Positions 1 to 49,525 of a DNA stretch of 49,525 nt are shown piece by piece. The first letter of the stretch is position 1; each line of letters starts with the position of its first letter. The translations under genes were made by a program, and so were the position numbers. The stretch comes from an uncultured Alphaproteobacteria bacterium (GTDB lineage: Bacteria; Pseudomonadota; Alphaproteobacteria; RF32; CAG-239). The notes under the pieces are model-generated. The model saw nothing but the letters and a program-made list of their open reading frames with translations. It made no database searches and had not been told where the DNA came from. The DNA lies in NCBI GenBank assembly GCA_947588655.1, contig CANPYS010000011.1, forward strand, positions 1-49,525. The letters run 5' to 3'.

Positions 1-6
1 GTCGTT

Positions 7-34
7 AAAAAATGTTCCACCGGAACATTTTTTT
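7..34 (+). terminator. Rho-independent terminator of a gene left of the window
   Basis: An 8-bp stem, AATGTTCC at 11-18 and GGAACATT at 22-29, has a 3-base loop and runs into seven T. The gene it would terminate lies outside the window. The A-run before the stem means it could act in both directions. Confidence 0.6.
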
Positions 35-136
35 GCCTCCAGCCCCATGCAAGCGCTTGACCCAAGCTGAACGACGTTCCGTAATGTATCAAAATAATAA
101 GTTTTCTTTTAACGGTGCAAGAAGTCTTTCTCAAAC

Positions 137-181
137 GTCATCCTGAGCTTTGCCCGAAGGGCATTCGCGAAGGATCCAGGA
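137..181. repeat. Dispersed palindromic repeat (TCATCCTGAGC...GAAGGATCC type)
   Basis: The copy starts GTCATCCTGAGC and ends GCGAAGGATCCAGG, with internal pairing GCCC/GGGC. An inverted near-copy lies at 3031-3074, directly upstream of the first cysteine-rich gene. Relatives starting GTCATGCTGAACTTG occur at 9901-9960, 10127-10187 and 41541-41601. Confidence 0.75.
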
Positions 182-348
182 AATAAAAAAATCCTTGTTC
201 AGAAAGAGACGTTCCCTGCAAAGCATAGCCAAACACCTTTTGTCCCGTTGCGAAAATATCCATACACCGCTCTTATATAAAATGCAAGCAAAATTTTTAT
301 AAATCGTGCAAATTTATTCAAGCGCTTGATGCTATACAAAAAAGTCCA

Positions 349-379
349 AAAATCAAGCGCCGAAAACAAATTCGGCGCC
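349..379 (-). terminator. Terminator of the flavodoxin-fold reductase gene
   Basis: Read on the minus strand, GCGCCGAA and TTCGGCGC form a stem followed by TTGATTTTT. It lies about 11 bases beyond the stop codon of the gene ending at 390. Confidence 0.7.
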
Positions 380-389
380 TGTCATACAT

Positions 390-929
390 TTAGCAATTTT
401 TCCCGAAACGATAAGCGTCTTGCATCGCTTTAGAGCCCTTAATTTCGCCCGCTTGCCATGCACCCACGCCATAGACAATGCCTTTTTCGCGCGCGCCGTC
501 CAAGCAATCTGCCGTAAATCCGCGGAAACCTTCCAGCGCGCGGTTCAGATTTTCGGGGTTATCATCGGCGCAAGTCATAATAAAGTAAAAATCTTTATTT
601 CGCATTTCGGTATATTTCGGCACGGTGCGATCAATCAGGGTTTTCATTTGCCCGTTCATCGCATAAAAATAAATCGGCGTGGCGAGCACAATCACATCTG
701 CGGCAACCATTTTATCCAAAATTTGCGCCATATCATCATTTTGAACGCACCGATGCGCCTCGTTGCAAAAACCGCAACCGCGACAGAAATTGATTTTGTA
801 ATCCGAAAGCCAAATTTTTTCCACATCATGCCCGGCTTCTTGCGCGCCTTTCAAAAATTCGTCACACAAAAGGTCCGAGTTGCCGTGTTTACGAGGGCTT
901 GCGGAAAGAATCAGCACTTTTTTAGTCAT
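390..929 (-). CDS. NAD(P)H-dependent FMN reductase / flavodoxin-fold oxidoreductase
   Basis: A 179-residue flavodoxin-fold protein of the NADPH-dependent FMN reductase family, probably a cytoplasmic electron-transfer or quinone/iron-reducing enzyme. The N-terminus carries the FMN phosphate-binding loop ILSASPRKHGNSD (residues 6-18). It is followed by a cysteine cluster CRGCGFCNEAHRC (about 49-61), as in iron-sulfur flavoproteins and related reductases, and by the ATPIYFYAMNGQMK flavin-contact region (about 84-97). The ATG is preceded by AGGAG at eight bases. It is a single gene with its own terminator, divergent from the gene starting at 1052. The family is clear, but the substrate cannot be read from the sequence. 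Confidence 0.85.
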   Translation of the reverse strand: MTKKVLILSASPRKHGNSDLLCDEFLKGAQEAGHDVEKIWLSDYKINFCRGCGFCNEAHRCVQNDDMAQILDKMVAADVIVLATPIYFYAMNGQMKTLIDRTVPKYTEMRNKDFYFIMTCADDNPENLNRALEGFRGFTADCLDGAREKGIVYGVGAWQAGEIKGSKAMQDAYRFGKNC

Positions 930-1051
930 GATTTATGCTCCTTTTTATAAGTTGTTATATCATATTTTATGCAAAAGGGCAGGCGGTAAGTCAAGCTTTT
1001 TTATTGACTCTCAAGCACAAAATTTATAGGCTTTTAAATAGGAGAAGAACC

Positions 1052-2236
1052 ATGGCGAAATCTTTATATTTAAATAAGGTGCAAATGCAGGCGGAGTTGA
1101 GCCGTTGCTTGGGGTGCAAACTCAAGCCCTGTGCCAAGGCATGCCCGATTGGCGTAAGCCCGGCAGATTTTATTGCTTTGGCAAAAGCCCAAAGAGAACC
1201 TGAGGCGGCACGTCACATTTTAGCGCGCAACCCGTTGGCGGGCATTTGCGGACTGATTTGCCCTGATAAATTTTGCCAAAAGTCTTGCACACGCGGGAAC
1301 ATTGATTTTCCGATTAACATTCCCAAGCTTCAAGCTACGCTGATTTCAAACGCCGCGCCCGATTCGCTTTATGAAAAATTGCCGGCATATAACGGCCGTC
1401 AGATTGCTGTCATCGGGGCAGGGCCTGCCGGCATGGCGGCAACAGCGGCGCTCGTCGGGCAGGGGTGCAAAGTAACGCTTTTTGAGGCGGCAGAACGCAT
1501 TGGCGGGGCGCTCAATTTGATCCCTGAAGAAAGACTTCCCCAAGAGGTTATCCGTCAAGATTGGTCACGGATTGAGGCAAACGGCCGCATCACCTTAAAA
1601 CTCAAAACCAAAGTGGCGGATTTTAAAGCGCTTTTGAAACAAGGCTTTGATAGCGTGATTGTGGCGACCGGCGCGCCTGTGGTAACGCCTTTAGATATTG
1701 CGGGCGAGGCATTAAGCTTGCCGTTTGATGATTATTTGAATGCGCCTGAAAAATATAAGGTTTCAGGGCGAGTCGCGGTTATTGGCGGCGGCAATGTGGC
1801 GGCCGATTGTGCCTTAACCGCCAAGGCTCAAGGTGCTTTAAGCGTTGAAATGTTTGTCCGCCGCCGCATTTCAGATATGCGGATTTCAAAAGCCGAATAT
1901 CTGGATTTGTTGGCGCATCAAGTGGATATTTGTGCCAAAACAAGCCCTGAAAAAATCAGCAAAGATAAAGATGGGCTCACGTTGACTGTCCACCAAAACA
2001 CTTTCAAAGACGGCAAATGGGAAACCGAACCGAACACATCGCTTGAACTGAAACATTATGATTTGATTATCAAGGCGGTAGGAAGTCGTCCGATAGAATA
2101 TGAAGAAAATGCGCGCATCATTTTCTGCGGCGATTGTAAAAATGGCACCACGACTGCGGTGGAAGCGGCAGCGTCGGGGCAAATGGCGGCGATGGTGGCG
2201 TTTCAAAACATCTTTGAAGAAAGAAAAGCAGTCTAG
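1052..2236 (+). CDS. NAD(P)-dependent FAD oxidoreductase, GltD/PreT-like
   Basis: A 394-residue protein resembling the small subunit of glutamate synthase and PreT, the N-terminal half of bacterial dihydropyrimidine dehydrogenase. The first 90 residues carry two cysteine groups, CLGCKLKPCAKACPIG and CGLICPDKFCQKSC, which in this family ligate 4Fe-4S clusters. An FAD-binding motif VIGAGPAGMAA and an NAD(P)-binding motif VIGGGNVAADCA follow, and the protein ends at a typical C-terminal FAD site (IIFCGDCKNGTTTAVEAAASG). I chose ATG 1052 because AGGAGAAG precedes it and the longer reading lacks conserved sequence. No catalytic partner subunit is adjacent, so it may work with a distant large subunit or an unknown acceptor. 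Confidence 0.85.
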   Translation: MAKSLYLNKVQMQAELSRCLGCKLKPCAKACPIGVSPADFIALAKAQREPEAARHILARNPLAGICGLICPDKFCQKSCTRGNIDFPINIPKLQATLISNAAPDSLYEKLPAYNGRQIAVIGAGPAGMAATAALVGQGCKVTLFEAAERIGGALNLIPEERLPQEVIRQDWSRIEANGRITLKLKTKVADFKALLKQGFDSVIVATGAPVVTPLDIAGEALSLPFDDYLNAPEKYKVSGRVAVIGGGNVAADCALTAKAQGALSVEMFVRRRISDMRISKAEYLDLLAHQVDICAKTSPEKISKDKDGLTLTVHQNTFKDGKWETEPNTSLELKHYDLIIKAVGSRPIEYEENARIIFCGDCKNGTTTAVEAAASGQMAAMVAFQNIFEERKAV

Positions 2237-2237
2237 T

Positions 2238-2266
2238 CTAAAAAAACAAAAGTAATTGTTGTTTAG
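2238..2266. repeat. Short hairpin with AAAAGTAATT loop, copy 0
   Basis: The loop AAAAGTAATT is flanked by an imperfect stem ending GTTGTTTAG. The same loop with different but still paired stems opens the repeats at 2375 and 2842. It lies two bases beyond the oxidoreductase stop codon, so it might also act in transcript termination or stability. Confidence 0.6.
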
Positions 2267-2374
2267 AAGTGTCTATCTCATTACCCCCTCACTTATCGTT
2301 ATTTTGAGGCAATTTATTGCTGAAGAATCCAGTGGAAACAAAACTATCCGAATTGTCATGCTGTAGAGCCTATA

Positions 2375-2520
2375 AAAACAACAAAAGTAATTGTTGTTTT
2401 TTAGGCGACATCACGCGATTGTTAGCTTGCTTTGGTGCCGGCAGGCGCCGATGCAAGCGTTACAGAGCGGTGACCGAAGCGAGTTAGCTTTGCGATTAAC
2501 GCAAAAGTTACGAGCAAGAA
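2375..2520 (+). repeat. 146-bp dispersed repeat, copy 1
   Basis: It opens with the hairpin AAAACAAC-AAAAGTAATT-GTTGTTTT. A stretch shared almost exactly with 2918-2991 follows, including GCGTTACAGAGCGGTGACCG and a second hairpin with loop ATTAA between TTTGCG and CGCAAA. I found no coding function. Confidence 0.75.
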
Positions 2521-2559
2521 AGTCTATGAGAATCAATGAGTTATCCTCTAAATATGCAC

Positions 2560-2663
2560 AAAAAAAGGTACCTTTAAATGTGCATTTTGTCAAGGGATTT
2601 TTTTCAAGATTTTTCAAAAGGTTATTTTCTTGATGAAATGCGCATTTAAACGTACGTTTTTTT
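2560..2663 (+). repeat. 104-bp inverted-repeat element, copy 1
   Basis: Two arms of about 35 bp face each other around an AT-rich centre. Each arm, read outward, is TTGA(CA or TG), then 17 bases, then TAC(G or C)TTTTTTT. Near-identical copies of 103-104 bp lie at 9978-10080 and 41627-41730, always upstream of a cysteine-rich gene and in the same orientation to it. The arms fit divergent promoters, but also a bidirectional terminator or a MITE. Confidence 0.8.
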
Positions 2664-2666
2664 GAG

Positions 2667-2787
2667 AAATGTGTATAGCGGCACATCTAAAGCCGTTTCT
2701 TCAAGTTCGGAAAATTCACGTACGTCTATGTACGCTAAAATTTTCCTCGCTTTTGAAACGACTTTATCTGCACCACTCTCCACATTT
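2667..2787. repeat. Long GTAC-core hairpin element A
   Basis: An imperfect palindrome of about 120 bp. The inner stem GGAAAATT/AATTTTCC surrounds the core CACGTACGTCTATGTACGCT. Outer pairing is CGTTTC/GAAACG and AATGTG/CACATT. It directly follows the 104-bp element. The core recurs in elements at 8503, 8639, 10208 and 41908 with different stem sequences. Confidence 0.7.
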
Positions 2788-2841
2788 CTTTGGCTAGAAC
2801 AAAAGAGGGAAAGTCTCTCTAAAACGTCACTCTGAGTAGAG

Positions 2842-2991
2842 TTTTCCAAACACCAAAAGTAATTGGTGTTTGGAAAGCGAGATAACGCGTATGTTAGCTT
2901 GCGAGGCACTGATAAGCGCCGATGCAAGCGTTACAGAGCGGTGACCGAAGCGAGTTAGTTTTGCGATTAACGCAAAACTTACGAGCAAGAA
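2842..2991 (+). repeat. 150-bp dispersed repeat, copy 2
   Basis: It opens with a 12-bp perfect stem, TTTCCAAACACC and GGTGTTTGGAAA, around the loop AAAAGTAATT. The following 75 bases match copy 1 (2375-2520) almost exactly. The second hairpin is GTTTTGCG-ATTAA-CGCAAAAC. An inverted, shortened copy lies at 4155-4221, so the two bracket the gene at 3108-4133. Confidence 0.75.
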
Positions 2992-3030
2992 GGCGAAGAG
3001 TCCAGGTGGAATAAAATTAGCTAATTTTTT

Positions 3031-3074
3031 CCTGGATCCTTCGCGAATGTCCTACGGACAAAGCTCAGGATGAC
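3031..3074. repeat. Dispersed palindromic repeat, inverted copy
   Basis: The reverse complement runs CGTCATCCTGAGC to GCGAAGGATCCAGG, as at 137-181. It joins the conserved leader of the downstream gene with no spacer. Confidence 0.7.
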
Positions 3075-3107
3075 GATTCGGAGGAGTTTGTAATTAAGGA
3101 GCAAAGA
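3071..3107 (+). promoter_or_regulatory. Conserved 5' leader of the cysteine-rich gene family
   Basis: The leader TGACGATTCGGAGGAGTTTG plus TAATTAAGGAGCAAAGA, up to the ATG, is identical to the leader at 9844-9880 of the paralogue on the other strand. A variant lies upstream of 41467. It contains the ribosome binding site AAGGAG, spaced seven bases from ATG. Identity over non-coding sequence points to recent duplication with the flank, or to shared regulation. Confidence 0.6.
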
Positions 3108-4133
3108 ATGAAGTACGTTTTATTTTTAATAGCAATTTTGCTTTCAACACAGGCGTTGGCGATAAACTGTGCACAAGCGCCAAGTTGTGAAGAATTGGGT
3201 TATTCTACTCAAAATAATTCAAACTGTTTAGACGATGGCTATTTAATTTGCCCATTTGATTCGCAATATAAAAAATGCGTCAACTTTAATTGCGAGTCGC
3301 TTGGATTTACAAAATCCGAAAAATCAGATTGGTGTGGTAAACTTGCCTTTTGCCCGAACGATAAATCTTACACAGCTTGTAAAGCTCTTTGTGAAATTGG
3401 CGATGTGTATTATTCGGACGGCACTTGCGGTTATGCGCAAGATTATGACGCATCTTTAGGTAAAACGCCCGCCGGTGTGGTTTACTATGTTTCTGACGGT
3501 GGGCGGCACGGCAAGGTCATTAATTTGAAAAATTTAGGTAAAAATGCGAGTGATAGGTTTAATCCAGCTGATCCTTACAATTCTTCTACACGTTTTGTAT
3601 GGGGAATTGAAAATGATATTTCTAACTTGGAAAACTGGCATTGTGATAGCTTTAAATCTGCTGCACAAACAGAAAACAGAACGACTGATTTTTGGTCAGC
3701 AGGAGAAAATTATACGGACATTATCGCAAGTTATCAAAGCGATGACCTGCAATATCCAGCGCCAGCGGCACGGGCATTTTATCCGCCACAAGTTCAGCCC
3801 GATAATCCAATTGTTGGACATGGTCAATGGTATTTACCTACTATCGGCGAACTTATGGATTTGTTCGGATACAATTATCAAGACTTAGGTATAAACACAA
3901 CGTGCGATAAGATTAAAACAGGAGCAAAAGGAACGACTAAAGAAATTGTCAACAACACTTTAAAAGGCTTAAAGAATAAAAACGTAGATGCTGAAGAGTT
4001 TAGTGAAGATAAATATTTATCTTCATCAGAGTATAATGACGTATACTTTTGGACACTTGACATGAAAGACGGGATGAGAGTCTTTCATAGTAAACACTAT
4101 AGTTTTTACGTCCGAACAAGTCTTGCTTTTTAA
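3108..4133 (+). CDS. Secreted cysteine-rich protein with DUF1566-like C-terminal domain (paralogue 1)
   Basis: 341 residues. Residues 1-18 form a signal peptide ending in ALA. Residues 20-115 hold a cysteine-rich region built from repeated units of the type C..L(G/N)(Y/F)(S/T)...C..DGY..CPFD..YKKC. The C-terminal two thirds runs from AGVVYYVSDGGRHGKVI to the terminal VRTSLAF and includes HGQWYLPTIGELMDL and LSSSEYND. Those motifs resemble DUF1566/Fibrobacter-type major domains, a C-lectin-like fold found in secreted bacterial proteins. The cysteine just after the signal peptide lacks a good lipobox. Function is unknown and a cell-surface role is inferred. The window has three paralogues, at 8791, 40433 and 48740. 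Confidence 0.8.
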   Translation: MKYVLFLIAILLSTQALAINCAQAPSCEELGYSTQNNSNCLDDGYLICPFDSQYKKCVNFNCESLGFTKSEKSDWCGKLAFCPNDKSYTACKALCEIGDVYYSDGTCGYAQDYDASLGKTPAGVVYYVSDGGRHGKVINLKNLGKNASDRFNPADPYNSSTRFVWGIENDISNLENWHCDSFKSAAQTENRTTDFWSAGENYTDIIASYQSDDLQYPAPAARAFYPPQVQPDNPIVGHGQWYLPTIGELMDLFGYNYQDLGINTTCDKIKTGAKGTTKEIVNNTLKGLKNKNVDAEEFSEDKYLSSSEYNDVYFWTLDMKDGMRVFHSKHYSFYVRTSLAF

Positions 4134-4154
4134 TTAAGTGGCTACATTTTTTAA

Positions 4155-4221
4155 TGGACTCTTCGGACTTATTACTTATTTTGGTCACCGCTCTGTAACG
4201 CTTGCGTGATGTTGCTTTCCG
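4155..4221 (-). repeat. Dispersed repeat, inverted and internally deleted copy
   Basis: The reverse complement reads from GGAAAGCAACATCACG through CAAGCGTTACAGAGCGGTG to CGAAGAGTCCA, matching the outer parts of the repeat at 2842-3005 with the middle missing. Together the two form inverted flanks around the cysteine-rich gene at 3108-4133. Confidence 0.65.
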
Positions 4222-4252
4222 GGAGTAGGAGCAGAGGTAAGCGGCGTTTTTT

Positions 4253-4450
4253 TTATAAATCCGAATCGGTTGGTTTTAATTTTTCAAGTTCGGCGTAATC
4301 GGCGTCATCAAGTTCTTCTGCCGGCACATTATAGTCGCCGTTAAACCAGCGCCCTAAGTCCACATCGGCGCAACGCTTGGAGCAAAACGGACGATATTTA
4401 TCGTTTTCCGTCAATTCGCCACATATTGGGCATTTATGCGCTTTAACCAT
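4253..4450 (-). CDS. yacG: DNA gyrase inhibitor / zinc-binding protein YacG
   Basis: 65 residues, the usual length for the family. The zinc-binding motif CPIC (residues 7-10) pairs with FCSKRC (22-27), followed by the characteristic DLGRWFNGDYNVP segment. YacG binds the GyrB C-terminal region and inhibits gyrase in E. coli. The start codon overlaps the end of the RNase G gene by one base, and maf-rng-yacG is a common alphaproteobacterial order, so the gene is probably co-transcribed with it. Confidence 0.92.
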   Translation of the reverse strand: MVKAHKCPICGELTENDKYRPFCSKRCADVDLGRWFNGDYNVPAEELDDADYAELEKLKPTDSDL

Positions 4451-5613
4451 TATTTTTCAACCCTGCCCGTGCCTTGGCAAGTGGGGCATTCCTCGGTATA
4501 AGTATCTAATAACGACGGACGGCGGCGCTGGCGCAACATTTCAATGTTGCCGGCTTTGCTTAAGCCCAAAACCCTTGCTCTGGACGGATCATCTGCCAAA
4601 TCAGCCGATAAAATATCCATCAATGAACGCATGTAGCGATATTCAGACGAACCTGCAAAGTCAATCAAAATTTTGCCCGAAAGATTTTTCAGCCTGATTT
4701 GACGCGCAATCTCGTGCGCGGCTTCTTCATTCAGGCTGTTAATAGCTCCGCCTTGATGACTGCCGCTATCCACATCAATGGTCACAAAAGCGCGTGTCTG
4801 CTCAATGTGAATTTCGCCACCGCTTGCAAGCTTAACGGTGCGTTGCAAAGCCTCCACAATTTCATCTTCCAAGCCAAATTCTTTGAAAGGTTCTGCCTTA
4901 AAAACCGCAATCTCCGTACCGGCGGCATTGTTGATTTCTTGCTCCAAGTGATGATCATTTAAAACAATCTTCTTCAAGCTGTCTTTGGAACGGCGAATAT
5001 ATTCATATAACGGATTTTCACGCACATATAGCAAAGCCGGCGCTGTTGCCTGACGCGCTTTAACCCGAATATTTTCATAAATATCCCTAAGTTTGACCAT
5101 TTCTTCCAAAACATCTTCAATCGGATATTCCACCGCCGCTGTGCGGACTGCCCAGCCCTCTTGTCCCGTGGTATTTTCCCAAACCGCGCTGCGATATTTT
5201 TGCGCCAGCGCCTTGTCTTCAATTTTAGAAGAAACATCCACATTCAAATAAAAAGGACGATACACCAAAGTCGTGCCGACAATTTGAATATTGCGCACCA
5301 CTTTAGCCCCTTTTTCCGCGCGCTTTTCCTGCGTGACTTGAACCACAACACTTTGACCTTCAGACATGTTGCATTCTTTCAACTCAGGTTCCCAAGCGTT
5401 TAAAAATGCGTCTTCGCCGTCACCAATATTGACCTTAAAGCCAAACCTGTCATTTGCAAGCTCAATTTTATGCGTAATTTTACCTAAATAAACATTGCCT
5501 TCGCCAGCGCGGTTATCATCATACAAATCAAGCTCAGCCAACCGACCATCCGTTAAGGCCGCCAAACGCACATTATTGCCGTTTTTTTCAAAGACTAAAG
5601 TATCCGCTTTCAT
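4450..5613 (-). CDS. rng: Ribonuclease G (RNase E/G family)
   Basis: 387 residues, a compact RNase G rather than full RNase E, with no C-terminal degradosome scaffold. The S1-like domain lies near residues 35-110 (YLGKITHKI, GFKVNIGDGEDAFL). The two catalytic aspartate regions are AFVTIDVDSG and GKILIDFAGS, and the C-terminus carries the zinc-link motif CPTCQGTG. It is an endoribonuclease for 16S rRNA 5' maturation and mRNA decay in known members. It overlaps yacG by one base and maf by four, which indicates translational coupling. It is about 100 residues shorter than E. coli RNase G, as in other short alphaproteobacterial forms. Confidence 0.9.
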   Translation of the reverse strand: MKADTLVFEKNGNNVRLAALTDGRLAELDLYDDNRAGEGNVYLGKITHKIELANDRFGFKVNIGDGEDAFLNAWEPELKECNMSEGQSVVVQVTQEKRAEKGAKVVRNIQIVGTTLVYRPFYLNVDVSSKIEDKALAQKYRSAVWENTTGQEGWAVRTAAVEYPIEDVLEEMVKLRDIYENIRVKARQATAPALLYVRENPLYEYIRRSKDSLKKIVLNDHHLEQEINNAAGTEIAVFKAEPFKEFGLEDEIVEALQRTVKLASGGEIHIEQTRAFVTIDVDSGSHQGGAINSLNEEAAHEIARQIRLKNLSGKILIDFAGSSEYRYMRSLMDILSADLADDPSRARVLGLSKAGNIEMLRQRRRPSLLDTYTEECPTCQGTGRVEK

Positions 5614-6182
5614 AATATTCCTGCTCCTATTAATAAATTTCTGGTTTCATACAAAGGCAAGCCCACAACACTTGAATATGAGCCAACCACTTTTTGAACA
5701 AAACCACCCAACAAACCGTCAATTTTGTAGCCGCAAACGCCAACCCATTCTTGGCTTGCCACATAAGCGTTAATTTCTTCATTGCTCAAACGCTTTATAA
5801 AAACCTTGGTTGTTACGCATCGGCTTGAAACGCGCCCGTTTTTATCCACCAAACAAACGGCGCTGATTACTCTGTGATTGCGCCCTGAAAGCATACGCAT
5901 CACTTTTTCTTGCTCTTCGGGCGTTTTAGATTTTTGAATAATTCTTAAACCAACCGCCACAACCGTATCGCCTGCCAAAATATTTTCATGGGGGTGCTTT
6001 TGCGCCGCCGCCAAAGCTTTTTCCAGTGCCATACGCTTGACATAAGGCAAAGGGCGCTCGTGCAAATGCGTTGATTCATCAATATCAGCAGGGGCAACAA
6101 GCTTGGGTTGATAGCCAATTTGCTCTAAAAGACGCAACCTATCCTTTGAACCGGACGCTAATATAAAGTCTTTAGAAGGCAT
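5610..6182 (-). CDS. maf: Maf-family nucleoside triphosphate pyrophosphatase
   Basis: 190 residues. The N-terminal motif FILASGSKDRLRLLEQIG is the Maf signature, followed by ADIDES, LAGDTVV and the C-terminal VGLPLYETRNLL. Maf proteins hydrolyse non-canonical or pyrimidine NTPs. A longer frame upstream exists, but it would run inside dksA in another frame, so I start at ATG 6182, one base after the dksA stop. The gene overlaps rng by four bases. In the usual GDTVV.(D/L) stretch the sequence reads GDTVVAVGLRII, so the region after the catalytic aspartate is slightly unusual. Confidence 0.9.
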   Translation of the reverse strand: MPSKDFILASGSKDRLRLLEQIGYQPKLVAPADIDESTHLHERPLPYVKRMALEKALAAAQKHPHENILAGDTVVAVGLRIIQKSKTPEEQEKVMRMLSGRNHRVISAVCLVDKNGRVSSRCVTTKVFIKRLSNEEINAYVASQEWVGVCGYKIDGLLGGFVQKVVGSYSSVVGLPLYETRNLLIGAGIL

Positions 6183-6183
6183 T

Positions 6184-6609
6184 TTAAGCTTCGTCGTCGT
6201 AGGTTTTTTCCATACGCTCATGGCGTTCCTGCGCTTCAATAGAAAGCGTTGCAATCGGGCGTGCTTCCAAGCGCTCCAGACCAATCGGCTCGCCAGTTTC
6301 TTCGCAATAACCATAAGTGCCGTCTTCAATGCGCTCTAAGGCCTCATTAATCTTTGAAATCAGCTTTCGGGCGCGGTCTTTGGTGCGCAAATCAAGTGAT
6401 TTATCCGTTTCAAGCGACGCACGATCAATTTCATCAGGTTGATTTAAGCCACCTTGTCGCAAATCGTCTAAAGTATCTTCAGATTGCTCCACCAAAGATT
6501 TTTTCCACTCCAAAAGCTTTTGGCGAAAATATTCAAGCTGCATATCGTTCATATACTCTTCCTTGGCGGAAGGCTTGTAATCAGGGGGTAATATAATAGA
6601 ATCAACCAT
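6184..6609 (-). CDS. dksA: RNA polymerase-binding transcription factor DksA
   Basis: 141 residues with the DksA coiled coil (about residues 20-90; SLVEQSEDTLDDLRQGGLNQ includes the coil tip) and a C-terminal zinc-finger region. Only one of the four zinc cysteines remains, in YGYCEETGEPIG followed by ARPIATLSIEAQERHE. That pattern is typical of alphaproteobacterial DksA, which keeps the fold without the full zinc site. It modulates RNA polymerase with ppGpp. It is first in the dksA-maf-rng-yacG operon. ATG 6609 is preceded by AAAAAGGAGAAAATCA. Confidence 0.92.
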   Translation of the reverse strand: MVDSIILPPDYKPSAKEEYMNDMQLEYFRQKLLEWKKSLVEQSEDTLDDLRQGGLNQPDEIDRASLETDKSLDLRTKDRARKLISKINEALERIEDGTYGYCEETGEPIGLERLEARPIATLSIEAQERHERMEKTYDDEA

Positions 6610-6695
6610 TGATTTTCTCCTTTTTCAAATTTTTACCAAACTAGCATTACATACTTCTGTTTTCAAGCTCTTTCTGAATATAAATCACAACTTAA

Positions 6696-7331
6696 CTAAT
6701 TAAAATACCACGTTATGACATTGTTCTCTTCTTTGCAGGCCTTACCGACATCTGAAATTTGAGCTGGCAACAACAGCGCTTTATCGCCTTTGTTTTTCTC
6801 AGAAGTAATTTTTTGGCCAATATCTGAGTTATCAGCATAAGAAAACCGCCAAACCCATAAATCTTTATTAATTTGAAGCGCATTTAAATCTGAACCATCG
6901 TCAAACACCCAAACTTTTGCGCCTAACTCTATGCAGGCATTTTGCGGCACATCAGAAAATGTGATGTGAAACATCTTGGCAACACCATCCGCATCTTTAT
7001 CGGCGGCAACTTCTACCTGACCGCCAAAAGCGTGCGTTCCGTCGCCTTTACAATCGTTCTTCTTATTCGGGACAAGGCCCGCCGGTCCAATGCCCTCTTC
7101 ACATAAAATTTTTAAGCTCACATCAGAATAATCAGGCGCGGCAACAAAGCGTTGCGACACCGCCTTTTTTAAATCTGTTATTTCTTGATTAATACGCCCC
7201 ATACGGTATTTGCCCAACACACTGTTGACTAAACCTGCCGCCGCCATGGTTACCAAAATCATAATCATAATGTACGAAATGGCTTCAAACATCGTGCGTC
7301 CGCTTTGGTTTTGATGTAAAAATCTTTGCAT
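6696..7331 (-). CDS. Type IV pilin-like protein (PilS-type)
   Basis: 211 residues. A short basic leader ends in a prepilin peptidase site, QSG/RTMFEAISY, with the conserved glutamate at mature position 5. A 20-residue hydrophobic helix follows (IMIMILVTMAAAGLVNSVLG), then a globular domain. The C-terminal region has paired cysteines, including DVGKACKEENN close to the end, as in type IVb and PilS-like major pilins. The ribosome site GGAGG lies just upstream of ATG. No other pilus assembly genes are in the window. It might be a pseudopilin, but the domain layout favours a pilin. Confidence 0.75.
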   Translation of the reverse strand: MQRFLHQNQSGRTMFEAISYIMIMILVTMAAAGLVNSVLGKYRMGRINQEITDLKKAVSQRFVAAPDYSDVSLKILCEEGIGPAGLVPNKKNDCKGDGTHAFGGQVEVAADKDADGVAKMFHITFSDVPQNACIELGAKVWVFDDGSDLNALQINKDLWVWRFSYADNSDIGQKITSEKNKGDKALLLPAQISDVGKACKEENNVITWYFN

Positions 7332-7452
7332 TTTACCCTCCGTTTCGTTTGATTATACCACTTTTAAAAAAGAATTTGCAATATTTACTTTATTTTTTCA
7401 GAAATTTATTTATGATAACAACTGAATTTAATTTGAAAGTGAGAGGTTTATA

Positions 7453-8004
7453 ATGAAAAAATTCTTTTTACCTGTGACTTTGAGTGCTTTGTTTCTTTCC
7501 TTAAACGCATACGCCGCCGATACAAACGTCTATACGCCGTATATCGGGCTTGATTATACTTATGCGCATCTTCATGCCGATACCGTTAGCCCCAACAATC
7601 AGGGCGCGGCCTTTAACCTCGGCACACTCTATAATGACTATTTCGGAACAGAACTTTTTGTGGCAAAAACCGCCGATGATCATAAAAATACAGCCTTTGG
7701 CAAGCTCAAAACATCTTATTTTGCCTATGGACTTGATGCCACGGCTTATTTGCCCTTAGGTTGTTTGCATACCTTTGACTTGTTTGCTAGCCTCGGCATC
7801 GGCGAATATGTTTTTGATTATAAATTAAGTGCTCAATCTAAACATGACAACACCGGTTTTGGATATAGATTTGGCGGTGGATTGCTTTATCATTTCAGCG
7901 AGCATTTCAGCCTTCGGGCGGCGGCACGCTATGTGAATGTTGACCATGTGTCTGATGTTCGCCGCATGGTGGAATATAGCACCGGAATCCGTTACCATTT
8001 TTAA
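7453..8004 (+). CDS. Outer-membrane beta-barrel protein
   Basis: 183 residues. A signal peptide (residues 1-21, ending AYA) is followed by alternating amphipathic strands rich in Tyr, Phe and Gly, and the protein ends in GIRYHF, with a C-terminal aromatic residue as the BAM complex prefers. The length suits an eight-stranded barrel of the OmpA/OmpW-like porin class. Start ATG 7453 has GTGAGAGG upstream. It is divergent from the pilin gene and 13 bp before the gene at 8018, so it is probably co-transcribed with it. The exact family and ligand are not recognisable. Confidence 0.75.
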   Translation: MKKFFLPVTLSALFLSLNAYAADTNVYTPYIGLDYTYAHLHADTVSPNNQGAAFNLGTLYNDYFGTELFVAKTADDHKNTAFGKLKTSYFAYGLDATAYLPLGCLHTFDLFASLGIGEYVFDYKLSAQSKHDNTGFGYRFGGGLLYHFSEHFSLRAAARYVNVDHVSDVRRMVEYSTGIRYHF

Positions 8005-8017
8005 AGGAGAATAATTT

Positions 8018-8500
8018 ATGTGGAAAAAATTTGCTCTATGCAGTGTTTTTGTTATTCTGATTTTGGTTGTTTTGTATGGGCTTAAATATTACTTTACGCC
8101 CTCCGATGAACCGCTAGATCAAAACACTCCTGTTGAAAATGTTGTGTTTTCTTATGATGTTTCGTCACTTTCTAAAACCTGTCAATCGCAAAGCGCTATG
8201 ATTTGCGCCGTTGAAAAAGCTGTTAAATGCACGCTGAACCCCGATTTTGATGGTTGCCGGAAAGCAAGACTGCCTAAGTTTATCTTTATGAATGACGAAT
8301 CGCTTGGTCGGCCGACAAAAATGAGCTTTCAAGCCGTAAAAGTTAAGCCCCTCTCGTCCGATTTGGTGGAAATCCACACGCGCAGTACATGTGATGGCAA
8401 TTGGTTTGGCCTTTGCCAAGGTTATGTGATTTATGTGCTGGTACCAACGAAGAAAGAAGGGGAGTGGCGCGTGAAAGACGTATACGCCATGACCGAATAA
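8018..8500 (+). CDS. Hypothetical membrane-anchored protein
   Basis: 160 residues. A single N-terminal membrane segment (about 5-25, FALCSVFVILILVVLYGLKY) leads to a presumably periplasmic domain with five cysteines (C60, C68, C76, C84, then CDGNWFGLCQG near the end) that could form disulfides. I recognise no family. It has AAGGAGAA before its ATG and lies just downstream of the beta-barrel gene, which suggests a shared envelope role. The end of the gene abuts hairpin element B. Confidence 0.65.
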   Translation: MWKKFALCSVFVILILVVLYGLKYYFTPSDEPLDQNTPVENVVFSYDVSSLSKTCQSQSAMICAVEKAVKCTLNPDFDGCRKARLPKFIFMNDESLGRPTKMSFQAVKVKPLSSDLVEIHTRSTCDGNWFGLCQGYVIYVLVPTKKEGEWRVKDVYAMTE

Positions 8501-8502
8501 AA

Positions 8503-8629
8503 GGGAACGCGTATAACCGCTCATCTAGAGGCGTTTTTGCGGGTCTCGCAAAATTCATGTACCTCTTTTGTACACTAGAATTTTGCTCCCCCTTAAAACA
8601 CCTCTATCTAAACGGTTCTCCGCATTCCC
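8503..8629. repeat. Long GTAC-core hairpin element B
   Basis: 127-bp imperfect palindrome. The inner stem GCAAAATT/AATTTTGC surrounds CATGTACCTCTTTTGTACACT. Outer pairing is TCTAGAGGCGTTTT against AAAACACCTCTATCTA, and the ends are GGGAACGCG and CGCATTCCC. Its closest relative is the inverted copy at 10208-10335. The two flank the cysteine-rich gene at 8791-9843. It begins two bases after the upstream stop codon and could act as a transcript-end structure. Confidence 0.75.
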
Positions 8630-8638
8630 TAGAGGTAT

Positions 8639-8760
8639 GGAAAGCCATCTAATGGGCGCCTAGAGCAATTTTGAGCTCAAAAGTGTCCTCATGTACGTCT
8701 ATGTACACTGCGGTACTTTTGAGCTCAAAATCACTCTAATCACCTCATTATCTGCGTTCC
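8639..8760. repeat. Long GTAC-core hairpin element C
   Basis: 122-bp imperfect palindrome. The inner arms TTTTGAGCTCAAAAGT and ACTTTTGAGCTCAAAA surround CATGTACGTCTATGTACACT, with ends GGAAAGCC and GCGTTCC. It is tandem to element B and shares the outer CTAGAGCAATTTT and the AGTGTCCTC segment with element E at 41908. Confidence 0.75.
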
Positions 8761-8790
8761 TATGTTTGTATGCAAGAATAAGGATTTGCT

Positions 8791-9843
8791 TTAAAACGCC
8801 AAGCTCGCACGGACAAAATTAAAATCTTCTCTTTGGGCAGGATGCCTGTCACCGGTTGAAATATGGATTAACCATGAAATTTGTTCTTTTAACTCTGTCG
8901 ATGACCAGTAATAAGCTTCCGTCAACTCTTCAGCTTGCACATTTTTATCTTTCAAAGCCCTTAGCGTGTTGTTGACAAGCGTCTTCGTCTTTCCCGTTGC
9001 GCCTGATATTCCATTATTGGCGGTTATAAGGCTGTTATCATAACCATACAGATCCATCAACTCGCCAAGCGCGGGCAAATACCATTTCCCTTGACCCACA
9101 ATCGAATTTTGCTTATCAACATTTGGTGGATAAAAAGCATGTGCCGCCCGAGCGGCGTGCGGAACACAATATATATAGTAATCATCCGTATCCTTTTGCT
9201 TATCACAATCAGGTGCCTTTGCCGCCAGAATCGTGGCTGTATTTCCTTGACCATCATACAAGTCCGGATCATAGGCTTTCAATTTATCAACAAGTTCCCC
9301 ACCATAATTCGTCAAACCCGGAACATCATAGGCATAATATCCCCAATGAAAAGAGCCCAAAGCTTTAGAATACGGATTTTCAGGATCAAAATCCAAGGTT
9401 TTGCTTATTCTCCCTAAATTATGCAAATTTATTACTTTGCCACCACCAGTACAATCGGTGTAATAAACCACACCAACCGCAACTTTATCTTCGGTGTAAT
9501 CTTTGACATCGCCACACGAACCATCAGCATAAAAGACATCGCCGATGTTACAACGCGGCTTAAGACAGTTGCAAGCCGTATAAGAAGAATCTTGCGGACA
9601 AGTAATAATTTCAGAACACCAACCTGATTTTTCAGATGATGTAAAACCTAATTTTTCACAATCAGGCTGTAAACATTTTTTATAGGAAAAGTCAAACGGA
9701 CATAGGATATAGCCGTCATCGGCACATTGTGGATCATTATCTTTGGAATAATTTAACTCCTCACAGGTTGGTTGCCTTTCACAATTCAGCGCCAACGCCT
9801 GACTTGAAAACAAAATTGCTATTAAAAATAAAACGTACTTCAT
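8791..9843 (-). CDS. Secreted cysteine-rich protein with DUF1566-like C-terminal domain (paralogue 2)
   Basis: 350 residues. Signal peptide 1-18, then repeated cysteine units (CEELNYS, CADDGYILCPFD, YKKC, CEKLGFTSSEKSGWC, CPQDSSYTAC, CNIGDVFYADGSC) to about residue 110, then the VGVVYYT...GKVINL domain with GKWYLPALGELMDLYGYD, YYWSSTEL and terminal VRASLAF. The first 128 or so residues differ from paralogue 3 at only about eight positions, whereas the middle and end diverge strongly. The leader before ATG is identical to that of paralogue 1. GTAC-core hairpins lie at both ends. Export to the cell surface is inferred and function is unknown. Confidence 0.8.
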   Translation of the reverse strand: MKYVLFLIAILFSSQALALNCERQPTCEELNYSKDNDPQCADDGYILCPFDFSYKKCLQPDCEKLGFTSSEKSGWCSEIITCPQDSSYTACNCLKPRCNIGDVFYADGSCGDVKDYTEDKVAVGVVYYTDCTGGGKVINLHNLGRISKTLDFDPENPYSKALGSFHWGYYAYDVPGLTNYGGELVDKLKAYDPDLYDGQGNTATILAAKAPDCDKQKDTDDYYIYCVPHAARAAHAFYPPNVDKQNSIVGQGKWYLPALGELMDLYGYDNSLITANNGISGATGKTKTLVNNTLRALKDKNVQAEELTEAYYWSSTELKEQISWLIHISTGDRHPAQREDFNFVRASLAF

Positions 9844-9880
9844 TCTTTGCTCCTTAATTACAAACTCCTCCGAATCGTCA
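9844..9880 (-). promoter_or_regulatory. Conserved 5' leader of paralogue 2
   Basis: Read on the minus strand it is identical to 3071-3107, including GATTCGGAGGAG and the ribosome site AAGGAG. It joins a TCATCCTGAA palindromic repeat start directly. Confidence 0.6.
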
Positions 9881-9900
9881 TCCTGAAACGACCCCTAATG

Positions 9901-9960
9901 TCATGCTGAACTTGTTTCAGCATCTCTTTTTATGAGATCCCAAAACAAGTTTGGGATGAC
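9901..9960. repeat. Dispersed palindromic repeat (TCATGCTGAACTTG type)
   Basis: TCATGCTGAACTTGTTTCAG and ATCCCAAAACAAGTTTGGGA, ending in TGAC, form a compound palindrome: GAACTTGTTTCAGCATCTC pairs in part with the AACAAGTTTGGGATGAC side. Relatives lie at 10127-10187 and 41541-41601. Confidence 0.65.
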
Positions 9961-9977
9961 CTTTGAGAATCTTTCTC

Positions 9978-10080
9978 AAAAAAACGTACGTTTAAATGTT
10001 CATTTCATCAAGAAAATAACCTTTTGAAAAATCTCAAAAAAATCCCTTGACAAAATGCACATTTAAAGGTACGTTTTTTT
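9978..10080 (-). repeat. 103-bp inverted-repeat element, copy 2
   Basis: The reverse complement of copy 1 (2560-2663) with only a few changes. The arm facing the cysteine-rich gene reads TTGATG-17 bases-TACGTT on the minus strand. The other arm reads TTGACA-17 bases-TACGTT on the plus strand (10047-10075). It lies 135 bp upstream of paralogue 2 in the same relative orientation as copy 1 to paralogue 1. Confidence 0.8.
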
Positions 10081-10126
10081 GCACACATTTTATGGATAAG
10101 TTGTTGATTTCCCTATTTCTTTTTTT

Positions 10127-10187
10127 GTCATGCTGAACTTGTTTCGGAATCTCATCAAAGAGATGCTGAAATAAATTCAGCATGACA
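10127..10187. repeat. Dispersed palindromic repeat (TCATGCTGAACTTG type)
   Basis: TGTCATGCTGAACTTG is matched by AATTCAGCATGACA at the other end, making an imperfect hairpin around CATCAAAGAGATG. Confidence 0.65.
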
Positions 10188-10207
10188 AAGAGAAAATATA
10201 GCTATCT

Positions 10208-10335
10208 GGGAATGCGGAGAACCGTTTAGATAGAGTGAAAAACAAAGCGGTCAAAATTCTAGTGTACATAAATAGTACATGAATTTTGACCGTTCTGCAG
10301 TTTTTCGCTCTAGATGAGCGGTTATACGCACTCCC
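10208..10335. repeat. Long GTAC-core hairpin element D
   Basis: 128-bp imperfect palindrome, inverted relative to element B. Inner stem CAAAATT/AATTTTG, core (minus strand) CATGTACTATTTATGTACACT, outer GGGAATGCGGAGAACCG against CGGTTATACGCACTCCC. Base changes relative to B occur on both sides of the stem (GTCAAAATT/AATTTTGAC here, CGCAAAATT/AATTTTGC in B). Confidence 0.75.
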
Positions 10336-10362
10336 CCTGCCAGCTAGACGTCTTTCCCTTAT

Positions 10363-12555
10363 TTAAGCGGCTTTAACTGATACTTCAGATGAGCCAAGTT
10401 CTTCTAGTACCATCTTCTTTAAGGCCACATTATCCGTTTTTCCCGTTGCCAAAACAGGAATAGATTCTTTGTGCAGAATAACACGCGGTAAAAACAGCTC
10501 CGACATGCCGTTGTTTTTAATATAATCGTGCAAAACGTCCGATTCTACTTTCGGGTTATTGGTCACAAGAACAATCTGCTCCCCTTTGCTTTCATGCGGC
10601 ACGGCCACAACGCCGTAATTAAACTCGGCGCCCATCCATTCATAGGCTTTCATCACCATTTCCTGCACGGCATTTAAGGAAACCATTTCCCCGCCTATTT
10701 TCGCAAAACGCTTAATGCGGTCTTTAATGTAAACAAAGCCGATTTCATCAATTTCCACCACATCACCGGTATGATACCAACCACCTTCCAAAGGCACAAC
10801 CACCCCGGGGTTGTCAGGCATAATGTAGCCGGTCATAATGTTCGGACCTTTCACCACAAGCTCGCCGCCTTTTTCAATGCCGGGGACGGGCTCAAGGCGA
10901 TATTCAATCGCGGGCAAAAGCTTGCCGATAGAACCAAAACGGTTGAAAATGCGGTTATTGGCGGTCACAACAGGCGAGCATTCCGTAGCACCATATGCTT
11001 CCATCATACGCACGCCCATGCGCTCCATCCAAATATTGCGCGTATCGCGTTTCACAGCTTCCGCCCCACCGTACATAAAGCGGACATTATGGAAGTCGTA
11101 CGGGTGAGCAATCTTACCATAGCCCCTGAAGAACGTGTCTGTGCCGAGCATAACGGTTGCCGAAAGCTCATAAACAAGCTCGGCAACAATGCGGTAATGC
11201 AAAGGCGAGGGATATAAAAACACGCGCGAGCCCTCAAAAAGCGGGAAAAGCGTGCCGACCGTGAGCCCGAAACTATGGAACATCGGCATCGCGTTAAACA
11301 TTAAATCTGTTTGATTAAGCGTTTCCAACGATGCCATTTGCTTAATGTTTGCCATAATGTTGGCATGACTTAAAACCACGGCTTTCGGTGCGCCCTCGGA
11401 ACCCGATGTAAACAAAATCACAGCCTCTTTGTTCCCGCCGATTTTATGCGGCACGCGCTTGATTTTATAACGCAAAAACGCATTAATCTTATCCCAAAGG
11501 CAGATTTTTTTAGCCAAAGACTCCAAGTAAAACACTTCCACATTATTGGCTTTTAATACATCAATAACTGATTCAAGCTTGGCGGTTTTGATAAAGGAAA
11601 GCGAAGTAATCACAAGCTTAACCTGCGCCGTTTTGCACATGGAGACAATGTTTTTAGCCCCGACCGAAAAGTTAAGCATAACGGGCACGCGCTCATAAGC
11701 CGAAAGCCCAAAAAATGTGCAGACATTGGCAATGACATTCGGCAACAAAATGCCCACGCGTTCAAAATGAGAGGTTTTTCTTTTAAAAAACTTGCCCAAA
11801 ACAAAAGACTTCACAATCACGTCTTTAAACGAGTTCGGTTTGCGGTTAATATCTTCAATCACGCGCGGACGCTTAAAGAAAAAGCCCTTTTTGGAATAGA
11901 CTTTGGAAGTTTTCATCAACTGCGCAAAAAGCGAGATTTTCGGGTTATAATTAATTTTAAAGTGCATATCGCGCAAAATCTGATAAACTTCATTGCTGAT
12001 GTGGTCGCGTTGGCGGCGGAGTTCGTCTTTAAGCTTAAAGGGACGCGGCGCCCCGACTGTAATTTTAATTTTGGGCAAAGGTCTGTGTGGCAGTTTGCCT
12101 GTTGTGCGCGAAAAATAACCATATTGCGGACCGTCAATCCACACTGGAATAATTGGCGCTTTAGATTTATCAGCCAACAACCCCGGGGCTTCATAAATCT
12201 TCATCAGACCGCCGTTTTCAGTCATACGGCCTTCCGCAAATATCACAACCAAACGGCCGCTATCAACCTTGGCAATCATATTTTTCAAGTCGCTTGGTTC
12301 AATCGGGTTAAATAAAACAACATCTGCATAACGCATCAATGAACGTATCCAATGCCGACGATATAAATGCCCGTTTAAAGCAAAAACAGGATTTCCAGGC
12401 AAAAAGGCATAAAGCATCACAGGATCTAAATAAGATACATGATTGCACACATAAACGCCTTTGTAAGGCAGTTTTTTCAAATCAAAGTCAATTTGACAGC
12501 GAACTTTAAAAATATAGAAAAACGTACGTAGAAAAAGCTTAAATAGATTATTCAA
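10363..12555 (-). CDS. aas: Bifunctional lysophospholipid acyltransferase / acyl-ACP synthetase (Aas-like)
   Basis: 730 residues in two domains. Residues 1-220 are a PlsC-type acyltransferase with NHVSYLD (HX4D) and FAEGRMT motifs. Residues 270-720 are an AMP-forming adenylate ligase with LFTSGSEGAPKAVVLSH, AYGATECSPV and the YHTGDVVEIDE motif. This matches Aas, which activates fatty acids and re-acylates 2-acyl-lysophospholipid at the inner membrane. The MFS transporter domain of some LplT-Aas fusions is absent. It is divergent from a fadL-like gene, which suggests that imported fatty acids are built into phospholipid. A pure acyl-ACP synthetase role is possible. Confidence 0.85.
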   Translation of the reverse strand: MNNLFKLFLRTFFYIFKVRCQIDFDLKKLPYKGVYVCNHVSYLDPVMLYAFLPGNPVFALNGHLYRRHWIRSLMRYADVVLFNPIEPSDLKNMIAKVDSGRLVVIFAEGRMTENGGLMKIYEAPGLLADKSKAPIIPVWIDGPQYGYFSRTTGKLPHRPLPKIKITVGAPRPFKLKDELRRQRDHISNEVYQILRDMHFKINYNPKISLFAQLMKTSKVYSKKGFFFKRPRVIEDINRKPNSFKDVIVKSFVLGKFFKRKTSHFERVGILLPNVIANVCTFFGLSAYERVPVMLNFSVGAKNIVSMCKTAQVKLVITSLSFIKTAKLESVIDVLKANNVEVFYLESLAKKICLWDKINAFLRYKIKRVPHKIGGNKEAVILFTSGSEGAPKAVVLSHANIMANIKQMASLETLNQTDLMFNAMPMFHSFGLTVGTLFPLFEGSRVFLYPSPLHYRIVAELVYELSATVMLGTDTFFRGYGKIAHPYDFHNVRFMYGGAEAVKRDTRNIWMERMGVRMMEAYGATECSPVVTANNRIFNRFGSIGKLLPAIEYRLEPVPGIEKGGELVVKGPNIMTGYIMPDNPGVVVPLEGGWYHTGDVVEIDEIGFVYIKDRIKRFAKIGGEMVSLNAVQEMVMKAYEWMGAEFNYGVVAVPHESKGEQIVLVTNNPKVESDVLHDYIKNNGMSELFLPRVILHKESIPVLATGKTDNVALKKMVLEELGSSEVSVKAA

Positions 12556-12872
12556 AATCGTTCTCCGTTGTTACAGATATAACAATTTGTATCTTAAGGG
12601 TGTATTTTTGTAAAGCTAAAAAATGGTTTAATACAACGTTTGCAACAAATTTAGATATAACATATTGTTTTTGCATAATTTTTTAAATTTTATGGACAAG
12701 AAACCGCTTAAAGTGTTGCATTCTGATAAAATATTATGTATACAAGTCCGGTAACATATTATGTACATTTATGACAATTATGCCGAAAATGTTACAAAAT
12801 ATAATAATAAAAAAATACAAAGGCATTTCGCATATTATGTTGCTTTGGATTAACAACAGAAGTGAAAAATTT
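12556..12872. promoter_or_regulatory. Divergent control region between aas-like and fadL-like genes
   Basis: 317 AT-rich bases without a gene. ATATTATGTA occurs exactly at 12731-12740 and 12756-12765, 25 bases apart, and as ATATTATGT at 12832-12840. A possible promoter toward fadL is TTGCAT (12716-12721), 17 bases, TATACA (12739-12744), so the first repeat overlaps the -10 and the second would sit near the transcription start. This placement suits a repressor site, but no regulator is assigned. Confidence 0.45.
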
Positions 12873-14126
12873 ATGAAAAAACTTTTGACATTAACAGCGT
12901 TGGGAACAGTAATGATTGCTTCCAACGTTTACGCCGCAGGTTTTCATTTGCGTGAGCAATCAGCCGCGGCACAAGGCAACGCTTTTGCCGGCGCAACAGC
13001 CGGTGCTGAAAATGCGTCTTATTCTTATTTCAACGTGGCCGGCTTAACACGCCAAAAAGGCACGCAGTTAAACTTGGGCGCCACCTACATTGCCCCGAAA
13101 GCGCAAGCTTCCGAAGTATACGGGAGTAATAAGGATGGCAAGACGGAACGCGGCTCGGACATCAACAACATTGTGCATGCCTCTTGGGCGCCAAATATGA
13201 ACATTTCGCACCAAATTAATGAAAAAGCTTTTATCGGCTTGGGCTTAAACGTGCCTTTTGGGATGATTACAAAATATGACCGCGATTGGGCGGGTTCGGA
13301 TCATGGTATTACCTCTAAGGTGAAGGCTATTTCCGCAACGCCAATGTTTGCTTATAAGGCAACCGACAAACTTTCGTTGGGTGCAGGCTTACAAATGCAA
13401 TATGTCAAAGCCAGATTAACTAATACAGCTCAGAATAGGATGATTGGAACAGCAATGGAAGGAGATGCCTATGATTTAGGTTATGCCTTGGGCGCTTTGT
13501 ATGAGTTCACACCTCAAACCCGCGTGGGCTTGGCTTATAGAAGTGAAGTCAAACACAAATTAAGTGGCGATATTTCAGGTCCGACAACCATGACGTTCCT
13601 TAACCAAGATATCAATGCACGTTTAACAACGCCGGCCATGCTTTCCTTGGGCGTGTATCATGAAGTGAACGACAAGTTGGCTTTGATGGCGGAATATCAA
13701 CGCGTGTTCTGGAGCTCATTTGCCAAGTTGACGATTGTTGGTGAAGAAACACAGAATCCTCAAACGAAAAACAATGTTTTATCAAGCGTGAATGAAAGTT
13801 GGCGCGATACAAACTTTTATGCCATCGGTGCCAGTTATCAGCTTGATAACCAATGGAAGTGGCGTTTGGGCTTGGCCTACGACCAAAGCGCTGTTCGTTT
13901 GCAACACCGCACGCCGCGTATTCCGGATTCGGATCGCGTGTGGTACTCCACAGGTCTGAATTATCAATATTCTGACCGCTTGAGCTTTGATGTGGCATAT
14001 ACCTACATTTATGCGCATGATGCTCATCTTGATACAAACTTAACAGGTAATACTGGTAGCCATGCAACGGCAACGTATTCTAACTCGGTGCAGTTGTTCG
14101 GGTTGTCGCTGAACTACAAGTTCTAG
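12873..14126 (+). CDS. fadL: FadL-family outer-membrane long-chain fatty acid transporter
   Basis: 417 residues. After a signal peptide (1-20, ending VYA) comes AGFHLREQSAAAQGNAFAGA, the FadL N-terminal plug signature, then GLTRQKGTQLNLGATYIAP and the long barrel domain ending in SLNYKF. FadL moves long-chain fatty acids across the outer membrane by lateral diffusion. I start at ATG 12873 because the in-frame extension before it lacks signal-peptide character. The ribosome site is weak. A rho-independent terminator follows, so it is probably a single-gene transcript. Hydrophobic aromatic transport (TodX/PorA type) is an alternative. Confidence 0.88.
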   Translation: MKKLLTLTALGTVMIASNVYAAGFHLREQSAAAQGNAFAGATAGAENASYSYFNVAGLTRQKGTQLNLGATYIAPKAQASEVYGSNKDGKTERGSDINNIVHASWAPNMNISHQINEKAFIGLGLNVPFGMITKYDRDWAGSDHGITSKVKAISATPMFAYKATDKLSLGAGLQMQYVKARLTNTAQNRMIGTAMEGDAYDLGYALGALYEFTPQTRVGLAYRSEVKHKLSGDISGPTTMTFLNQDINARLTTPAMLSLGVYHEVNDKLALMAEYQRVFWSSFAKLTIVGEETQNPQTKNNVLSSVNESWRDTNFYAIGASYQLDNQWKWRLGLAYDQSAVRLQHRTPRIPDSDRVWYSTGLNYQYSDRLSFDVAYTYIYAHDAHLDTNLTGNTGSHATATYSNSVQLFGLSLNYKF

Positions 14127-14140
14127 GAAAACCTCAAGCC

Positions 14141-14174
14141 AAACCCCGTGCCGTAAAAAAGCGCGGGGTTTTTT
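14141..14174 (+). terminator. Terminator after fadL
   Basis: AAACCCCG (14141-14148) pairs with CGGGGTTT (14163-14170), followed by a T-run to 14174. The loop is CCGTAAAAAAGC with partial further pairing. Confidence 0.85.
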
Positions 14175-14242
14175 GTGTGTCAGCAAAAAAATGCCTTGCG
14201 AAGCTTAAAACAACGCTTATATTAAAATAAAGGAGATTTTTA

Positions 14243-15370
14243 ATGAATGTTTTTCAAAAACTGAAGCGTTGGCAAGAAGCCGGCCTTTTGACAACGGTTG
14301 AAGCTGAAAATATTATAAGGTTTGAAAACAAAAACGCCAAGCCTTATTTGATTTACGGCTTGTTTGCTTTGGCTTTGTTCTGCATTGGCTTAGGAATTGT
14401 TTCGTTAGTGGCGGCAAATTGGGCGCTTATTCCCAAAAACTTAAAACTAGGCGCTGATTTTACATTGCTCATCGGTTGCGGCGCATTGCTATGGAATGCT
14501 TATCGGCAAGGAATAAGAAGTCTGTTTGAACCGCTTTTGATTTTGTTTGAACTTTTGCTTTTGGCTTCAATCGGTTTAATCGGGCAAATTTATCATTTAA
14601 CGCCCGATTCTTTAACGGCATTTTTCTTTTGGTCGCTTTTAAGCTTTCCATTATGGTTTTTTGCTCAATGGAAAATTGTCCCTTTTATGGGTTTGCCAAT
14701 ATTGTCTTTTTCTTTTTTAGATTTTGTGTATGCGCACGAACATTGGCTCGCGCTATGGAACTTGGCTGAAAAGGCTTGGCCGGCATCAGTCCCGCTGATA
14801 AGTTTGCAACTAACTTGTCTTTTAAGCATTGTTATTCAAGAAATAGCACCTGAAGGCGGATTGAAAAAAGCTCTTGATTTTTGGTTGGCTGTGGCGTTTG
14901 GCGTTTTTATCTATGCTTTAGACAGAGGTTATGCCTTTAATCCGTCCTTTGGCGTACTACCGATTGTCCCAATTTCTTACACTTCTGTTTTTGCTTGGTT
15001 ATTTAGTTTTGTTCTTGTTCTAACAGCTTTAGAAACTTATTTGATAAAACGTTGGAATCAAGGTTGGTTGTTAGGGGCGCTAATTGTTTTAATTATTATC
15101 GGCGCTTTAATTCATCTGCCTTTGGTTTTATCCTTGGCGGCGTTATTGATGGTTGGCTTAAGAGGTTATCAAAAAGGGTGTTTATCGTGGATAAAAGGCG
15201 TCCTCTTTTTGGCAGGCTTGCGCCTGTTGGCGCTTTATTGCCATATTTTTGAGGGCTTGCTTCAAACAGGTTTGAGCCTAATTGCGGGCGGCTTGCTGTT
15301 GTTGCTGTTGGTTATCTTTTCAATAAAGATAAATGCTTGGTTAAAAAGGAGAATACCGCATGAAAAATAA
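14243..15370 (+). CDS. DUF2157 multi-pass membrane protein
   Basis: 375 residues. The N-terminal 45 residues are soluble (LKRWQEAGLLTTVEAENI, the DUF2157 start), and roughly ten membrane helices follow, beginning with LIYGLFALALFCIGLGIVSL. Function of the family is unknown. AGGAG precedes the ATG. The 3' end overlaps the GDYXXLXY gene by 11 bases. The two families are very often paired, and their products probably act together in the inner membrane. Confidence 0.8.
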   Translation: MNVFQKLKRWQEAGLLTTVEAENIIRFENKNAKPYLIYGLFALALFCIGLGIVSLVAANWALIPKNLKLGADFTLLIGCGALLWNAYRQGIRSLFEPLLILFELLLLASIGLIGQIYHLTPDSLTAFFFWSLLSFPLWFFAQWKIVPFMGLPILSFSFLDFVYAHEHWLALWNLAEKAWPASVPLISLQLTCLLSIVIQEIAPEGGLKKALDFWLAVAFGVFIYALDRGYAFNPSFGVLPIVPISYTSVFAWLFSFVLVLTALETYLIKRWNQGWLLGALIVLIIIGALIHLPLVLSLAALLMVGLRGYQKGCLSWIKGVLFLAGLRLLALYCHIFEGLLQTGLSLIAGGLLLLLLVIFSIKINAWLKRRIPHEK

Positions 15371-15767
15371 GCTTTATATTCTTGCTTTTTTCATTCTTTT
15401 GCCGATTGTGATTTTAGCATCTTGGAGTATTGTATTGCAAAATGCGCAAATGACACCATTTGTAACAATTGCCGTGGAAGGTTTTGATCCACGCGATTTG
15501 TTGTCAGGACGCTATATTTATCTGCATTTGAATTGGGAGAAGACCGATTGCAAGCAGTTTTTAAACAAAATTTGCCCGAGGGAAAAATTTGAAACGGCTT
15601 ATCGCTATTATTTACCTGAAACAGACGCGGATAAGCTTGAAAAACTTATGCTTGAGAAAAATCCCGCGCTAGATTTGACCTTTTCATATTCAAAAGGTGA
15701 AACGCCGCGTATTCAAAACCTTTTAATTAATGGAATTGAATGGGAAAATTGGCTCAGCCGATTTTAA
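15360..15767 (+). CDS. GDYXXLXY-domain protein
   Basis: 135 residues. One N-terminal membrane segment (residues 5-25) and a domain with the family hallmark region VEGFDPRDLLSGRYIYLHLN, where GRYIYL stands for the GDYxxL motif. It partners the DUF2157 gene just upstream (overlap 11 bases). The role is unknown. The last 14 bases overlap the convergent chpT gene. Confidence 0.78.
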   Translation: MKNKLYILAFFILLPIVILASWSIVLQNAQMTPFVTIAVEGFDPRDLLSGRYIYLHLNWEKTDCKQFLNKICPREKFETAYRYYLPETDADKLEKLMLEKNPALDLTFSYSKGETPRIQNLLINGIEWENWLSRF

Positions 15768-16365
15768 TTTCAGCCGATTTTTCACTAAAGCGCAAGCTAA
15801 GCTGAACGCCAGCCACTTCTAAAAGCGCCGACATATAAGCAAGAGGCGCGGCCAAAGCGGGGTTGTCTTCAGGAATTTTGCCCTCTAAAATATTTTGCAA
15901 CAAAACAAGTTTGGATTCGGATAACGCCGATTCGGAATCGGCATTGACAAAGAGCGCGTTATCTTTTTCCTGAACGCTCAAACGACCGCCGCGAATAAAA
16001 ACATCGGCAAGCGTCATTAAAGATAACAAAATCATTTTATAAAGGGCAGGGGTTTGCACCTTAAAATCAAGCGTCAAAACATTGTTGCGTCCACCCAGTG
16101 TTTGCAGATAGTTAGAAGCAATTTGCGCCACGTCATTTATCGTCTGCGGCGCGGCATTGCTTAAGCCAAAAGCAAGCCTAAAAAATTTGAGCCGAGCAGA
16201 TAATGTAAAAGCGCTTGTTTGCAAAATTGGCTTGACATCGGCTAAAGAATCGTCTTCTTCCAAAAGCTCCACGGCATTAGAAACCGCGCCAATATTGCCA
16301 ATTAAATCGTGGCTAATGCGCGTTGTGATGAGTTCTGAAAGAATATCAGAAGAAAAATGTGTCAT
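15754..16365 (-). CDS. chpT: Histidine phosphotransferase ChpT
   Basis: 203 residues. The N-terminal helix carries TRISHDLIGNIGAVSNAVELL with the presumed phospho-accepting histidine at residue 19. A degenerate ATPase-like C-terminal domain lacks clear ATP-binding boxes. ChpT passes phosphate from CckA to CtrA and CpdR, the cell-cycle relay specific to Alphaproteobacteria, so this gene is one of the best lineage markers here. It lies eight bases after the exported-protein gene at 16374-17252 and is probably in its operon. A CtrA-like box (17294-17308) lies upstream of that operon. Confidence 0.88.
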   Translation of the reverse strand: MTHFSSDILSELITTRISHDLIGNIGAVSNAVELLEEDDSLADVKPILQTSAFTLSARLKFFRLAFGLSNAAPQTINDVAQIASNYLQTLGGRNNVLTLDFKVQTPALYKMILLSLMTLADVFIRGGRLSVQEKDNALFVNADSESALSESKLVLLQNILEGKIPEDNPALAAPLAYMSALLEVAGVQLSLRFSEKSAEIKIG

Positions 16366-16373
16366 TAAAACTC

Positions 16374-17252
16374 CTAAAAAGTATAAACATCTGTATTCAT
16401 AAACCGTTGGTCTTCACGCGACATTCTTGTAAAATCAAGCTCACGAAGCAAAGGATCTTCCAACAAAAGGCGTCCCGTTTCGCCTTTCATATACGCCTGA
16501 TTGCCGCCCAAGCCCCAAATGACATCTTCTTTGTTGTCTGGTGCGCCGTATTTTTGATTAATTTTTTTCCAAAAATCATAAACCTTAATGTTGCGCAGAT
16601 AACGAGCTTTGGCGCTATTACCAGTTACATTCGCGGCCTCAGATTGATAGGTGATTTTATAAATTTTGTTACCGCTGAAAGAACTTGTTAAATAAACATG
16701 AACAGTTTCTTGCGTATCATACTTATTAAATTGCGCCTCTGAAATAAACTGATAGCCACCCTCTTTAGCAAGTTTGATCACGCAGTTTTCAAGGCGTTCA
16801 TAGCCGATGACACCTTGATTGCGACACATATCTTCCCCGCGCCAACGGATAAAATTCGGAATATCCATTTTTTGAGTGGTTTTGCGGTAACCGCGTTGCA
16901 AAAGAGCCTGTTCCGCCTGCTCATAAGACATCCGGAGCATCACGCCGGCAATATTAAACACAGAAGCGTTTGCATGAGGCGCAGACGGCGCTAAATTTGC
17001 GGACGGCTTTTCATCGTCACGGCCACCAAAGCCCACTTTCTGCGAGGCAGTATCAATCAGCTGATGCAACCAGTTGCCGCTTTGAGGTGTTTCAAAATCC
17101 TGAATTTCAACAGAGGCATTGTTTTTAAGGTTTTTAGTCAGCGATTGTGATGTATTCACACGCGGTTCTTCTGTTTCTTGTGCAAAAGAAACGGAAGTCG
17201 CGAGCAAAGTAAAAAAACAAGCACTTATAATACAAAAACGCTTTTTATTCAT
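16374..17252 (-). CDS. Hypothetical exported protein upstream of chpT
   Basis: 292 residues. A signal peptide (MNKKRFCIISACFFTLLATS onward, ending SFA at about 24) is followed by a low-complexity stretch and then a conserved-looking domain from about residue 95 (VMLRMSYEQAEQALLQRGYR) containing two cysteines, DMCRNQG and LENCVIK. I recognise no family. The start is ATG 17252 with AAGG six bases upstream; a GTG five codons earlier is less likely. The gene is eight bases before chpT, so the two are probably co-transcribed. Confidence 0.7.
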   Translation of the reverse strand: MNKKRFCIISACFFTLLATSVSFAQETEEPRVNTSQSLTKNLKNNASVEIQDFETPQSGNWLHQLIDTASQKVGFGGRDDEKPSANLAPSAPHANASVFNIAGVMLRMSYEQAEQALLQRGYRKTTQKMDIPNFIRWRGEDMCRNQGVIGYERLENCVIKLAKEGGYQFISEAQFNKYDTQETVHVYLTSSFSGNKIYKITYQSEAANVTGNSAKARYLRNIKVYDFWKKINQKYGAPDNKEDVIWGLGGNQAYMKGETGRLLLEDPLLRELDFTRMSREDQRFMNTDVYTF

Positions 17253-17279
17253 CGCTAACCTTATCACTACAAACCCATG

Positions 17280-17297
17280 TTAAGCCTGCAGGCTTAA
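17280..17297. promoter_or_regulatory. Perfect 18-bp palindrome between chpT operon and trmFO
   Basis: TTAAGCCTGCAGGCTTAA is fully self-complementary and sits between two divergent genes. No T-run follows on either strand in the right place, so an operator is more likely than a terminator. It overlaps the CtrA-like box by four bases. Confidence 0.45.
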
Positions 17298-17308
17298 AAA
17301 AGATTTAA
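17294..17308. promoter_or_regulatory. CtrA-like box TTAA-N7-TTAA
   Basis: TTAA, seven bases (AAAAGAT), TTAA matches the alphaproteobacterial CtrA consensus. It lies 42 bp upstream of the chpT operon start. In an AT-rich genome such matches arise by chance, so this is tentative. Confidence 0.4.
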
Positions 17309-17327
17309 TAAAAGGAATTTTTTAGTG

Positions 17328-17356
17328 TTTACATTTTATTGAAAATAACATACAAA
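17328..17356 (+). promoter_or_regulatory. Possible sigma-70 promoter of trmFO
   Basis: TTTACA (17328-17333), 17 bases, TACAAA (17351-17356), 27 bp before the trmFO start. Spacing is ideal and the hexamers are partial matches. Confidence 0.4.
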
Positions 17357-17383
17357 CCTTTTATCAGAAAGTAAAGGAGAAAA

Positions 17384-18727
17384 ATGCCCAAAGTTCATAT
17401 TATCGGAGCAGGGCTAGCCGGTTCAGAAGCGGCGTGGCAATTGGCGCAAAGAGGGATAAAGGTTAAAATTTCTGAGATGAAACCGCAGAAATTTTCGCCG
17501 GCGCATAAAAGCCCTTATTATGCGGAGCTGGTTTGTTCAAATTCGCTCCGTTCGGATGATGCTTGCCATAACGCTGTCGGTCTTTTACATGAAGAAATGC
17601 GCCGCGCCGATTCGCTCATTATGAGCTCGGCAGACGCTAACAAAGTGCCGGCGGGCGGTGCTTTAGCGGTTGACCGTGAAAAGTTTGCCGCAGAGATTAC
17701 ACAAAAACTCCGTTCTCATGAAAATATTGAGATTGTTTCAGAAGAAATCTGCGCGTTGCCAGATAAAAATGATGATATAACCATTATAGCGACAGGACCT
17801 TTAACTTCTGAAATGTTGCTTAAAAATCTTCAAGAAAAAATTGGCGGGCAATATTTGTCCTTTTATGATGCGATTGCGCCTGTTGTGTTTAAGGAAAGCA
17901 TTGATATGGACAAAGCGTGGTATCAGTCGCGTTATGACAAAGGCGACGGGAAAGATTATATTAATTGTCCCTTGAACAAAGAAGAATATGATAATTTTGT
18001 AGATGCTCTATTAAGTGCGCCACAGGCAGAATTTCACGAATTTGAAAAAGAATCTTTTTTTGACGGTTGCTTGCCAATTGAGGTTATGGCGCAAAGAGGG
18101 CGAGAAACGTTGGCTTTTGGGCCAATGAAACCGATAGGGCTTCAAAATCCGCACAAAAGTGAAAAACCCTATGCGGTGGTGCAATTAAGACAAGATAACA
18201 AGGAAGATACTTTACGCAATATCGTTGGCTTTCAGACAAAGCTTAAACATGGCGCACAAGCTGAAGTCTTTAGGCTTATTCCAGCGCTTGAACACGCCGA
18301 ATTTGCGCGCTTTGGGGGCATTCATAAAAACACATTTATCAATAGTCCGATTTTACTTGATTCTTACTTGCGACTGAAAGCGCAACCTGAGTTGATGTTT
18401 GCCGGACAAATAACCGGTTGTGAAGGCTATGTTGAAAGCGCTTCAATAGGCTTGCTCGCGGGTTTGTTTGCCTGTGCGCTTGTACAAGGCAAAACGCCTG
18501 TTTTGCCGCCACGTGAAACAGCACTTGGAAGCATGTTGGCACATTTAAGCGATATAAAAGCCGATTTTCAGCCAATGAACATCAATTTTGGGCTTTTCCC
18601 GAATCTGGAACCTGTTGAAACAAAAACGGGCAAAAAACGTTGGCTCAAAGGGACAGAGCGTAAAGAGGCTTATGCGAAGCGAGCGCTTGAAAATTTGGAT
18701 ATTTGGCTTGAAAAAATCCGTCCTTGA
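17384..18727 (+). CDS. trmFO: tRNA (uracil-54-C5)-methyltransferase, folate- and FAD-dependent (TrmFO)
   Basis: 447 residues, normal length. The N-terminal FAD motif is [20 protein letters not shown]. Other TrmFO features are [29 protein letters not shown], the methyl-accepting cysteine region [25 protein letters not shown] and the C-terminal [17 protein letters not shown]. It forms ribothymidine at position 54 of tRNA using methylene-tetrahydrofolate. AAGGAG precedes the ATG. The stop codon overlaps the promoter of the next gene. Confidence 0.95.
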
Positions 18728-18752
18728 CAAAATAAAATTTTAAGTGTATGGT
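18724..18752 (+). promoter_or_regulatory. Sigma-70-like promoter of the squalene/phytoene-synthase-like gene
   Basis: TTGACA (18724-18729) is a perfect -35 box overlapping the trmFO stop codon. It is followed by 17 bases and TATGGT (18747-18752). The ATG of the next gene is 32 bp beyond. Confidence 0.65.
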
Positions 18753-18784
18753 GCAAAAACTTCGGAACAACTAGAAGGACGAAA

Positions 18785-19618
18785 ATGAGTTCGTTTGGAA
18801 AACTGGTCAGAAAATCAAACACCTCGTTGTTTTGGTGCATGCAAAGCCTGCCAAAAGCAAAGCGTGAGGCAATTTATACATTATATGCTTATTGTCGCCA
18901 CCTTGAAAACATTATTGAGGGAAATATGCCAGTGCAAGAAAAAGAAGAGCTTTTAACAGCTTGGCATGAAGAGCTTGAAAATATTTATGAAAAGAAAGTC
19001 CCCAAAACAAATGTCGGACGTAAAATTTATAAAAATTGTATGCGGTTTAAAATTAAAAAGCAAGATTTTAGCGAAATTTTAAAAAGTGCTTTGCTTGATT
19101 TCCCCAAACCACTTCAAGCGCCTGATTATGAAACCTTAAAGCGCTTTGGGTACGGAACAATGGAAATTCCGCTTTATATTACCTTGCGCATTATTGGCGA
19201 CTTGCCTGAAGAAAAAATGCGCACTTTAGCCAGCAGTATGGGCGAGGCAATGCAAATGACGAACATTTTAAAAGATGTTAAGGAAGATGCTCTAGACGGG
19301 CATTTATATATGCCTATTGAAATTTTAAAAGAATGCCACATTTCTGATTTAAAACCGCAAAATGCCATTACAGAAGCCAATCTAAGTTGTGCGCGTGAAA
19401 AATTAGCTAAAGTGGCGGAAAAAGATTTTAAGAAAACCCAAGAATTGCTTTTTGGACTTAAAACCAAACAAACGCGACCTTTGAAGTTCATTTATTATGT
19501 TTATCGGCGCTATTTTGATATTATGCGCCGCCGTGGTTGGGAAGTTATATCGCCGAAGCCTGAGTTAAAGCTAAAAGATAAACTTTCCATTGCTTTTAAG
19601 ACTTTTCTTGATAAATAA
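18785..19618 (+). CDS. Squalene/phytoene synthase-like protein with altered first Asp motif
   Basis: 277 residues of the trans-isoprenyl diphosphate synthase head-to-head family. The usual first DXXXD motif (YxYCRxvDDxxD) reads YAYCRHLENIIEG, so both key aspartates are replaced. The second motif is kept as TNILKDVKEDALDGHLYMP. In known enzymes both motifs bind magnesium and diphosphate. The protein may therefore be a regulatory or partner subunit, or act on another substrate. No hopanoid (hpn) genes are adjacent. It has its own promoter and AGAAGGACGAAA before ATG. Family membership is clear; activity is uncertain. Confidence 0.8.
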   Translation: MSSFGKLVRKSNTSLFWCMQSLPKAKREAIYTLYAYCRHLENIIEGNMPVQEKEELLTAWHEELENIYEKKVPKTNVGRKIYKNCMRFKIKKQDFSEILKSALLDFPKPLQAPDYETLKRFGYGTMEIPLYITLRIIGDLPEEKMRTLASSMGEAMQMTNILKDVKEDALDGHLYMPIEILKECHISDLKPQNAITEANLSCAREKLAKVAEKDFKKTQELLFGLKTKQTRPLKFIYYVYRRYFDIMRRRGWEVISPKPELKLKDKLSIAFKTFLDK

Positions 19619-19706
19619 TATATTGTGTGGAAACAAAAGAAAATACTTTATGTCATAAAATAATCCCTTATGCTTTAAAAAGGATAAACAGCATAAGGAA
19701 TGATTA

Positions 19707-20594
19707 ATGAAATATACAAAATTAACACTTGTTTCGGCGCTTTGCCTTTTACCGCTCATGACCGCGCAGGCGGAGGAAATTGCTCCTTCAGTTGATGAAG
19801 CATCTGAAAGCTCTTTGAAAGCCAACTTGAAACGTTTGGCATTGGAATATAATCAAAATAGCGTCAGCAATAAAGATGAAGATGACGATTATCCTGGAAC
19901 ATTTAATTCTGATGAACAGGAAAATATCACGTTTTTATTTGACGGCAACATTGAATATGCCACCAATACAATGGTTTGGCTCAACAGTTTGTTTATGGAG
20001 TATGGCAAAAGCAAAACGACTGAAAACGGCGAAACCACGGACAGTGAAAATGCCGATAAAATTTTGCTCACGACCGATTACACGCATAAAGTATGGAAAT
20101 TGGAAGAAGGGATTATCGGACCTTTTGTAAGCTTAGGTTACCAAACGGAGTTCACCACCTTTGAAGGTGCGGATGGCGATGATTATCGTACACAAATTTT
20201 GCGTGCCAAAGCCGGTATGAAACTTTATGAAGGCAAGCACTTTAAAGAGTTGTACGCCGCTCTTGTTGAAGAAGCTGATTTTACCTATGGTAGCGCGATT
20301 ATGAAAACCGGTGCAGAAGTCGGTTATCAGTTTGAGTATGAGTTGCGCGAGGGTGTCAAGTTTGTATCTGACGGCTATTATCGTCGGTTTTTTGAATATG
20401 ATAAGTATGAACGGACTGATTACGAGTATGAGGCTGAAACAAATAACCGCATTGATGTGGCGATTGTTAACGGCTTTTCATTTGCACCGTTTGTGGATTA
20501 CCATAATGCCAAAACGCGTGGTGCTAACAAGAGTCGCGCCGATACAACGGTCGGTATTGCTCTTGGTTACAACACAAGTTATCAATTCTTCTAG
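19707..20594 (+). CDS. Outer-membrane beta-barrel protein, unassigned family
   Basis: 295 residues. Signal peptide (1-22, ending AQA), an acidic linker (KDEDDDYPG), then alternating strands with aromatic girdles (FDGNIEYATNTMVWLNSLFM, YEFEYELREGVKFVSDGYY-like segments) and a terminal YNTSYQFF, typical of outer-membrane barrels. It resembles DUF3078/DUF481-type proteins only in general character. A strong terminator follows directly. Function is unknown. Confidence 0.7.
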   Translation: MKYTKLTLVSALCLLPLMTAQAEEIAPSVDEASESSLKANLKRLALEYNQNSVSNKDEDDDYPGTFNSDEQENITFLFDGNIEYATNTMVWLNSLFMEYGKSKTTENGETTDSENADKILLTTDYTHKVWKLEEGIIGPFVSLGYQTEFTTFEGADGDDYRTQILRAKAGMKLYEGKHFKELYAALVEEADFTYGSAIMKTGAEVGYQFEYELREGVKFVSDGYYRRFFEYDKYERTDYEYEAETNNRIDVAIVNGFSFAPFVDYHNAKTRGANKSRADTTVGIALGYNTSYQFF

Positions 20595-20620
20595 AAAGAG
20601 CCCCTTCGGGGGCTTTTTTT
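20595..20620 (+). terminator. Terminator after the beta-barrel gene
   Basis: AGCCCC-TTC-GGGGGCT stem followed by seven T, directly after the stop codon at 20592-20594. Confidence 0.92.
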
Positions 20621-20646
20621 AGTTTTGGAAAAAGCATAATTTATAC

Positions 20647-20674
20647 TTGAATCAAAAGCTTATCTGTTTATATT
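20647..20674 (+). promoter_or_regulatory. Sigma-70-like promoter of the exported protein gene
   Basis: TTGAAT (20647-20652), 16 bases, TATATT (20669-20674), 22 bp before ATG 20697. Confidence 0.5.
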
Positions 20675-20696
20675 TAAGTTAGTGAAGGAGAAAGTT

Positions 20697-21407
20697 ATGA
20701 ACAAGTTGTTTTTAAGTGGTTTGGCATTAGCGTGTTTGCCTTTTGCAGCATGGGGACAAACAAATAATAAAGCGGCGGATTTAAAAAATGCAGATGTTCT
20801 GCCGATTATTCGCGATTCTATCAGTGCGCCGGCACTTAAAAACTTAACAACACCGGAACAGGCATTTTGTTATACGGTAGATACGGCAGAACCTGATGAG
20901 GACGGCTATTTAATTGACGGTATGGCGGTTACGGGTTTTTGCGGTATTTTAAGCGCATCAGAAATGTCCTTATTTTCAGATCAATTTTTAAGTCGTGAGG
21001 AAAACATTTCAAGCACTGTGGCAAATTGCCTAATCAAACCGCGCATTATGTTGCGTTTTGTGCGTGGGGTTGATTATACGGACGTTTTGTTTTCATCGCC
21101 TTGTCAATCTTTAACGGTATTTTATGCCGGACAGATAAAATCATACAACTTTGCACCTGCTGCTGAAGTCGTAGACGTTATTATTGATGCTTACGAGAAA
21201 AAGAAGATGAATTTTATCTCACCTTCTTTGCTCAAGCAGGTTTTACCGATAGGTGTTCCGCAAACCGATGAAGACCGTAATTTGATCAGACAAACAACTG
21301 TTAAACAGCCTGTGCGTAACTGGACGGTAAATGAACCGACAAAGACACCAGAGCAGAATATATCCCCCAAAGGTTGGAATCGGTTGAATTCTGCAAATAA
21401 ATCTTAA
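20697..21407 (+). CDS. Hypothetical exported protein
   Basis: 236 residues. Signal peptide 1-20 (ALACLPFAAWG/Q), four cysteines in the mature part (FCYTV, GFCGI, NCLIK, SPCQS) that could form two disulfides, and a polar tail rich in Asn, Thr and Pro. I recognise no family. I start at ATG 20697 with GAAGGAG six bases before it, rather than at the GTG five codons earlier. It has its own promoter and no terminator I can see. Confidence 0.65.
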   Translation: MNKLFLSGLALACLPFAAWGQTNNKAADLKNADVLPIIRDSISAPALKNLTTPEQAFCYTVDTAEPDEDGYLIDGMAVTGFCGILSASEMSLFSDQFLSREENISSTVANCLIKPRIMLRFVRGVDYTDVLFSSPCQSLTVFYAGQIKSYNFAPAAEVVDVIIDAYEKKKMNFISPSLLKQVLPIGVPQTDEDRNLIRQTTVKQPVRNWTVNEPTKTPEQNISPKGWNRLNSANKS

Positions 21408-21423
21408 AAAAAAGTCCCAAAGA

Positions 21424-21594
21424 TTAACTTTTGAATTTTTTATAAAGCTCTTTTTGAAAGCATAAATATGCCTTCTGAAGAGCTCTTGAAGTTTTTTTAA
21501 ATTCTTGAGTTTCAAATATTTTGATAAGCCTATAAAAGTTATTATTAATATATTTTAAGGATATATAGTTTTCATAGTTATCAAGTTTTTTCAT
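21424..21594 (-). CDS. Small 56-residue protein, unknown
   Basis: The ORF starts at ATG 21594 with AAGGA about eight bases upstream and ends at TAA 21424. It encodes a basic, aromatic-rich peptide (MKKLDNYENYISLKYI at the N-terminus, KELYKKFKS at the C-terminus) that looks largely helical and has one cysteine. It is divergent from the LysR-type gene at 21710, in the arrangement often seen for a regulator and its target. A longer frame on the same strand overlaps it but lacks a ribosome site. No function can be assigned. Confidence 0.5.
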   Translation of the reverse strand: MKKLDNYENYISLKYINNNFYRLIKIFETQEFKKTSRALQKAYLCFQKELYKKFKS

Positions 21595-21612
21595 TTTATT
21601 TTTCCTTATCTC

Positions 21613-21641
21613 TTGACATTTTCAATTGGATTGGGTTTATA
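21613..21641 (+). promoter_or_regulatory. Sigma-70-like promoter of the LysR-type regulator
   Basis: TTGACA (21613-21618), 17 bases, TTTATA (21636-21641). AT-rich imperfect repeats (TATATACATATAA, TTATATATAATTT) follow at 21638-21667 and could be autoregulatory sites. Confidence 0.55.
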
Positions 21642-21709
21642 TACATATAACACTTTATATATAATTTTGGAAAAAAGAAGAATCTAATTTCATATGGTAG
21701 GTATATAAA

Positions 21710-22594
21710 ATGGGGATGAATATTAAAGAAGCACTAATTAAAACAAGGCAACTTCTGTGTTTTGAATCAGCTATCAGATATGGTTCAATTTCAAAAGCGG
21801 CCGAAAAAAGTTTTATGAAACAATCAAATTTATCTGTACAGATTAAAGAATTGGAAGATGAAACAGGCGAACATTTAATTAACCGTATTCATAATGGGGT
21901 TAAATTAACTGAAGCCGGCAAAGAGGTTTATGCTCTTGCGTGTGATTTGTATAATGTGATTAACAAATCAACGAGCATAAATACAAAAGCTTTTCATATG
22001 TCGGGAGGGATTAAGCTCTGGACAAGTGATGGCCTAGGGGCTGGCTATATCTCAGAATGTTTGCCAGAGTTTTGCATGGCTTATCCGAATGTGAACATTG
22101 AAATTTGCTGTTCTTTAGAAATGCCCATGCAGGATCAGTTTGATATGGCTGTTATTTATGAAGAGCCAAAAGATTCCGGTTTAAAGGTTGTCGGTAAATA
22201 CGATTTAAAATTCGGCCTTTTTGCTTCCAAGGCTTATTTAGCTAAATGGGGTTATCCAAAGAATCTGAAAGATTTGCAAGAGAATCATCGTATATGCACC
22301 AAAGAAAACTATTTGAGCGTTTGGCCGAAATGGCGGGAATTTATACAAGGTTCACATTATGTGTCTGCGCGTACAAATTCGTCGTCAATGTTGCTCCAAT
22401 TAGTAAAAGACGGCATCGGAGTCGGGCTTTTGCCAATCGGGACGGCGACAAAGGAAGAAGGCTTGATGCATATTTCTAGGATAAATATAAACCTACATCA
22501 TAAGTTTTGGATTGTGATTAGGGAGGAAATCCAAAATATTGATAAAGTAAAGCTTTTGGTAGATTATATTAATAATGCATCTCAGAAATTATAA
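21710..22594 (+). CDS. LysR-type transcriptional regulator
   Basis: 294 residues, full family length. The N-terminal winged helix-turn-helix spans about 10-70 (FESAIRYGSISKAAEKSFMKQ, SNLSVQIKELEDETGEHLINR), followed by a linker helix and a periplasmic-binding-protein-like effector domain (about 95-290; VNIEICCSLEMP, LVKDGIGVGLLP). Several cysteines in the effector domain are notable. It is divergent from the 56-residue ORF and convergent, with a 26-base overlap, with a second, minimal LysR gene. Target and ligand are unknown. Confidence 0.85.
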   Translation: MGMNIKEALIKTRQLLCFESAIRYGSISKAAEKSFMKQSNLSVQIKELEDETGEHLINRIHNGVKLTEAGKEVYALACDLYNVINKSTSINTKAFHMSGGIKLWTSDGLGAGYISECLPEFCMAYPNVNIEICCSLEMPMQDQFDMAVIYEEPKDSGLKVVGKYDLKFGLFASKAYLAKWGYPKNLKDLQENHRICTKENYLSVWPKWREFIQGSHYVSARTNSSSMLLQLVKDGIGVGLLPIGTATKEEGLMHISRININLHHKFWIVIREEIQNIDKVKLLVDYINNASQKL

Positions 22595-23126
22595 ATTGCG
22601 CTAAGTTGACAGCCGCTTTTTGATGAGTAGAACAAACCCATATACTCTGTTCAAAGTTTGAGCCGAGGTTGTTTTGGACACAAATCAATTCATCGGCATT
22701 TTGAGGCGCTGTATAATCTACAAAAACATCGGCTTCTGCCACAGATGTACAGAAGACAAGAGTAATGTCTGGATTTTTTTGGCAAAAGGACTTTAAGTTT
22801 TTGAATTTCAAGTTTTGAGGAAGATACAAATTGAGAATTCCCGATTGATTTTGACGTTTAAGCTTTTGAGCACAAAAATCAAAGCTTTTTTCGGCATTTG
22901 AGATAAGCTCTGCTAGTTTTAAAGCTTCTGAAGTTGGCTCAAAACCTCGTGAACTACGCTTAAAAAGTTTTCTTGTTGTCATTATTTCAAGATTTTGAAT
23001 AATCTTACTTAAATTAGAGGGCTTTATGCCATTTTTTTCGGCCGCGGCACTAATTTGTTGTGCGGCGACAACCTCTTTAAAGTAAAGTAAATCGCGGAAC
23101 AGCGTGGTTTTTGACTTAACCGACAT
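22569..23126 (-). CDS. Short LysR-like regulator with reduced effector domain
   Basis: 185 residues. A LysR-like helix-turn-helix occupies about residues 8-70 (RDLLYFKEVVAAQQISAAAE, PSNLSKIIQNLE, LFKRSSRGFEPT), followed by one short alpha/beta region with LNLYLPQNLKF and DITLVFCTSVAEADVFVDY. That is only about one lobe of the normal two-lobed effector domain, and the usual length is near 300. The frame is intact, so it is a shortened protein rather than a frameshifted one. It overlaps the LysR gene at 21710-22594 tail to tail. It might compete with or modulate that regulator. Confidence 0.7.
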   Translation of the reverse strand: MSVKSKTTLFRDLLYFKEVVAAQQISAAAEKNGIKPSNLSKIIQNLEIMTTRKLFKRSSRGFEPTSEALKLAELISNAEKSFDFCAQKLKRQNQSGILNLYLPQNLKFKNLKSFCQKNPDITLVFCTSVAEADVFVDYTAPQNADELICVQNNLGSNFEQSIWVCSTHQKAAVNLAQFIISEMHY

Positions 23127-23212
23127 TTTTTAAAATCCTCAAAACTTATTGCCCAAAATATATAGATACTTATTAAAGTAGTACATTTCCAATTAAAAGG
23201 AGTCAAGCTATA

Positions 23213-23230
23213 ATGAATAATTATGAATAG
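23213..23230 (+). other. Five-codon leader ORF overlapping the GNAT start
   Basis: ATG at 23213 lies 11 bases after AGGAG (23199-23203 region) and encodes MNNYE before TAG at 23228-23230. The GNAT start ATG (23223) lies inside it in another frame and is about 20 bases from the ribosome site. Translation may reach the GNAT by termination and reinitiation. Confidence 0.35.
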
Positions 23231-23879
23231 TAGGCTTGAAATAAAAATTGTAACTTCCGACGATGACTATGACAAGGCCATGAACGTGCGGCGAGCCGTA
23301 TTTGTCCATGAAGAAAAAATACCTGAAAGTAAAGAATTTGACGGCAATGATCATTGCGCGACACATGTGCTAGCACTTTTAGATGACAAGCCAATCGGGA
23401 CAATGCGCATCAGATATTTTAACGGCTTTGTTAAATTTGAACGCATGTGCGTTTTGCCCGAATTTAGAAAGACAGATGTCTCTGAACAGATTATGCAAAA
23501 AGGGCAGCATTTCTGCGCGGAAAAAGGCTTTGATAAAGTCTATGGTGTTTGCAAAAAAGAACTCCTGCCTCGCTGGAAGAAAAACGGTTTCACGCCGATA
23601 GAAGGCTTAAAACCTGTAATGCAAAACGGTATGGAGCTTGTGCCTGTAACATGTCCTTTACCCAAAGTTTCAAATTTTATCAATTTGCAGACAGCGCCAG
23701 AAATTTTAAATGCCAAAGAAGGCGAATGGTTTTCTGATAAAGCCGAAAAAGAATTAACCCGTGTCAAAAAATTACTTTCTCGCTTTAAAGTATTACATCA
23801 AAAAAGTGCGTTTGCAAAAGCGCCTTATATTGAGCCAAATATGAACGTTTTTAACAAAATTAAAACAAGCTCACGATAA
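23223..23879 (+). CDS. GNAT-family N-acetyltransferase
   Basis: 218 residues. The GNAT fold covers residues 1-140: VRRAVFVHEEKIP, THVLALLDDKPIGTMRIRY, then the acetyl-CoA loop region FERMCVLPEFRKTDVSEQIM and YGVCKKELLPRWKKNGFTP. The acetyl-CoA P-loop lacks the canonical Q/RxxGxG/A glycines, reading RKTDVSE, which may weaken binding. A 75-residue basic C-terminal extension has no recognised domain. Substrate is unknown. The start is discussed under the leader ORF. The 3' end overlaps the convergent permease gene by 20 bases. Confidence 0.75.
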   Translation: MNSRLEIKIVTSDDDYDKAMNVRRAVFVHEEKIPESKEFDGNDHCATHVLALLDDKPIGTMRIRYFNGFVKFERMCVLPEFRKTDVSEQIMQKGQHFCAEKGFDKVYGVCKKELLPRWKKNGFTPIEGLKPVMQNGMELVPVTCPLPKVSNFINLQTAPEILNAKEGEWFSDKAEKELTRVKKLLSRFKVLHQKSAFAKAPYIEPNMNVFNKIKTSSR

Positions 23880-25062
23880 ATCCGATTAAAATGATAAGCA
23901 TCAATCCGGAGCCGAGCAAAATAACAGCGGGGCTAGAGCTTGTTTCTTTGCGGAGTTTCCAGTTGGCGGCAAAAATCCCGATATAACTGGCCAAAAAAGC
24001 GGCGCTTGAAAGGTTGACAATAGCGGAAAAATCCATAAAAATCACAGATAATATGATTAAAACAGTTGTTAAGGCGTTACCAACGCTACCGTTTTTGAAA
24101 AAAGGTTTAATATAGATTTTAGGCAAAACACCGAAATTGCCTAAAGCCTGCGAAATCCGATACATGCTAAAAAAAGTGGCGTTAATGCCTGAAATAAAAG
24201 CAAGAACCGCCGCAAGGTATAAAAAGTTATAACCAAAGCCACCCAAAAGCTTGTCTGCCACTGAGGCAACCGCCGTTTCGGTGTTTTTAATCAAATCGGC
24301 ATGTGGCGTATAATTTAGAACAACGTATGCCAAGTTTAAATAAATCAGCATAACCAAGGCCAAAGTGATGTAAATGCCCAACGCCATGGTACGCTTAGGA
24401 TTTTTGACATTAGCCGCCGCATTAGTAATCACGCCATAACCAGCGTAAGCAAAAAATGTAACACCAATACTTCTGAAAAAATCCAAATGATGAAGTTTTT
24501 CAAAAGAAATTGGTGGCAATTTCAAGGAAGGGTTGAGATATGCCGCGCCAATAATGATAATTAAAATAGAAATTTTAAGAATAACAATCACAGTTTCAGC
24601 CCAGCCAACATCTTTAGCGCTTTGCATATTCAAAAGCGCCAAAATAACAATCATAGCAACGGCAAAGATATTAATATAAAAATGTGTGTGCGGAAGAGTG
24701 TGAAAAAATTCTACGGCATAAATCCCGAACGATTTAGCCAACATAGCAATAGAAACGGCGGAGGCAATCATATAAATCAACGACAAGCCGCCTGAAATCC
24801 ATTTGTGCGTGAAAGCAATATGAAAATAATCTGTCAAGCCACCGGATTGCGGATAACGTCCGGCAAGTTTAGCGTAGGAATAGCCTGAAAAAATCGCAGC
24901 GACGCCGGCAATGATAAAAGCTGTATAAGTATGATAGCCGGCAAGCAAAATAACTTGTCCCAAAAGCGCAAAAATACCTGCGCCAATAATTGAACCCAAA
25001 CCTAAAGAAACAATATTAAGTAAATCTAAGTCTTTTTTCTTGTATGTTGCAAAGCCAGCCAT
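23860..25062 (-). CDS. APC-superfamily amino acid permease
   Basis: 400 residues with about 12 membrane helices. The N-terminal LGSIIGAGIFALLGQVILLAG contains the GxG(I)F substrate-binding turn of helix 1, and FFAYAGYGVITNAAANVKNP is the helix 6 motif of the family. I start at ATG 25062 (MAGFATYKKK) with GGAG upstream; the 14-codon extension is unlikely. It likely imports or exchanges amino acids or polyamines. It lies 54 bp after dnaG, where rpoD often follows in related bacteria. Confidence 0.88.
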   Translation of the reverse strand: MAGFATYKKKDLDLLNIVSLGLGSIIGAGIFALLGQVILLAGYHTYTAFIIAGVAAIFSGYSYAKLAGRYPQSGGLTDYFHIAFTHKWISGGLSLIYMIASAVSIAMLAKSFGIYAVEFFHTLPHTHFYINIFAVAMIVILALLNMQSAKDVGWAETVIVILKISILIIIIGAAYLNPSLKLPPISFEKLHHLDFFRSIGVTFFAYAGYGVITNAAANVKNPKRTMALGIYITLALVMLIYLNLAYVVLNYTPHADLIKNTETAVASVADKLLGGFGYNFLYLAAVLAFISGINATFFSMYRISQALGNFGVLPKIYIKPFFKNGSVGNALTTVLIILSVIFMDFSAIVNLSSAAFLASYIGIFAANWKLRKETSSSPAVILLGSGLMLIILIGFIVSLF

Positions 25063-25116
25063 TTTTAACTCCTGTTTTGCAAGAGATATAAGTGCGCAAA
25101 TCAAAATATCAAGCGG

Positions 25117-26889
25117 CTAAAAAGATTCGTTTTCTTCAATCAATTGATCATATTCTTCTTTAAGCTTTTTATAAAGCGCCAAATTGTCGCCTTCATCAAG
25201 TTTAAGCTTTAGCGCTTCAATATCTTTTTTCAGTTGTTTAACTTGAACAGCGGCCATTAAGGCGCTGATTTGTTTTTGAACATCAGATCTTAAAGGCTTT
25301 GTATCTTTAAGCATTTTAATTTCCCAAAGCTTTTTTAAAGGTTCGGCAAAGCCGGCGTCTTCCAAAAGCTGATAAAGAGCTTGAGAGTCCAGATGTTCAT
25401 GTGTATGAGAAAGATCAATAGCTTTTTGCAATAACGGATAACCGCTGAACTTAGAAATATCAAACATCAAAAGCCGTTCTTCAAAAACATTCAAAAGCTC
25501 CGGATAAATAATCATGCCGGCAAGCATAAAGCGCAAATCAATATCTTGAAGAGGCGGTTTAATTTGTGTGGGCTTGCGAAGATTGTTGCGTAACTGATTT
25601 GAGCCGGCAGTTAAACGACCACGTCCAAAATTTTCAAAGATACGTTGGCGCATTTCCTGCATATAATAGCCGCGAACTTTTTCATCGCCGATTCGCGCCA
25701 CTTCCGCCATCAGATTTTTTTCAATCAGGGCTTTTTGTTCCGGCGTGTTAGAAGGCATTGATTGAACATTTTTATCCCATAAAAGTTGCATCAGAGGTGT
25801 TGTTTGGTTCATCAGCGCCAAAAAGGCATCCCGTCCTTTGGCCTTTAAAAATTCATCGGGATCCATTTTATCCGGCAGAAACATAAATTTGAGGGAATAA
25901 CCGGCTTTTAAGATTGGCAAAGCACGATCAACCGAGCGTAAAGCCGCCTTAATACCTGCATTATCCCCGTCAAAGCATAAAATCGGCTCTGGAACAATTT
26001 TCCATGCTTCAATAATTTGTTCTTCTGTCAAAGCCGTTCCCATTGGGGCGGCGGCAAAGCCAAAACCGTACTTATCAAGGGCGATAACGTCCATATAGCC
26101 CTCGCAAATAATAAATTGACGCGCTTCATAGCCTTTATCACGCGCAAAATTAATGTTATAAAGCATTTGGCGCTTGTTAAAGACAGGTGTTTCCGGCGAA
26201 TTAAGATATTTAGGTTGCCCATCGCCCATAATCCGCCCGCCAAAAGCAATAACGCGCCCCCGTTTGTCGCGAATAGGGATCATAACGCGATCACGAAAAA
26301 AATCGTGTACAGAACGGTTTTTATCTTCCGGAATACTGATAAGCCCCAGCTCAACCATATCGTTTTCAGAAACATTTTTACTTGAAAGATAAGCTTTCAG
26401 GGCATTATTAGAGGGCGCATAACCCAAGCGAAATTTTTTAATCAGTTTATCATCTAAGCCACGTGCATGAAAATATTCCAAGCCGTGTGCTCCTTCGGGC
26501 AAATAGAGTGTGCGCTCATAAAACGCAGCGGCAAGTTCCATAATATCAAAAAGCGACTTACGCTTTTCAACTTCCGCGCCACGCGCCTTAGAAAAGTGTG
26601 GCACAGACAAACCAGCTTTAGCGGCAAGTTTTTCTAAAGCGTCCATAAAAGGCAAGCCGTTGGCTTCCATTTCAAACTTCACAATATCGCCATGCGCGCC
26701 GCAACCAAAACAGTGATAAAACCCTTTAACATCATTAACGGTAAAAGAAGGCGTTTTTTCGTTATGGAAAGGACACAAGCCCAAAAACTCGCGCCCTTTG
26801 CGCGTGAGCTTCACTTTTTGCCCAACCACATCGGAAACAGAAATCCGACTGCGCAATTCCTCTAAAAAACGTTGTAAATCGCCTTCCAT
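25117..26889 (-). CDS. dnaG: DNA primase DnaG
   Basis: 590 residues. The zinc-binding domain has CPFHNEKTPSF and CFGCGAHGD (residues 40-70), the RNA polymerase domain follows, and the TOPRIM motifs are ICEGYMDVIAL and CFDGDNAG. The C-terminal helicase-binding region ends in an acidic coiled segment. It makes RNA primers for replication. yqeY lies nine bases upstream, a known alphaproteobacterial order, and the two are probably one transcript. The length is normal. Confidence 0.96.
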   Translation of the reverse strand: MEGDLQRFLEELRSRISVSDVVGQKVKLTRKGREFLGLCPFHNEKTPSFTVNDVKGFYHCFGCGAHGDIVKFEMEANGLPFMDALEKLAAKAGLSVPHFSKARGAEVEKRKSLFDIMELAAAFYERTLYLPEGAHGLEYFHARGLDDKLIKKFRLGYAPSNNALKAYLSSKNVSENDMVELGLISIPEDKNRSVHDFFRDRVMIPIRDKRGRVIAFGGRIMGDGQPKYLNSPETPVFNKRQMLYNINFARDKGYEARQFIICEGYMDVIALDKYGFGFAAAPMGTALTEEQIIEAWKIVPEPILCFDGDNAGIKAALRSVDRALPILKAGYSLKFMFLPDKMDPDEFLKAKGRDAFLALMNQTTPLMQLLWDKNVQSMPSNTPEQKALIEKNLMAEVARIGDEKVRGYYMQEMRQRIFENFGRGRLTAGSNQLRNNLRKPTQIKPPLQDIDLRFMLAGMIIYPELLNVFEERLLMFDISKFSGYPLLQKAIDLSHTHEHLDSQALYQLLEDAGFAEPLKKLWEIKMLKDTKPLRSDVQKQISALMAAVQVKQLKKDIEALKLKLDEGDNLALYKKLKEEYDQLIEENESF

Positions 26890-26898
26890 AACAAACCT

Positions 26899-27351
26899 TT
26901 AAGAAAGGAGCTTTTTAATAATGCCCGAAGCCGCGCCAAAATCCATCTGACCAGCATATTTAGCGCGCAAAGCGCCCATAACTTTGCCCATATCCTTCAT
27001 AGACTGTGCGCCTAATTCTTTAATTAAGGCTTCAATAATAGCGCTCACTTCCGATTCGCTTAATTGTTTGGGCAAGAAACGCTCAATAACCGCAATTTCG
27101 GCTTTTTCTTTATCAGCCAATTCGGGACGATGACCTGTTAGATATAGTTGAATAGATTCGTTGCGTTGTTTAATCATCCCCTGCATCATCGCCAAAAGTT
27201 CAGCGTCTTCGGCTTGTGGTTTGCCTTTTCCGCGGGCTTCAACGTCTTTTTCTTTAAGACCGGCAATAATCATACGGATAGCGTTTGTATCCAAAACATT
27301 TTTTGCCTTCATGGCATCTTTTAAAGCATTTTGCAAATCTTCACGTAACAT
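26899..27351 (-). CDS. yqeY: GatB/YqeY-domain protein
   Basis: 150 residues. It starts MLREDLQNALKDAMKAKN and contains RMIIAGLKEKDVEARGKGK, then the YqeY tail domain ending in SMKDMGKVMGALRAKYAGQ and DFGAASGIIKKLL. The family shares the GatB C-terminal tRNA-interaction fold, and its precise role is unclear. The start overlaps the upstream zinc-ribbon gene stop (TAATG), and dnaG follows after nine bases. Confidence 0.92.
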   Translation of the reverse strand: MLREDLQNALKDAMKAKNVLDTNAIRMIIAGLKEKDVEARGKGKPQAEDAELLAMMQGMIKQRNESIQLYLTGHRPELADKEKAEIAVIERFLPKQLSESEVSAIIEALIKELGAQSMKDMGKVMGALRAKYAGQMDFGAASGIIKKLLS

Positions 27352-28040
27352 TATTTTTCTCCTGTTTGATAATCGTGAAATGTTAAATAAATTGATTTTT
27401 TTTGCGAACCGGGATTCGGAATAACCGTATTCAGCAACAAATCATAATGTGGTTCAAGTCTTGAAATAGGCGTTTGATAAATTTTTTCTGCTAAAACCTT
27501 GCCTTGCGCGTCAAGAACTTTGATTTGAACAGGCGGAATGCCAATTACATAATCGCCTTTATTGACAATTCTACCTGAAATTTCCAACTGCGGAACATCA
27601 GATTCGGTTAATTCGCGTGAAGAAATATCCTCAAATTCCAAATCACGCCCATAATAAATAGGGTTAATGTAAAACTGATTATAAACGCGCTCCATGCCGG
27701 GCATAATGCGGACAATGTCATAACGCATAATATAAAAAATGCACATTAAAGTCAAAAGCGTAAGCAAAAGCAGAAAAATATTAACGTTATGCTTGACATG
27801 TGTTACTTTCACGACCTTAACATTAGATTCTTGTTTAAATAAATCAGCGGTATTTTTAGAAACGCTTTCAAACATTTGCCGAATATCTTTTGAAGTGCGT
27901 GAAGGGGCTTTGAGAGCATCTTTAGATGAGCCCATCCAAATTTCGCCACATTCGGAGCAACGCATTTTAAGCCCTTCAGGGGGCATCATTTTGTCCGGCA
28001 AATCATAAACCGAACGGCATTTAGGACATTTTATTAACAT
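27351..28040 (-). CDS. MJ0042-type zinc-ribbon membrane protein (DUF3426-like)
   Basis: 229 residues. An N-terminal zinc ribbon CPKCRSVYDLPDK...CSECGEIW (residues 5-34), a linker, one membrane helix (about 85-110, IFLLLLTLLTLMCIFYIMRY) and an external beta-domain (GRIVNKGDYVIGIPPVQIKV) as in DUF3426 proteins. I start at ATG 28040 with AGAGG five bases upstream; the 18-codon extension lacks conserved sequence. It is the first gene of the yqeY-dnaG transcript and divergent from ftsE, an arrangement also common in other Alphaproteobacteria. Confidence 0.85.
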   Translation of the reverse strand: MLIKCPKCRSVYDLPDKMMPPEGLKMRCSECGEIWMGSSKDALKAPSRTSKDIRQMFESVSKNTADLFKQESNVKVVKVTHVKHNVNIFLLLLTLLTLMCIFYIMRYDIVRIMPGMERVYNQFYINPIYYGRDLEFEDISSRELTESDVPQLEISGRIVNKGDYVIGIPPVQIKVLDAQGKVLAEKIYQTPISRLEPHYDLLLNTVIPNPGSQKKSIYLTFHDYQTGEK

Positions 28041-28180
28041 AGAACCTCTGTTTGAAAATTGTTTATATTGTTCATATATTGTCATTATGCACAAAAAAGC
28101 GTGGAATCCAACAAAAAAAGTATTTTATTAAATGTATAATTGGTGTATTGTACCAAACATCAGATAAAAGAGGAGATAAA

Positions 28181-28900
28181 ATGCCCCAAAAGCAAGATAC
28201 CATAAATGATTATATTGTGGATATGCGCCATGTCGGTTTGCGTTACGGCAACGGACCTGAGATTATGACGGATATTAATCTGTCGCTTGATTACGGTTCG
28301 TTTCATTTTTTAACAGGCAAAAGCGGGGCGGGCAAAACATCTTTATTAAGCTTAATGTACTTAGCTTTAAAGCCAACGGCCGGTACTGTAACCGTTTTTG
28401 GTAAAAACACAGGCTTTGCCGACCGTGACGATATGGCGTTAATGCGGCGGCGTTTAGGCGTTGTTTTTCAAGATTTTAGGCTTTTGGAGCATCTTTCGGC
28501 CTTTGATAATGTGGCGGTGCCATTAAGGGTGCGCGGTATGGGTGAAAATGAAGTTCGCCGCCGAGTGGGCGAGCTTTTGCGCTGGGTAGAGCTTGAAAAA
28601 TATCGTGATAAAATTTGTAGTACGCTTTCAGGCGGTGAAAAACAACGCGTGGCAATCGCGCGCGCGGTCATCAACCGTCCTGAAATCTTGTTGGCGGACG
28701 AGCCGACGGGCAGTGTGGATGATGATATCGGTAGCCGCATTATGAAATTATTTGTTGAACTTAATCGTTTGGGGACAACGGTTGTGATTGCAACGCATAG
28801 CACTGAACTCATTAGCCGTTACAATTATCCGCGGATTCATTTAGAGAATAAATCACTTAAAGTTTTTCCGCCACAAGGGAGAAAAACAGATGAAGCCTAA
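28181..28900 (+). CDS. ftsE: Cell division ATP-binding protein FtsE
   Basis: 239 residues. Walker A GKSGAGKTS, Q-loop VVFQDFRLL, signature LSGGEKQR, Walker B ILLADEPTG and the H-loop ATHS are all intact. FtsE is the ATPase of the FtsEX complex, which activates septal peptidoglycan hydrolases. I chose ATG 28181 with GAGGAG upstream; the longer reading is improbable. A perfect TATAAT at 28135-28140 may be its -10 box. It overlaps ftsX by 11 bases. Confidence 0.93.
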   Translation: MPQKQDTINDYIVDMRHVGLRYGNGPEIMTDINLSLDYGSFHFLTGKSGAGKTSLLSLMYLALKPTAGTVTVFGKNTGFADRDDMALMRRRLGVVFQDFRLLEHLSAFDNVAVPLRVRGMGENEVRRRVGELLRWVELEKYRDKICSTLSGGEKQRVAIARAVINRPEILLADEPTGSVDDDIGSRIMKLFVELNRLGTTVVIATHSTELISRYNYPRIHLENKSLKVFPPQGRKTDEA

Positions 28901-29795
28901 AATCAGTTTCAAAAAACATTCCGAATTACCGTTAGAAAAAGACGGCGCAAATTTGTTTTTAAAAGTGATGACCACGGTGTCAGTCTTTGTCTTTGTGCTG
29001 GTTTTTGCTGTTTATTTGGTTTTAAATGGTGTTGTTCAAAACTGGACGGTCGGGATGTCAAACACCTTGACGGTTCAATTAGAGCCCTCAGAAAGAGCAT
29101 TATCGGCATCAGAACAAGCGCAACGCCGTCAGGTTGTGGTTGATTTTTTTGAAAATTTAGATGCTGTTGAAAGAGTTGGTTTTGTTTCTGAAAAGCAAAT
29201 GCAAAAACTAATGTCTCCTTGGTTGGGTGCAGATGCGGATATCTCAAGCTTGCCCTTGCCGGAGTTGCTTGATGTAAAGCTTAAATCTGATCAAAATCTT
29301 GATATGGAAAAAACAGCAGCAGCTTTATCTGAAAAAGCACCTTATGCTTCGCTAGACAATCATCGCCTTTGGTTGGAGCGGTTGGTTAAATTTGCTAATG
29401 TATTAAGACTTCTTTCGTTTTTAATGCTTTGCATGGTGTTTAGTGTGTGCATACTTTCAATTTCGTATGCTGTTTGCACAAGTTTAGCTATTCATCGGCC
29501 AATTATTGAAATTTTGCACATTATGGGTGCCAAAGACAGTTATATGGCAAGTCAATACGCACACCAAAACTTTATTCTAGGCTTTTGCGCCGGATTAGCG
29601 GGGATGCTTTTGGGAGTTTTGGCAATTAAGAGTATTGGCTCGGTTGCAGCGCATTTAAATGCCACCTTATTAGGCGGTCTTTCCATTGGTTGGAAAGGTT
29701 GGCTTTTAATGCTGACGTTGCCTTTGTGGTCGGCATTGTTATCTATGACAACGGCTTGGATAAATGTTAAGCGCACATTAAGGAAAATGGTTTGA
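28890..29795 (+). CDS. ftsX: Cell division protein FtsX
   Basis: 301 residues. A cytoplasmic N-terminus is followed by one membrane helix (about 27-48), an extracytoplasmic domain (to about 165, including VQLEPSERALSASEQAQR) and three C-terminal helices. This is the FtsX topology of four helices with a large first loop. It is the membrane partner of FtsE. Its stop codon overlaps the start of the next gene as TGATG. Confidence 0.9.
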   Translation: MKPKISFKKHSELPLEKDGANLFLKVMTTVSVFVFVLVFAVYLVLNGVVQNWTVGMSNTLTVQLEPSERALSASEQAQRRQVVVDFFENLDAVERVGFVSEKQMQKLMSPWLGADADISSLPLPELLDVKLKSDQNLDMEKTAAALSEKAPYASLDNHRLWLERLVKFANVLRLLSFLMLCMVFSVCILSISYAVCTSLAIHRPIIEILHIMGAKDSYMASQYAHQNFILGFCAGLAGMLLGVLAIKSIGSVAAHLNATLLGGLSIGWKGWLLMLTLPLWSALLSMTTAWINVKRTLRKMV

Positions 29796-30394
29796 TGCAA
29801 CGTATGACTTTTTTTACTTTGATGTGTGTTTTGGCGGCTTTTATCATTTGGATTGGCGGCTTTTTGGGTTTTAATCAATATATCAGAAGTTTTGAGCAAA
29901 ATACGACACAAAAGGCGGATGCTATTGTGGCTTTAACAGGCGGTCGTAATCGGATTGCTGAAGCTGTTCGCCTTTATAATGAGGGAAGGGCCCGGATTTT
30001 AATTATTTCAGGCGTTGCTCCGCATGTGACTTTATCGGAGTTAGAAAAGCAAAATCACACATCGGTTCAAAAACGAGCCGACGGGCAAGTTTTTCTAGGG
30101 GCAGAAGCAACCAATACGGTTGAAAATGCGATTGAGGTTTCTGAAATTATTCGGCGGCGCGATATATCAAGCGTGCTTTTGGTGACTTCATATTATCACA
30201 TGCCCCGAAGTGAGCAGGAAATCTTAGCGCATAATCCTGATATTCAGATTATACCGCATGCTGTTTACACCAAAAACATATCGCATCAGTGGTGGCGCCG
30301 GCCAAAGAGCTTTTATCTGATAGCCTCAGAATACAATAAGTTTTTGTTTGTATACCTCAAAAATTATATCCATGGACTGTTTGAAAGGAACTAA
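29795..30394 (+). CDS. YdcF/DUF218-family envelope protein
   Basis: 199 residues. A membrane segment at 5-27 precedes a DUF218 domain: DAIVALTGGRNRIAEAVRLY, ILIISGV, AEATNTVENAIE and VTSYYHMPRSEQE. Members such as SanA, ElyC and YdcF act in envelope biogenesis. ATG 29795 overlaps the ftsX stop. It is followed by plsC after one base, so ftsE-ftsX-ydcF-plsC forms an operon joining division to envelope lipid synthesis. Confidence 0.88.
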   Translation: MQRMTFFTLMCVLAAFIIWIGGFLGFNQYIRSFEQNTTQKADAIVALTGGRNRIAEAVRLYNEGRARILIISGVAPHVTLSELEKQNHTSVQKRADGQVFLGAEATNTVENAIEVSEIIRRRDISSVLLVTSYYHMPRSEQEILAHNPDIQIIPHAVYTKNISHQWWRRPKSFYLIASEYNKFLFVYLKNYIHGLFERN

Positions 30395-30395
30395 A

Positions 30396-31151
30396 ATGAT
30401 TTATATTCGTTCGCTTTTAGCGAATATTTTCTTTTTTGGCACAATAGGGTTTGGCTGTGTTTTATCGTTATTTGTCGGACCTTTTTCCAGAAAACTGAAC
30501 ATCAAGATGTGGGATAGATTTGTGATGCGAACAGCTTTCTTTTGGGTGAGGTTGTTTGCCGGCTTAAAAATGGAGTTCAGAGGGCTGGAAAATATTTCAA
30601 AAACGCCGGCCTTATACGCCTGCAAGCACGAATCCGCTATGGAAACTTATGCTTTTACACATGCGGTTGAAACCACGGCTTATGTCATGAAAAAGGAGCT
30701 GACGTACATTCCGTTTTTCGGTTGGGGGCAATATTTTTACGGTATGATTCCGATTGATCGCAAAGGCGGCGCAAAAGCGATGAAACTGATGCTTAAAGAA
30801 TCTGCTGATCGTGTGGCAAAAGGGCGACCGATTGTCGTTTTTCCCGAAGGCACAAGGTGCAAGCCCGGCACGACAAAGGGCTATAAATCGGGCTTTTTAT
30901 TTGTGGCGGAAAACTTGGGCTTAAAGGTGGTGCCCGTGGCCATTAATACAGGCTTGTTTTGGGCAAAAAACTCATTTTTACGTTATCCCGGAACGGCGGT
31001 ATTTGAGTTTTTGGAGCCAATGGACGCGCCTAAAGGCCTCAATAAAAACGCCTTTATGACCGAGCTTGAAAAGCGCATTGAACAAAAATGCAAAGAATTG
31101 AACGCCGAGGCGGTTCAGAAATATCCATGGGTCAAGCATAATTTAGGCTAA
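30396..31151 (+). CDS. plsC: 1-acyl-sn-glycerol-3-phosphate acyltransferase PlsC
   Basis: 251 residues. An N-terminal membrane segment, then the acyltransferase motif KHESAMET, where HX4D appears as HX4E, and the phosphate-binding motif VVFPEGTRCKPG, followed by VVPVAINTGLFW. It makes phosphatidic acid from lysophosphatidic acid. I start at ATG 30396 with AAAGGA upstream. The Asp-to-Glu change in motif I occurs in some relatives and need not abolish activity. It is last in the ftsEX operon. Confidence 0.88.
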   Translation: MIYIRSLLANIFFFGTIGFGCVLSLFVGPFSRKLNIKMWDRFVMRTAFFWVRLFAGLKMEFRGLENISKTPALYACKHESAMETYAFTHAVETTAYVMKKELTYIPFFGWGQYFYGMIPIDRKGGAKAMKLMLKESADRVAKGRPIVVFPEGTRCKPGTTKGYKSGFLFVAENLGLKVVPVAINTGLFWAKNSFLRYPGTAVFEFLEPMDAPKGLNKNAFMTELEKRIEQKCKELNAEAVQKYPWVKHNLG

Positions 31152-31156
31152 AAAAC

Positions 31157-31183
31157 TTGACGAAATAAAAATAATCGTATAAA
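31157..31183 (+). promoter_or_regulatory. Possible promoter of the gene at 31227
   Basis: TTGACG (31157-31162) and TATAAA (31178-31183) have good hexamers but only 15 bases between them. Confidence 0.3.
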
Positions 31184-31226
31184 AAGAAATTAGAAAACAT
31201 ATTATTAACTCTAAAATTTATTATGT

Positions 31227-31823
31227 ATGGATTATGAAATCTTAAAAAAAGAAATGCTAGAAAACGGTTTTGGCGTAACGTTTTTAAAACGCGTGATACA
31301 GCAAAACCTCGTTGAAGCCATGATGAATGACTTAGGTGAAAAGACTGTTTGGTCTGAGTTGGAAAGGCTTAGAATCACGCCGGAAAATGAAAGTTGTGCA
31401 CCCGTCTTTGAAGCTTTTACGGCAGATTTTTTGCTTTCTGAAAAGCACTTTGAGGGAATTACCCACAATTGGCTGAAAACGGCCTTATACAAGGCGGTTA
31501 TGTACCAAGAGCCCTTGTTCCCGCTTGACTTTTTTGAAAAAGTTGTCCAAGCCGGCGGTGCCAAGCAGTTATATAAGCTGAATATGCCCTCGCTTGATTT
31601 TATTCTTCTAGATATGGGCTATAAAAGCCTATTTGTGGAAGATGACAAACCCTCGGGTTTGATTCGGGTGGCAAAGGCTTATCCGCTTTTATTAACTCAA
31701 GCGGATTATGATGCTTGGGCAAAGCGCCACAACAAATCCAAAAGTCAGCTGATAGATGAGCTGATGAAAGGAGAGCGAGAAAGAATGAAAACTTTTCTCT
31801 CGTTTATTGAAAGCCCCGTGTAA
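31227..31823 (+). CDS. Hypothetical protein
   Basis: 198 residues, predicted soluble and mostly helical, with no signal peptide. It has an MDYEILKKEMLENGFGVTFL start, an aromatic central region and a charged basic tail (KRHNKSKSQLIDELMKGERE). I recognise no family. No clear ribosome site precedes ATG 31227, and another ATG lies four bases upstream in a different frame. The stop codon sits in the loop of its own terminator. It converges on the SUKH gene, and whether it belongs to that module is unknown. Confidence 0.6.
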   Translation: MDYEILKKEMLENGFGVTFLKRVIQQNLVEAMMNDLGEKTVWSELERLRITPENESCAPVFEAFTADFLLSEKHFEGITHNWLKTALYKAVMYQEPLFPLDFFEKVVQAGGAKQLYKLNMPSLDFILLDMGYKSLFVEDDKPSGLIRVAKAYPLLLTQADYDAWAKRHNKSKSQLIDELMKGERERMKTFLSFIESPV

Positions 31824-31834
31824 GGGCTTTTTTT
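31810..31834 (+). terminator. Terminator of the gene at 31227
   Basis: AAGCCC (31811-31816) pairs with GGGCTT (31824-31829) and is followed by a T-run. The loop contains the gene's TAA stop. Confidence 0.8.
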
Positions 31835-32243
31835 ATATCCGCAAAAAAGAAAGGAGAGGTTTTTCCAAACTCTCAGAAGATATTTCGGGTTGCAAAGTAT
31901 CTTGATCCACAAGTTGATAAGCTTGAAGCGACGGGACATAAATCAGATAAAAATTATCATCACGCCCTAAAATAAGCCAATTTGCCGATTGTTGATGAAA
32001 AAATTGGCGGTTAAATGTTACCAAATCATCAAAATAGGTCAAATCTTTTAGTTCAGCGCCAAAAACGCGCACATCGTCATTTGATAATCCATTAGCGAAT
32101 TTTAATAGGGCGATAAATTCATCGGGCAGGGGCGAAAAACCGTCCTGTTTAAGTTTCAGGTTTGTCACCCTAATTTGAGCGTCTTCGGCAGCTTTATTGC
32201 AACCAATATTTTGCTTAATCTGATTAAATATAATTTCTTCCAT
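31833..32243 (-). CDS. SUKH-fold (SMI1/KNR4, YrhA-like) probable immunity protein
   Basis: 136 residues. The SUKH pattern is visible: LPDEFIALLKFANGLS (the LP..y..fL...NG motif, about 40-55), an acidic middle with a VTFNRQF helix, then WLILGRDDNFYLIYVPSLQA (a strand pair, YrhA-like) near 88-108. SUKH proteins are the most common immunity proteins against nuclease toxins. I start at ATG 32243 with AGAGG five bases upstream, not at the longer reading. The start lies inside the 3' end of the HNH gene (overlap 20 bases), which suggests coupled synthesis with that toxin. Confidence 0.75.
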   Translation of the reverse strand: MEEIIFNQIKQNIGCNKAAEDAQIRVTNLKLKQDGFSPLPDEFIALLKFANGLSNDDVRVFGAELKDLTYFDDLVTFNRQFFHQQSANWLILGRDDNFYLIYVPSLQAYQLVDQDTLQPEISSESLEKPLLSFLRI

Positions 32244-33462
32244 AAGAACCTCTATATTTTTCTTCTTTGCGTAAAGCTTCACGTCGTCCATGTTGATTTT
32301 TATAATAGTTTGGATCTTTGCGCTTTTGATCAATAAGCTGTTGTTTTGGTTTTTGTTCAAGCCCAAGAACATCACGATCATAAATAAAAGTATGAAAACC
32401 AATCATGCATTTAACGCCTTCAGGCGGTTGAATACGATAAATAAAGCTTTGTTCAATGTCGCGATTATAAAATATATCTTCGCGGTGTTTTTGATTGAGA
32501 TCTTGCTCCAAAGCATGCATCGCATCATGTTGCGGATGACGTACAATAAAGCACATATTTTCATAATCATTAATATGAGCAAAGCTTTTATTGTCCGTTT
32601 CTTTTAACGAGGAGTCTTTAATATTGACAATATGATGAACATCAATAACAGGCTGATTGCGCCATTCATCTTTCCAAAGAGGCGTTTTAGTTAAATCTGT
32701 AATGCCATTTTTCATAGCAGAAACAAGGGCGTCAACATATTCTTTTTGAACACCTTTCATACTCATTAAACCTTGGCGAAATTCATCTTCATATTCTGAA
32801 ATAAAGCGTTTTGTGTGCCGTGCCTTATAGCTTTCAGAAAAAACTTTAGCACTATCTTTACCTAAAGAACGATATTGATTATTCAAAATAAAGCAAAAAT
32901 CTTTGAGTTGAAGTTCCGCTAGTTTTTCGGGTGGAATACCATAAAGCGAAAGACCTTTTTTAACTTTTTCTTCCGTGGCGGCAAACTCAGGGATTTGCTT
33001 AAACACGTTCCACACGGTAGAATGAGATAAATCATAGTCGTCAGGTTTAGTTTTGGCGCGTTTCAGCGGATTATTTTTCATATCCCTTAAAATCGGCGAT
33101 AACAAATATTCTTCCGGACGGTCAACATAACCATTAAAGGCCATTCGTGCCACATCGCGCTTATCTTTTGAAGTAGGTGTATAACGGTATGAGTAAAGCA
33201 AAAGATTATATTTTTCAAGTGTATCAGCAAGTGCTTTTTCAGTTTCGTCCGCAGGAGATTGTACAAATTGCTGTGCGGCGGTCAAAATTTCCTGATAAAC
33301 TTCAGAGTCGGATTTCAAGACTTGCCGATTCGTATTAATTAATGATGTATTAGCTTCTTTGAGGGCTTTGATTTGTTCAAGCAATTCAAGCCGTTTATCC
33401 GCGGAGCTGTGCATACCCGGCGAAGAATCAAAGTTTACATCATGTAGATACGGACGTGCCAT
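32224..33462 (-). CDS. HNH-nuclease protein, probable toxin of a toxin-immunity pair
   Basis: 412 residues. Residues 275-316 carry an HNH/beta-beta-alpha-metal pattern: DVHHIVNIKDSS (H276, H277), N302 in DYENMCF, and H312/H316 in HDAMHALE. Residues 1-260 are helical with no recognised domain and no signal peptide; a coiled-coil-like segment lies at 22-50. The start is ATG 33462 with AGAGG upstream. The overlapping downstream SUKH gene strongly suggests a DNA- or RNA-degrading toxin kept in check by its immunity protein. No secretion genes are nearby, so delivery to rivals is only inferred; an intracellular defence role is an alternative. Confidence 0.7.
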   Translation of the reverse strand: MARPYLHDVNFDSSPGMHSSADKRLELLEQIKALKEANTSLINTNRQVLKSDSEVYQEILTAAQQFVQSPADETEKALADTLEKYNLLLYSYRYTPTSKDKRDVARMAFNGYVDRPEEYLLSPILRDMKNNPLKRAKTKPDDYDLSHSTVWNVFKQIPEFAATEEKVKKGLSLYGIPPEKLAELQLKDFCFILNNQYRSLGKDSAKVFSESYKARHTKRFISEYEDEFRQGLMSMKGVQKEYVDALVSAMKNGITDLTKTPLWKDEWRNQPVIDVHHIVNIKDSSLKETDNKSFAHINDYENMCFIVRHPQHDAMHALEQDLNQKHREDIFYNRDIEQSFIYRIQPPEGVKCMIGFHTFIYDRDVLGLEQKPKQQLIDQKRKDPNYYKNQHGRREALRKEEKYRGSYGRNYI

Positions 33463-33520
33463 TTTATTTCCTCTTTTGTCTAAATTGTAGCACAAACAAA
33501 TAAAAATTACCATAAAAAAG

Positions 33521-33550
33521 TTGACAATTCATAAAAAAAGGTGCTTATAT
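33521..33550 (+). promoter_or_regulatory. Promoter of the gene at 33592
   Basis: TTGACA (33521-33526), 18 bases, TTATAT (33545-33550). On the other strand TACAAT (33489-33484) may be the -10 box of the toxin-immunity operon, so the region is divergent. Confidence 0.45.
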
Positions 33551-33591
33551 GTCACAAAATAAAATTATGTTTCACCTATTATTTTCAAATT

Positions 33592-34290
33592 ATGAGTAAC
33601 AAAAAAATCATGAATGAGGAAGACCGTTTTGTTTACCTCATCAAGCAAGAAAAGCACAGAGCCACTTGCTTAGAAGCCATCCGCTTAGGACGTCCCTTGA
33701 CACCATGGGAAGTGAAGTCAATATGTAGATGCCCGGAAGCTTTGGAACGTATTCTAGAGATGGGATTTGGTTGCAAAGTTTATGGATATCATGCCAAAGA
33801 CAAGGATGAAATTTTCAAAATTTTATGCGAGCATTTTGACAGAGGCTATTTTTTCAAAAAAGTTTTGCACCATAAAAATTTATGGTTCAATTTTCTGCCC
33901 TATTTCTCTTCAAGAGGGGATAGAAAAGTCCTGGAAGGGTATTTGGGAGAGATTTTGAAAGCCGACAAGATGCTAACGGCGGAAAATTTCTTCTTATCAG
34001 CAACGGCATTACATCGTAAGCTGAAAGGCAACATGAACAAAAAAATGTACGACTTCATGCGCCAAAGAACGTATATTTTGAGCTTGAAGAAGTATTTTTC
34101 ATTGCCGATTATGCTTGAATACGGCGACTATGTTGCAGAAGGAGGAATCCCGTCCATGTTCTTGGCAAAATCCGTTCAGGAACATCCGGAGCTTTTGGGG
34201 CTGATTAAAAAATACCCCAAAGCTTATGAGCTCTTAAAAGAGACTCAGATAGAGGAGGTAAAACTCCTTCTTCAAAAGTACACTGATTAA
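33592..34290 (+). CDS. Hypothetical protein divergent from the HNH/SUKH pair
   Basis: 232 residues, soluble, basic and helical. The N-terminus is MSNKKIMNEEDRFVYLIKQE, and the central part suggests short repeated helices of an ankyrin- or HEAT-like kind (EALERILEMGFGCKVYG, HPELLGLIKKYPKAYELL), though I cannot confirm this. No ribosome site is clear; ATG 33610 is an alternative start. A strong terminator follows. I do not recognise a family, and its closeness to the toxin pair may be incidental. Confidence 0.6.
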   Translation: MSNKKIMNEEDRFVYLIKQEKHRATCLEAIRLGRPLTPWEVKSICRCPEALERILEMGFGCKVYGYHAKDKDEIFKILCEHFDRGYFFKKVLHHKNLWFNFLPYFSSRGDRKVLEGYLGEILKADKMLTAENFFLSATALHRKLKGNMNKKMYDFMRQRTYILSLKKYFSLPIMLEYGDYVAEGGIPSMFLAKSVQEHPELLGLIKKYPKAYELLKETQIEEVKLLLQKYTD

Positions 34291-34291
34291 G

Positions 34292-34321
34292 AAAAAGCGC
34301 CTGATTTCAGGCGCTTTTTCT
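34292..34321. terminator. Bidirectional terminator between convergent genes
   Basis: AAAAAGCGCCTGA-TT-TCAGGCGCTTTTTC is a near-perfect stem with A- and T-runs on both sides. It lies between the gene ending at 34290 and the glycan operon ending at 34340. Confidence 0.9.
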
Positions 34322-34339
34322 TATATTTTAGATCGGCTT

Positions 34340-35620
34340 TTAACGCTTTATTTTAACCTTGATACCCAAAATTGTAATGTTTTTATGGGTCTTGTCCCTT
34401 GAGTTTTGAATTGAAAAGACGGTTCGTAATATGCTTTTTAATAAACTTTTATTTTCGTGGGCAATAAAAGTGTTGATGGCTTGATATAAGTTAGCTGATT
34501 GAGAAATTTTTATTTTTTTAAGGTGTTGATGATATAAGTTTTTACTCTCGCGCGAAACATGCCCTTTTCTCAACCCCTTTAATTTAGCGAACTCTATTAA
34601 AAGACGCTTTTGCTCTAGCTTTTGTGAGGAAATAAGATCATCTGCCGTATCCTCTTGAATATCAAATTTTTCCTTTATTAAATCAAAAATATCTTTTCCA
34701 AGCTGTGTCCTTAAAATAACACTACTTTTCCCTTTAGAATCTGCATGACGGGGGATATAATTATCTCCCAAAGAGATATCGGCTTTTTTATTTAATTTAT
34801 TAAAGCAATAAAGGCATCTTTCCATGATAAAGAAATCTTTAATTTTCATTCTTTCAGCACTCGGTAAATCAAGAGAAGAACCGTCTGTATACTCAATTTT
34901 TACATTTCCGGGCCAGCCGGTTTGGGATTTAGTTCTAAAGAACAAATGCTTTATTTTTTTGTTTTGGCTTTGAGGGTGTTGTTTAAAATATTCTACAGCA
35001 CCATAGTTCATCATCTTATCGCAAAATAAGCCAAGAAAAAGATAATTATTTTTATTCAAGTGTTTCAAACGAATAAAATTTTGTATACCTGTTAGGGCGC
35101 AACCAGTTCCAATTAAAATAACTTTTTTAGAAGGATGAGTAGCCATATATTCGCAACTTCTTGCATGAGAAACAGGCAAATACCTGCTTTTTTGTGTTTG
35201 AGCAAGGTTGCTGCTTTTATCAAAATATTTCGTTTGAAGTTGCACTTCATAGGCATAATCATCAAGTAAAAATGCACAATCATAAATATTTTTATTCAAA
35301 AGTTCAGAAATAATTTGCGTGGCGACCCCGCCTGATGTGGCGTTTTTCAAAATTTTTTGATCTCGTGTTTGGGCGCATAAAATACTTTGATATTCTCCCA
35401 AAAAAAGATTATGAATTGATTGAGAATGATCATCGTTGAAAAGATCCCCCACAGGGCATACTTGAGCACAAAGCCCGCAATGAACACATTGTGTAGAAAC
35501 AGTTGGCAGATAATGGTATGCCTTTTTTTGAATCAAAATGCATTTTTTGGGGCAGATTGTTTGGCAGATACCGCATTCTATACATAAATTTTGATGAACA
35601 ATTTTTGTTATATTATTCAT
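34340..35620 (-). CDS. Coenzyme F420 hydrogenase/dehydrogenase beta-subunit-like protein of the glycan operon
   Basis: 426 residues. Two 4Fe-4S motifs at the N-terminus, CIECGICQTICPKKC and CVHCGLCAQVCPVG, then ATSGGVATQIISELL and the FrhB-type domain (GTGCALTGIQNFI, FCDKMMNYGAVEYF, RCLYCFNKLNKKADISLGD). Proteins of this family are often encoded beside pyruvyl transferases in exopolysaccharide clusters, where they may reduce a sugar intermediate. The C-terminus NITILGIKVKIKR resembles that of the glycosyltransferase in the same operon. The start overlaps the pyruvyl transferase end by eight bases, so its translation may depend on the frame status of that gene. Confidence 0.8.
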   Translation of the reverse strand: MNNITKIVHQNLCIECGICQTICPKKCILIQKKAYHYLPTVSTQCVHCGLCAQVCPVGDLFNDDHSQSIHNLFLGEYQSILCAQTRDQKILKNATSGGVATQIISELLNKNIYDCAFLLDDYAYEVQLQTKYFDKSSNLAQTQKSRYLPVSHARSCEYMATHPSKKVILIGTGCALTGIQNFIRLKHLNKNNYLFLGLFCDKMMNYGAVEYFKQHPQSQNKKIKHLFFRTKSQTGWPGNVKIEYTDGSSLDLPSAERMKIKDFFIMERCLYCFNKLNKKADISLGDNYIPRHADSKGKSSVILRTQLGKDIFDLIKEKFDIQEDTADDLISSQKLEQKRLLIEFAKLKGLRKGHVSRESKNLYHQHLKKIKISQSANLYQAINTFIAHENKSLLKSILRTVFSIQNSRDKTHKNITILGIKVKIKR

Positions 35621-36805
35621 AAAGGTATTTCCACAATATATTAAAACAGCTATTTTGTTGAATTTGAAGCAAATGTTTATTGATTGTGTCTTTTTCTTGT
35701 TCTAGATGTGTTATCATATATTCTAATTTTTTGTTAAATTCATTGCAATAAATCTCTTGACGCGCGTCAAACATATATTTTTCTTGTCCCATTTTCTTTG
35801 TAAGAGAGATATATTTAACGGCCCAACCGATAACCATCGCGGGAATAAAATTTTTATAAGCATGAACAATAGAGTGAAATCTTGACGAAATAAGAACATC
35901 AAAATGAGGCAACATTCGTGTAAAGTCAATACAATTAAAAAAGGTTTCTATTAAAATGACATTTTGATTGTTTGGAAATAGATTTTTTATGTCTTTTGAA
36001 AGATCTACATCGCCCAAATCATACGAGGCAATGTAAACTTTATAACTTTTCTCAAGTAGCATTTGAATGCTGTTTTGGTAAATTTTAGAAAGCATATCAT
36101 TGTCAGCTCTTTCAAAAACGCGTTTATTTGGCACAATTAAGGCTCTTCTTTCATGGGGAGCAAAATTAAAAGTTTTAGATTTTAGATGTTTATAAATACC
36201 TTCATAAGGTTGAGAAGACTCCAAAACAAGATCATTGGAAAGCACAATATTTTGAAGATGATAAGATTTAAGCAAATTATATCCATCTTCTTCTCTGCAA
36301 AAGATTTTATCACAAAGCGATAAAATCTGAATAAGTTTATCATTTGAGGTGGAAAAGTCAAAAGGCCCGAAAGATTGGGGTAATAAAAAAATTTTTTTAT
36401 GATATTTATGCGCAAGAAGAATTGTATCTAACAAACGCTGATTAGCTCCCCCCCCCATTGAGATGATAAAGCATAGCCACTGATATCAAGAATTACGTCA
36501 CATGCCTTATAAATGTTTGGAAAATTATATTTTTTGAGTTTTTCTTTATTTCCAACGAGTGTGTAAAAAAGCCGTTTAAGAAAAAGATAAGAAGAATGTT
36601 TTAGGAAAAATCTTCTTAAATACTCACTTTCTTCTAAAAATGTTATATGATCAAAATCATCAGGATTAATTTGATGAAACCCATGAAGACATAAGACTGT
36701 AATTTCAGAAAATTTATCTTTTTTCTTAATTTCAGAAATAGTCTGATAAAGCATAGATTCTGCGCCTTTATTGGCAAAACCGGCTCCGGTGATTAAATAT
36801 TTCAT
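35613..36805 (-). CDS. Polysaccharide pyruvyl transferase, phase-variable, out of frame in this sequence
   Basis: The gene is split by one frame step at a run of nine G (36448-36456 on this strand). The first part (125 residues, MKYLITGAGFANKGAESML to DISGYALSSQWGGEL) reads into a stop. The second frame continues as GGGANQRLLDTILLAHKYHK, with LLPQSFGPF and LISSRFHSIVHAY, which together form one pyruvyl transferase domain. Ten or seven G would give one protein of about 397 residues (W-GGG-ANQR). Pyruvyl transferases add pyruvate ketals to surface polysaccharide. ATGA overlap with the upstream glycosyltransferase. A true mutation or an assembly error is possible, but the tract suggests switching. 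Confidence 0.8.
36448..36456 (-). repeat. Nine-G homopolymer inside the pyruvyl transferase gene
   Basis: C9 on the plus strand, G9 on the coding strand. A second G9 lies at 37926-37934 in the neighbouring gene. I noticed no comparable long G/C run elsewhere in this AT-rich window. Confidence 0.85.
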
Positions 36806-37993
36806 TTTTTCTCCTCAAATTTATGTATTTTTAACCGTATTTTGATACCCAAAATTGTAATGTAAAGATGTTGCTTTATGTGGTTGGATTTAATTGAAAA
36901 GATATAATGATACCAAGGATATTTTGGCTTTATCTCCTGTTTGTACAAAGACAAGTGCTCTGCAAGGTTTGAAACATCTTTATTTTTGATAAACTTAATT
37001 AATTGTGGCCAAATGAAATCTTTAATTAATCTCTGACTATCTTTACATTTGTAAATGTCTTCAATCAAAGCTTCAGCGAAAAGTTTTTTTGCTTCAAAAG
37101 AGTCGTTTTGAAATAAGGTGTGTGAAACCATGCCACGGATGATAATCATATACGATAGTATGTATAGATTACGGTTTTCATCAAATAAAGAGGAAGCGTT
37201 GACTTCATCTAAAATCAGGGCTTGTGCCCGAAGGGCTGAAACAAAGTGTTTTAAGGGGATTTTTTGGTCATCCAAACTACCTTTGCGCTTGTAATAATGG
37301 TAATAAACATCATCAATGAAAGCCAATGTCGGGTGCTTATAAATCACCCTTGCCAAAAATACCACATCTTGGGACTTAGGGCATTCGGACGGAAAACAAA
37401 TATGATGTTTTAAAATAAAAGCATGTTTATAAAGACCAGTTTGCCACTCACCCATAAAATAATAATTATTTTTTTCTATAGCTCCGTTTGATTTGCTCAC
37501 ATAAGGTTGCCCATTCAAAGGGTAAACCTTTATTTGAGCTTTTACCAAGTCCAGATTTCTTTCTTGAGCGGTGGTATAAAGTCTTTCATAAAAATCAAAA
37601 TCAACAGCATCATCTGGATCCACAAAGCCTAAATATTCTCCTTTGGCAACTTCCAAGCCTTTATTGCGTGCCACCGCTGCGCCCTGATTCGTTTGTAAAC
37701 AAATCACATGAACACGCTTATCTTGAAGGGCATAATGATTCAAAATTTCAAGGGAGTTATCTGTTGAACAGTCATCAATACATAAAATTTCAATATCTTG
37801 AAGTGTTTGCGCAAGAAGGGAATCTAAACATCTTTTTAAATAGGGTGCAACATTATAAACAGGAATAATGACACTAACTTTAGGACAAACCGAATCACAA
37901 AATGTGTTCGCCTTGGAATCAATTACCCCCCCCCGTAGGGCTTAAAGGCTTACTGGATATAGCTTTAGGGTTATATCCTTTTATTTTATTCAT
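36802..37993 (-). CDS. Family 2 glycosyltransferase, phase-variable, out of frame in this sequence
   Basis: ATG 37993, with GGAG nine bases upstream, opens a leader (MNKIKGYNPKAISSKP and SPTGGGN) that stops just after a nine-G run (37926-37934). One step away, the open frame continues without a stop from VIDSKANTFCDSVCPKVSVI through IIPVYNVAPYLKRCLDSLL, IEILCIDDCSTDNS and the FVDPDDAVD metal motif to a C-terminus YITILGIKIRLKIHK. Eight or eleven G would fuse leader and enzyme into about 396 residues. GT-A enzymes of this kind build LPS or capsule. Lacking a start of its own before NHYAL (TTG), the enzyme is probably not made in this state. Confidence 0.82.
37926..37934 (-). repeat. Nine-G homopolymer near the 5' end of the glycosyltransferase gene
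   Basis: The tract follows codon 19 of the leader (CCT ACG...). It is one G too long for the downstream frame. Slippage by one base would switch the gene on. Confidence 0.85.
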
Positions 37994-38090
37994 GATAACT
38001 TTCTCCATAAATAATTTTACAATATTTAAATAAAAGATATATAAAAAATTGCAATATATTTATCACACCTTATACACATTGAAACAACTT

Positions 38091-38948
38091 TTAGACCGCA
38101 AAACTCTGCTTTTTCTTTTCCTCGCGTTCTTTCAAAAGATCCAAATCGCGCTCGGTGGCAATTTTATTTAAGACCGTTTTGACCACATTATCAATATCTT
38201 TACCCTCGGAATAATCCGCCGGCAGGGCAAAATTGACGCGATTATCGCGCAAAAGCTTCATCGCCTTGTCTTTAAGCCGACTTTTAGGCTTATAAACGGC
38301 AATCGCGGTGCCGTCGCGCTCTTTCACCATTTTCATAGATGGAATATCCGTTAAACCGTCACCAAAATAAATAATGCGCCTGAACGGAATGCGACGTTCT
38401 TCATCGGGCGTGTATTCGTTTACGGCTTTATCGTCTGTTTTTTTCAAACCCTTGTTGATTTTAGATAAATACTGCACTTTGGTGGAATAATTAATCACGC
38501 GGGCAGGCCAAACGGGGTAACCGTCCTCATCAAAGGCATATGAACAGCCGAACACGTCTTTGAAATATTTCCGGATACTGCAACCATTAATAATTTCTTC
38601 ATAGCCCGAGGAAATAATGTAATGCTCAATATCCAAATCAAGATAGCGTCCATAAGCGTTGATACGGGAAAACCACGTTTTAACGCCTTCAAAATATTCA
38701 ATCAAAGCGCCGCAATTAAACAGATTCTCGCGGCTAAGCTTAATGCCTTTTTCACGCGCGACTTTGGTAAAATAAAACATACTGCCCGTGACCTGATCAG
38801 CACAATTTTCTTCAGACCACTGGTTCGCTTTTTTCCAAAAAGTCTCAGGTTTCATGCCGAGTTCAGGAATAAGAACATAATCTTGCATATAGGTTGTGCT
38901 CAAGGTTTCATCAAAGTCATAAATAAAGGCAACTTTTGTTTTTTTCAT
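38091..38948 (-). CDS. HAD-family phosphatase
   Basis: 285 residues. HAD motif I is IYDFDETLST (residues 9-18; nucleophile D11), motif II IISSGYEE, motif III a lysine region near VYKPKSRLKD, and motif IV YFGDGLTDIPS. The large cap between motifs I and II (about 100 residues) recalls phosphoserine-phosphatase-like HADs. It is divergent from glyS. Substrate is unknown. The last 25 residues are a charged helix (ERDLDLLKEREEKKKQ). Confidence 0.82.
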   Translation of the reverse strand: MKKTKVAFIYDFDETLSTTYMQDYVLIPELGMKPETFWKKANQWSEENCADQVTGSMFYFTKVAREKGIKLSRENLFNCGALIEYFEGVKTWFSRINAYGRYLDLDIEHYIISSGYEEIINGCSIRKYFKDVFGCSYAFDEDGYPVWPARVINYSTKVQYLSKINKGLKKTDDKAVNEYTPDEERRIPFRRIIYFGDGLTDIPSMKMVKERDGTAIAVYKPKSRLKDKAMKLLRDNRVNFALPADYSEGKDIDNVVKTVLNKIATERDLDLLKEREEKKKQSFAV

Positions 38949-39038
38949 CTAAAGTGTAATCTCCTCTTGCAATCTGATAACAAATAAGATAAACCAAAGA
39001 AGTTAAAATTTAATCAACAACGTAAGAGGTTTTTAAAA

Positions 39039-40406
39039 ATGGTAGCAACAACAATGGATCAGCTTGTTTCTCTTTGCAAGAGGAGGGGCTTTATTTTTCA
39101 AAACGCCGACATTTACGGCGGCATGCAAGGCGTGTATGATTATGGTCCGTTGGGTGTGGAGCTCAAAAATAACCTCAAAGCGGCATGGTGGCGCGCCATG
39201 GTTTATGAACGTGATGATGTTGAGGGTCTAGACGCCGCCATTTTAACCAATCGCAAGGTGCTGAAATATTCCGGTCATGAAGATACTTTTTCAGATCCGA
39301 TGGTGGATTGTAAAAAGTGCAAAGGGCGTTTTCGCGCCGATCATTTAACCGATGGCAAATGCCCCAACTGCGGCAGTACGGATTTAACTGAACCGCGCCC
39401 GTTTAACCTGATGTTCAAAACACAAACAGGCCCTGTGGAAAGCGAGGAAAACTTGGCTTATTTGCGTCCTGAAACCGCACAGGCGATTTTTACGCAATTT
39501 AAAAATGTTTTGGATGCCACATCGCGTAAACTGCCGTTTGGCATTGCGCAAATTGGCAAATCTTTTAGAAACGAAATCACCCCGCGCAACTTTATTTTCC
39601 GCGTGCGCGAGTTTGAGCAAGCCGAGCTTGAATATTTTGTAAACCCCGGCGAAGATGAAAAATGGCATGAAATCTGGAAAGAAGAGCGCGTCAAGTGGTG
39701 GGAACAACAAGGCTTGAAGCGCGAACACATCAACATTTACACCACGCCGGAGGCAGATTTAGCGCATTATGCCAAAGCTTGTTACGACATTGAATATCAA
39801 TTCCCGCACGGTATGGAAGAGCTTGAGGGCATTGCCAACCGCCGCGATTACGATTTAGGCAATCACACCAAAGGGCAGGAAGAGTTTAACCTTGAGGCGC
39901 ATTGCCACCAAAACCCCGATTCCACAACAAAGCTTTGCATCAGAGATGAAGAGAAAAACACCTGGGTGGTTCCTTTTGTGATTGAGCCTTCCATGGGTAT
40001 TGACCGCGGTGTTTTGGCAATTATGACCGAAGCTTACGAGGAAGAAGATTTAGGTGAGGGCAATTCACGCATTGTCTTAAAGCTCAAAAAGCACTTGGCG
40101 CCCATTAAAGTAGCGGTTATTCCGCTTAAAAAGAACAATGAGGGGATTATGCAAAAATGCCACGAATTAAAAAACAGGCTCTTAAAACTTGGCATCGGGC
40201 GTGTTGCGCTTGAAAACACAGGCAACATCGGCAAGGCTTACCGCCGTCATGATGAAATCGGCACGCCGCTTTGCTTAACGGTGGACTTTGAAACCATAGA
40301 GCAAAAGCCCGAGTCGGTAACGGTACGCGATCGCGACACCATGGCGCAAACACGCGTCAACATTGCCGACCTGCCACAATACCTACGCGATTATTTTATG
40401 GCGTAA
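39039..40406 (+). CDS. glyS: Glycyl-tRNA synthetase, dimeric (eukaryotic/archaeal-like) type
   Basis: 455 residues, class II. Motifs: [20 protein letters not shown], a zinc-like CKKC...CPNC pair (residues 84-110), [15 protein letters not shown], the motif 2 [20 protein letters not shown], and motif 3 [14 protein letters not shown], then an anticodon-binding domain. This is the single-chain alpha2 enzyme, not the alpha2-beta2 GlyQ/GlyS of most Proteobacteria. AAGAGG precedes ATG. Its presence in this lineage points to replacement by transfer or a lineage habit. A paralogue gene lies 26 bp downstream, convergent. Confidence 0.93.
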
Positions 40407-40432
40407 GAAGCATAGTTAGGAAATAGTGTTAA

Positions 40433-41467
40433 TTAAAATTCAAGACTTGCGCGAGAAAATTTATCATAAGTTTTGGGATCGGGAACCCGATCACCATCAG
40501 TTATGTTAATTCTCCAAGCTTTCTCCGAATTATATTCTGTTGATGACCAATACATACTCTTTAACTCTTCTGCAGCAACATTTCTTTCCTTTAAAGCTTT
40601 TAACGTGCTGTTGACGATTGTTATGATTTCGCCGGTCGCGCCTGATTTACCCCAAAGACTTGTTATTTTGCTACGATCACAACCATACAAATCCATAAGC
40701 TCCCCGATTGCTGGTAAGTACCATTTTCCTTGTCCTACAATAGAATTATTTGGGAGAATTTCAGGTGGGTAAAAGTCATGTGCTGCCTGTGCCACTTGCG
40801 GAACACAAGAGTAATAATATGTGTATATATTTGGCTCAAAGTTACAGGTTGGTTGTTCTGCATTTAAAATCTTATCCGTATTTCCCTTGCCATCAAATAA
40901 ACCTAAATCGTTTGCAACAATATTTGAATTATAATTTGCAAGTTTGGGAATATCATATTGACTATATCCCCAAACAAGATTGCTTGTTCCATGATACGGA
41001 TTTTCCGGATTAAAAGAGTAGTCACCGCCTATTCTCTTAAAGTCTTTCAAGTTAATCACCTTGCCACCACCAGCACAATTTGTATAATAAACGACACCAA
41101 CCGGAATTTTATCTGAGGTATAATCTTTAACATCGCCACACGAGCCGTCCGCATAAAACACATCACCAATATTGCAACGCGGCTTAAGACAGTTGCAAGC
41201 CGTATAAGAAGAATCTTGCGGACAAGTAATAATTTCTGAACACCAACCCGATTTTTCAGATGATGTAAATCCTAATTTTTCACAATCAGGCTGTGCGCAT
41301 TTTTTGTACGAGAAGTCAAACGGACAGAGAATATAACCATCCTCAGCGCATTGTGGATCATCATCTTTGGAGTAATTTAACTCCTCGCAGGTCGGTTGCT
41401 TTTCACAATTCAGCGCCACCGCCTGACTTGAAAATAAAATTGCTATCAAAAATAAAACATACTTCAT
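40433..41467 (-). CDS. Secreted cysteine-rich protein with DUF1566-like C-terminal domain (paralogue 3)
   Basis: 344 residues. The signal peptide and cysteine-rich region (residues 1-128) are almost the same as in paralogue 2, with about eight differences. After GGGKVINL the sequence diverges, although the framework is kept: GKWYLPAIGELMDLYGCD, MYWSSTEYN and terminal SRASLEF. The pattern of a constant front and a variable rear suggests gene conversion or selection on the surface domain. The leader before ATG is a degenerate form of that in paralogues 1 and 2 (GATTCGGGGGACTTT), partly duplicated. Function is unknown. Confidence 0.8.
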   Translation of the reverse strand: MKYVLFLIAILFSSQAVALNCEKQPTCEELNYSKDDDPQCAEDGYILCPFDFSYKKCAQPDCEKLGFTSSEKSGWCSEIITCPQDSSYTACNCLKPRCNIGDVFYADGSCGDVKDYTSDKIPVGVVYYTNCAGGGKVINLKDFKRIGGDYSFNPENPYHGTSNLVWGYSQYDIPKLANYNSNIVANDLGLFDGKGNTDKILNAEQPTCNFEPNIYTYYYSCVPQVAQAAHDFYPPEILPNNSIVGQGKWYLPAIGELMDLYGCDRSKITSLWGKSGATGEIITIVNSTLKALKERNVAAEELKSMYWSSTEYNSEKAWRINITDGDRVPDPKTYDKFSRASLEF

Positions 41468-41540
41468 TTTTTCCTCCTTAAACTAAAAAGTCCCCCGAAT
41501 CATAAAGTCCCCCGAATCGTCATGCTGAACGCCCCAAATT

Positions 41541-41601
41541 GTCATGCTGAACTTGTTTCAGCATCTCTTTTTATGAGCTCCCAAAACGAGTTCTGGATGA
41601 C
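41541..41601. repeat. Dispersed palindromic repeat (TCATGCTGAACTTG type)
   Basis: GTCATGCTGAACTTGTTTCA and the TCCCAAAACGAGTTCTGGAT side match the copy at 9901-9960, with paired changes (CAAGTTTGGG there, CGAGTTCTGG here). Confidence 0.7.
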
Positions 41602-41626
41602 TTTTGAGGGGTATTTTCCCTTTCTC

Positions 41627-41730
41627 AAAAAAAGGTACGTTTTTTTGTGCATTTTTTTGAAAAAATAAGTTATTGAAAAAACAGTGTAAAAAAATCTTGA
41701 CAATTGTTGTATTTTGACGTACCTTTTTTT
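41627..41730 (-). repeat. 104-bp inverted-repeat element, copy 3
   Basis: The most diverged copy. The ends and the far arm are kept: TTGACA (41697-41702), 17 bases, TACCTTTTTTT (41720 onward) on the plus strand. The arm facing paralogue 3 has lost its TTGA hexamer. Length and orientation to the cysteine-rich gene match copies 1 and 2. Confidence 0.7.
41697..41725 (+). promoter_or_regulatory. Possible promoter within the 104-bp element, facing an orphan terminator
   Basis: TTGACA, 17 bases, TACCTT. The 17-base spacing is identical in all three copies although the sequence between has changed. Transcription would start near 41732 and meet the terminator at 41785. Confidence 0.35.
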
Positions 41731-41731
41731 G

Positions 41732-41820
41732 TGTACATTTTGAAAATAAATCGTTATTAGTTATTATTTTCTCAAATCAAGTAAGGCGGAGAGTGTTGCC
41801 ACTCTCCGCCTGTTTTTTTT
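41732..41820 (+). ncRNA. Candidate small RNA ending at an orphan terminator
   Basis: Nothing on this strand encodes a protein upstream of the strong terminator. With the promoter-like boxes at 41697-41725, a transcript of roughly 90 bases is expected. It would be AT-rich up to the terminal hairpin. This is inference from two signals and matches no family I recognise. Confidence 0.3.
41785..41820 (+). terminator. Strong orphan rho-independent terminator
   Basis: GGCGGAGAGTG (41785-41795) pairs perfectly with CACTCTCCGCC (41800-41810) and is followed by TG and eight T. The minus strand has no T-run, so the direction is plus. No coding gene precedes it on this strand. Confidence 0.88.
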
Positions 41821-41907
41821 CAATGATGTGATTTAAAGCTTATAAAAAATATGAAGAATCTTGGAATTTTAGCGCGCGAGAATAAAAATTTTTTGCACCC
41901 AACCCAA

Positions 41908-42032
41908 GGGAATACGAATAGCGTGTGCAGATAGAATGATTTAAGGGGCAAAAATACCACAGCGTACATAAGACGTACGTGAGGACACTTTTGCCCCTTA
42001 AATTGCTCTAGGTGCCAGCTAGACGCGTTCCC
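41908..42032. repeat. Long GTAC-core hairpin element E
   Basis: 125-bp imperfect palindrome. Inner arms TTAAGGGGCAAAA and TTTTGCCCCTTAA; the core on the minus strand is CACGTACGTCTTATGTACGCT. The ends are GGGAATACG and GCGTTCCC. Flanking CTAGAGCAATTT and AGTGTCCTC match element C, but the stem is GGGGCAAAA instead of GAGCTCAAAA, changed on both sides. Confidence 0.75.
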
Positions 42033-42056
42033 AAAAGGCGCCCATTAGACGCGTTC

Positions 42057-42503
42057 CTAATACGCTACAAGGCGGGCGGGGTTGCCTTGCAACAACATAC
42101 ACCTCTGCCCAGGGCTTAAAAGCGTGCCCGTGCCTTGGGTAATGGTCATCATTTGACCACTGTCAAGTTTAACAACATATTCATAACCACCTTGCTTAGA
42201 AAGGGCATCTTGTGCCAAACCACCAGCTGCGCCACCTAAAACAGCGCCACCTAAGCCACCAAGCAAATGCGCTGTGTTGCCGCTACCGATAGAATAACCG
42301 GCAATACCACCACCAGCCGCGCCAATAAGCGTACCGAGTTCATTGCCACTTTTGACTTGTACCTGACGCACAGACATAACCGTGCAAGGGCTTGCGGCGG
42401 CCGCTTGTCCGACAGAACCTGTGCTATATTGATAACTGTCAATATCTGATTGGCATGAAGCAAGCAAAGTTGCGCAACTAAGTAAAGTTAAAATTTTTTT
42501 CAT
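42057..42503 (-). CDS. Glycine-zipper outer-membrane lipoprotein (17 kDa antigen-like)
   Basis: 148 residues. The signal peptide ends in a lipobox LLASC (C16 lipidated). After a short linker comes a glycine-zipper region GTLIGAAGGGIAGYSIGSG through LGGLGGAVLGGAAGGLAQDA, then a C-terminal domain (YVVKLDSGQMMTITQGTG, PGQRCMLLQ) as in the rickettsial 17 kDa surface antigen and SlyB-like lipoproteins. These anchor in the outer membrane and support its stability. The stop codon coincides with the end of a repeat fragment (42035-42056), so the repeat reaches the gene's last base. Confidence 0.85.
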   Translation of the reverse strand: MKKILTLLSCATLLASCQSDIDSYQYSTGSVGQAAAASPCTVMSVRQVQVKSGNELGTLIGAAGGGIAGYSIGSGNTAHLLGGLGGAVLGGAAGGLAQDALSKQGGYEYVVKLDSGQMMTITQGTGTLLSPGQRCMLLQGNPARLVAY

Positions 42504-42639
42504 TTTGGTTCTCCGAAGTTAAAATATAATACATGATAATTTATGCTCATAAAATTTATTGTCAATACTAGACAATTAAGAATAATTGATATATAGTACA
42601 CAAAGTTTTAAAATTTTGATAATTTTTGAGGACCAAAAA

Positions 42640-44028
42640 ATGATAAAAAGAACAAAAATTGCGACATTATTATCTTCTGCCGCGCCGATAGATAAAGTCT
42701 TGTTAAAAGGATGGGTGCGCACGCGCCGAGATGCCAAAGATTTCAGCTTTATTGAAGTCAATGATGGCTCATGCTTAAAAAATATGCAGGTTATTGCTAA
42801 TCAGGACCTTGAAAATTATGAAGAAATTAAAAAATTATCAACAGGCTCTTCTGTGGCAATTGAGGGCGCGCTTGTTGAAAGCCAAGGTGGCAATCAGAAG
42901 TTTGAAGTGAAGGCTGAAAAAATAGAAATTTACAGCCTTGCGCCGGACGATTTTCCATTGCAGAAGAAAAAGCACACGGACGAATTTTTGCGTTCTATCG
43001 CGCATTTGCGGCCACGCACCAACAAGTACGGCGCCGCGTTTCGGATTCGCTCAGAACTTTCATATGCAATTCACAAGTTTTTTCACGAGCGTGGTTTTCG
43101 TTATGTTCACACGCCGATTATTACGGGTGCGGACTGCGAGGGCGCGGGCGAAATGTTTCAAGTGACAACGCTTGATTTGAAAAATCCGCCACTTGATAAA
43201 AATGGTCAGATTGACTATTCACGCGACTTTTTCGGGAAAGAGGCGCACTTGACTGTTTCGGGGCAATTAAACGGCGAGATGTTTGCGACCGCCTTGGGCG
43301 ATATTTATACTTTTGGTCCTACGTTCAGAGCTGAAAATTCTAACACACAGCGCCATGCAGCTGAATTTTGGATGATTGAGCCTGAAATGGCATTTGCGGA
43401 CATTTATGATGATATGGATTTAGCGGAAGATATGGTGCGTTATTGCGTTTTGCATATTATGGAAAACTGTGCCGAAGATTTAGAGTTGTTTGAAAAATTT
43501 GTTGATCCAACCTTAAAGCAAACACTTGAAAACATTGCGCATAACAGTTTTGCGCGCATAACTTATACGGAAGCGATTGAAATTATGCAAAAATCCGGCA
43601 AAAAGTTTGAATATGAACCAGTTTATGGTATTGATATGCAAACCGAACACGAGCGCTTTTTAGCGGAAGAACACTTTAAAAAGCCCGTCATTGTGCGCGA
43701 TTATCCTAAAGAGATTAAAGCGTTTTATATGCGGCTTAATGATGACGGCAAAACCGTGGCGGCAATGGATGTTTTAGTACCGCGTATCGGCGAGCTGATT
43801 GGTGGTTCGCAACGTGAGGAACGTTACGATGTTTTGGTTCAAAAAATCAAAGATTTAGGCATGAATATTGCAGATTATGATTGGTATTTGGATTCACGCA
43901 AATACGGCTCCGTGCCGCACGCAGGCTTTGGCTTGGGCTTTGAGCGTATGATGATGCTTGTCACAGGCATAGCGAACATTCGCGATGTTTTGCCTTTCCC
44001 GAGAACACCGAAATCAATTAATTTTTAG
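42640..44028 (+). CDS. asnS: Asparaginyl-tRNA synthetase
   Basis: 462 residues. The N-terminal OB-fold anticodon domain ([20 protein letters not shown]) is followed by the class II core: [40 protein letters not shown] (motif 2), and the motif 3 region [17 protein letters not shown] ending in [11 protein letters not shown]. The C-terminal PFPR and the length favour AsnRS over AspRS. I start at ATG 42640, with GAGGACC upstream. A TTG-started exported-protein gene follows 10 bases after the stop. Confidence 0.95.
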
Positions 44029-44038
44029 GAGAAAAATC

Positions 44039-44563
44039 TTGTATTCGGCGCTTGGAGCGGTATTTTTGAGCTTAATTTCAACGGTGGCTTTGGCTGATCA
44101 AACAGACATTGATGATGCACCAATGCCGGTTTTAAGCGATTCGTCTTTTGAAAATCCGGAAGATGAATTAAAAGTGAAAACGCAAGCAAATGTGCCATCT
44201 TGCGCCGATTCGGACTTGCTTGAAAAAGTTCAGGATGAAATCAAAACTTTTCAAAACAAGCAACCGACAACCTCAAGCCTTGAAAAAAGGCGCAAAGCTT
44301 TAATCAGAGCCAATATTAAAGGCTTTGAATCTGTTGATGCCACAAACTTTGCGCCTGAAACGGATTATAATGTAGCCAATGCCTTGATTATGCTCAAGAT
44401 TAATGATAAAATTAAGGCAGAAGATATCACGCTTTGCCGTCAAACAGGGCAGGGTAATTTATATTTGATTATGTATCCGTTCCAAGACAAAATTAAAACG
44501 CATATTATTAATTTAGATGTCATGGACAATACAAACCAAGGTTTAAGCTTTATTTATCCTTAA
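44039..44563 (+). CDS. Hypothetical exported protein with TTG start
   Basis: 174 residues when started at TTG 44039. AGGAG at 44027-44031 lies seven bases before this TTG, and translation from it gives an ideal signal peptide (YSALGAVFLSLISTVALADQ); an ATG farther upstream lies inside asnS. The mature part is acidic with two cysteines (PSCADSD, TLCRQTG) and no domain I recognise. The AGGAG overlaps the asnS stop codon, so it is probably translated from the asnS message. Confidence 0.7.
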   Translation: MYSALGAVFLSLISTVALADQTDIDDAPMPVLSDSSFENPEDELKVKTQANVPSCADSDLLEKVQDEIKTFQNKQPTTSSLEKRRKALIRANIKGFESVDATNFAPETDYNVANALIMLKINDKIKAEDITLCRQTGQGNLYLIMYPFQDKIKTHIINLDVMDNTNQGLSFIYP

Positions 44564-44612
44564 AGCTTGATTTTTGGGAAAAAATTATCTAAATAAACCT
44601 TGAAGGAAAGTT

Positions 44613-45512
44613 ATGAGCGAAAATAAGAATTTAATTGTTGTCCGACCACAGAGCAATTTGCCTGCTGTTATTGATGAAAGCGGGTTATATTCTTATTTGG
44701 AGCAAATCAAAAAAATTCCGGTTTTAACCGATGCCGAAGAAAAAGCCCTGATTACCGATTTCAAAACAAACGGCAACTTAGAAGCCGCGCAAAAGCTTAT
44801 TGCTTCGCATTTGCGCTTAGCGGCAAAAATTGCGCTCACATACAGACGTTACGGCTTGCCGATGTCAGATATTGTTTCGGAGGCCAACATTGGGCTAATG
44901 CAAGCGGTTAAAAAGTTTGACGAGAGCAAAAAGGTACGCTTGGCGACATACGCCATTTGGTGGATTAAGGCGGCTATACACGATTACATTTTGCGCTCAT
45001 GGTCACTTGTGAAAATCGGCACGGTGGCGGCACAGAAAAAGCTTTTTTATAATTTAGGACGCATCAAAGCGCGCTTAGGACTTTATGAAAATAAAGAGCT
45101 TGAACCGAAGGTGGTTAAACAAATTGCACGCGAATTGGTGGTTGATGAACAAGAAGTTGTGGATATGAATCGTCGCTTGGCTGGCGATTCTTCTCTAAAC
45201 ACGGCAGTGCATACCGGCGATGATGAAAGCGCTGAAAAAATAGAGATGTTGGCGGATTCGCGCCAAAATGCTGAAACGCGCTTGGAAAGCATGCAAGAAG
45301 CCGCGTATAAACGCAAAGTTTTGTTAGAATGCCTTAAAACTTTAAATGAACGCGAGCAATATGTTATTAAAAATCGTATGATGACCGAAAATCCGCAAAC
45401 ACTTGACGAAATCGGCGCTAAGTTTGAAATTAGCCGTGAGCGTGTGCGCCAGATTGAAAAACGCGCCTTTGAAAAACTTGCTGTACAGGTTAAGGCAAAA
45501 TTGGCGGCGTAA
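44613..45512 (+). CDS. rpoH: RNA polymerase heat-shock sigma factor RpoH
   Basis: 299 residues. Region 2 reads AEEKALITDF through YGLPMSDIVSEANIGLMQAV and RLATYAIWWIKAAIHDYILR, with the RpoH box QKKLFYNLGRIK after it, then region 4 (TLDEIGAKFEISRERVRQIE). Sigma-32 directs heat-shock transcription. AAGGAAAG precedes the ATG. The last base overlaps the prmC start (TAATG). The gene is single here, while many Alphaproteobacteria carry two. Confidence 0.93.
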   Translation: MSENKNLIVVRPQSNLPAVIDESGLYSYLEQIKKIPVLTDAEEKALITDFKTNGNLEAAQKLIASHLRLAAKIALTYRRYGLPMSDIVSEANIGLMQAVKKFDESKKVRLATYAIWWIKAAIHDYILRSWSLVKIGTVAAQKKLFYNLGRIKARLGLYENKELEPKVVKQIARELVVDEQEVVDMNRRLAGDSSLNTAVHTGDDESAEKIEMLADSRQNAETRLESMQEAAYKRKVLLECLKTLNEREQYVIKNRMMTENPQTLDEIGAKFEISRERVRQIEKRAFEKLAVQVKAKLAA

Positions 45513-46312
45513 TGGAACTTGACTTTGACAATATTCTCAAACAATTAAGCGCCGCAGGTATTCATTCGCCAAGGTTAGAAGCGCGGCTTTTGCTTGAAAA
45601 AGCTCCCGATGAAAAAACATTAAAACAAATGCTTCAAGAGCGCTTAAAGCATAAACCTCTAGATAAAATTTTAGGGCAAAAAGAATTTTATAAATATGCC
45701 TTTAAGGTCAATACAGATGTGTTGTCGCCGCGTCCGGATACTGAAACACTTGTGGAAGCCGCTATTGAAATCATTAAAAATCAAAACATTCAAAATGTGT
45801 TGGAATTAGGTGTTGGCTCGGGTTGTATTTTGCTTTCGGTGTTGGCCGAGTTTGCGCATTTAAAAGGCGTCGGGATTGATATAAGCAAGCCGGCTTTACG
45901 CGTTGCGGCTGAAAATGTGGCGAGCTTAAAGCTTGAAGAGCGTTGTCAATTGCTAGAGGCGGATTGGACAACGGGTTCACAATTGCCTGAAAAGTTTGAT
46001 TTAGTCATAAGCAATCCGCCTTATATTCCAACGGCTGAAATAAGCCTGTTAGATTCGGAAGTCCGCTGTTATGATCCTCAAATAGCTTTAGATGGCGGCA
46101 AGGACGGCTTGATGTGTTACAGGCAAATAAGCTCTTTAGCGCCAAAAATTATAAATGATGCTGGATTTTTAATTTTAGAAGCGGGGATTCATCAGGCTGA
46201 TGACATTGTTCAGATTGTTCAAATGCAAGGCTTAGCGCTTATTGCGATAAAAAAAGACTTATCAGGCATAAAACGGTGCATAATTTTTCAAAAAAAAGAT
46301 TGCAATCGCTAA
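45512..46312 (+). CDS. prmC: Peptide chain release factor glutamine methyltransferase PrmC
   Basis: 266 residues. An N-terminal helical domain, then SAM motif I VLELGVGSGCILLSVL (about 95-110), GIDISKPAL, and the catalytic NPPYIP motif (about 168-173). It methylates the GGQ glutamine of RF1 and RF2. The start overlaps the rpoH stop. A DUF4167 gene follows, as in many Alphaproteobacteria. Confidence 0.93.
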   Translation: MELDFDNILKQLSAAGIHSPRLEARLLLEKAPDEKTLKQMLQERLKHKPLDKILGQKEFYKYAFKVNTDVLSPRPDTETLVEAAIEIIKNQNIQNVLELGVGSGCILLSVLAEFAHLKGVGIDISKPALRVAAENVASLKLEERCQLLEADWTTGSQLPEKFDLVISNPPYIPTAEISLLDSEVRCYDPQIALDGGKDGLMCYRQISSLAPKIINDAGFLILEAGIHQADDIVQIVQMQGLALIAIKKDLSGIKRCIIFQKKDCNR

Positions 46313-46428
46313 AAAAATGGTTATTATCAGGGCATAAAACGCATAGATTTTGAGTATTGCGTATTTTCCTTTTTGTTTTTTTAATTGTAATCCAAGCTTT
46401 AATAGCTTTAAAACATGGTTGTGTAAGT

Positions 46429-46935
46429 ATGAAAAAAATTAACAGATTTCATGGCAATAGCAATAATGCCTATTCGCTGAATTATAAGTTTGACAGTATC
46501 AGTCCTGCCGGCAAATGCAACGGCACGGCGCTTGACCTCATTAAGCGCTATAACGATTTAGCCAAAGAGGCGCATAGCGGTGGAAATTTTGTTGAAATGG
46601 AAATATTTCGCCAATATGCTGAGCATTATCGTAAAATTGTAACAGAAGTGAACGATCGCCGCGGTTATCGGCTTGAAAATGTTACCCAAAGCGAAAACAA
46701 GTCAGCCCCGATGCCTGTGTATGTTGCCTCGGTAGAAAACACAACACAACAACCCTCGGCAGAAGATATTTCGCCTGTTGATGAGTTGGCGTTAAAACCG
46801 GCGCAAAAAGCCTTTAAGGTTATAGAGTTGGCACTCCAAGATACCGAGCTTCCTGAAGATCCGATTGTTGCACCCAAACCCAAACGCGCGTCACGTAAAA
46901 AAATAACTGTTGATTCGTTGACAGAGGAAGGTTAA
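46429..46935 (+). CDS. DUF4167-domain protein
   Basis: 168 residues. The conserved N-terminal domain is RFHGNSNNAYSLNYKFDS through GTALDLIKRYNDLAKEA, GNFVEMEIFRQYAEHYRKIV, followed by a low-complexity tail ending in basic RASRKK. The family is almost restricted to Alphaproteobacteria, usually downstream of prmC, and its role is unknown; an RNA-binding function has been suggested. I take ATG 46429 because the sequence before it is hydrophobic and not conserved. No ribosome site is obvious. Confidence 0.85.
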   Translation: MKKINRFHGNSNNAYSLNYKFDSISPAGKCNGTALDLIKRYNDLAKEAHSGGNFVEMEIFRQYAEHYRKIVTEVNDRRGYRLENVTQSENKSAPMPVYVASVENTTQQPSAEDISPVDELALKPAQKAFKVIELALQDTELPEDPIVAPKPKRASRKKITVDSLTEEG

Positions 46936-46941
46936 AAAAGA

Positions 46942-48066
46942 ATGTTTTTCTTTGCCGCATTTTTAATTATTACACTTTCTTGCATAGCCATCACTTATAA
47001 AACTTTGGTTGGCTATGGTGGTTATGCTTTGAGCTTGAGACTTGCCGTCTTTGTTTTATTATCATTAGCATGGTTCGGTCCTTTTTTGTGGCGTTTTTTA
47101 CGCTCGCACGACATTGTTGAAGGTGCGGTTTATGCGCTAGGCGCTAAAATAACTTATTTTTTTATGGGCTTTGCCTTTATTGTGGTGATGTTGCTTCTTT
47201 TGCGCGAAGTTGTTTGGTACGGCACATATTTTATAGCGCGCCGCGCAAGCTTAAATCCGGATAATGTGGCGCTTTTAGCCAAGTTAAACATCATAACGAT
47301 AACACTAGCTTTTTTAATTTCAGTTTATGCTGTTTGGCAGGCAAACAAAACGCCAGCCGTGCGCTTTCAAACGGTTGAAGATTCTAGAATCTTAAAAGAC
47401 ACGCGTTTTGTTGTGGCTTCTGATTTGCATATTGATCAGGCAACGCCAATGTTTCAAATCAGGCAGATTGTGGATTTGATAAATGCCCAAAATCCTGATT
47501 ATATATTGCTTGTTGGCGATGTGATTGACGACACACCTGAAAAATTGGAAGGCAAAGTTGAAGAGCTTTTAAAACTCAAAGCCAAAAAAGTTTTTGTCAG
47601 CCTTGGAAATCACGAATATTATAACAGACCGGCTTTATGGATGATTAAGTTTACCAAAATGGGCTTTGTTGTTTTGCAAAATACCGGTGAAAATGTTGAT
47701 GAAACAGGCATATTCTTAGGGGGCGTGCCTGATGCGCACTCCACCAACATTAATTTGAAGAATGCTTTATACGGTTCAAACGAGAATCAATATAAAGTGC
47801 TAATGTCGCATGCACCGACAGTTGCTGAAAGTTTGGCGGAAGGCGAGTTTGATTTGCAGGTTTCGGGGCATACGCATGGCGGGCAAATTTTTCCGTTTCA
47901 TTACTTTGCCAAGCAGTCCAATAACAATCATCTGGCAGGGGCGTATAATGTCAATGGCAACAGGTTGTTTATCACGCGTGGCGCAGGTTATTGGGGGCCG
48001 CCAATGCGTCTTTTAGCGCCGTCTGATATCACTGTTTTTGATTTTAGGAGCAAAGCCAATGACTAA
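46942..48066 (+). CDS. Membrane-bound metallophosphoesterase
   Basis: 374 residues. Four membrane helices in residues 1-135, then a calcineurin-like phosphoesterase domain with every metal motif: SDLHID (DxH), GDVIDD, GNHEYY, SHAP and GHTHGGQ. The layout matches the YkuE/YpbG-type enzymes, which may act on lipid substrates such as UDP-diacylglucosamine or phospholipid heads. It follows the DUF4167 gene by six bases and overlaps the HAD gene by eight. Confidence 0.88.
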   Translation: MFFFAAFLIITLSCIAITYKTLVGYGGYALSLRLAVFVLLSLAWFGPFLWRFLRSHDIVEGAVYALGAKITYFFMGFAFIVVMLLLLREVVWYGTYFIARRASLNPDNVALLAKLNIITITLAFLISVYAVWQANKTPAVRFQTVEDSRILKDTRFVVASDLHIDQATPMFQIRQIVDLINAQNPDYILLVGDVIDDTPEKLEGKVEELLKLKAKKVFVSLGNHEYYNRPALWMIKFTKMGFVVLQNTGENVDETGIFLGGVPDAHSTNINLKNALYGSNENQYKVLMSHAPTVAESLAEGEFDLQVSGHTHGGQIFPFHYFAKQSNNNHLAGAYNVNGNRLFITRGAGYWGPPMRLLAPSDITVFDFRSKAND

Positions 48067-48751
48067 AAGACAAACTTTAATTTTGGATTGTGATGGTGTT
48101 TTGTATCCGACAAATATGCTTGAATTAAAAGATTTTGTTGGCGCAATGCAAAAAACTTTTGAACAAGATTATCATTTTGACGAGGCATTTTTAAAACAAG
48201 TTTCCGAAAAAACCTTGCGGAAAAATCACTTGGGAATGTTTAATTATATCAAAGCTGTTTGTGATGAAAAAGATAAGTCTTTTCAAGAGTTTTGTCGTCT
48301 GATGTTTTCAAAAGTGAATTATAATCAAATAACAGAAGATCGCACACTTTTGAATATGTTAAAGGCAAGAGCGGCAAAAGATGAAGTTGTTATTTTTACA
48401 AACAATACAATTGAGCATTTAGATAAGGTTTTAAATCGCCGCTTTGGAGCAAGTGTTTTTGAATTTGAAAACTTAGGCATTGAATGTTATGACATTATGG
48501 CGACAGAGCGACAAGGCGTTTTTTATCCCAAACAGAATCCCAAAGCTTTAGAACTTTTTGCCTCAAAAATAAATCGTTTGCCACAAGATTGCGTTTTAGT
48601 TGACGATTCTCCGCGCAATATTGAAAGCGCAAAACAAGCAGGTATGCAAGCTGTTTTAATTCATAAAAACTTTGATTTAAAAGCTTTGCTTAAAAATTTG
48701 GATAATCAGGCAAACTTTCAAACACAAAGCCCCGAAAAATCAAAACTCTAA
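48059..48751 (+). CDS. HAD-family pyrimidine 5'-nucleotidase-like hydrolase
   Basis: 230 residues. Motif I LILDCDGVLYP (D9, D11), motif II VIFTNNTIEH, motif III lysine at FYPKQNP and motif IV LVDDSPRNIESAKQAGMQ. The order and the helical cap resemble the SDT1/pyrimidine 5'-nucleotidase group. I start at ATG 48059 with GGAG upstream; the gene overlaps the phosphoesterase gene by eight bases and the convergent paralogue 4 by 12. Confidence 0.85.
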   Translation: MTKRQTLILDCDGVLYPTNMLELKDFVGAMQKTFEQDYHFDEAFLKQVSEKTLRKNHLGMFNYIKAVCDEKDKSFQEFCRLMFSKVNYNQITEDRTLLNMLKARAAKDEVVIFTNNTIEHLDKVLNRRFGASVFEFENLGIECYDIMATERQGVFYPKQNPKALELFASKINRLPQDCVLVDDSPRNIESAKQAGMQAVLIHKNFDLKALLKNLDNQANFQTQSPEKSKL

Positions 48752-49525
48752 AACAGGCCGAACTTGAGCTGGTCCTCCGCGCTCTCCGGTCTTACTCACA
48801 GAATGATAAGTCCCGTTTCCTTTTTCACTAACCATAAAGGCTTTGAGCTGATTTTCAAGATTAGGATTAACACTCCAATGATAAAATCTTTCATAATTTG
48901 CAAAACTCTTGGTCGTAACACCTTTTGTCTTAAGGGTATCTAAGCTCTTTTCCAAAATAGAAAGTGTCTCCCAATTAAAGCCATTATTTGTCTCTATTTT
49001 CACTTTATTTAAATCAACCCCGATCATAAGTAAAAGCTCGCCGACAGAAGGCAAATACCATTTTCCTTGACCGACCAACGGATCATCCGAATCCACATTC
49101 AAAGGATAAAATTCTAAAGCCGCTTTTGCCGCCGATGCCTGGCAATATTGATTATACTCCTTTGTTTGCGGTTGATATATTTTGTTTACACAGTTTGTCT
49201 CATCTGTATTTTCTAAAGAAGCTATTTGTTGCGTGAGTTCTTTACCGCTAAAAGCGGCAGAATGAACATCTTTAAGCGTTTCATCTGTAATGTTATCTGG
49301 AATGTTTAATTTTATATCTAAATTCTTTAAGCCATAAACAAAATATTGGATGGATCCATTAAAAGGCTTTTGAGGATCAAAATTTCCGTTTTTATCGCTA
49401 TATAAGTCACTCAGAGCAACGACTTTACCATGATAACCGCCGTCTGTCACATAATAAACCACGCCGACGGGGGTTTTAGAACCATTATAATCATCCACCA
49501 AGCCACATGAGCCGTCGGCATAATA
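48740..49525 (-). CDS. Secreted cysteine-rich family protein (paralogue 4), cut by the window edge
   Basis: The last 262 residues are visible. The frame is open to the window end, starting in YYADGSCGLVDDYNGSKTPV, so the signal peptide and most of the cysteine region lie outside. The DUF1566-like domain shows VGVVYYVTDGGYHGKVVALS, GQGKWYLPSVGELLLMIGVD and the terminal VRPVLEF. In sequence it is the most distant of the four. No hairpin elements are seen at its 3' end, unlike paralogues 1 and 2. Confidence 0.8.
   Translation of the reverse strand, partial: YYADGSCGLVDDYNGSKTPVGVVYYVTDGGYHGKVVALSDLYSDKNGNFDPQKPFNGSIQYFVYGLKNLDIKLNIPDNITDETLKDVHSAAFSGKELTQQIASLENTDETNCVNKIYQPQTKEYNQYCQASAAKAALEFYPLNVDSDDPLVGQGKWYLPSVGELLLMIGVDLNKVKIETNNGFNWETLSILEKSLDTLKTKGVTTKSFANYERFYHWSVNPNLENQLKAFMVSEKGNGTYHSVSKTGERGGPAQVRPVLEF

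Follow-up and report, generated by a model that had tools for sequence, protein, structure and literature searches.

Our analysis indicates that the two cysteine-rich genes examined here belong to a large gene family in which, quite probably, recombination among shared 5′ modules replaces the front ends (heads) of the genes, the back ends (tails) stay distinct and the genes relocate, and that the repeats bracketing some members are probably not the ends of cassettes. The genes lie in the window, a stretch of 49,525 nucleotides from an uncultured gut alphaproteobacterium. In the mechanism that we propose, every gene begins with a shared 5′ module, in which a palindrome (Q) and short repeats usually precede the start region and approximately the first 100 codons. 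The modules recombine by homology, mostly through gene conversion, and this has replaced the heads, with the result that they track the species and not the locus; the tails have remained distinct and orthologous. The general recombination machinery would supply the enzyme. Crossing-over between the scattered, often inverted copies and their surrounding repeats is the likely route to the relocation and rearrangement that we observed.

The gene family and the genomes compared

Paralogue 1 (positions 3108-4133, plus strand, an ORF of 341 amino acids) and paralogue 2 (8791-9843, minus strand and opposite to paralogue 1, 350 amino acids) are 49% identical. Both begin with a signal-like stretch, continue with a Cys-rich domain and end in a C-terminal part that resembles Lcl_C (DUF1566). 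A third member of the family (40433-41467, minus strand) and a fourth (48740-49525, minus strand, truncated by the contig end) are also present in the window. The resemblance to Lcl_C is drawn from several partial matches. The Pfam scores of paralogue 1 (31.3 bits) and paralogue 2 (22.4 bits) fall below the gathering cut-off of 34.9 bits. A profile built from 19 members matched the C-terminal domain of Legionella Lcl (PDB 8q4e) with E=1.6e-4 over 43 positions. An AlphaFold model of paralogue 1 (pLDDT 85.4, pTM 0.73) had its best fold match in a Bacteroides ovatus fimbrial protein, 4eps (E 7.4e-6, query TM 0.38, rmsd 10.3); it also matched 8q4e (E 1.3e-3, target TM 0.60, rmsd 8.6). Since the rmsd is high in both cases, these fold matches are considered partial. 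The family is thus like Legionella Lcl in its C-domain, by profile and by fold, and unlike it in that the family alignment showed no collagen-like repeat, a Cys-rich head is found instead, and a large family exists where Legionella has one gene. The Lcl C-terminal domain is an adhesin domain reported to bind host glycosaminoglycans (PMC11162425), and from sequence and model we predict that the family proteins are probably adhesins or ligand binders.

Family matches were found in 79 stretches of the window’s genome (G000; not all are separate genes) and in 76 stretches of G001, a sister species of the same genus. Among 19 other relatives searched, seven had 4-12 matches and 12 had none. Both genes belong to this family, which we place at genus level: its members encode exported Cys-rich proteins with lectin-like tails and are dispersed over the chromosome. 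A literature search of limited reach brought nothing on this Cys-rich/Lcl_C family to our notice.

Both assemblies are drafts. The stretches sampled from G000 (1,552,048 bases) total 367 kb, or 24% of the genome, and were chosen around family genes; ortholog calls cover 24% of G000 and approximately 54% of G001, and a reciprocal best match may therefore miss the true orthologue. Neighboring genes are named here from their translations as what we take to be gltD-like, RNase G, maf, DksA and ligase genes, and a domain (Pfam) search of the window supplied the labels FMN_red, OMP_b-brl and PilS. An Rfam scan of the window found no family at gathering scores.

Heads follow species and tails follow orthology

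It had been predicted originally that the cysteine-rich genes might recombine with each other, and the comparison of the two species bears this out for the family. A total of 72 ORFs were gathered, and three distant relatives with other heads were dropped before the counts, leaving 69 complete genes (35 from G000 and 34 from G001); this set excludes the G001 gene next to gltD, because its contig stops short of the stop codon. When the first 95 residues were compared, the nearest neighbor belonged to the same species in 69/69 genes, versus 29/69 for the C-domain (residue 122 onward). We then considered the 21 reciprocal-best pairs and used the 15 with a C-domain identity of at least 0.55. Between these orthologues the C-domain had a median identity of 0.82 and the N-domain one of 0.54, the latter against 0.66 between the N-domain and its own-species paralogues. 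In all 15 pairs the orthologous N-domain was less alike than the median own-species paralogue.

The same switch is present in the DNA. Between orthologues, identity is 0.59-0.65 in codons 1-100 and rises to 0.75-0.9 past codon 120; within G000, it is 0.84 at codons 1-20 and falls to 0.38-0.45 past codon 140. Agreement at fourfold sites between orthologues likewise changes from 0.28-0.49 in codons 1-80 to 0.67-0.88 past codon 120. Because the silent sites switch, the heads of orthologous genes are not orthologous themselves, which points to replacement by recombination. Several paralogue pairs also have heads that are 0.89-0.99 alike in DNA and tails that are 0.43-0.69 alike. Some events are recent: the heads of C22:801 and C22:8046 are 98.6% alike in DNA and their tails 54%, and the head of paralogue 2 is 94% like that of C1:32934, with tails at 52%. 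Further, the two loci with both flanks conserved, C1:39768 and C1:69134, still carry species-specific heads, which indicates that heads were replaced in place.

A likeness of heads within a species could in principle come from selection, with no recombination involved, if each species had its own partner for export or anchoring. The N-domain, with its signal-like stretch and Cys-rich domain, may indeed contact a common partner, and fourfold-site agreement within G000, at 0.78 in codons 1-20, is a modest 0.44-0.50 in codons 21-100 (0.28-0.38 in the tails). However, selection on the protein alone would not scramble the silent sites of the head and leave those of the tail, nor does it sit well with the paralogue pairs described above, and we consider this explanation improbable. 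The modest agreement past codon 20 suggests that most of the conversion is old or that selection helps; conversion may be anchored at the extreme 5′ end of the gene, or may mostly be old. As in concerted evolution, then, one segment of these genes resembles its paralogues in the same genome more than its orthologue, and the other is orthologous; at the fourfold sites of G000 the signal is distinct for codons 1-20 only. Diversification of the tails by a diversity-generating retroelement (DGR) was considered separately and rejected: contig C3 does carry an RT with a TR/VR pair, but no match to the TR was found in any of the 69 family genes at E≤0.01.

A shared 5′ module

Palindrome Q lies upstream of both paralogues, at 2550-2666 on the plus strand and at 9975-10090 on the minus strand. 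In the sampled 367 kb, 36 of 37 copies of Q were within 1.5 kb of a family-gene cluster, a zone that takes up 39% of those bases. Copies upstream of a gene share its orientation in 32 of 35 cases, at a median distance of 237 bases. Other elements of the sampled stretches were also found near family genes, namely the short repeats E (50/51) and D (11/14), the hairpins K (21/25) and H2 (6/9), and repeat A (26/36). A scan for sigma-70 sites found no promoter-like site in 2240-3110 and four in 8480-10370, the number expected by chance (4.2 in shuffles); the latter region has six terminator-like sites versus 1.5 in shuffles.

When the two paralogue regions are compared in inverted orientation, they match best in their own 5′ module (2531-2669 with 9972-10109, 90%; 3065-3445 with 9497-9886, 72%), a feature that the original prediction had missed.

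We can speculate that Q and the head form a dedicated recombination handle, with a factor acting on Q, or on the structured-RNA-like repeat A, that directs exchange among dozens of heads. We regard this as rather unlikely. If true, it would amount to a chromosome-wide lectin-shuffling system in which tails are swapped between sites and possibly between expression contexts.

Family genes change place between species

The suggestion that these genes move was upheld, in that C-domain orthologues change place between the two species. Using 5-kb flanks, both flanks could be evaluated for 12 of the 15 orthologue pairs. Eight of these shared neither flank, two shared one and two shared both. As controls, 179 ordinary ORFs were taken, 98 of which mapped in sampled G001 and 59 of which had both flanks evaluable; only two of the 59 shared neither flank (Fisher p=1.9e-6 against 8/12 for the family). 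A hand count limited to pairs with a C-domain identity of at least 0.70 gave 6/10 (p=4.4e-5). These figures come from samples of 24% and 54% of draft genomes, and some pairs may not be true orthologues.

Individual cases illustrate the point. The orthologue of paralogue 1, C1:54849 of G001, adjoins the counterpart of window 42046-48073 and has no flank in common with it. The G001 paralogue that adjoins gltD shares 83.6% DNA identity with C22:801 of G000, which is situated elsewhere. A segment of G000 (C12:34400-36570) holds a family gene (C12:34717) and repeats, and G001 has only one hairpin between the same two neighboring genes.

Repeats around the genes are dispersed elements

Paralogue 1 was originally described as lying between inverted ends, since the sequence at 2842-2991, with a second copy at 2375-2520, appeared to recur inverted and internally deleted at 4155-4221. 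The first two are indeed one repeat (families D1 and D2), referred to here as repeat A (2848-2990, upstream of paralogue 1, and 2376-2519, both on the plus strand), and are 86% alike over 144 nucleotides. An inverted match also exists downstream of the gene, but it is a relic of 26 nucleotides (4180-4205, minus strand) and neither a full arm nor a shortened full copy. Its 23-nucleotide core is exact, and as none was expected in 100 shuffles, the match is not due to chance. Paralogue 2 was likewise said to lie between inverted hairpins at 8503-8629 and 10208-10335. These are inverted relatives (I5, I9 and I12), but they belong to a dispersed family, K, and are not specific to the locus. One copy of K (8504-8626, plus strand) is downstream of the gene at 8018-8500, and the other (10211-10334, minus strand) is downstream of the ligase-like gene at 10363-12555. 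They are 77% alike over the whole element, or 0.71 and 0.74 by two other alignments, and the copy at 8504 has relatives elsewhere that are 89-91% alike, versus 71-77% for the window’s other copy. A further K (2666-2786, plus strand) abuts Q and is 98-99% identical to its closest copies on other contigs, and for a K-related hairpin, H2 (8648-8744, plus strand), the sister species has a counterpart, 85% alike, that also adjoins the 8018-8500 gene.

Both repeats are abundant. K has 22 matches in the genome, and the 57 matches to repeat A include at least 44 copies that span 121 nucleotides or more, a lower bound obtained by scoring 40 of 113 candidates; some copies of A form head-to-tail arrays near contig ends. 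Brackets are rare. Hairpins lie within 700 bases on both sides of 3/33 family-gene clusters and face inward in 2/33, and repeat A lies within 1 kb on both sides of 2/33, in the same orientation both times.

The original prediction was that such brackets could be the ends of mobile or invertible cassettes. A transposase or a site-specific recombinase would then be expected to act on them. In its favor, paralogue 2 and C12:34717 each lie between inward-facing hairpins, and the C12 segment is absent from the sister species, where one hairpin remains. Against it, the repeats are high-copy and dispersed, the arms are too unlike (71-77% for the hairpins, 26 nucleotides for A) to be the near-identical inverted ends of a composite transposon or MITE-bounded cassette, and most family clusters have no brackets; the genes identified between the brackets are those of the family. 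The comparison with the sister species found no case of 2842-4221 or 8503-10335 inverting as a unit. No Y1 transposase was found in G000; REP/RAYT (Y1) transposition was rejected on this count, with zero matches to PF01797 in G000 and matches in 5 of 14 control genomes. When the absent site on C12 was read by eye for a target-site duplication, no clean one could be made out, since the sister site carries its own hairpin. We give the cassette explanation little chance. The A and K brackets are instances of structured, dispersed repeats that have come to occupy the same intergenic sites, where they contribute further homology; we do not regard them as dedicated ends of cassettes.

Inversion of a 4.2-kb block

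A 4.2-kb block (4280-8500), from the RNase G-like gene to the gene at 8018-8500, is inverted between the species, and its breakpoints are located where paralogues 1 and 2 lie, one at each end and inverted relative to each other. On contig C9 of G001, the counterpart of window 16705-10125 is linked, by way of a large ORF and three copies of repeat A, to that of 4280-8500. The ligase-like gene is faced by the 4280 end of the block in G001 and by the 8500 end in the window. The gltD-like gene of G001 is on a short contig, C96. A family gene comes next on that contig, and its final 77 bases are identical to the end of C9. In an outgroup genus (G005 and G019), the gltD-like and 8018-8500 genes are convergent neighbors with approximately 90 bases between aligned ends and no family-gene match between them. 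The outgroup agrees with the sister species at this one end, suggesting that the inversion most simply took place in the window’s lineage and that the window is the derived state.

The inversion may have been mediated by the paralogues’ modules or by the hairpins. As an alternative to the modules, K or H2 hairpins or repeats A could have mediated the inversion, with the paralogues settling at the scars afterwards. The ends of the block in G001 carry K at the ligase gene, three copies of A, and H2 next to the 8018-8500 gene; no family gene lies in the junction from the RNase G-like gene to the ligase gene. In addition, window 8499-8629 is 91% like the hairpin at the ligase gene of G001, which is itself only 75% like the window’s own ligase hairpin. 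However, within window 1-12000 the two paralogues form the longest inverted pair (I1, 325 nucleotides, 73%), and their upstream modules form the most similar of the long pairs (I3, 71 nucleotides, 94%). We regard mediation by the hairpins or A repeats as possible, if somewhat doubtful.

Errors of assembly at repeats could also mimic both the inversion and the relocations, as both genomes are drafts and 19 of the 41 long copies of repeat A evaluated are within 600 bases of a contig end. One G001 junction depends on the 77-nucleotide end overlap of C96 and C9, and no third place in G001 has that end. Nevertheless, the adjacency of the ligase and RNase G-like genes in G001 and the adjacencies of the window are inside contigs, the head pattern recurs across 69 separate genes, and 57 of the 59 ordinary genes keep at least one flank in the same assemblies. 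Such errors are thus an unlikely source of the inversion and the relocations.

Rearrangement elsewhere in the genome

Paralogue loci may be hot spots of rearrangement, but this is suggestive only; the pair of genomes is much rearranged in any case. Synteny was broken at 9 of 13 decidable family clusters (33 in total) versus 5 of 14 decidable family-free gene pairs (24 in total), with a one-sided p=0.087. Breaks were classified by hand; the one inversion described above enters the tally twice, through paralogues 1 and 2, and cluster C36:3049 was judged on one side only. At the five broken controls the G000 interval holds no family gene or repeat, and in two cases a family gene adjoins the break in G001. 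This tally replaced an automatic one (family, seven broken and one syntenic of 29; controls, one and 10 of 47), in which several breaks rested on short repeat-like hits and 47% of G001 was covered. A family gene or repeat was found within 1.5 kb, in either genome, of 22 of 31 synteny-block edges. On the G001 side, 10/31 edges are near a family gene versus 9.6% of random places, and on the G000 side 15/31 versus 31%; the edge figures are given little weight because the stretches were chosen around family genes.

Comparison with other recombining gene families

Families of surface genes that recombine, such as vsp/vsa of mycoplasmas and opa of Neisseria, have many paralogues with conserved and variable parts that are rearranged by recombination. 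Compared with these, most copies in the present family carry their own 5′ module, and neither a single expression site nor, in the search for Y1 transposases, a recombinase gene was identified. In the outer-membrane protein gene pairs homA/homB and babA/babB of Helicobacter pylori, one segment is reported to evolve in concert by gene conversion and the other to keep its orthology (PMC2795765). The family resembles that system in having paralogous genes for surface proteins (a role that is predicted here) with one concerted and one orthologous segment. It differs in that hom and bab are gene pairs with a homogenized 3′ segment, whereas here there are approximately 35 sampled copies per genome, the species-specific parts are 5′, and the genes relocate.

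An uncultured gut alphaproteobacterium has a family of surface-protein-like genes with species-bound front ends and lectin-like tails that keep their identity as they relocate, and domain-level concerted evolution and gene relocation can be measured at dozens of loci together. The family is also a candidate cause to be sought behind the frequent rearrangements in the genus. Should the tails bind glycans of the host or the diet, as we predict, this would also be a route to diversify gut colonization.

Structure of repeat A

Repeat A may be an RNA read in the plus direction, and the one-sided changes lean that way: on the plus strand, by hand count, G-U predominates (39 cells) and A-C is infrequent (8 cells), a bias that is partly built in because the structure was predicted on that strand. 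Pairing itself is well conserved, with 98.6% of cells paired in 42 copies from the two species. Covariation was also clear, as 73 cells were changed on both sides versus 22.9 in shuffles (0/500 as high), and sliding the partners as a control left 2-13 two-sided changes.

Repeat A and the breakpoint in the sister species

Strong compensatory change was found in three hairpins of repeat A, a dispersed structured repeat (window 2848-2990 and its copies), and in some copies one of the three is replaced with dissimilar hairpins. Repeat A is a candidate for a novel structured RNA or a novel hairpin element. Head-to-tail copies lie close to contig ends in G000, the genome of the window (C45:189-724, C31:1-275, C23:4-222 and C33:2-221), and the assembly may break at them. 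In the sister species G001, three copies flank an 889-aa ORF (L124 6913-9582), presumably autotransporter-like. This ORF lies at the breakpoint of the block (window 4280-8500) that is inverted between the two species; the corresponding place in the window holds genes of the Cys-rich family.

Junctions and ends of family genes

At many family genes, the dispersed hairpin K adjoins the upstream palindrome Q at the same model end (window 2666, C10:11178, C12:36228, C14:26618 and C16:31861, among others). This recurring junction looks as if K had inserted at one site or the composite had been copied. One pair of orthologous family genes is 84% identical overall but 98% identical over the closing 109 nt (L137:2990-3098 and G000 C22:1768-1876), perhaps through recent conversion or transfer.

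Diversity-generating retroelement

G000 also carries a diversity-generating retroelement (L159, C3:55968-59573; features at 2-892, 769-873, 1043-1147 and 1273-2424), comprising an RT, a 105-nt template repeat and a variable repeat. The variable repeat forms the terminal part of a presumably tail-fibre-like ORF, for which NCBIfam gave no matches. The retroelement's setting is perhaps a prophage. All eight mismatches between the two repeats, over 105 nt, fall at template A.

Follow-up and report, generated by a model that had tools for sequence, protein, structure and literature searches.

Why does a polysaccharide pyruvyl transferase gene lie in two overlapping reading frames around a run of nine guanines? 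The question arises in a 49,525-nucleotide stretch (the window; contig CANPYS010000011.1) from an uncultured bacterium of CAG-239, which is placed in RF32, Alphaproteobacteria (PMC12509527). Named relatives identified through proS are uncultured Alphaproteobacteria from the rumen and other animal guts. The 5' part of the gene is a 125-aa open reading frame (ORF) on the minus strand (36428–36805), delimited from the ORF list and by alignment to an intact orthologue, against which approximately its first 118 residues represent the protein proper and the remainder is out of frame. A 281-aa ORF on the same strand (35613–36458) forms the 3' part, assigned from the ORF and its profile match. The two overlap by 31 bases around the G9 homopolymer (36448–36456, minus strand; read as C9 on the plus strand). 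With nine guanines, the upstream frame ends in SSQWGGELISVC followed by a stop, whereas a different frame is the open one in the downstream half. The gene is thus OFF in the assembled consensus. Direct reading of the frames, with the orthologue as the full frame, showed that a change in tract length toggles between the full-length and truncated products. An earlier note on this DNA had given the same tract position, an overlap of about 30 bases, restoration of one frame at ten or seven guanines and a repaired protein of 397 residues; all four stood, the joined halves giving exactly 397 aa.

The two halves were also claimed to be one polysaccharide pyruvyl transferase, and the family profile agrees. 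The joined protein matched PF04230 with 88.6 bits over positions 1–278 of 280 (gathering score 25.3), that is, across the whole domain. The downstream half alone scored 80.8 bits (positions 79–278) and retains the SSRFHSIVHA motif; the upstream 125-aa half alone gave no family match in the profile search. The closest relative is a single uninterrupted 399-aa ORF from another genus of the same family (G055, L187:6604-7803), 56% identical to the joined protein over 398 aa and ungapped at the tract. An FrhB-type gene comes after it, as in the window. At the position of the G9 tract the orthologue has TGGGGGGAC, and this G6 stretch suggests that pre-existing Trp-Gly codons were the origin of the tract.

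Could the two parts instead be separate functional genes encoding a split enzyme? The ATG of the downstream ORF directly abuts the tract, which speaks for it, but no ribosome-binding-like sequence lies ahead of it, and the upstream part matches no family by itself. The existence of the uninterrupted orthologue in a sister genus argues that the parts are not separate genes and already largely refutes this idea, which we regard as barely credible. Homologues divided into separate functional genes, the counter-case named in the earlier note, were not found: PF04230 matches occur almost always in one open frame across 82 genomes of the family, and the only others crossed by stops besides the window copy are a match interrupted once and a weak fragment below threshold.

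Within PF04230, the gene shares with CsaB and WcaK the full-length profile match once joined and the S-R-x-H-type motif (SSRFHS) downstream. Equivalence to either was ruled out by scores far under the equivalog cut-offs: 54.0 bits against 213.1 for CsaB (TIGR03609), and 27.8 against 399 (NF007452) and 25.2 against 727.1 (TIGR04006) for WcaK. It also differs from both in adjoining a gene for an FrhB/FdhB-type iron-sulfur protein, with which it is fused in sister genera. Querying the PDB by sequence with the joined protein returned a chance match and no relative, and the downstream half alone gave an AlphaFold model with pLDDT 39. Scanning the genome contigs with the downstream half as query recovered no relative, but a relative emerged when the same bacterial family was searched with the profile.

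The gene sits in an islet of about 4.6 kb (33521–38090) with 33% G+C, against 39–41% in the flanks. It contains a GT2 glycosyltransferase gene (36802–37998, minus strand; PF00535, 1.1e-39), the pyruvyl transferase gene, an FrhB/FdhB-type iron-sulfur flavoprotein gene (34340–35620, minus strand; PF04432, PF04422 and Fer4) and a 249-aa ORF. The GT2 stop overlaps the transferase start (ATGA) and the transferase overlaps the FrhB gene by 8 bp, all head to tail in one operon. Rfam and tRNA scans of the window found nothing. In about a dozen loci of sister genera within the family (L157-L171), FrhB and pyruvyl transferase domains share one ORF of approximately 700–820 aa; because of these fusions, the two proteins very likely act together. 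Our literature searches found nothing on the chemistry of the FrhB/FdhB–pyruvyl transferase fusion. The islet is present in one assembly only. A close relative (isolate Lapin-021__bin60, L077; proS 98% identical) lacks it, with the flanking genes adjacent, and a profile search of the genus mate G001 gave no PF04230 match. Since the islet is missing in the nearest relative, there is no same-genus copy for comparison.

An islet that is a recent or unstable acquisition, with the consensus frame broken in both of its glycan genes, is what a decaying pseudogene would look like, its frameshift caught at the tract and no longer able to switch back. The state of the gene argues otherwise. Both halves read through without a stop except at the tract and match the uninterrupted orthologue over their full length; the break coincides exactly with the G9, one of dozens of such runs that the genome carries. 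Decay would also fail to predict that about half of the tracts inside ORFs of this genome are in frame (see below). We consider loss by decay unlikely, although it is the strongest of the competing explanations.

Long G runs were exceptional at both window and genome scale. We took the criterion of at least nine G from the poly-G phasome of Neisseria (PMC5953494), which the tract at 36448–36456 reaches. For G/C runs of this length in the window, the first-order expectation was 0.053, with a probability of 0.0014 for two or more; G/C runs of six, seven or eight were absent. The 1.55-Mb, 55-contig genome holds 58 tracts of G≥8 (two sites being counted twice at overlapping contig ends), compared to 15 in the genus mate and 0–9 (median 2) in 29 other genomes of the family. 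Counted in the window and in 249 kb surrounding the tracts, run lengths were bimodal: 460 G4, 57 G5, 2 G6, no G7, 8 G8, 32 G9, 16 G10, 2 G11 and 1 G12. Among tracts of at least nine, G9 made up 63% and G10 31%. A/T runs decayed smoothly with length, unlike G runs. This gap in G-run lengths points to maintenance of the long tracts. Most tracts fall within genes for surface glycans or DNA methylases; products of the genes concerned include glycosyltransferases, methyltransferases, KAS III, SDRs, a DegT aminotransferase, hexapeptide acetyltransferases and DNA methylases, and one tract is in an opacity-type porin leader. Tracts are therefore above chance, judged by number, bimodality and the control genomes, and concentrated in surface and restriction-modification genes.

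Two general causes of the excess were considered and rejected. Alphaproteobacteria are not generally tract-rich in this manner: the two control genomes with many tracts, G050 (138 tracts; 55% G+C) and G037 (48), show, where sampled, a far smoother run-length decay and few tracts clearly in ORFs. One of these two has about the same G+C as the genome studied here. Loss of mismatch repair was dismissed as the source of the excess because MutS and MutL are both present and intact.

The frames of the tract-bearing genes speak to the remaining explanations. Across 31 tracts inside ORFs, 16 leave the frame intact, 10 displace it by one and 5 by two, a mixture that fits switching and not uniform decay, a single direction of recoding or uniform base-calling error. 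Ribosomes or polymerases can slip on long G runs, and programmed ribosomal frameshifting or transcriptional slippage could thus supply a constant fraction of full-length protein with the DNA unchanged; at G9 a shift of one step back would suffice. Against such recoding, the shifts required across the genome run both ways or are not needed at all, which leaves no common direction, and two sites differ in length in the DNA itself. Recoding is accordingly judged unlikely, somewhat less probable than decay.

Homopolymers are also a recognised weak point of sequencing and assembly, and this is a fragmented draft genome with metagenome-assembled relatives, so that the true gene might be intact and the count wrong by a base. 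One-base miscounts cannot, however, create 58 long G runs with no G7 among the counted lengths and a smooth decay of A/T runs, and a miscounted run would remain slippage-prone. Illumina sequencing, moreover, reads such G tracts accurately (PMC6321876). An error of this kind is, in our estimate, marginally less probable again than recoding.

Alternative lengths were present in the assembly at tracts other than 36448–36456. The start of contig C1 and the end of C22 carry the same 113–115 bases and differ only by G10 versus G12, and C18 and C36 have 103 bases in common, differing only by G9 versus G10. The sample likely held two lengths at these sites and the assembly broke there; sequencing stutter is an alternative that could partly explain the differences. 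Tracts lay within 100 bp of a contig end in 6 of 58 cases, where 0.41 were expected (P = 4e-6). One orthologous site has G9 in the genus mate and G10 in this genome. The alternative lengths at the two other tracts are established directly, as are the tract at 36448–36456 with its frames, the descent of both halves from one gene, the excess of tracts across the genome and their bimodal lengths.

Further features of the tracts are worth recording. In 42% of cases (24/57) the tract was followed directly by TAA or TAG, whereas in the same DNA stop triplets follow 5.6% of G4–G6 runs (Fisher P = 6e-13); the next base was T or A in 56 of 57. The tract at 37926–37934 in the window is one example. With a TAA or TAG in this position, one of the three frames always terminates right after the tract. 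One surface-glycan locus (C4:33301-64602; L064, L065) holds 18 G tracts in 31 kb, with two KAS III genes whose tracts both fall at the conserved FGxGxSWG motif, along with transketolase halves, SDRs, a DegT aminotransferase and methyltransferases; G055 has a tract-free KAS III relative (L187:551-1693). Tracts in DNA methylase genes (C3:30513, C3:23682, C34:6257) put an N6/N4 methylase out of frame, leave an EcoRI-methylase-like gene in frame and lie near the start of a C5 methylase; phase-variable methylomes are a possible consequence. A choline-kinase/APH-like gene with a G9 in its 5' part (C15:10367) is reminiscent of licA, and an opacity-type outer membrane protein gene has a G10 in its leader (C3:10646).

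The genome-wide tract set strongly supports the proposal of phase variation at the poly-G tract made in the earlier note. We put at roughly 80% the probability that G9 is a slipped-strand phase-variation switch in a surface-glycan pyruvyl transferase gene, with the consensus in the OFF state. Translation would start normally, reach the tract, leave the family frame and stop a few codons on; some cells, by gaining or losing G, would have an open frame and make the full 397-aa-type enzyme. For 36448–36456 the most likely cause of such changes is slipped-strand mispairing during replication, as in Campylobacter and Neisseria. Acting with the adjacent FrhB-type protein, this enzyme probably decorates a surface polysaccharide with a pyruvate ketal; both this substrate and the change in glycan phenotype are predictions. 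Intact MutS and MutL would restrain slippage, which is compatible with switching given that poly-G tracts of such length act as switches in other species.

A second G9 (37926–37934, minus strand) lies near the 5' end of the GT2 gene, whose ATG precedes it, and likewise puts that gene out of frame. The earlier note correctly observed that this tract has a different arithmetic and needs eight or eleven guanines. Its argument that differing required lengths permit independent switching does not hold: any two tracts mutate independently, so the lengths needed say nothing on the matter. With a tract of its own in the GT2 gene, the two steps encoded by the islet could be shut off separately, and it is plausible that the two tracts switch independently and give four glycan states. 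The gene order nonetheless suggests partial coupling of GT2 and transferase translation: because the three genes overlap in one operon, GT2-OFF may dampen the genes downstream. As the transferase gene has its own ribosome-binding-like sequence (GAGGAG), this coupling may be weak.

Large poly-G phasomes are known in Campylobacter, Helicobacter and Neisseria. The Campylobacter tracts of flagellin glycan, LOS and capsule genes resemble those described here in spanning G8–G12 with G9 and G10 dominant, lying mostly in the ORFs of glycan genes, forming an ON/OFF mixture and occurring in a genome of approximately 1.6 Mb with low to moderate G+C. Tract lengths in Campylobacter are 52% 9G and 30% 10G, and the PhasomeIt phasome of C. 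jejuni has a median of 20 tracts (PMC6321876). In contrast, the present genome is that of an alphaproteobacterium, with about 50 tracts of G≥9 and with MutS and MutL found; the length at 36448–36456 is known from the assembled consensus. Neisseria, with the same tract type, a modal length of 9 and a surface-gene phasome, has 15–19 G tracts per genome in the pathogenic species and N. lactamica at the same cut-off (PMC5953494), again fewer than the 50 or so here and in a lineage that belongs to a different class. Our literature searches, with most subscription papers outside their reach, turned up no account of poly-G phase variation in this alphaproteobacterial lineage.

More than 50 such runs in a small genome imply that many surface-glycan and DNA-methylation genes are probably flipped by slippage, as in Campylobacter. 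Phase variation of glycan genes would help cells to evade phages or host antibodies. We lean towards the broader view that a gut-associated alphaproteobacterial genus independently evolved one of the larger known poly-G phasomes (~50 loci of G≥9 across a 1.55-Mb genome that has mismatch repair genes), its tracts expanded from conserved glycine codons in genes of the glycan, fatty-acid-type and DNA-methylase classes, and sugar and pyruvyl transfer in the islet switching separately. Automatic annotation will label such genes as pseudogenes or split ORFs. The tract-free orthologues of sister genera and the tract-bearing genes here offer a natural before-and-after comparison, and the contrast between about 50 tracts of G≥9 and about two in most sister genera suggests that a commensal-type lineage evolved the strategy anew.
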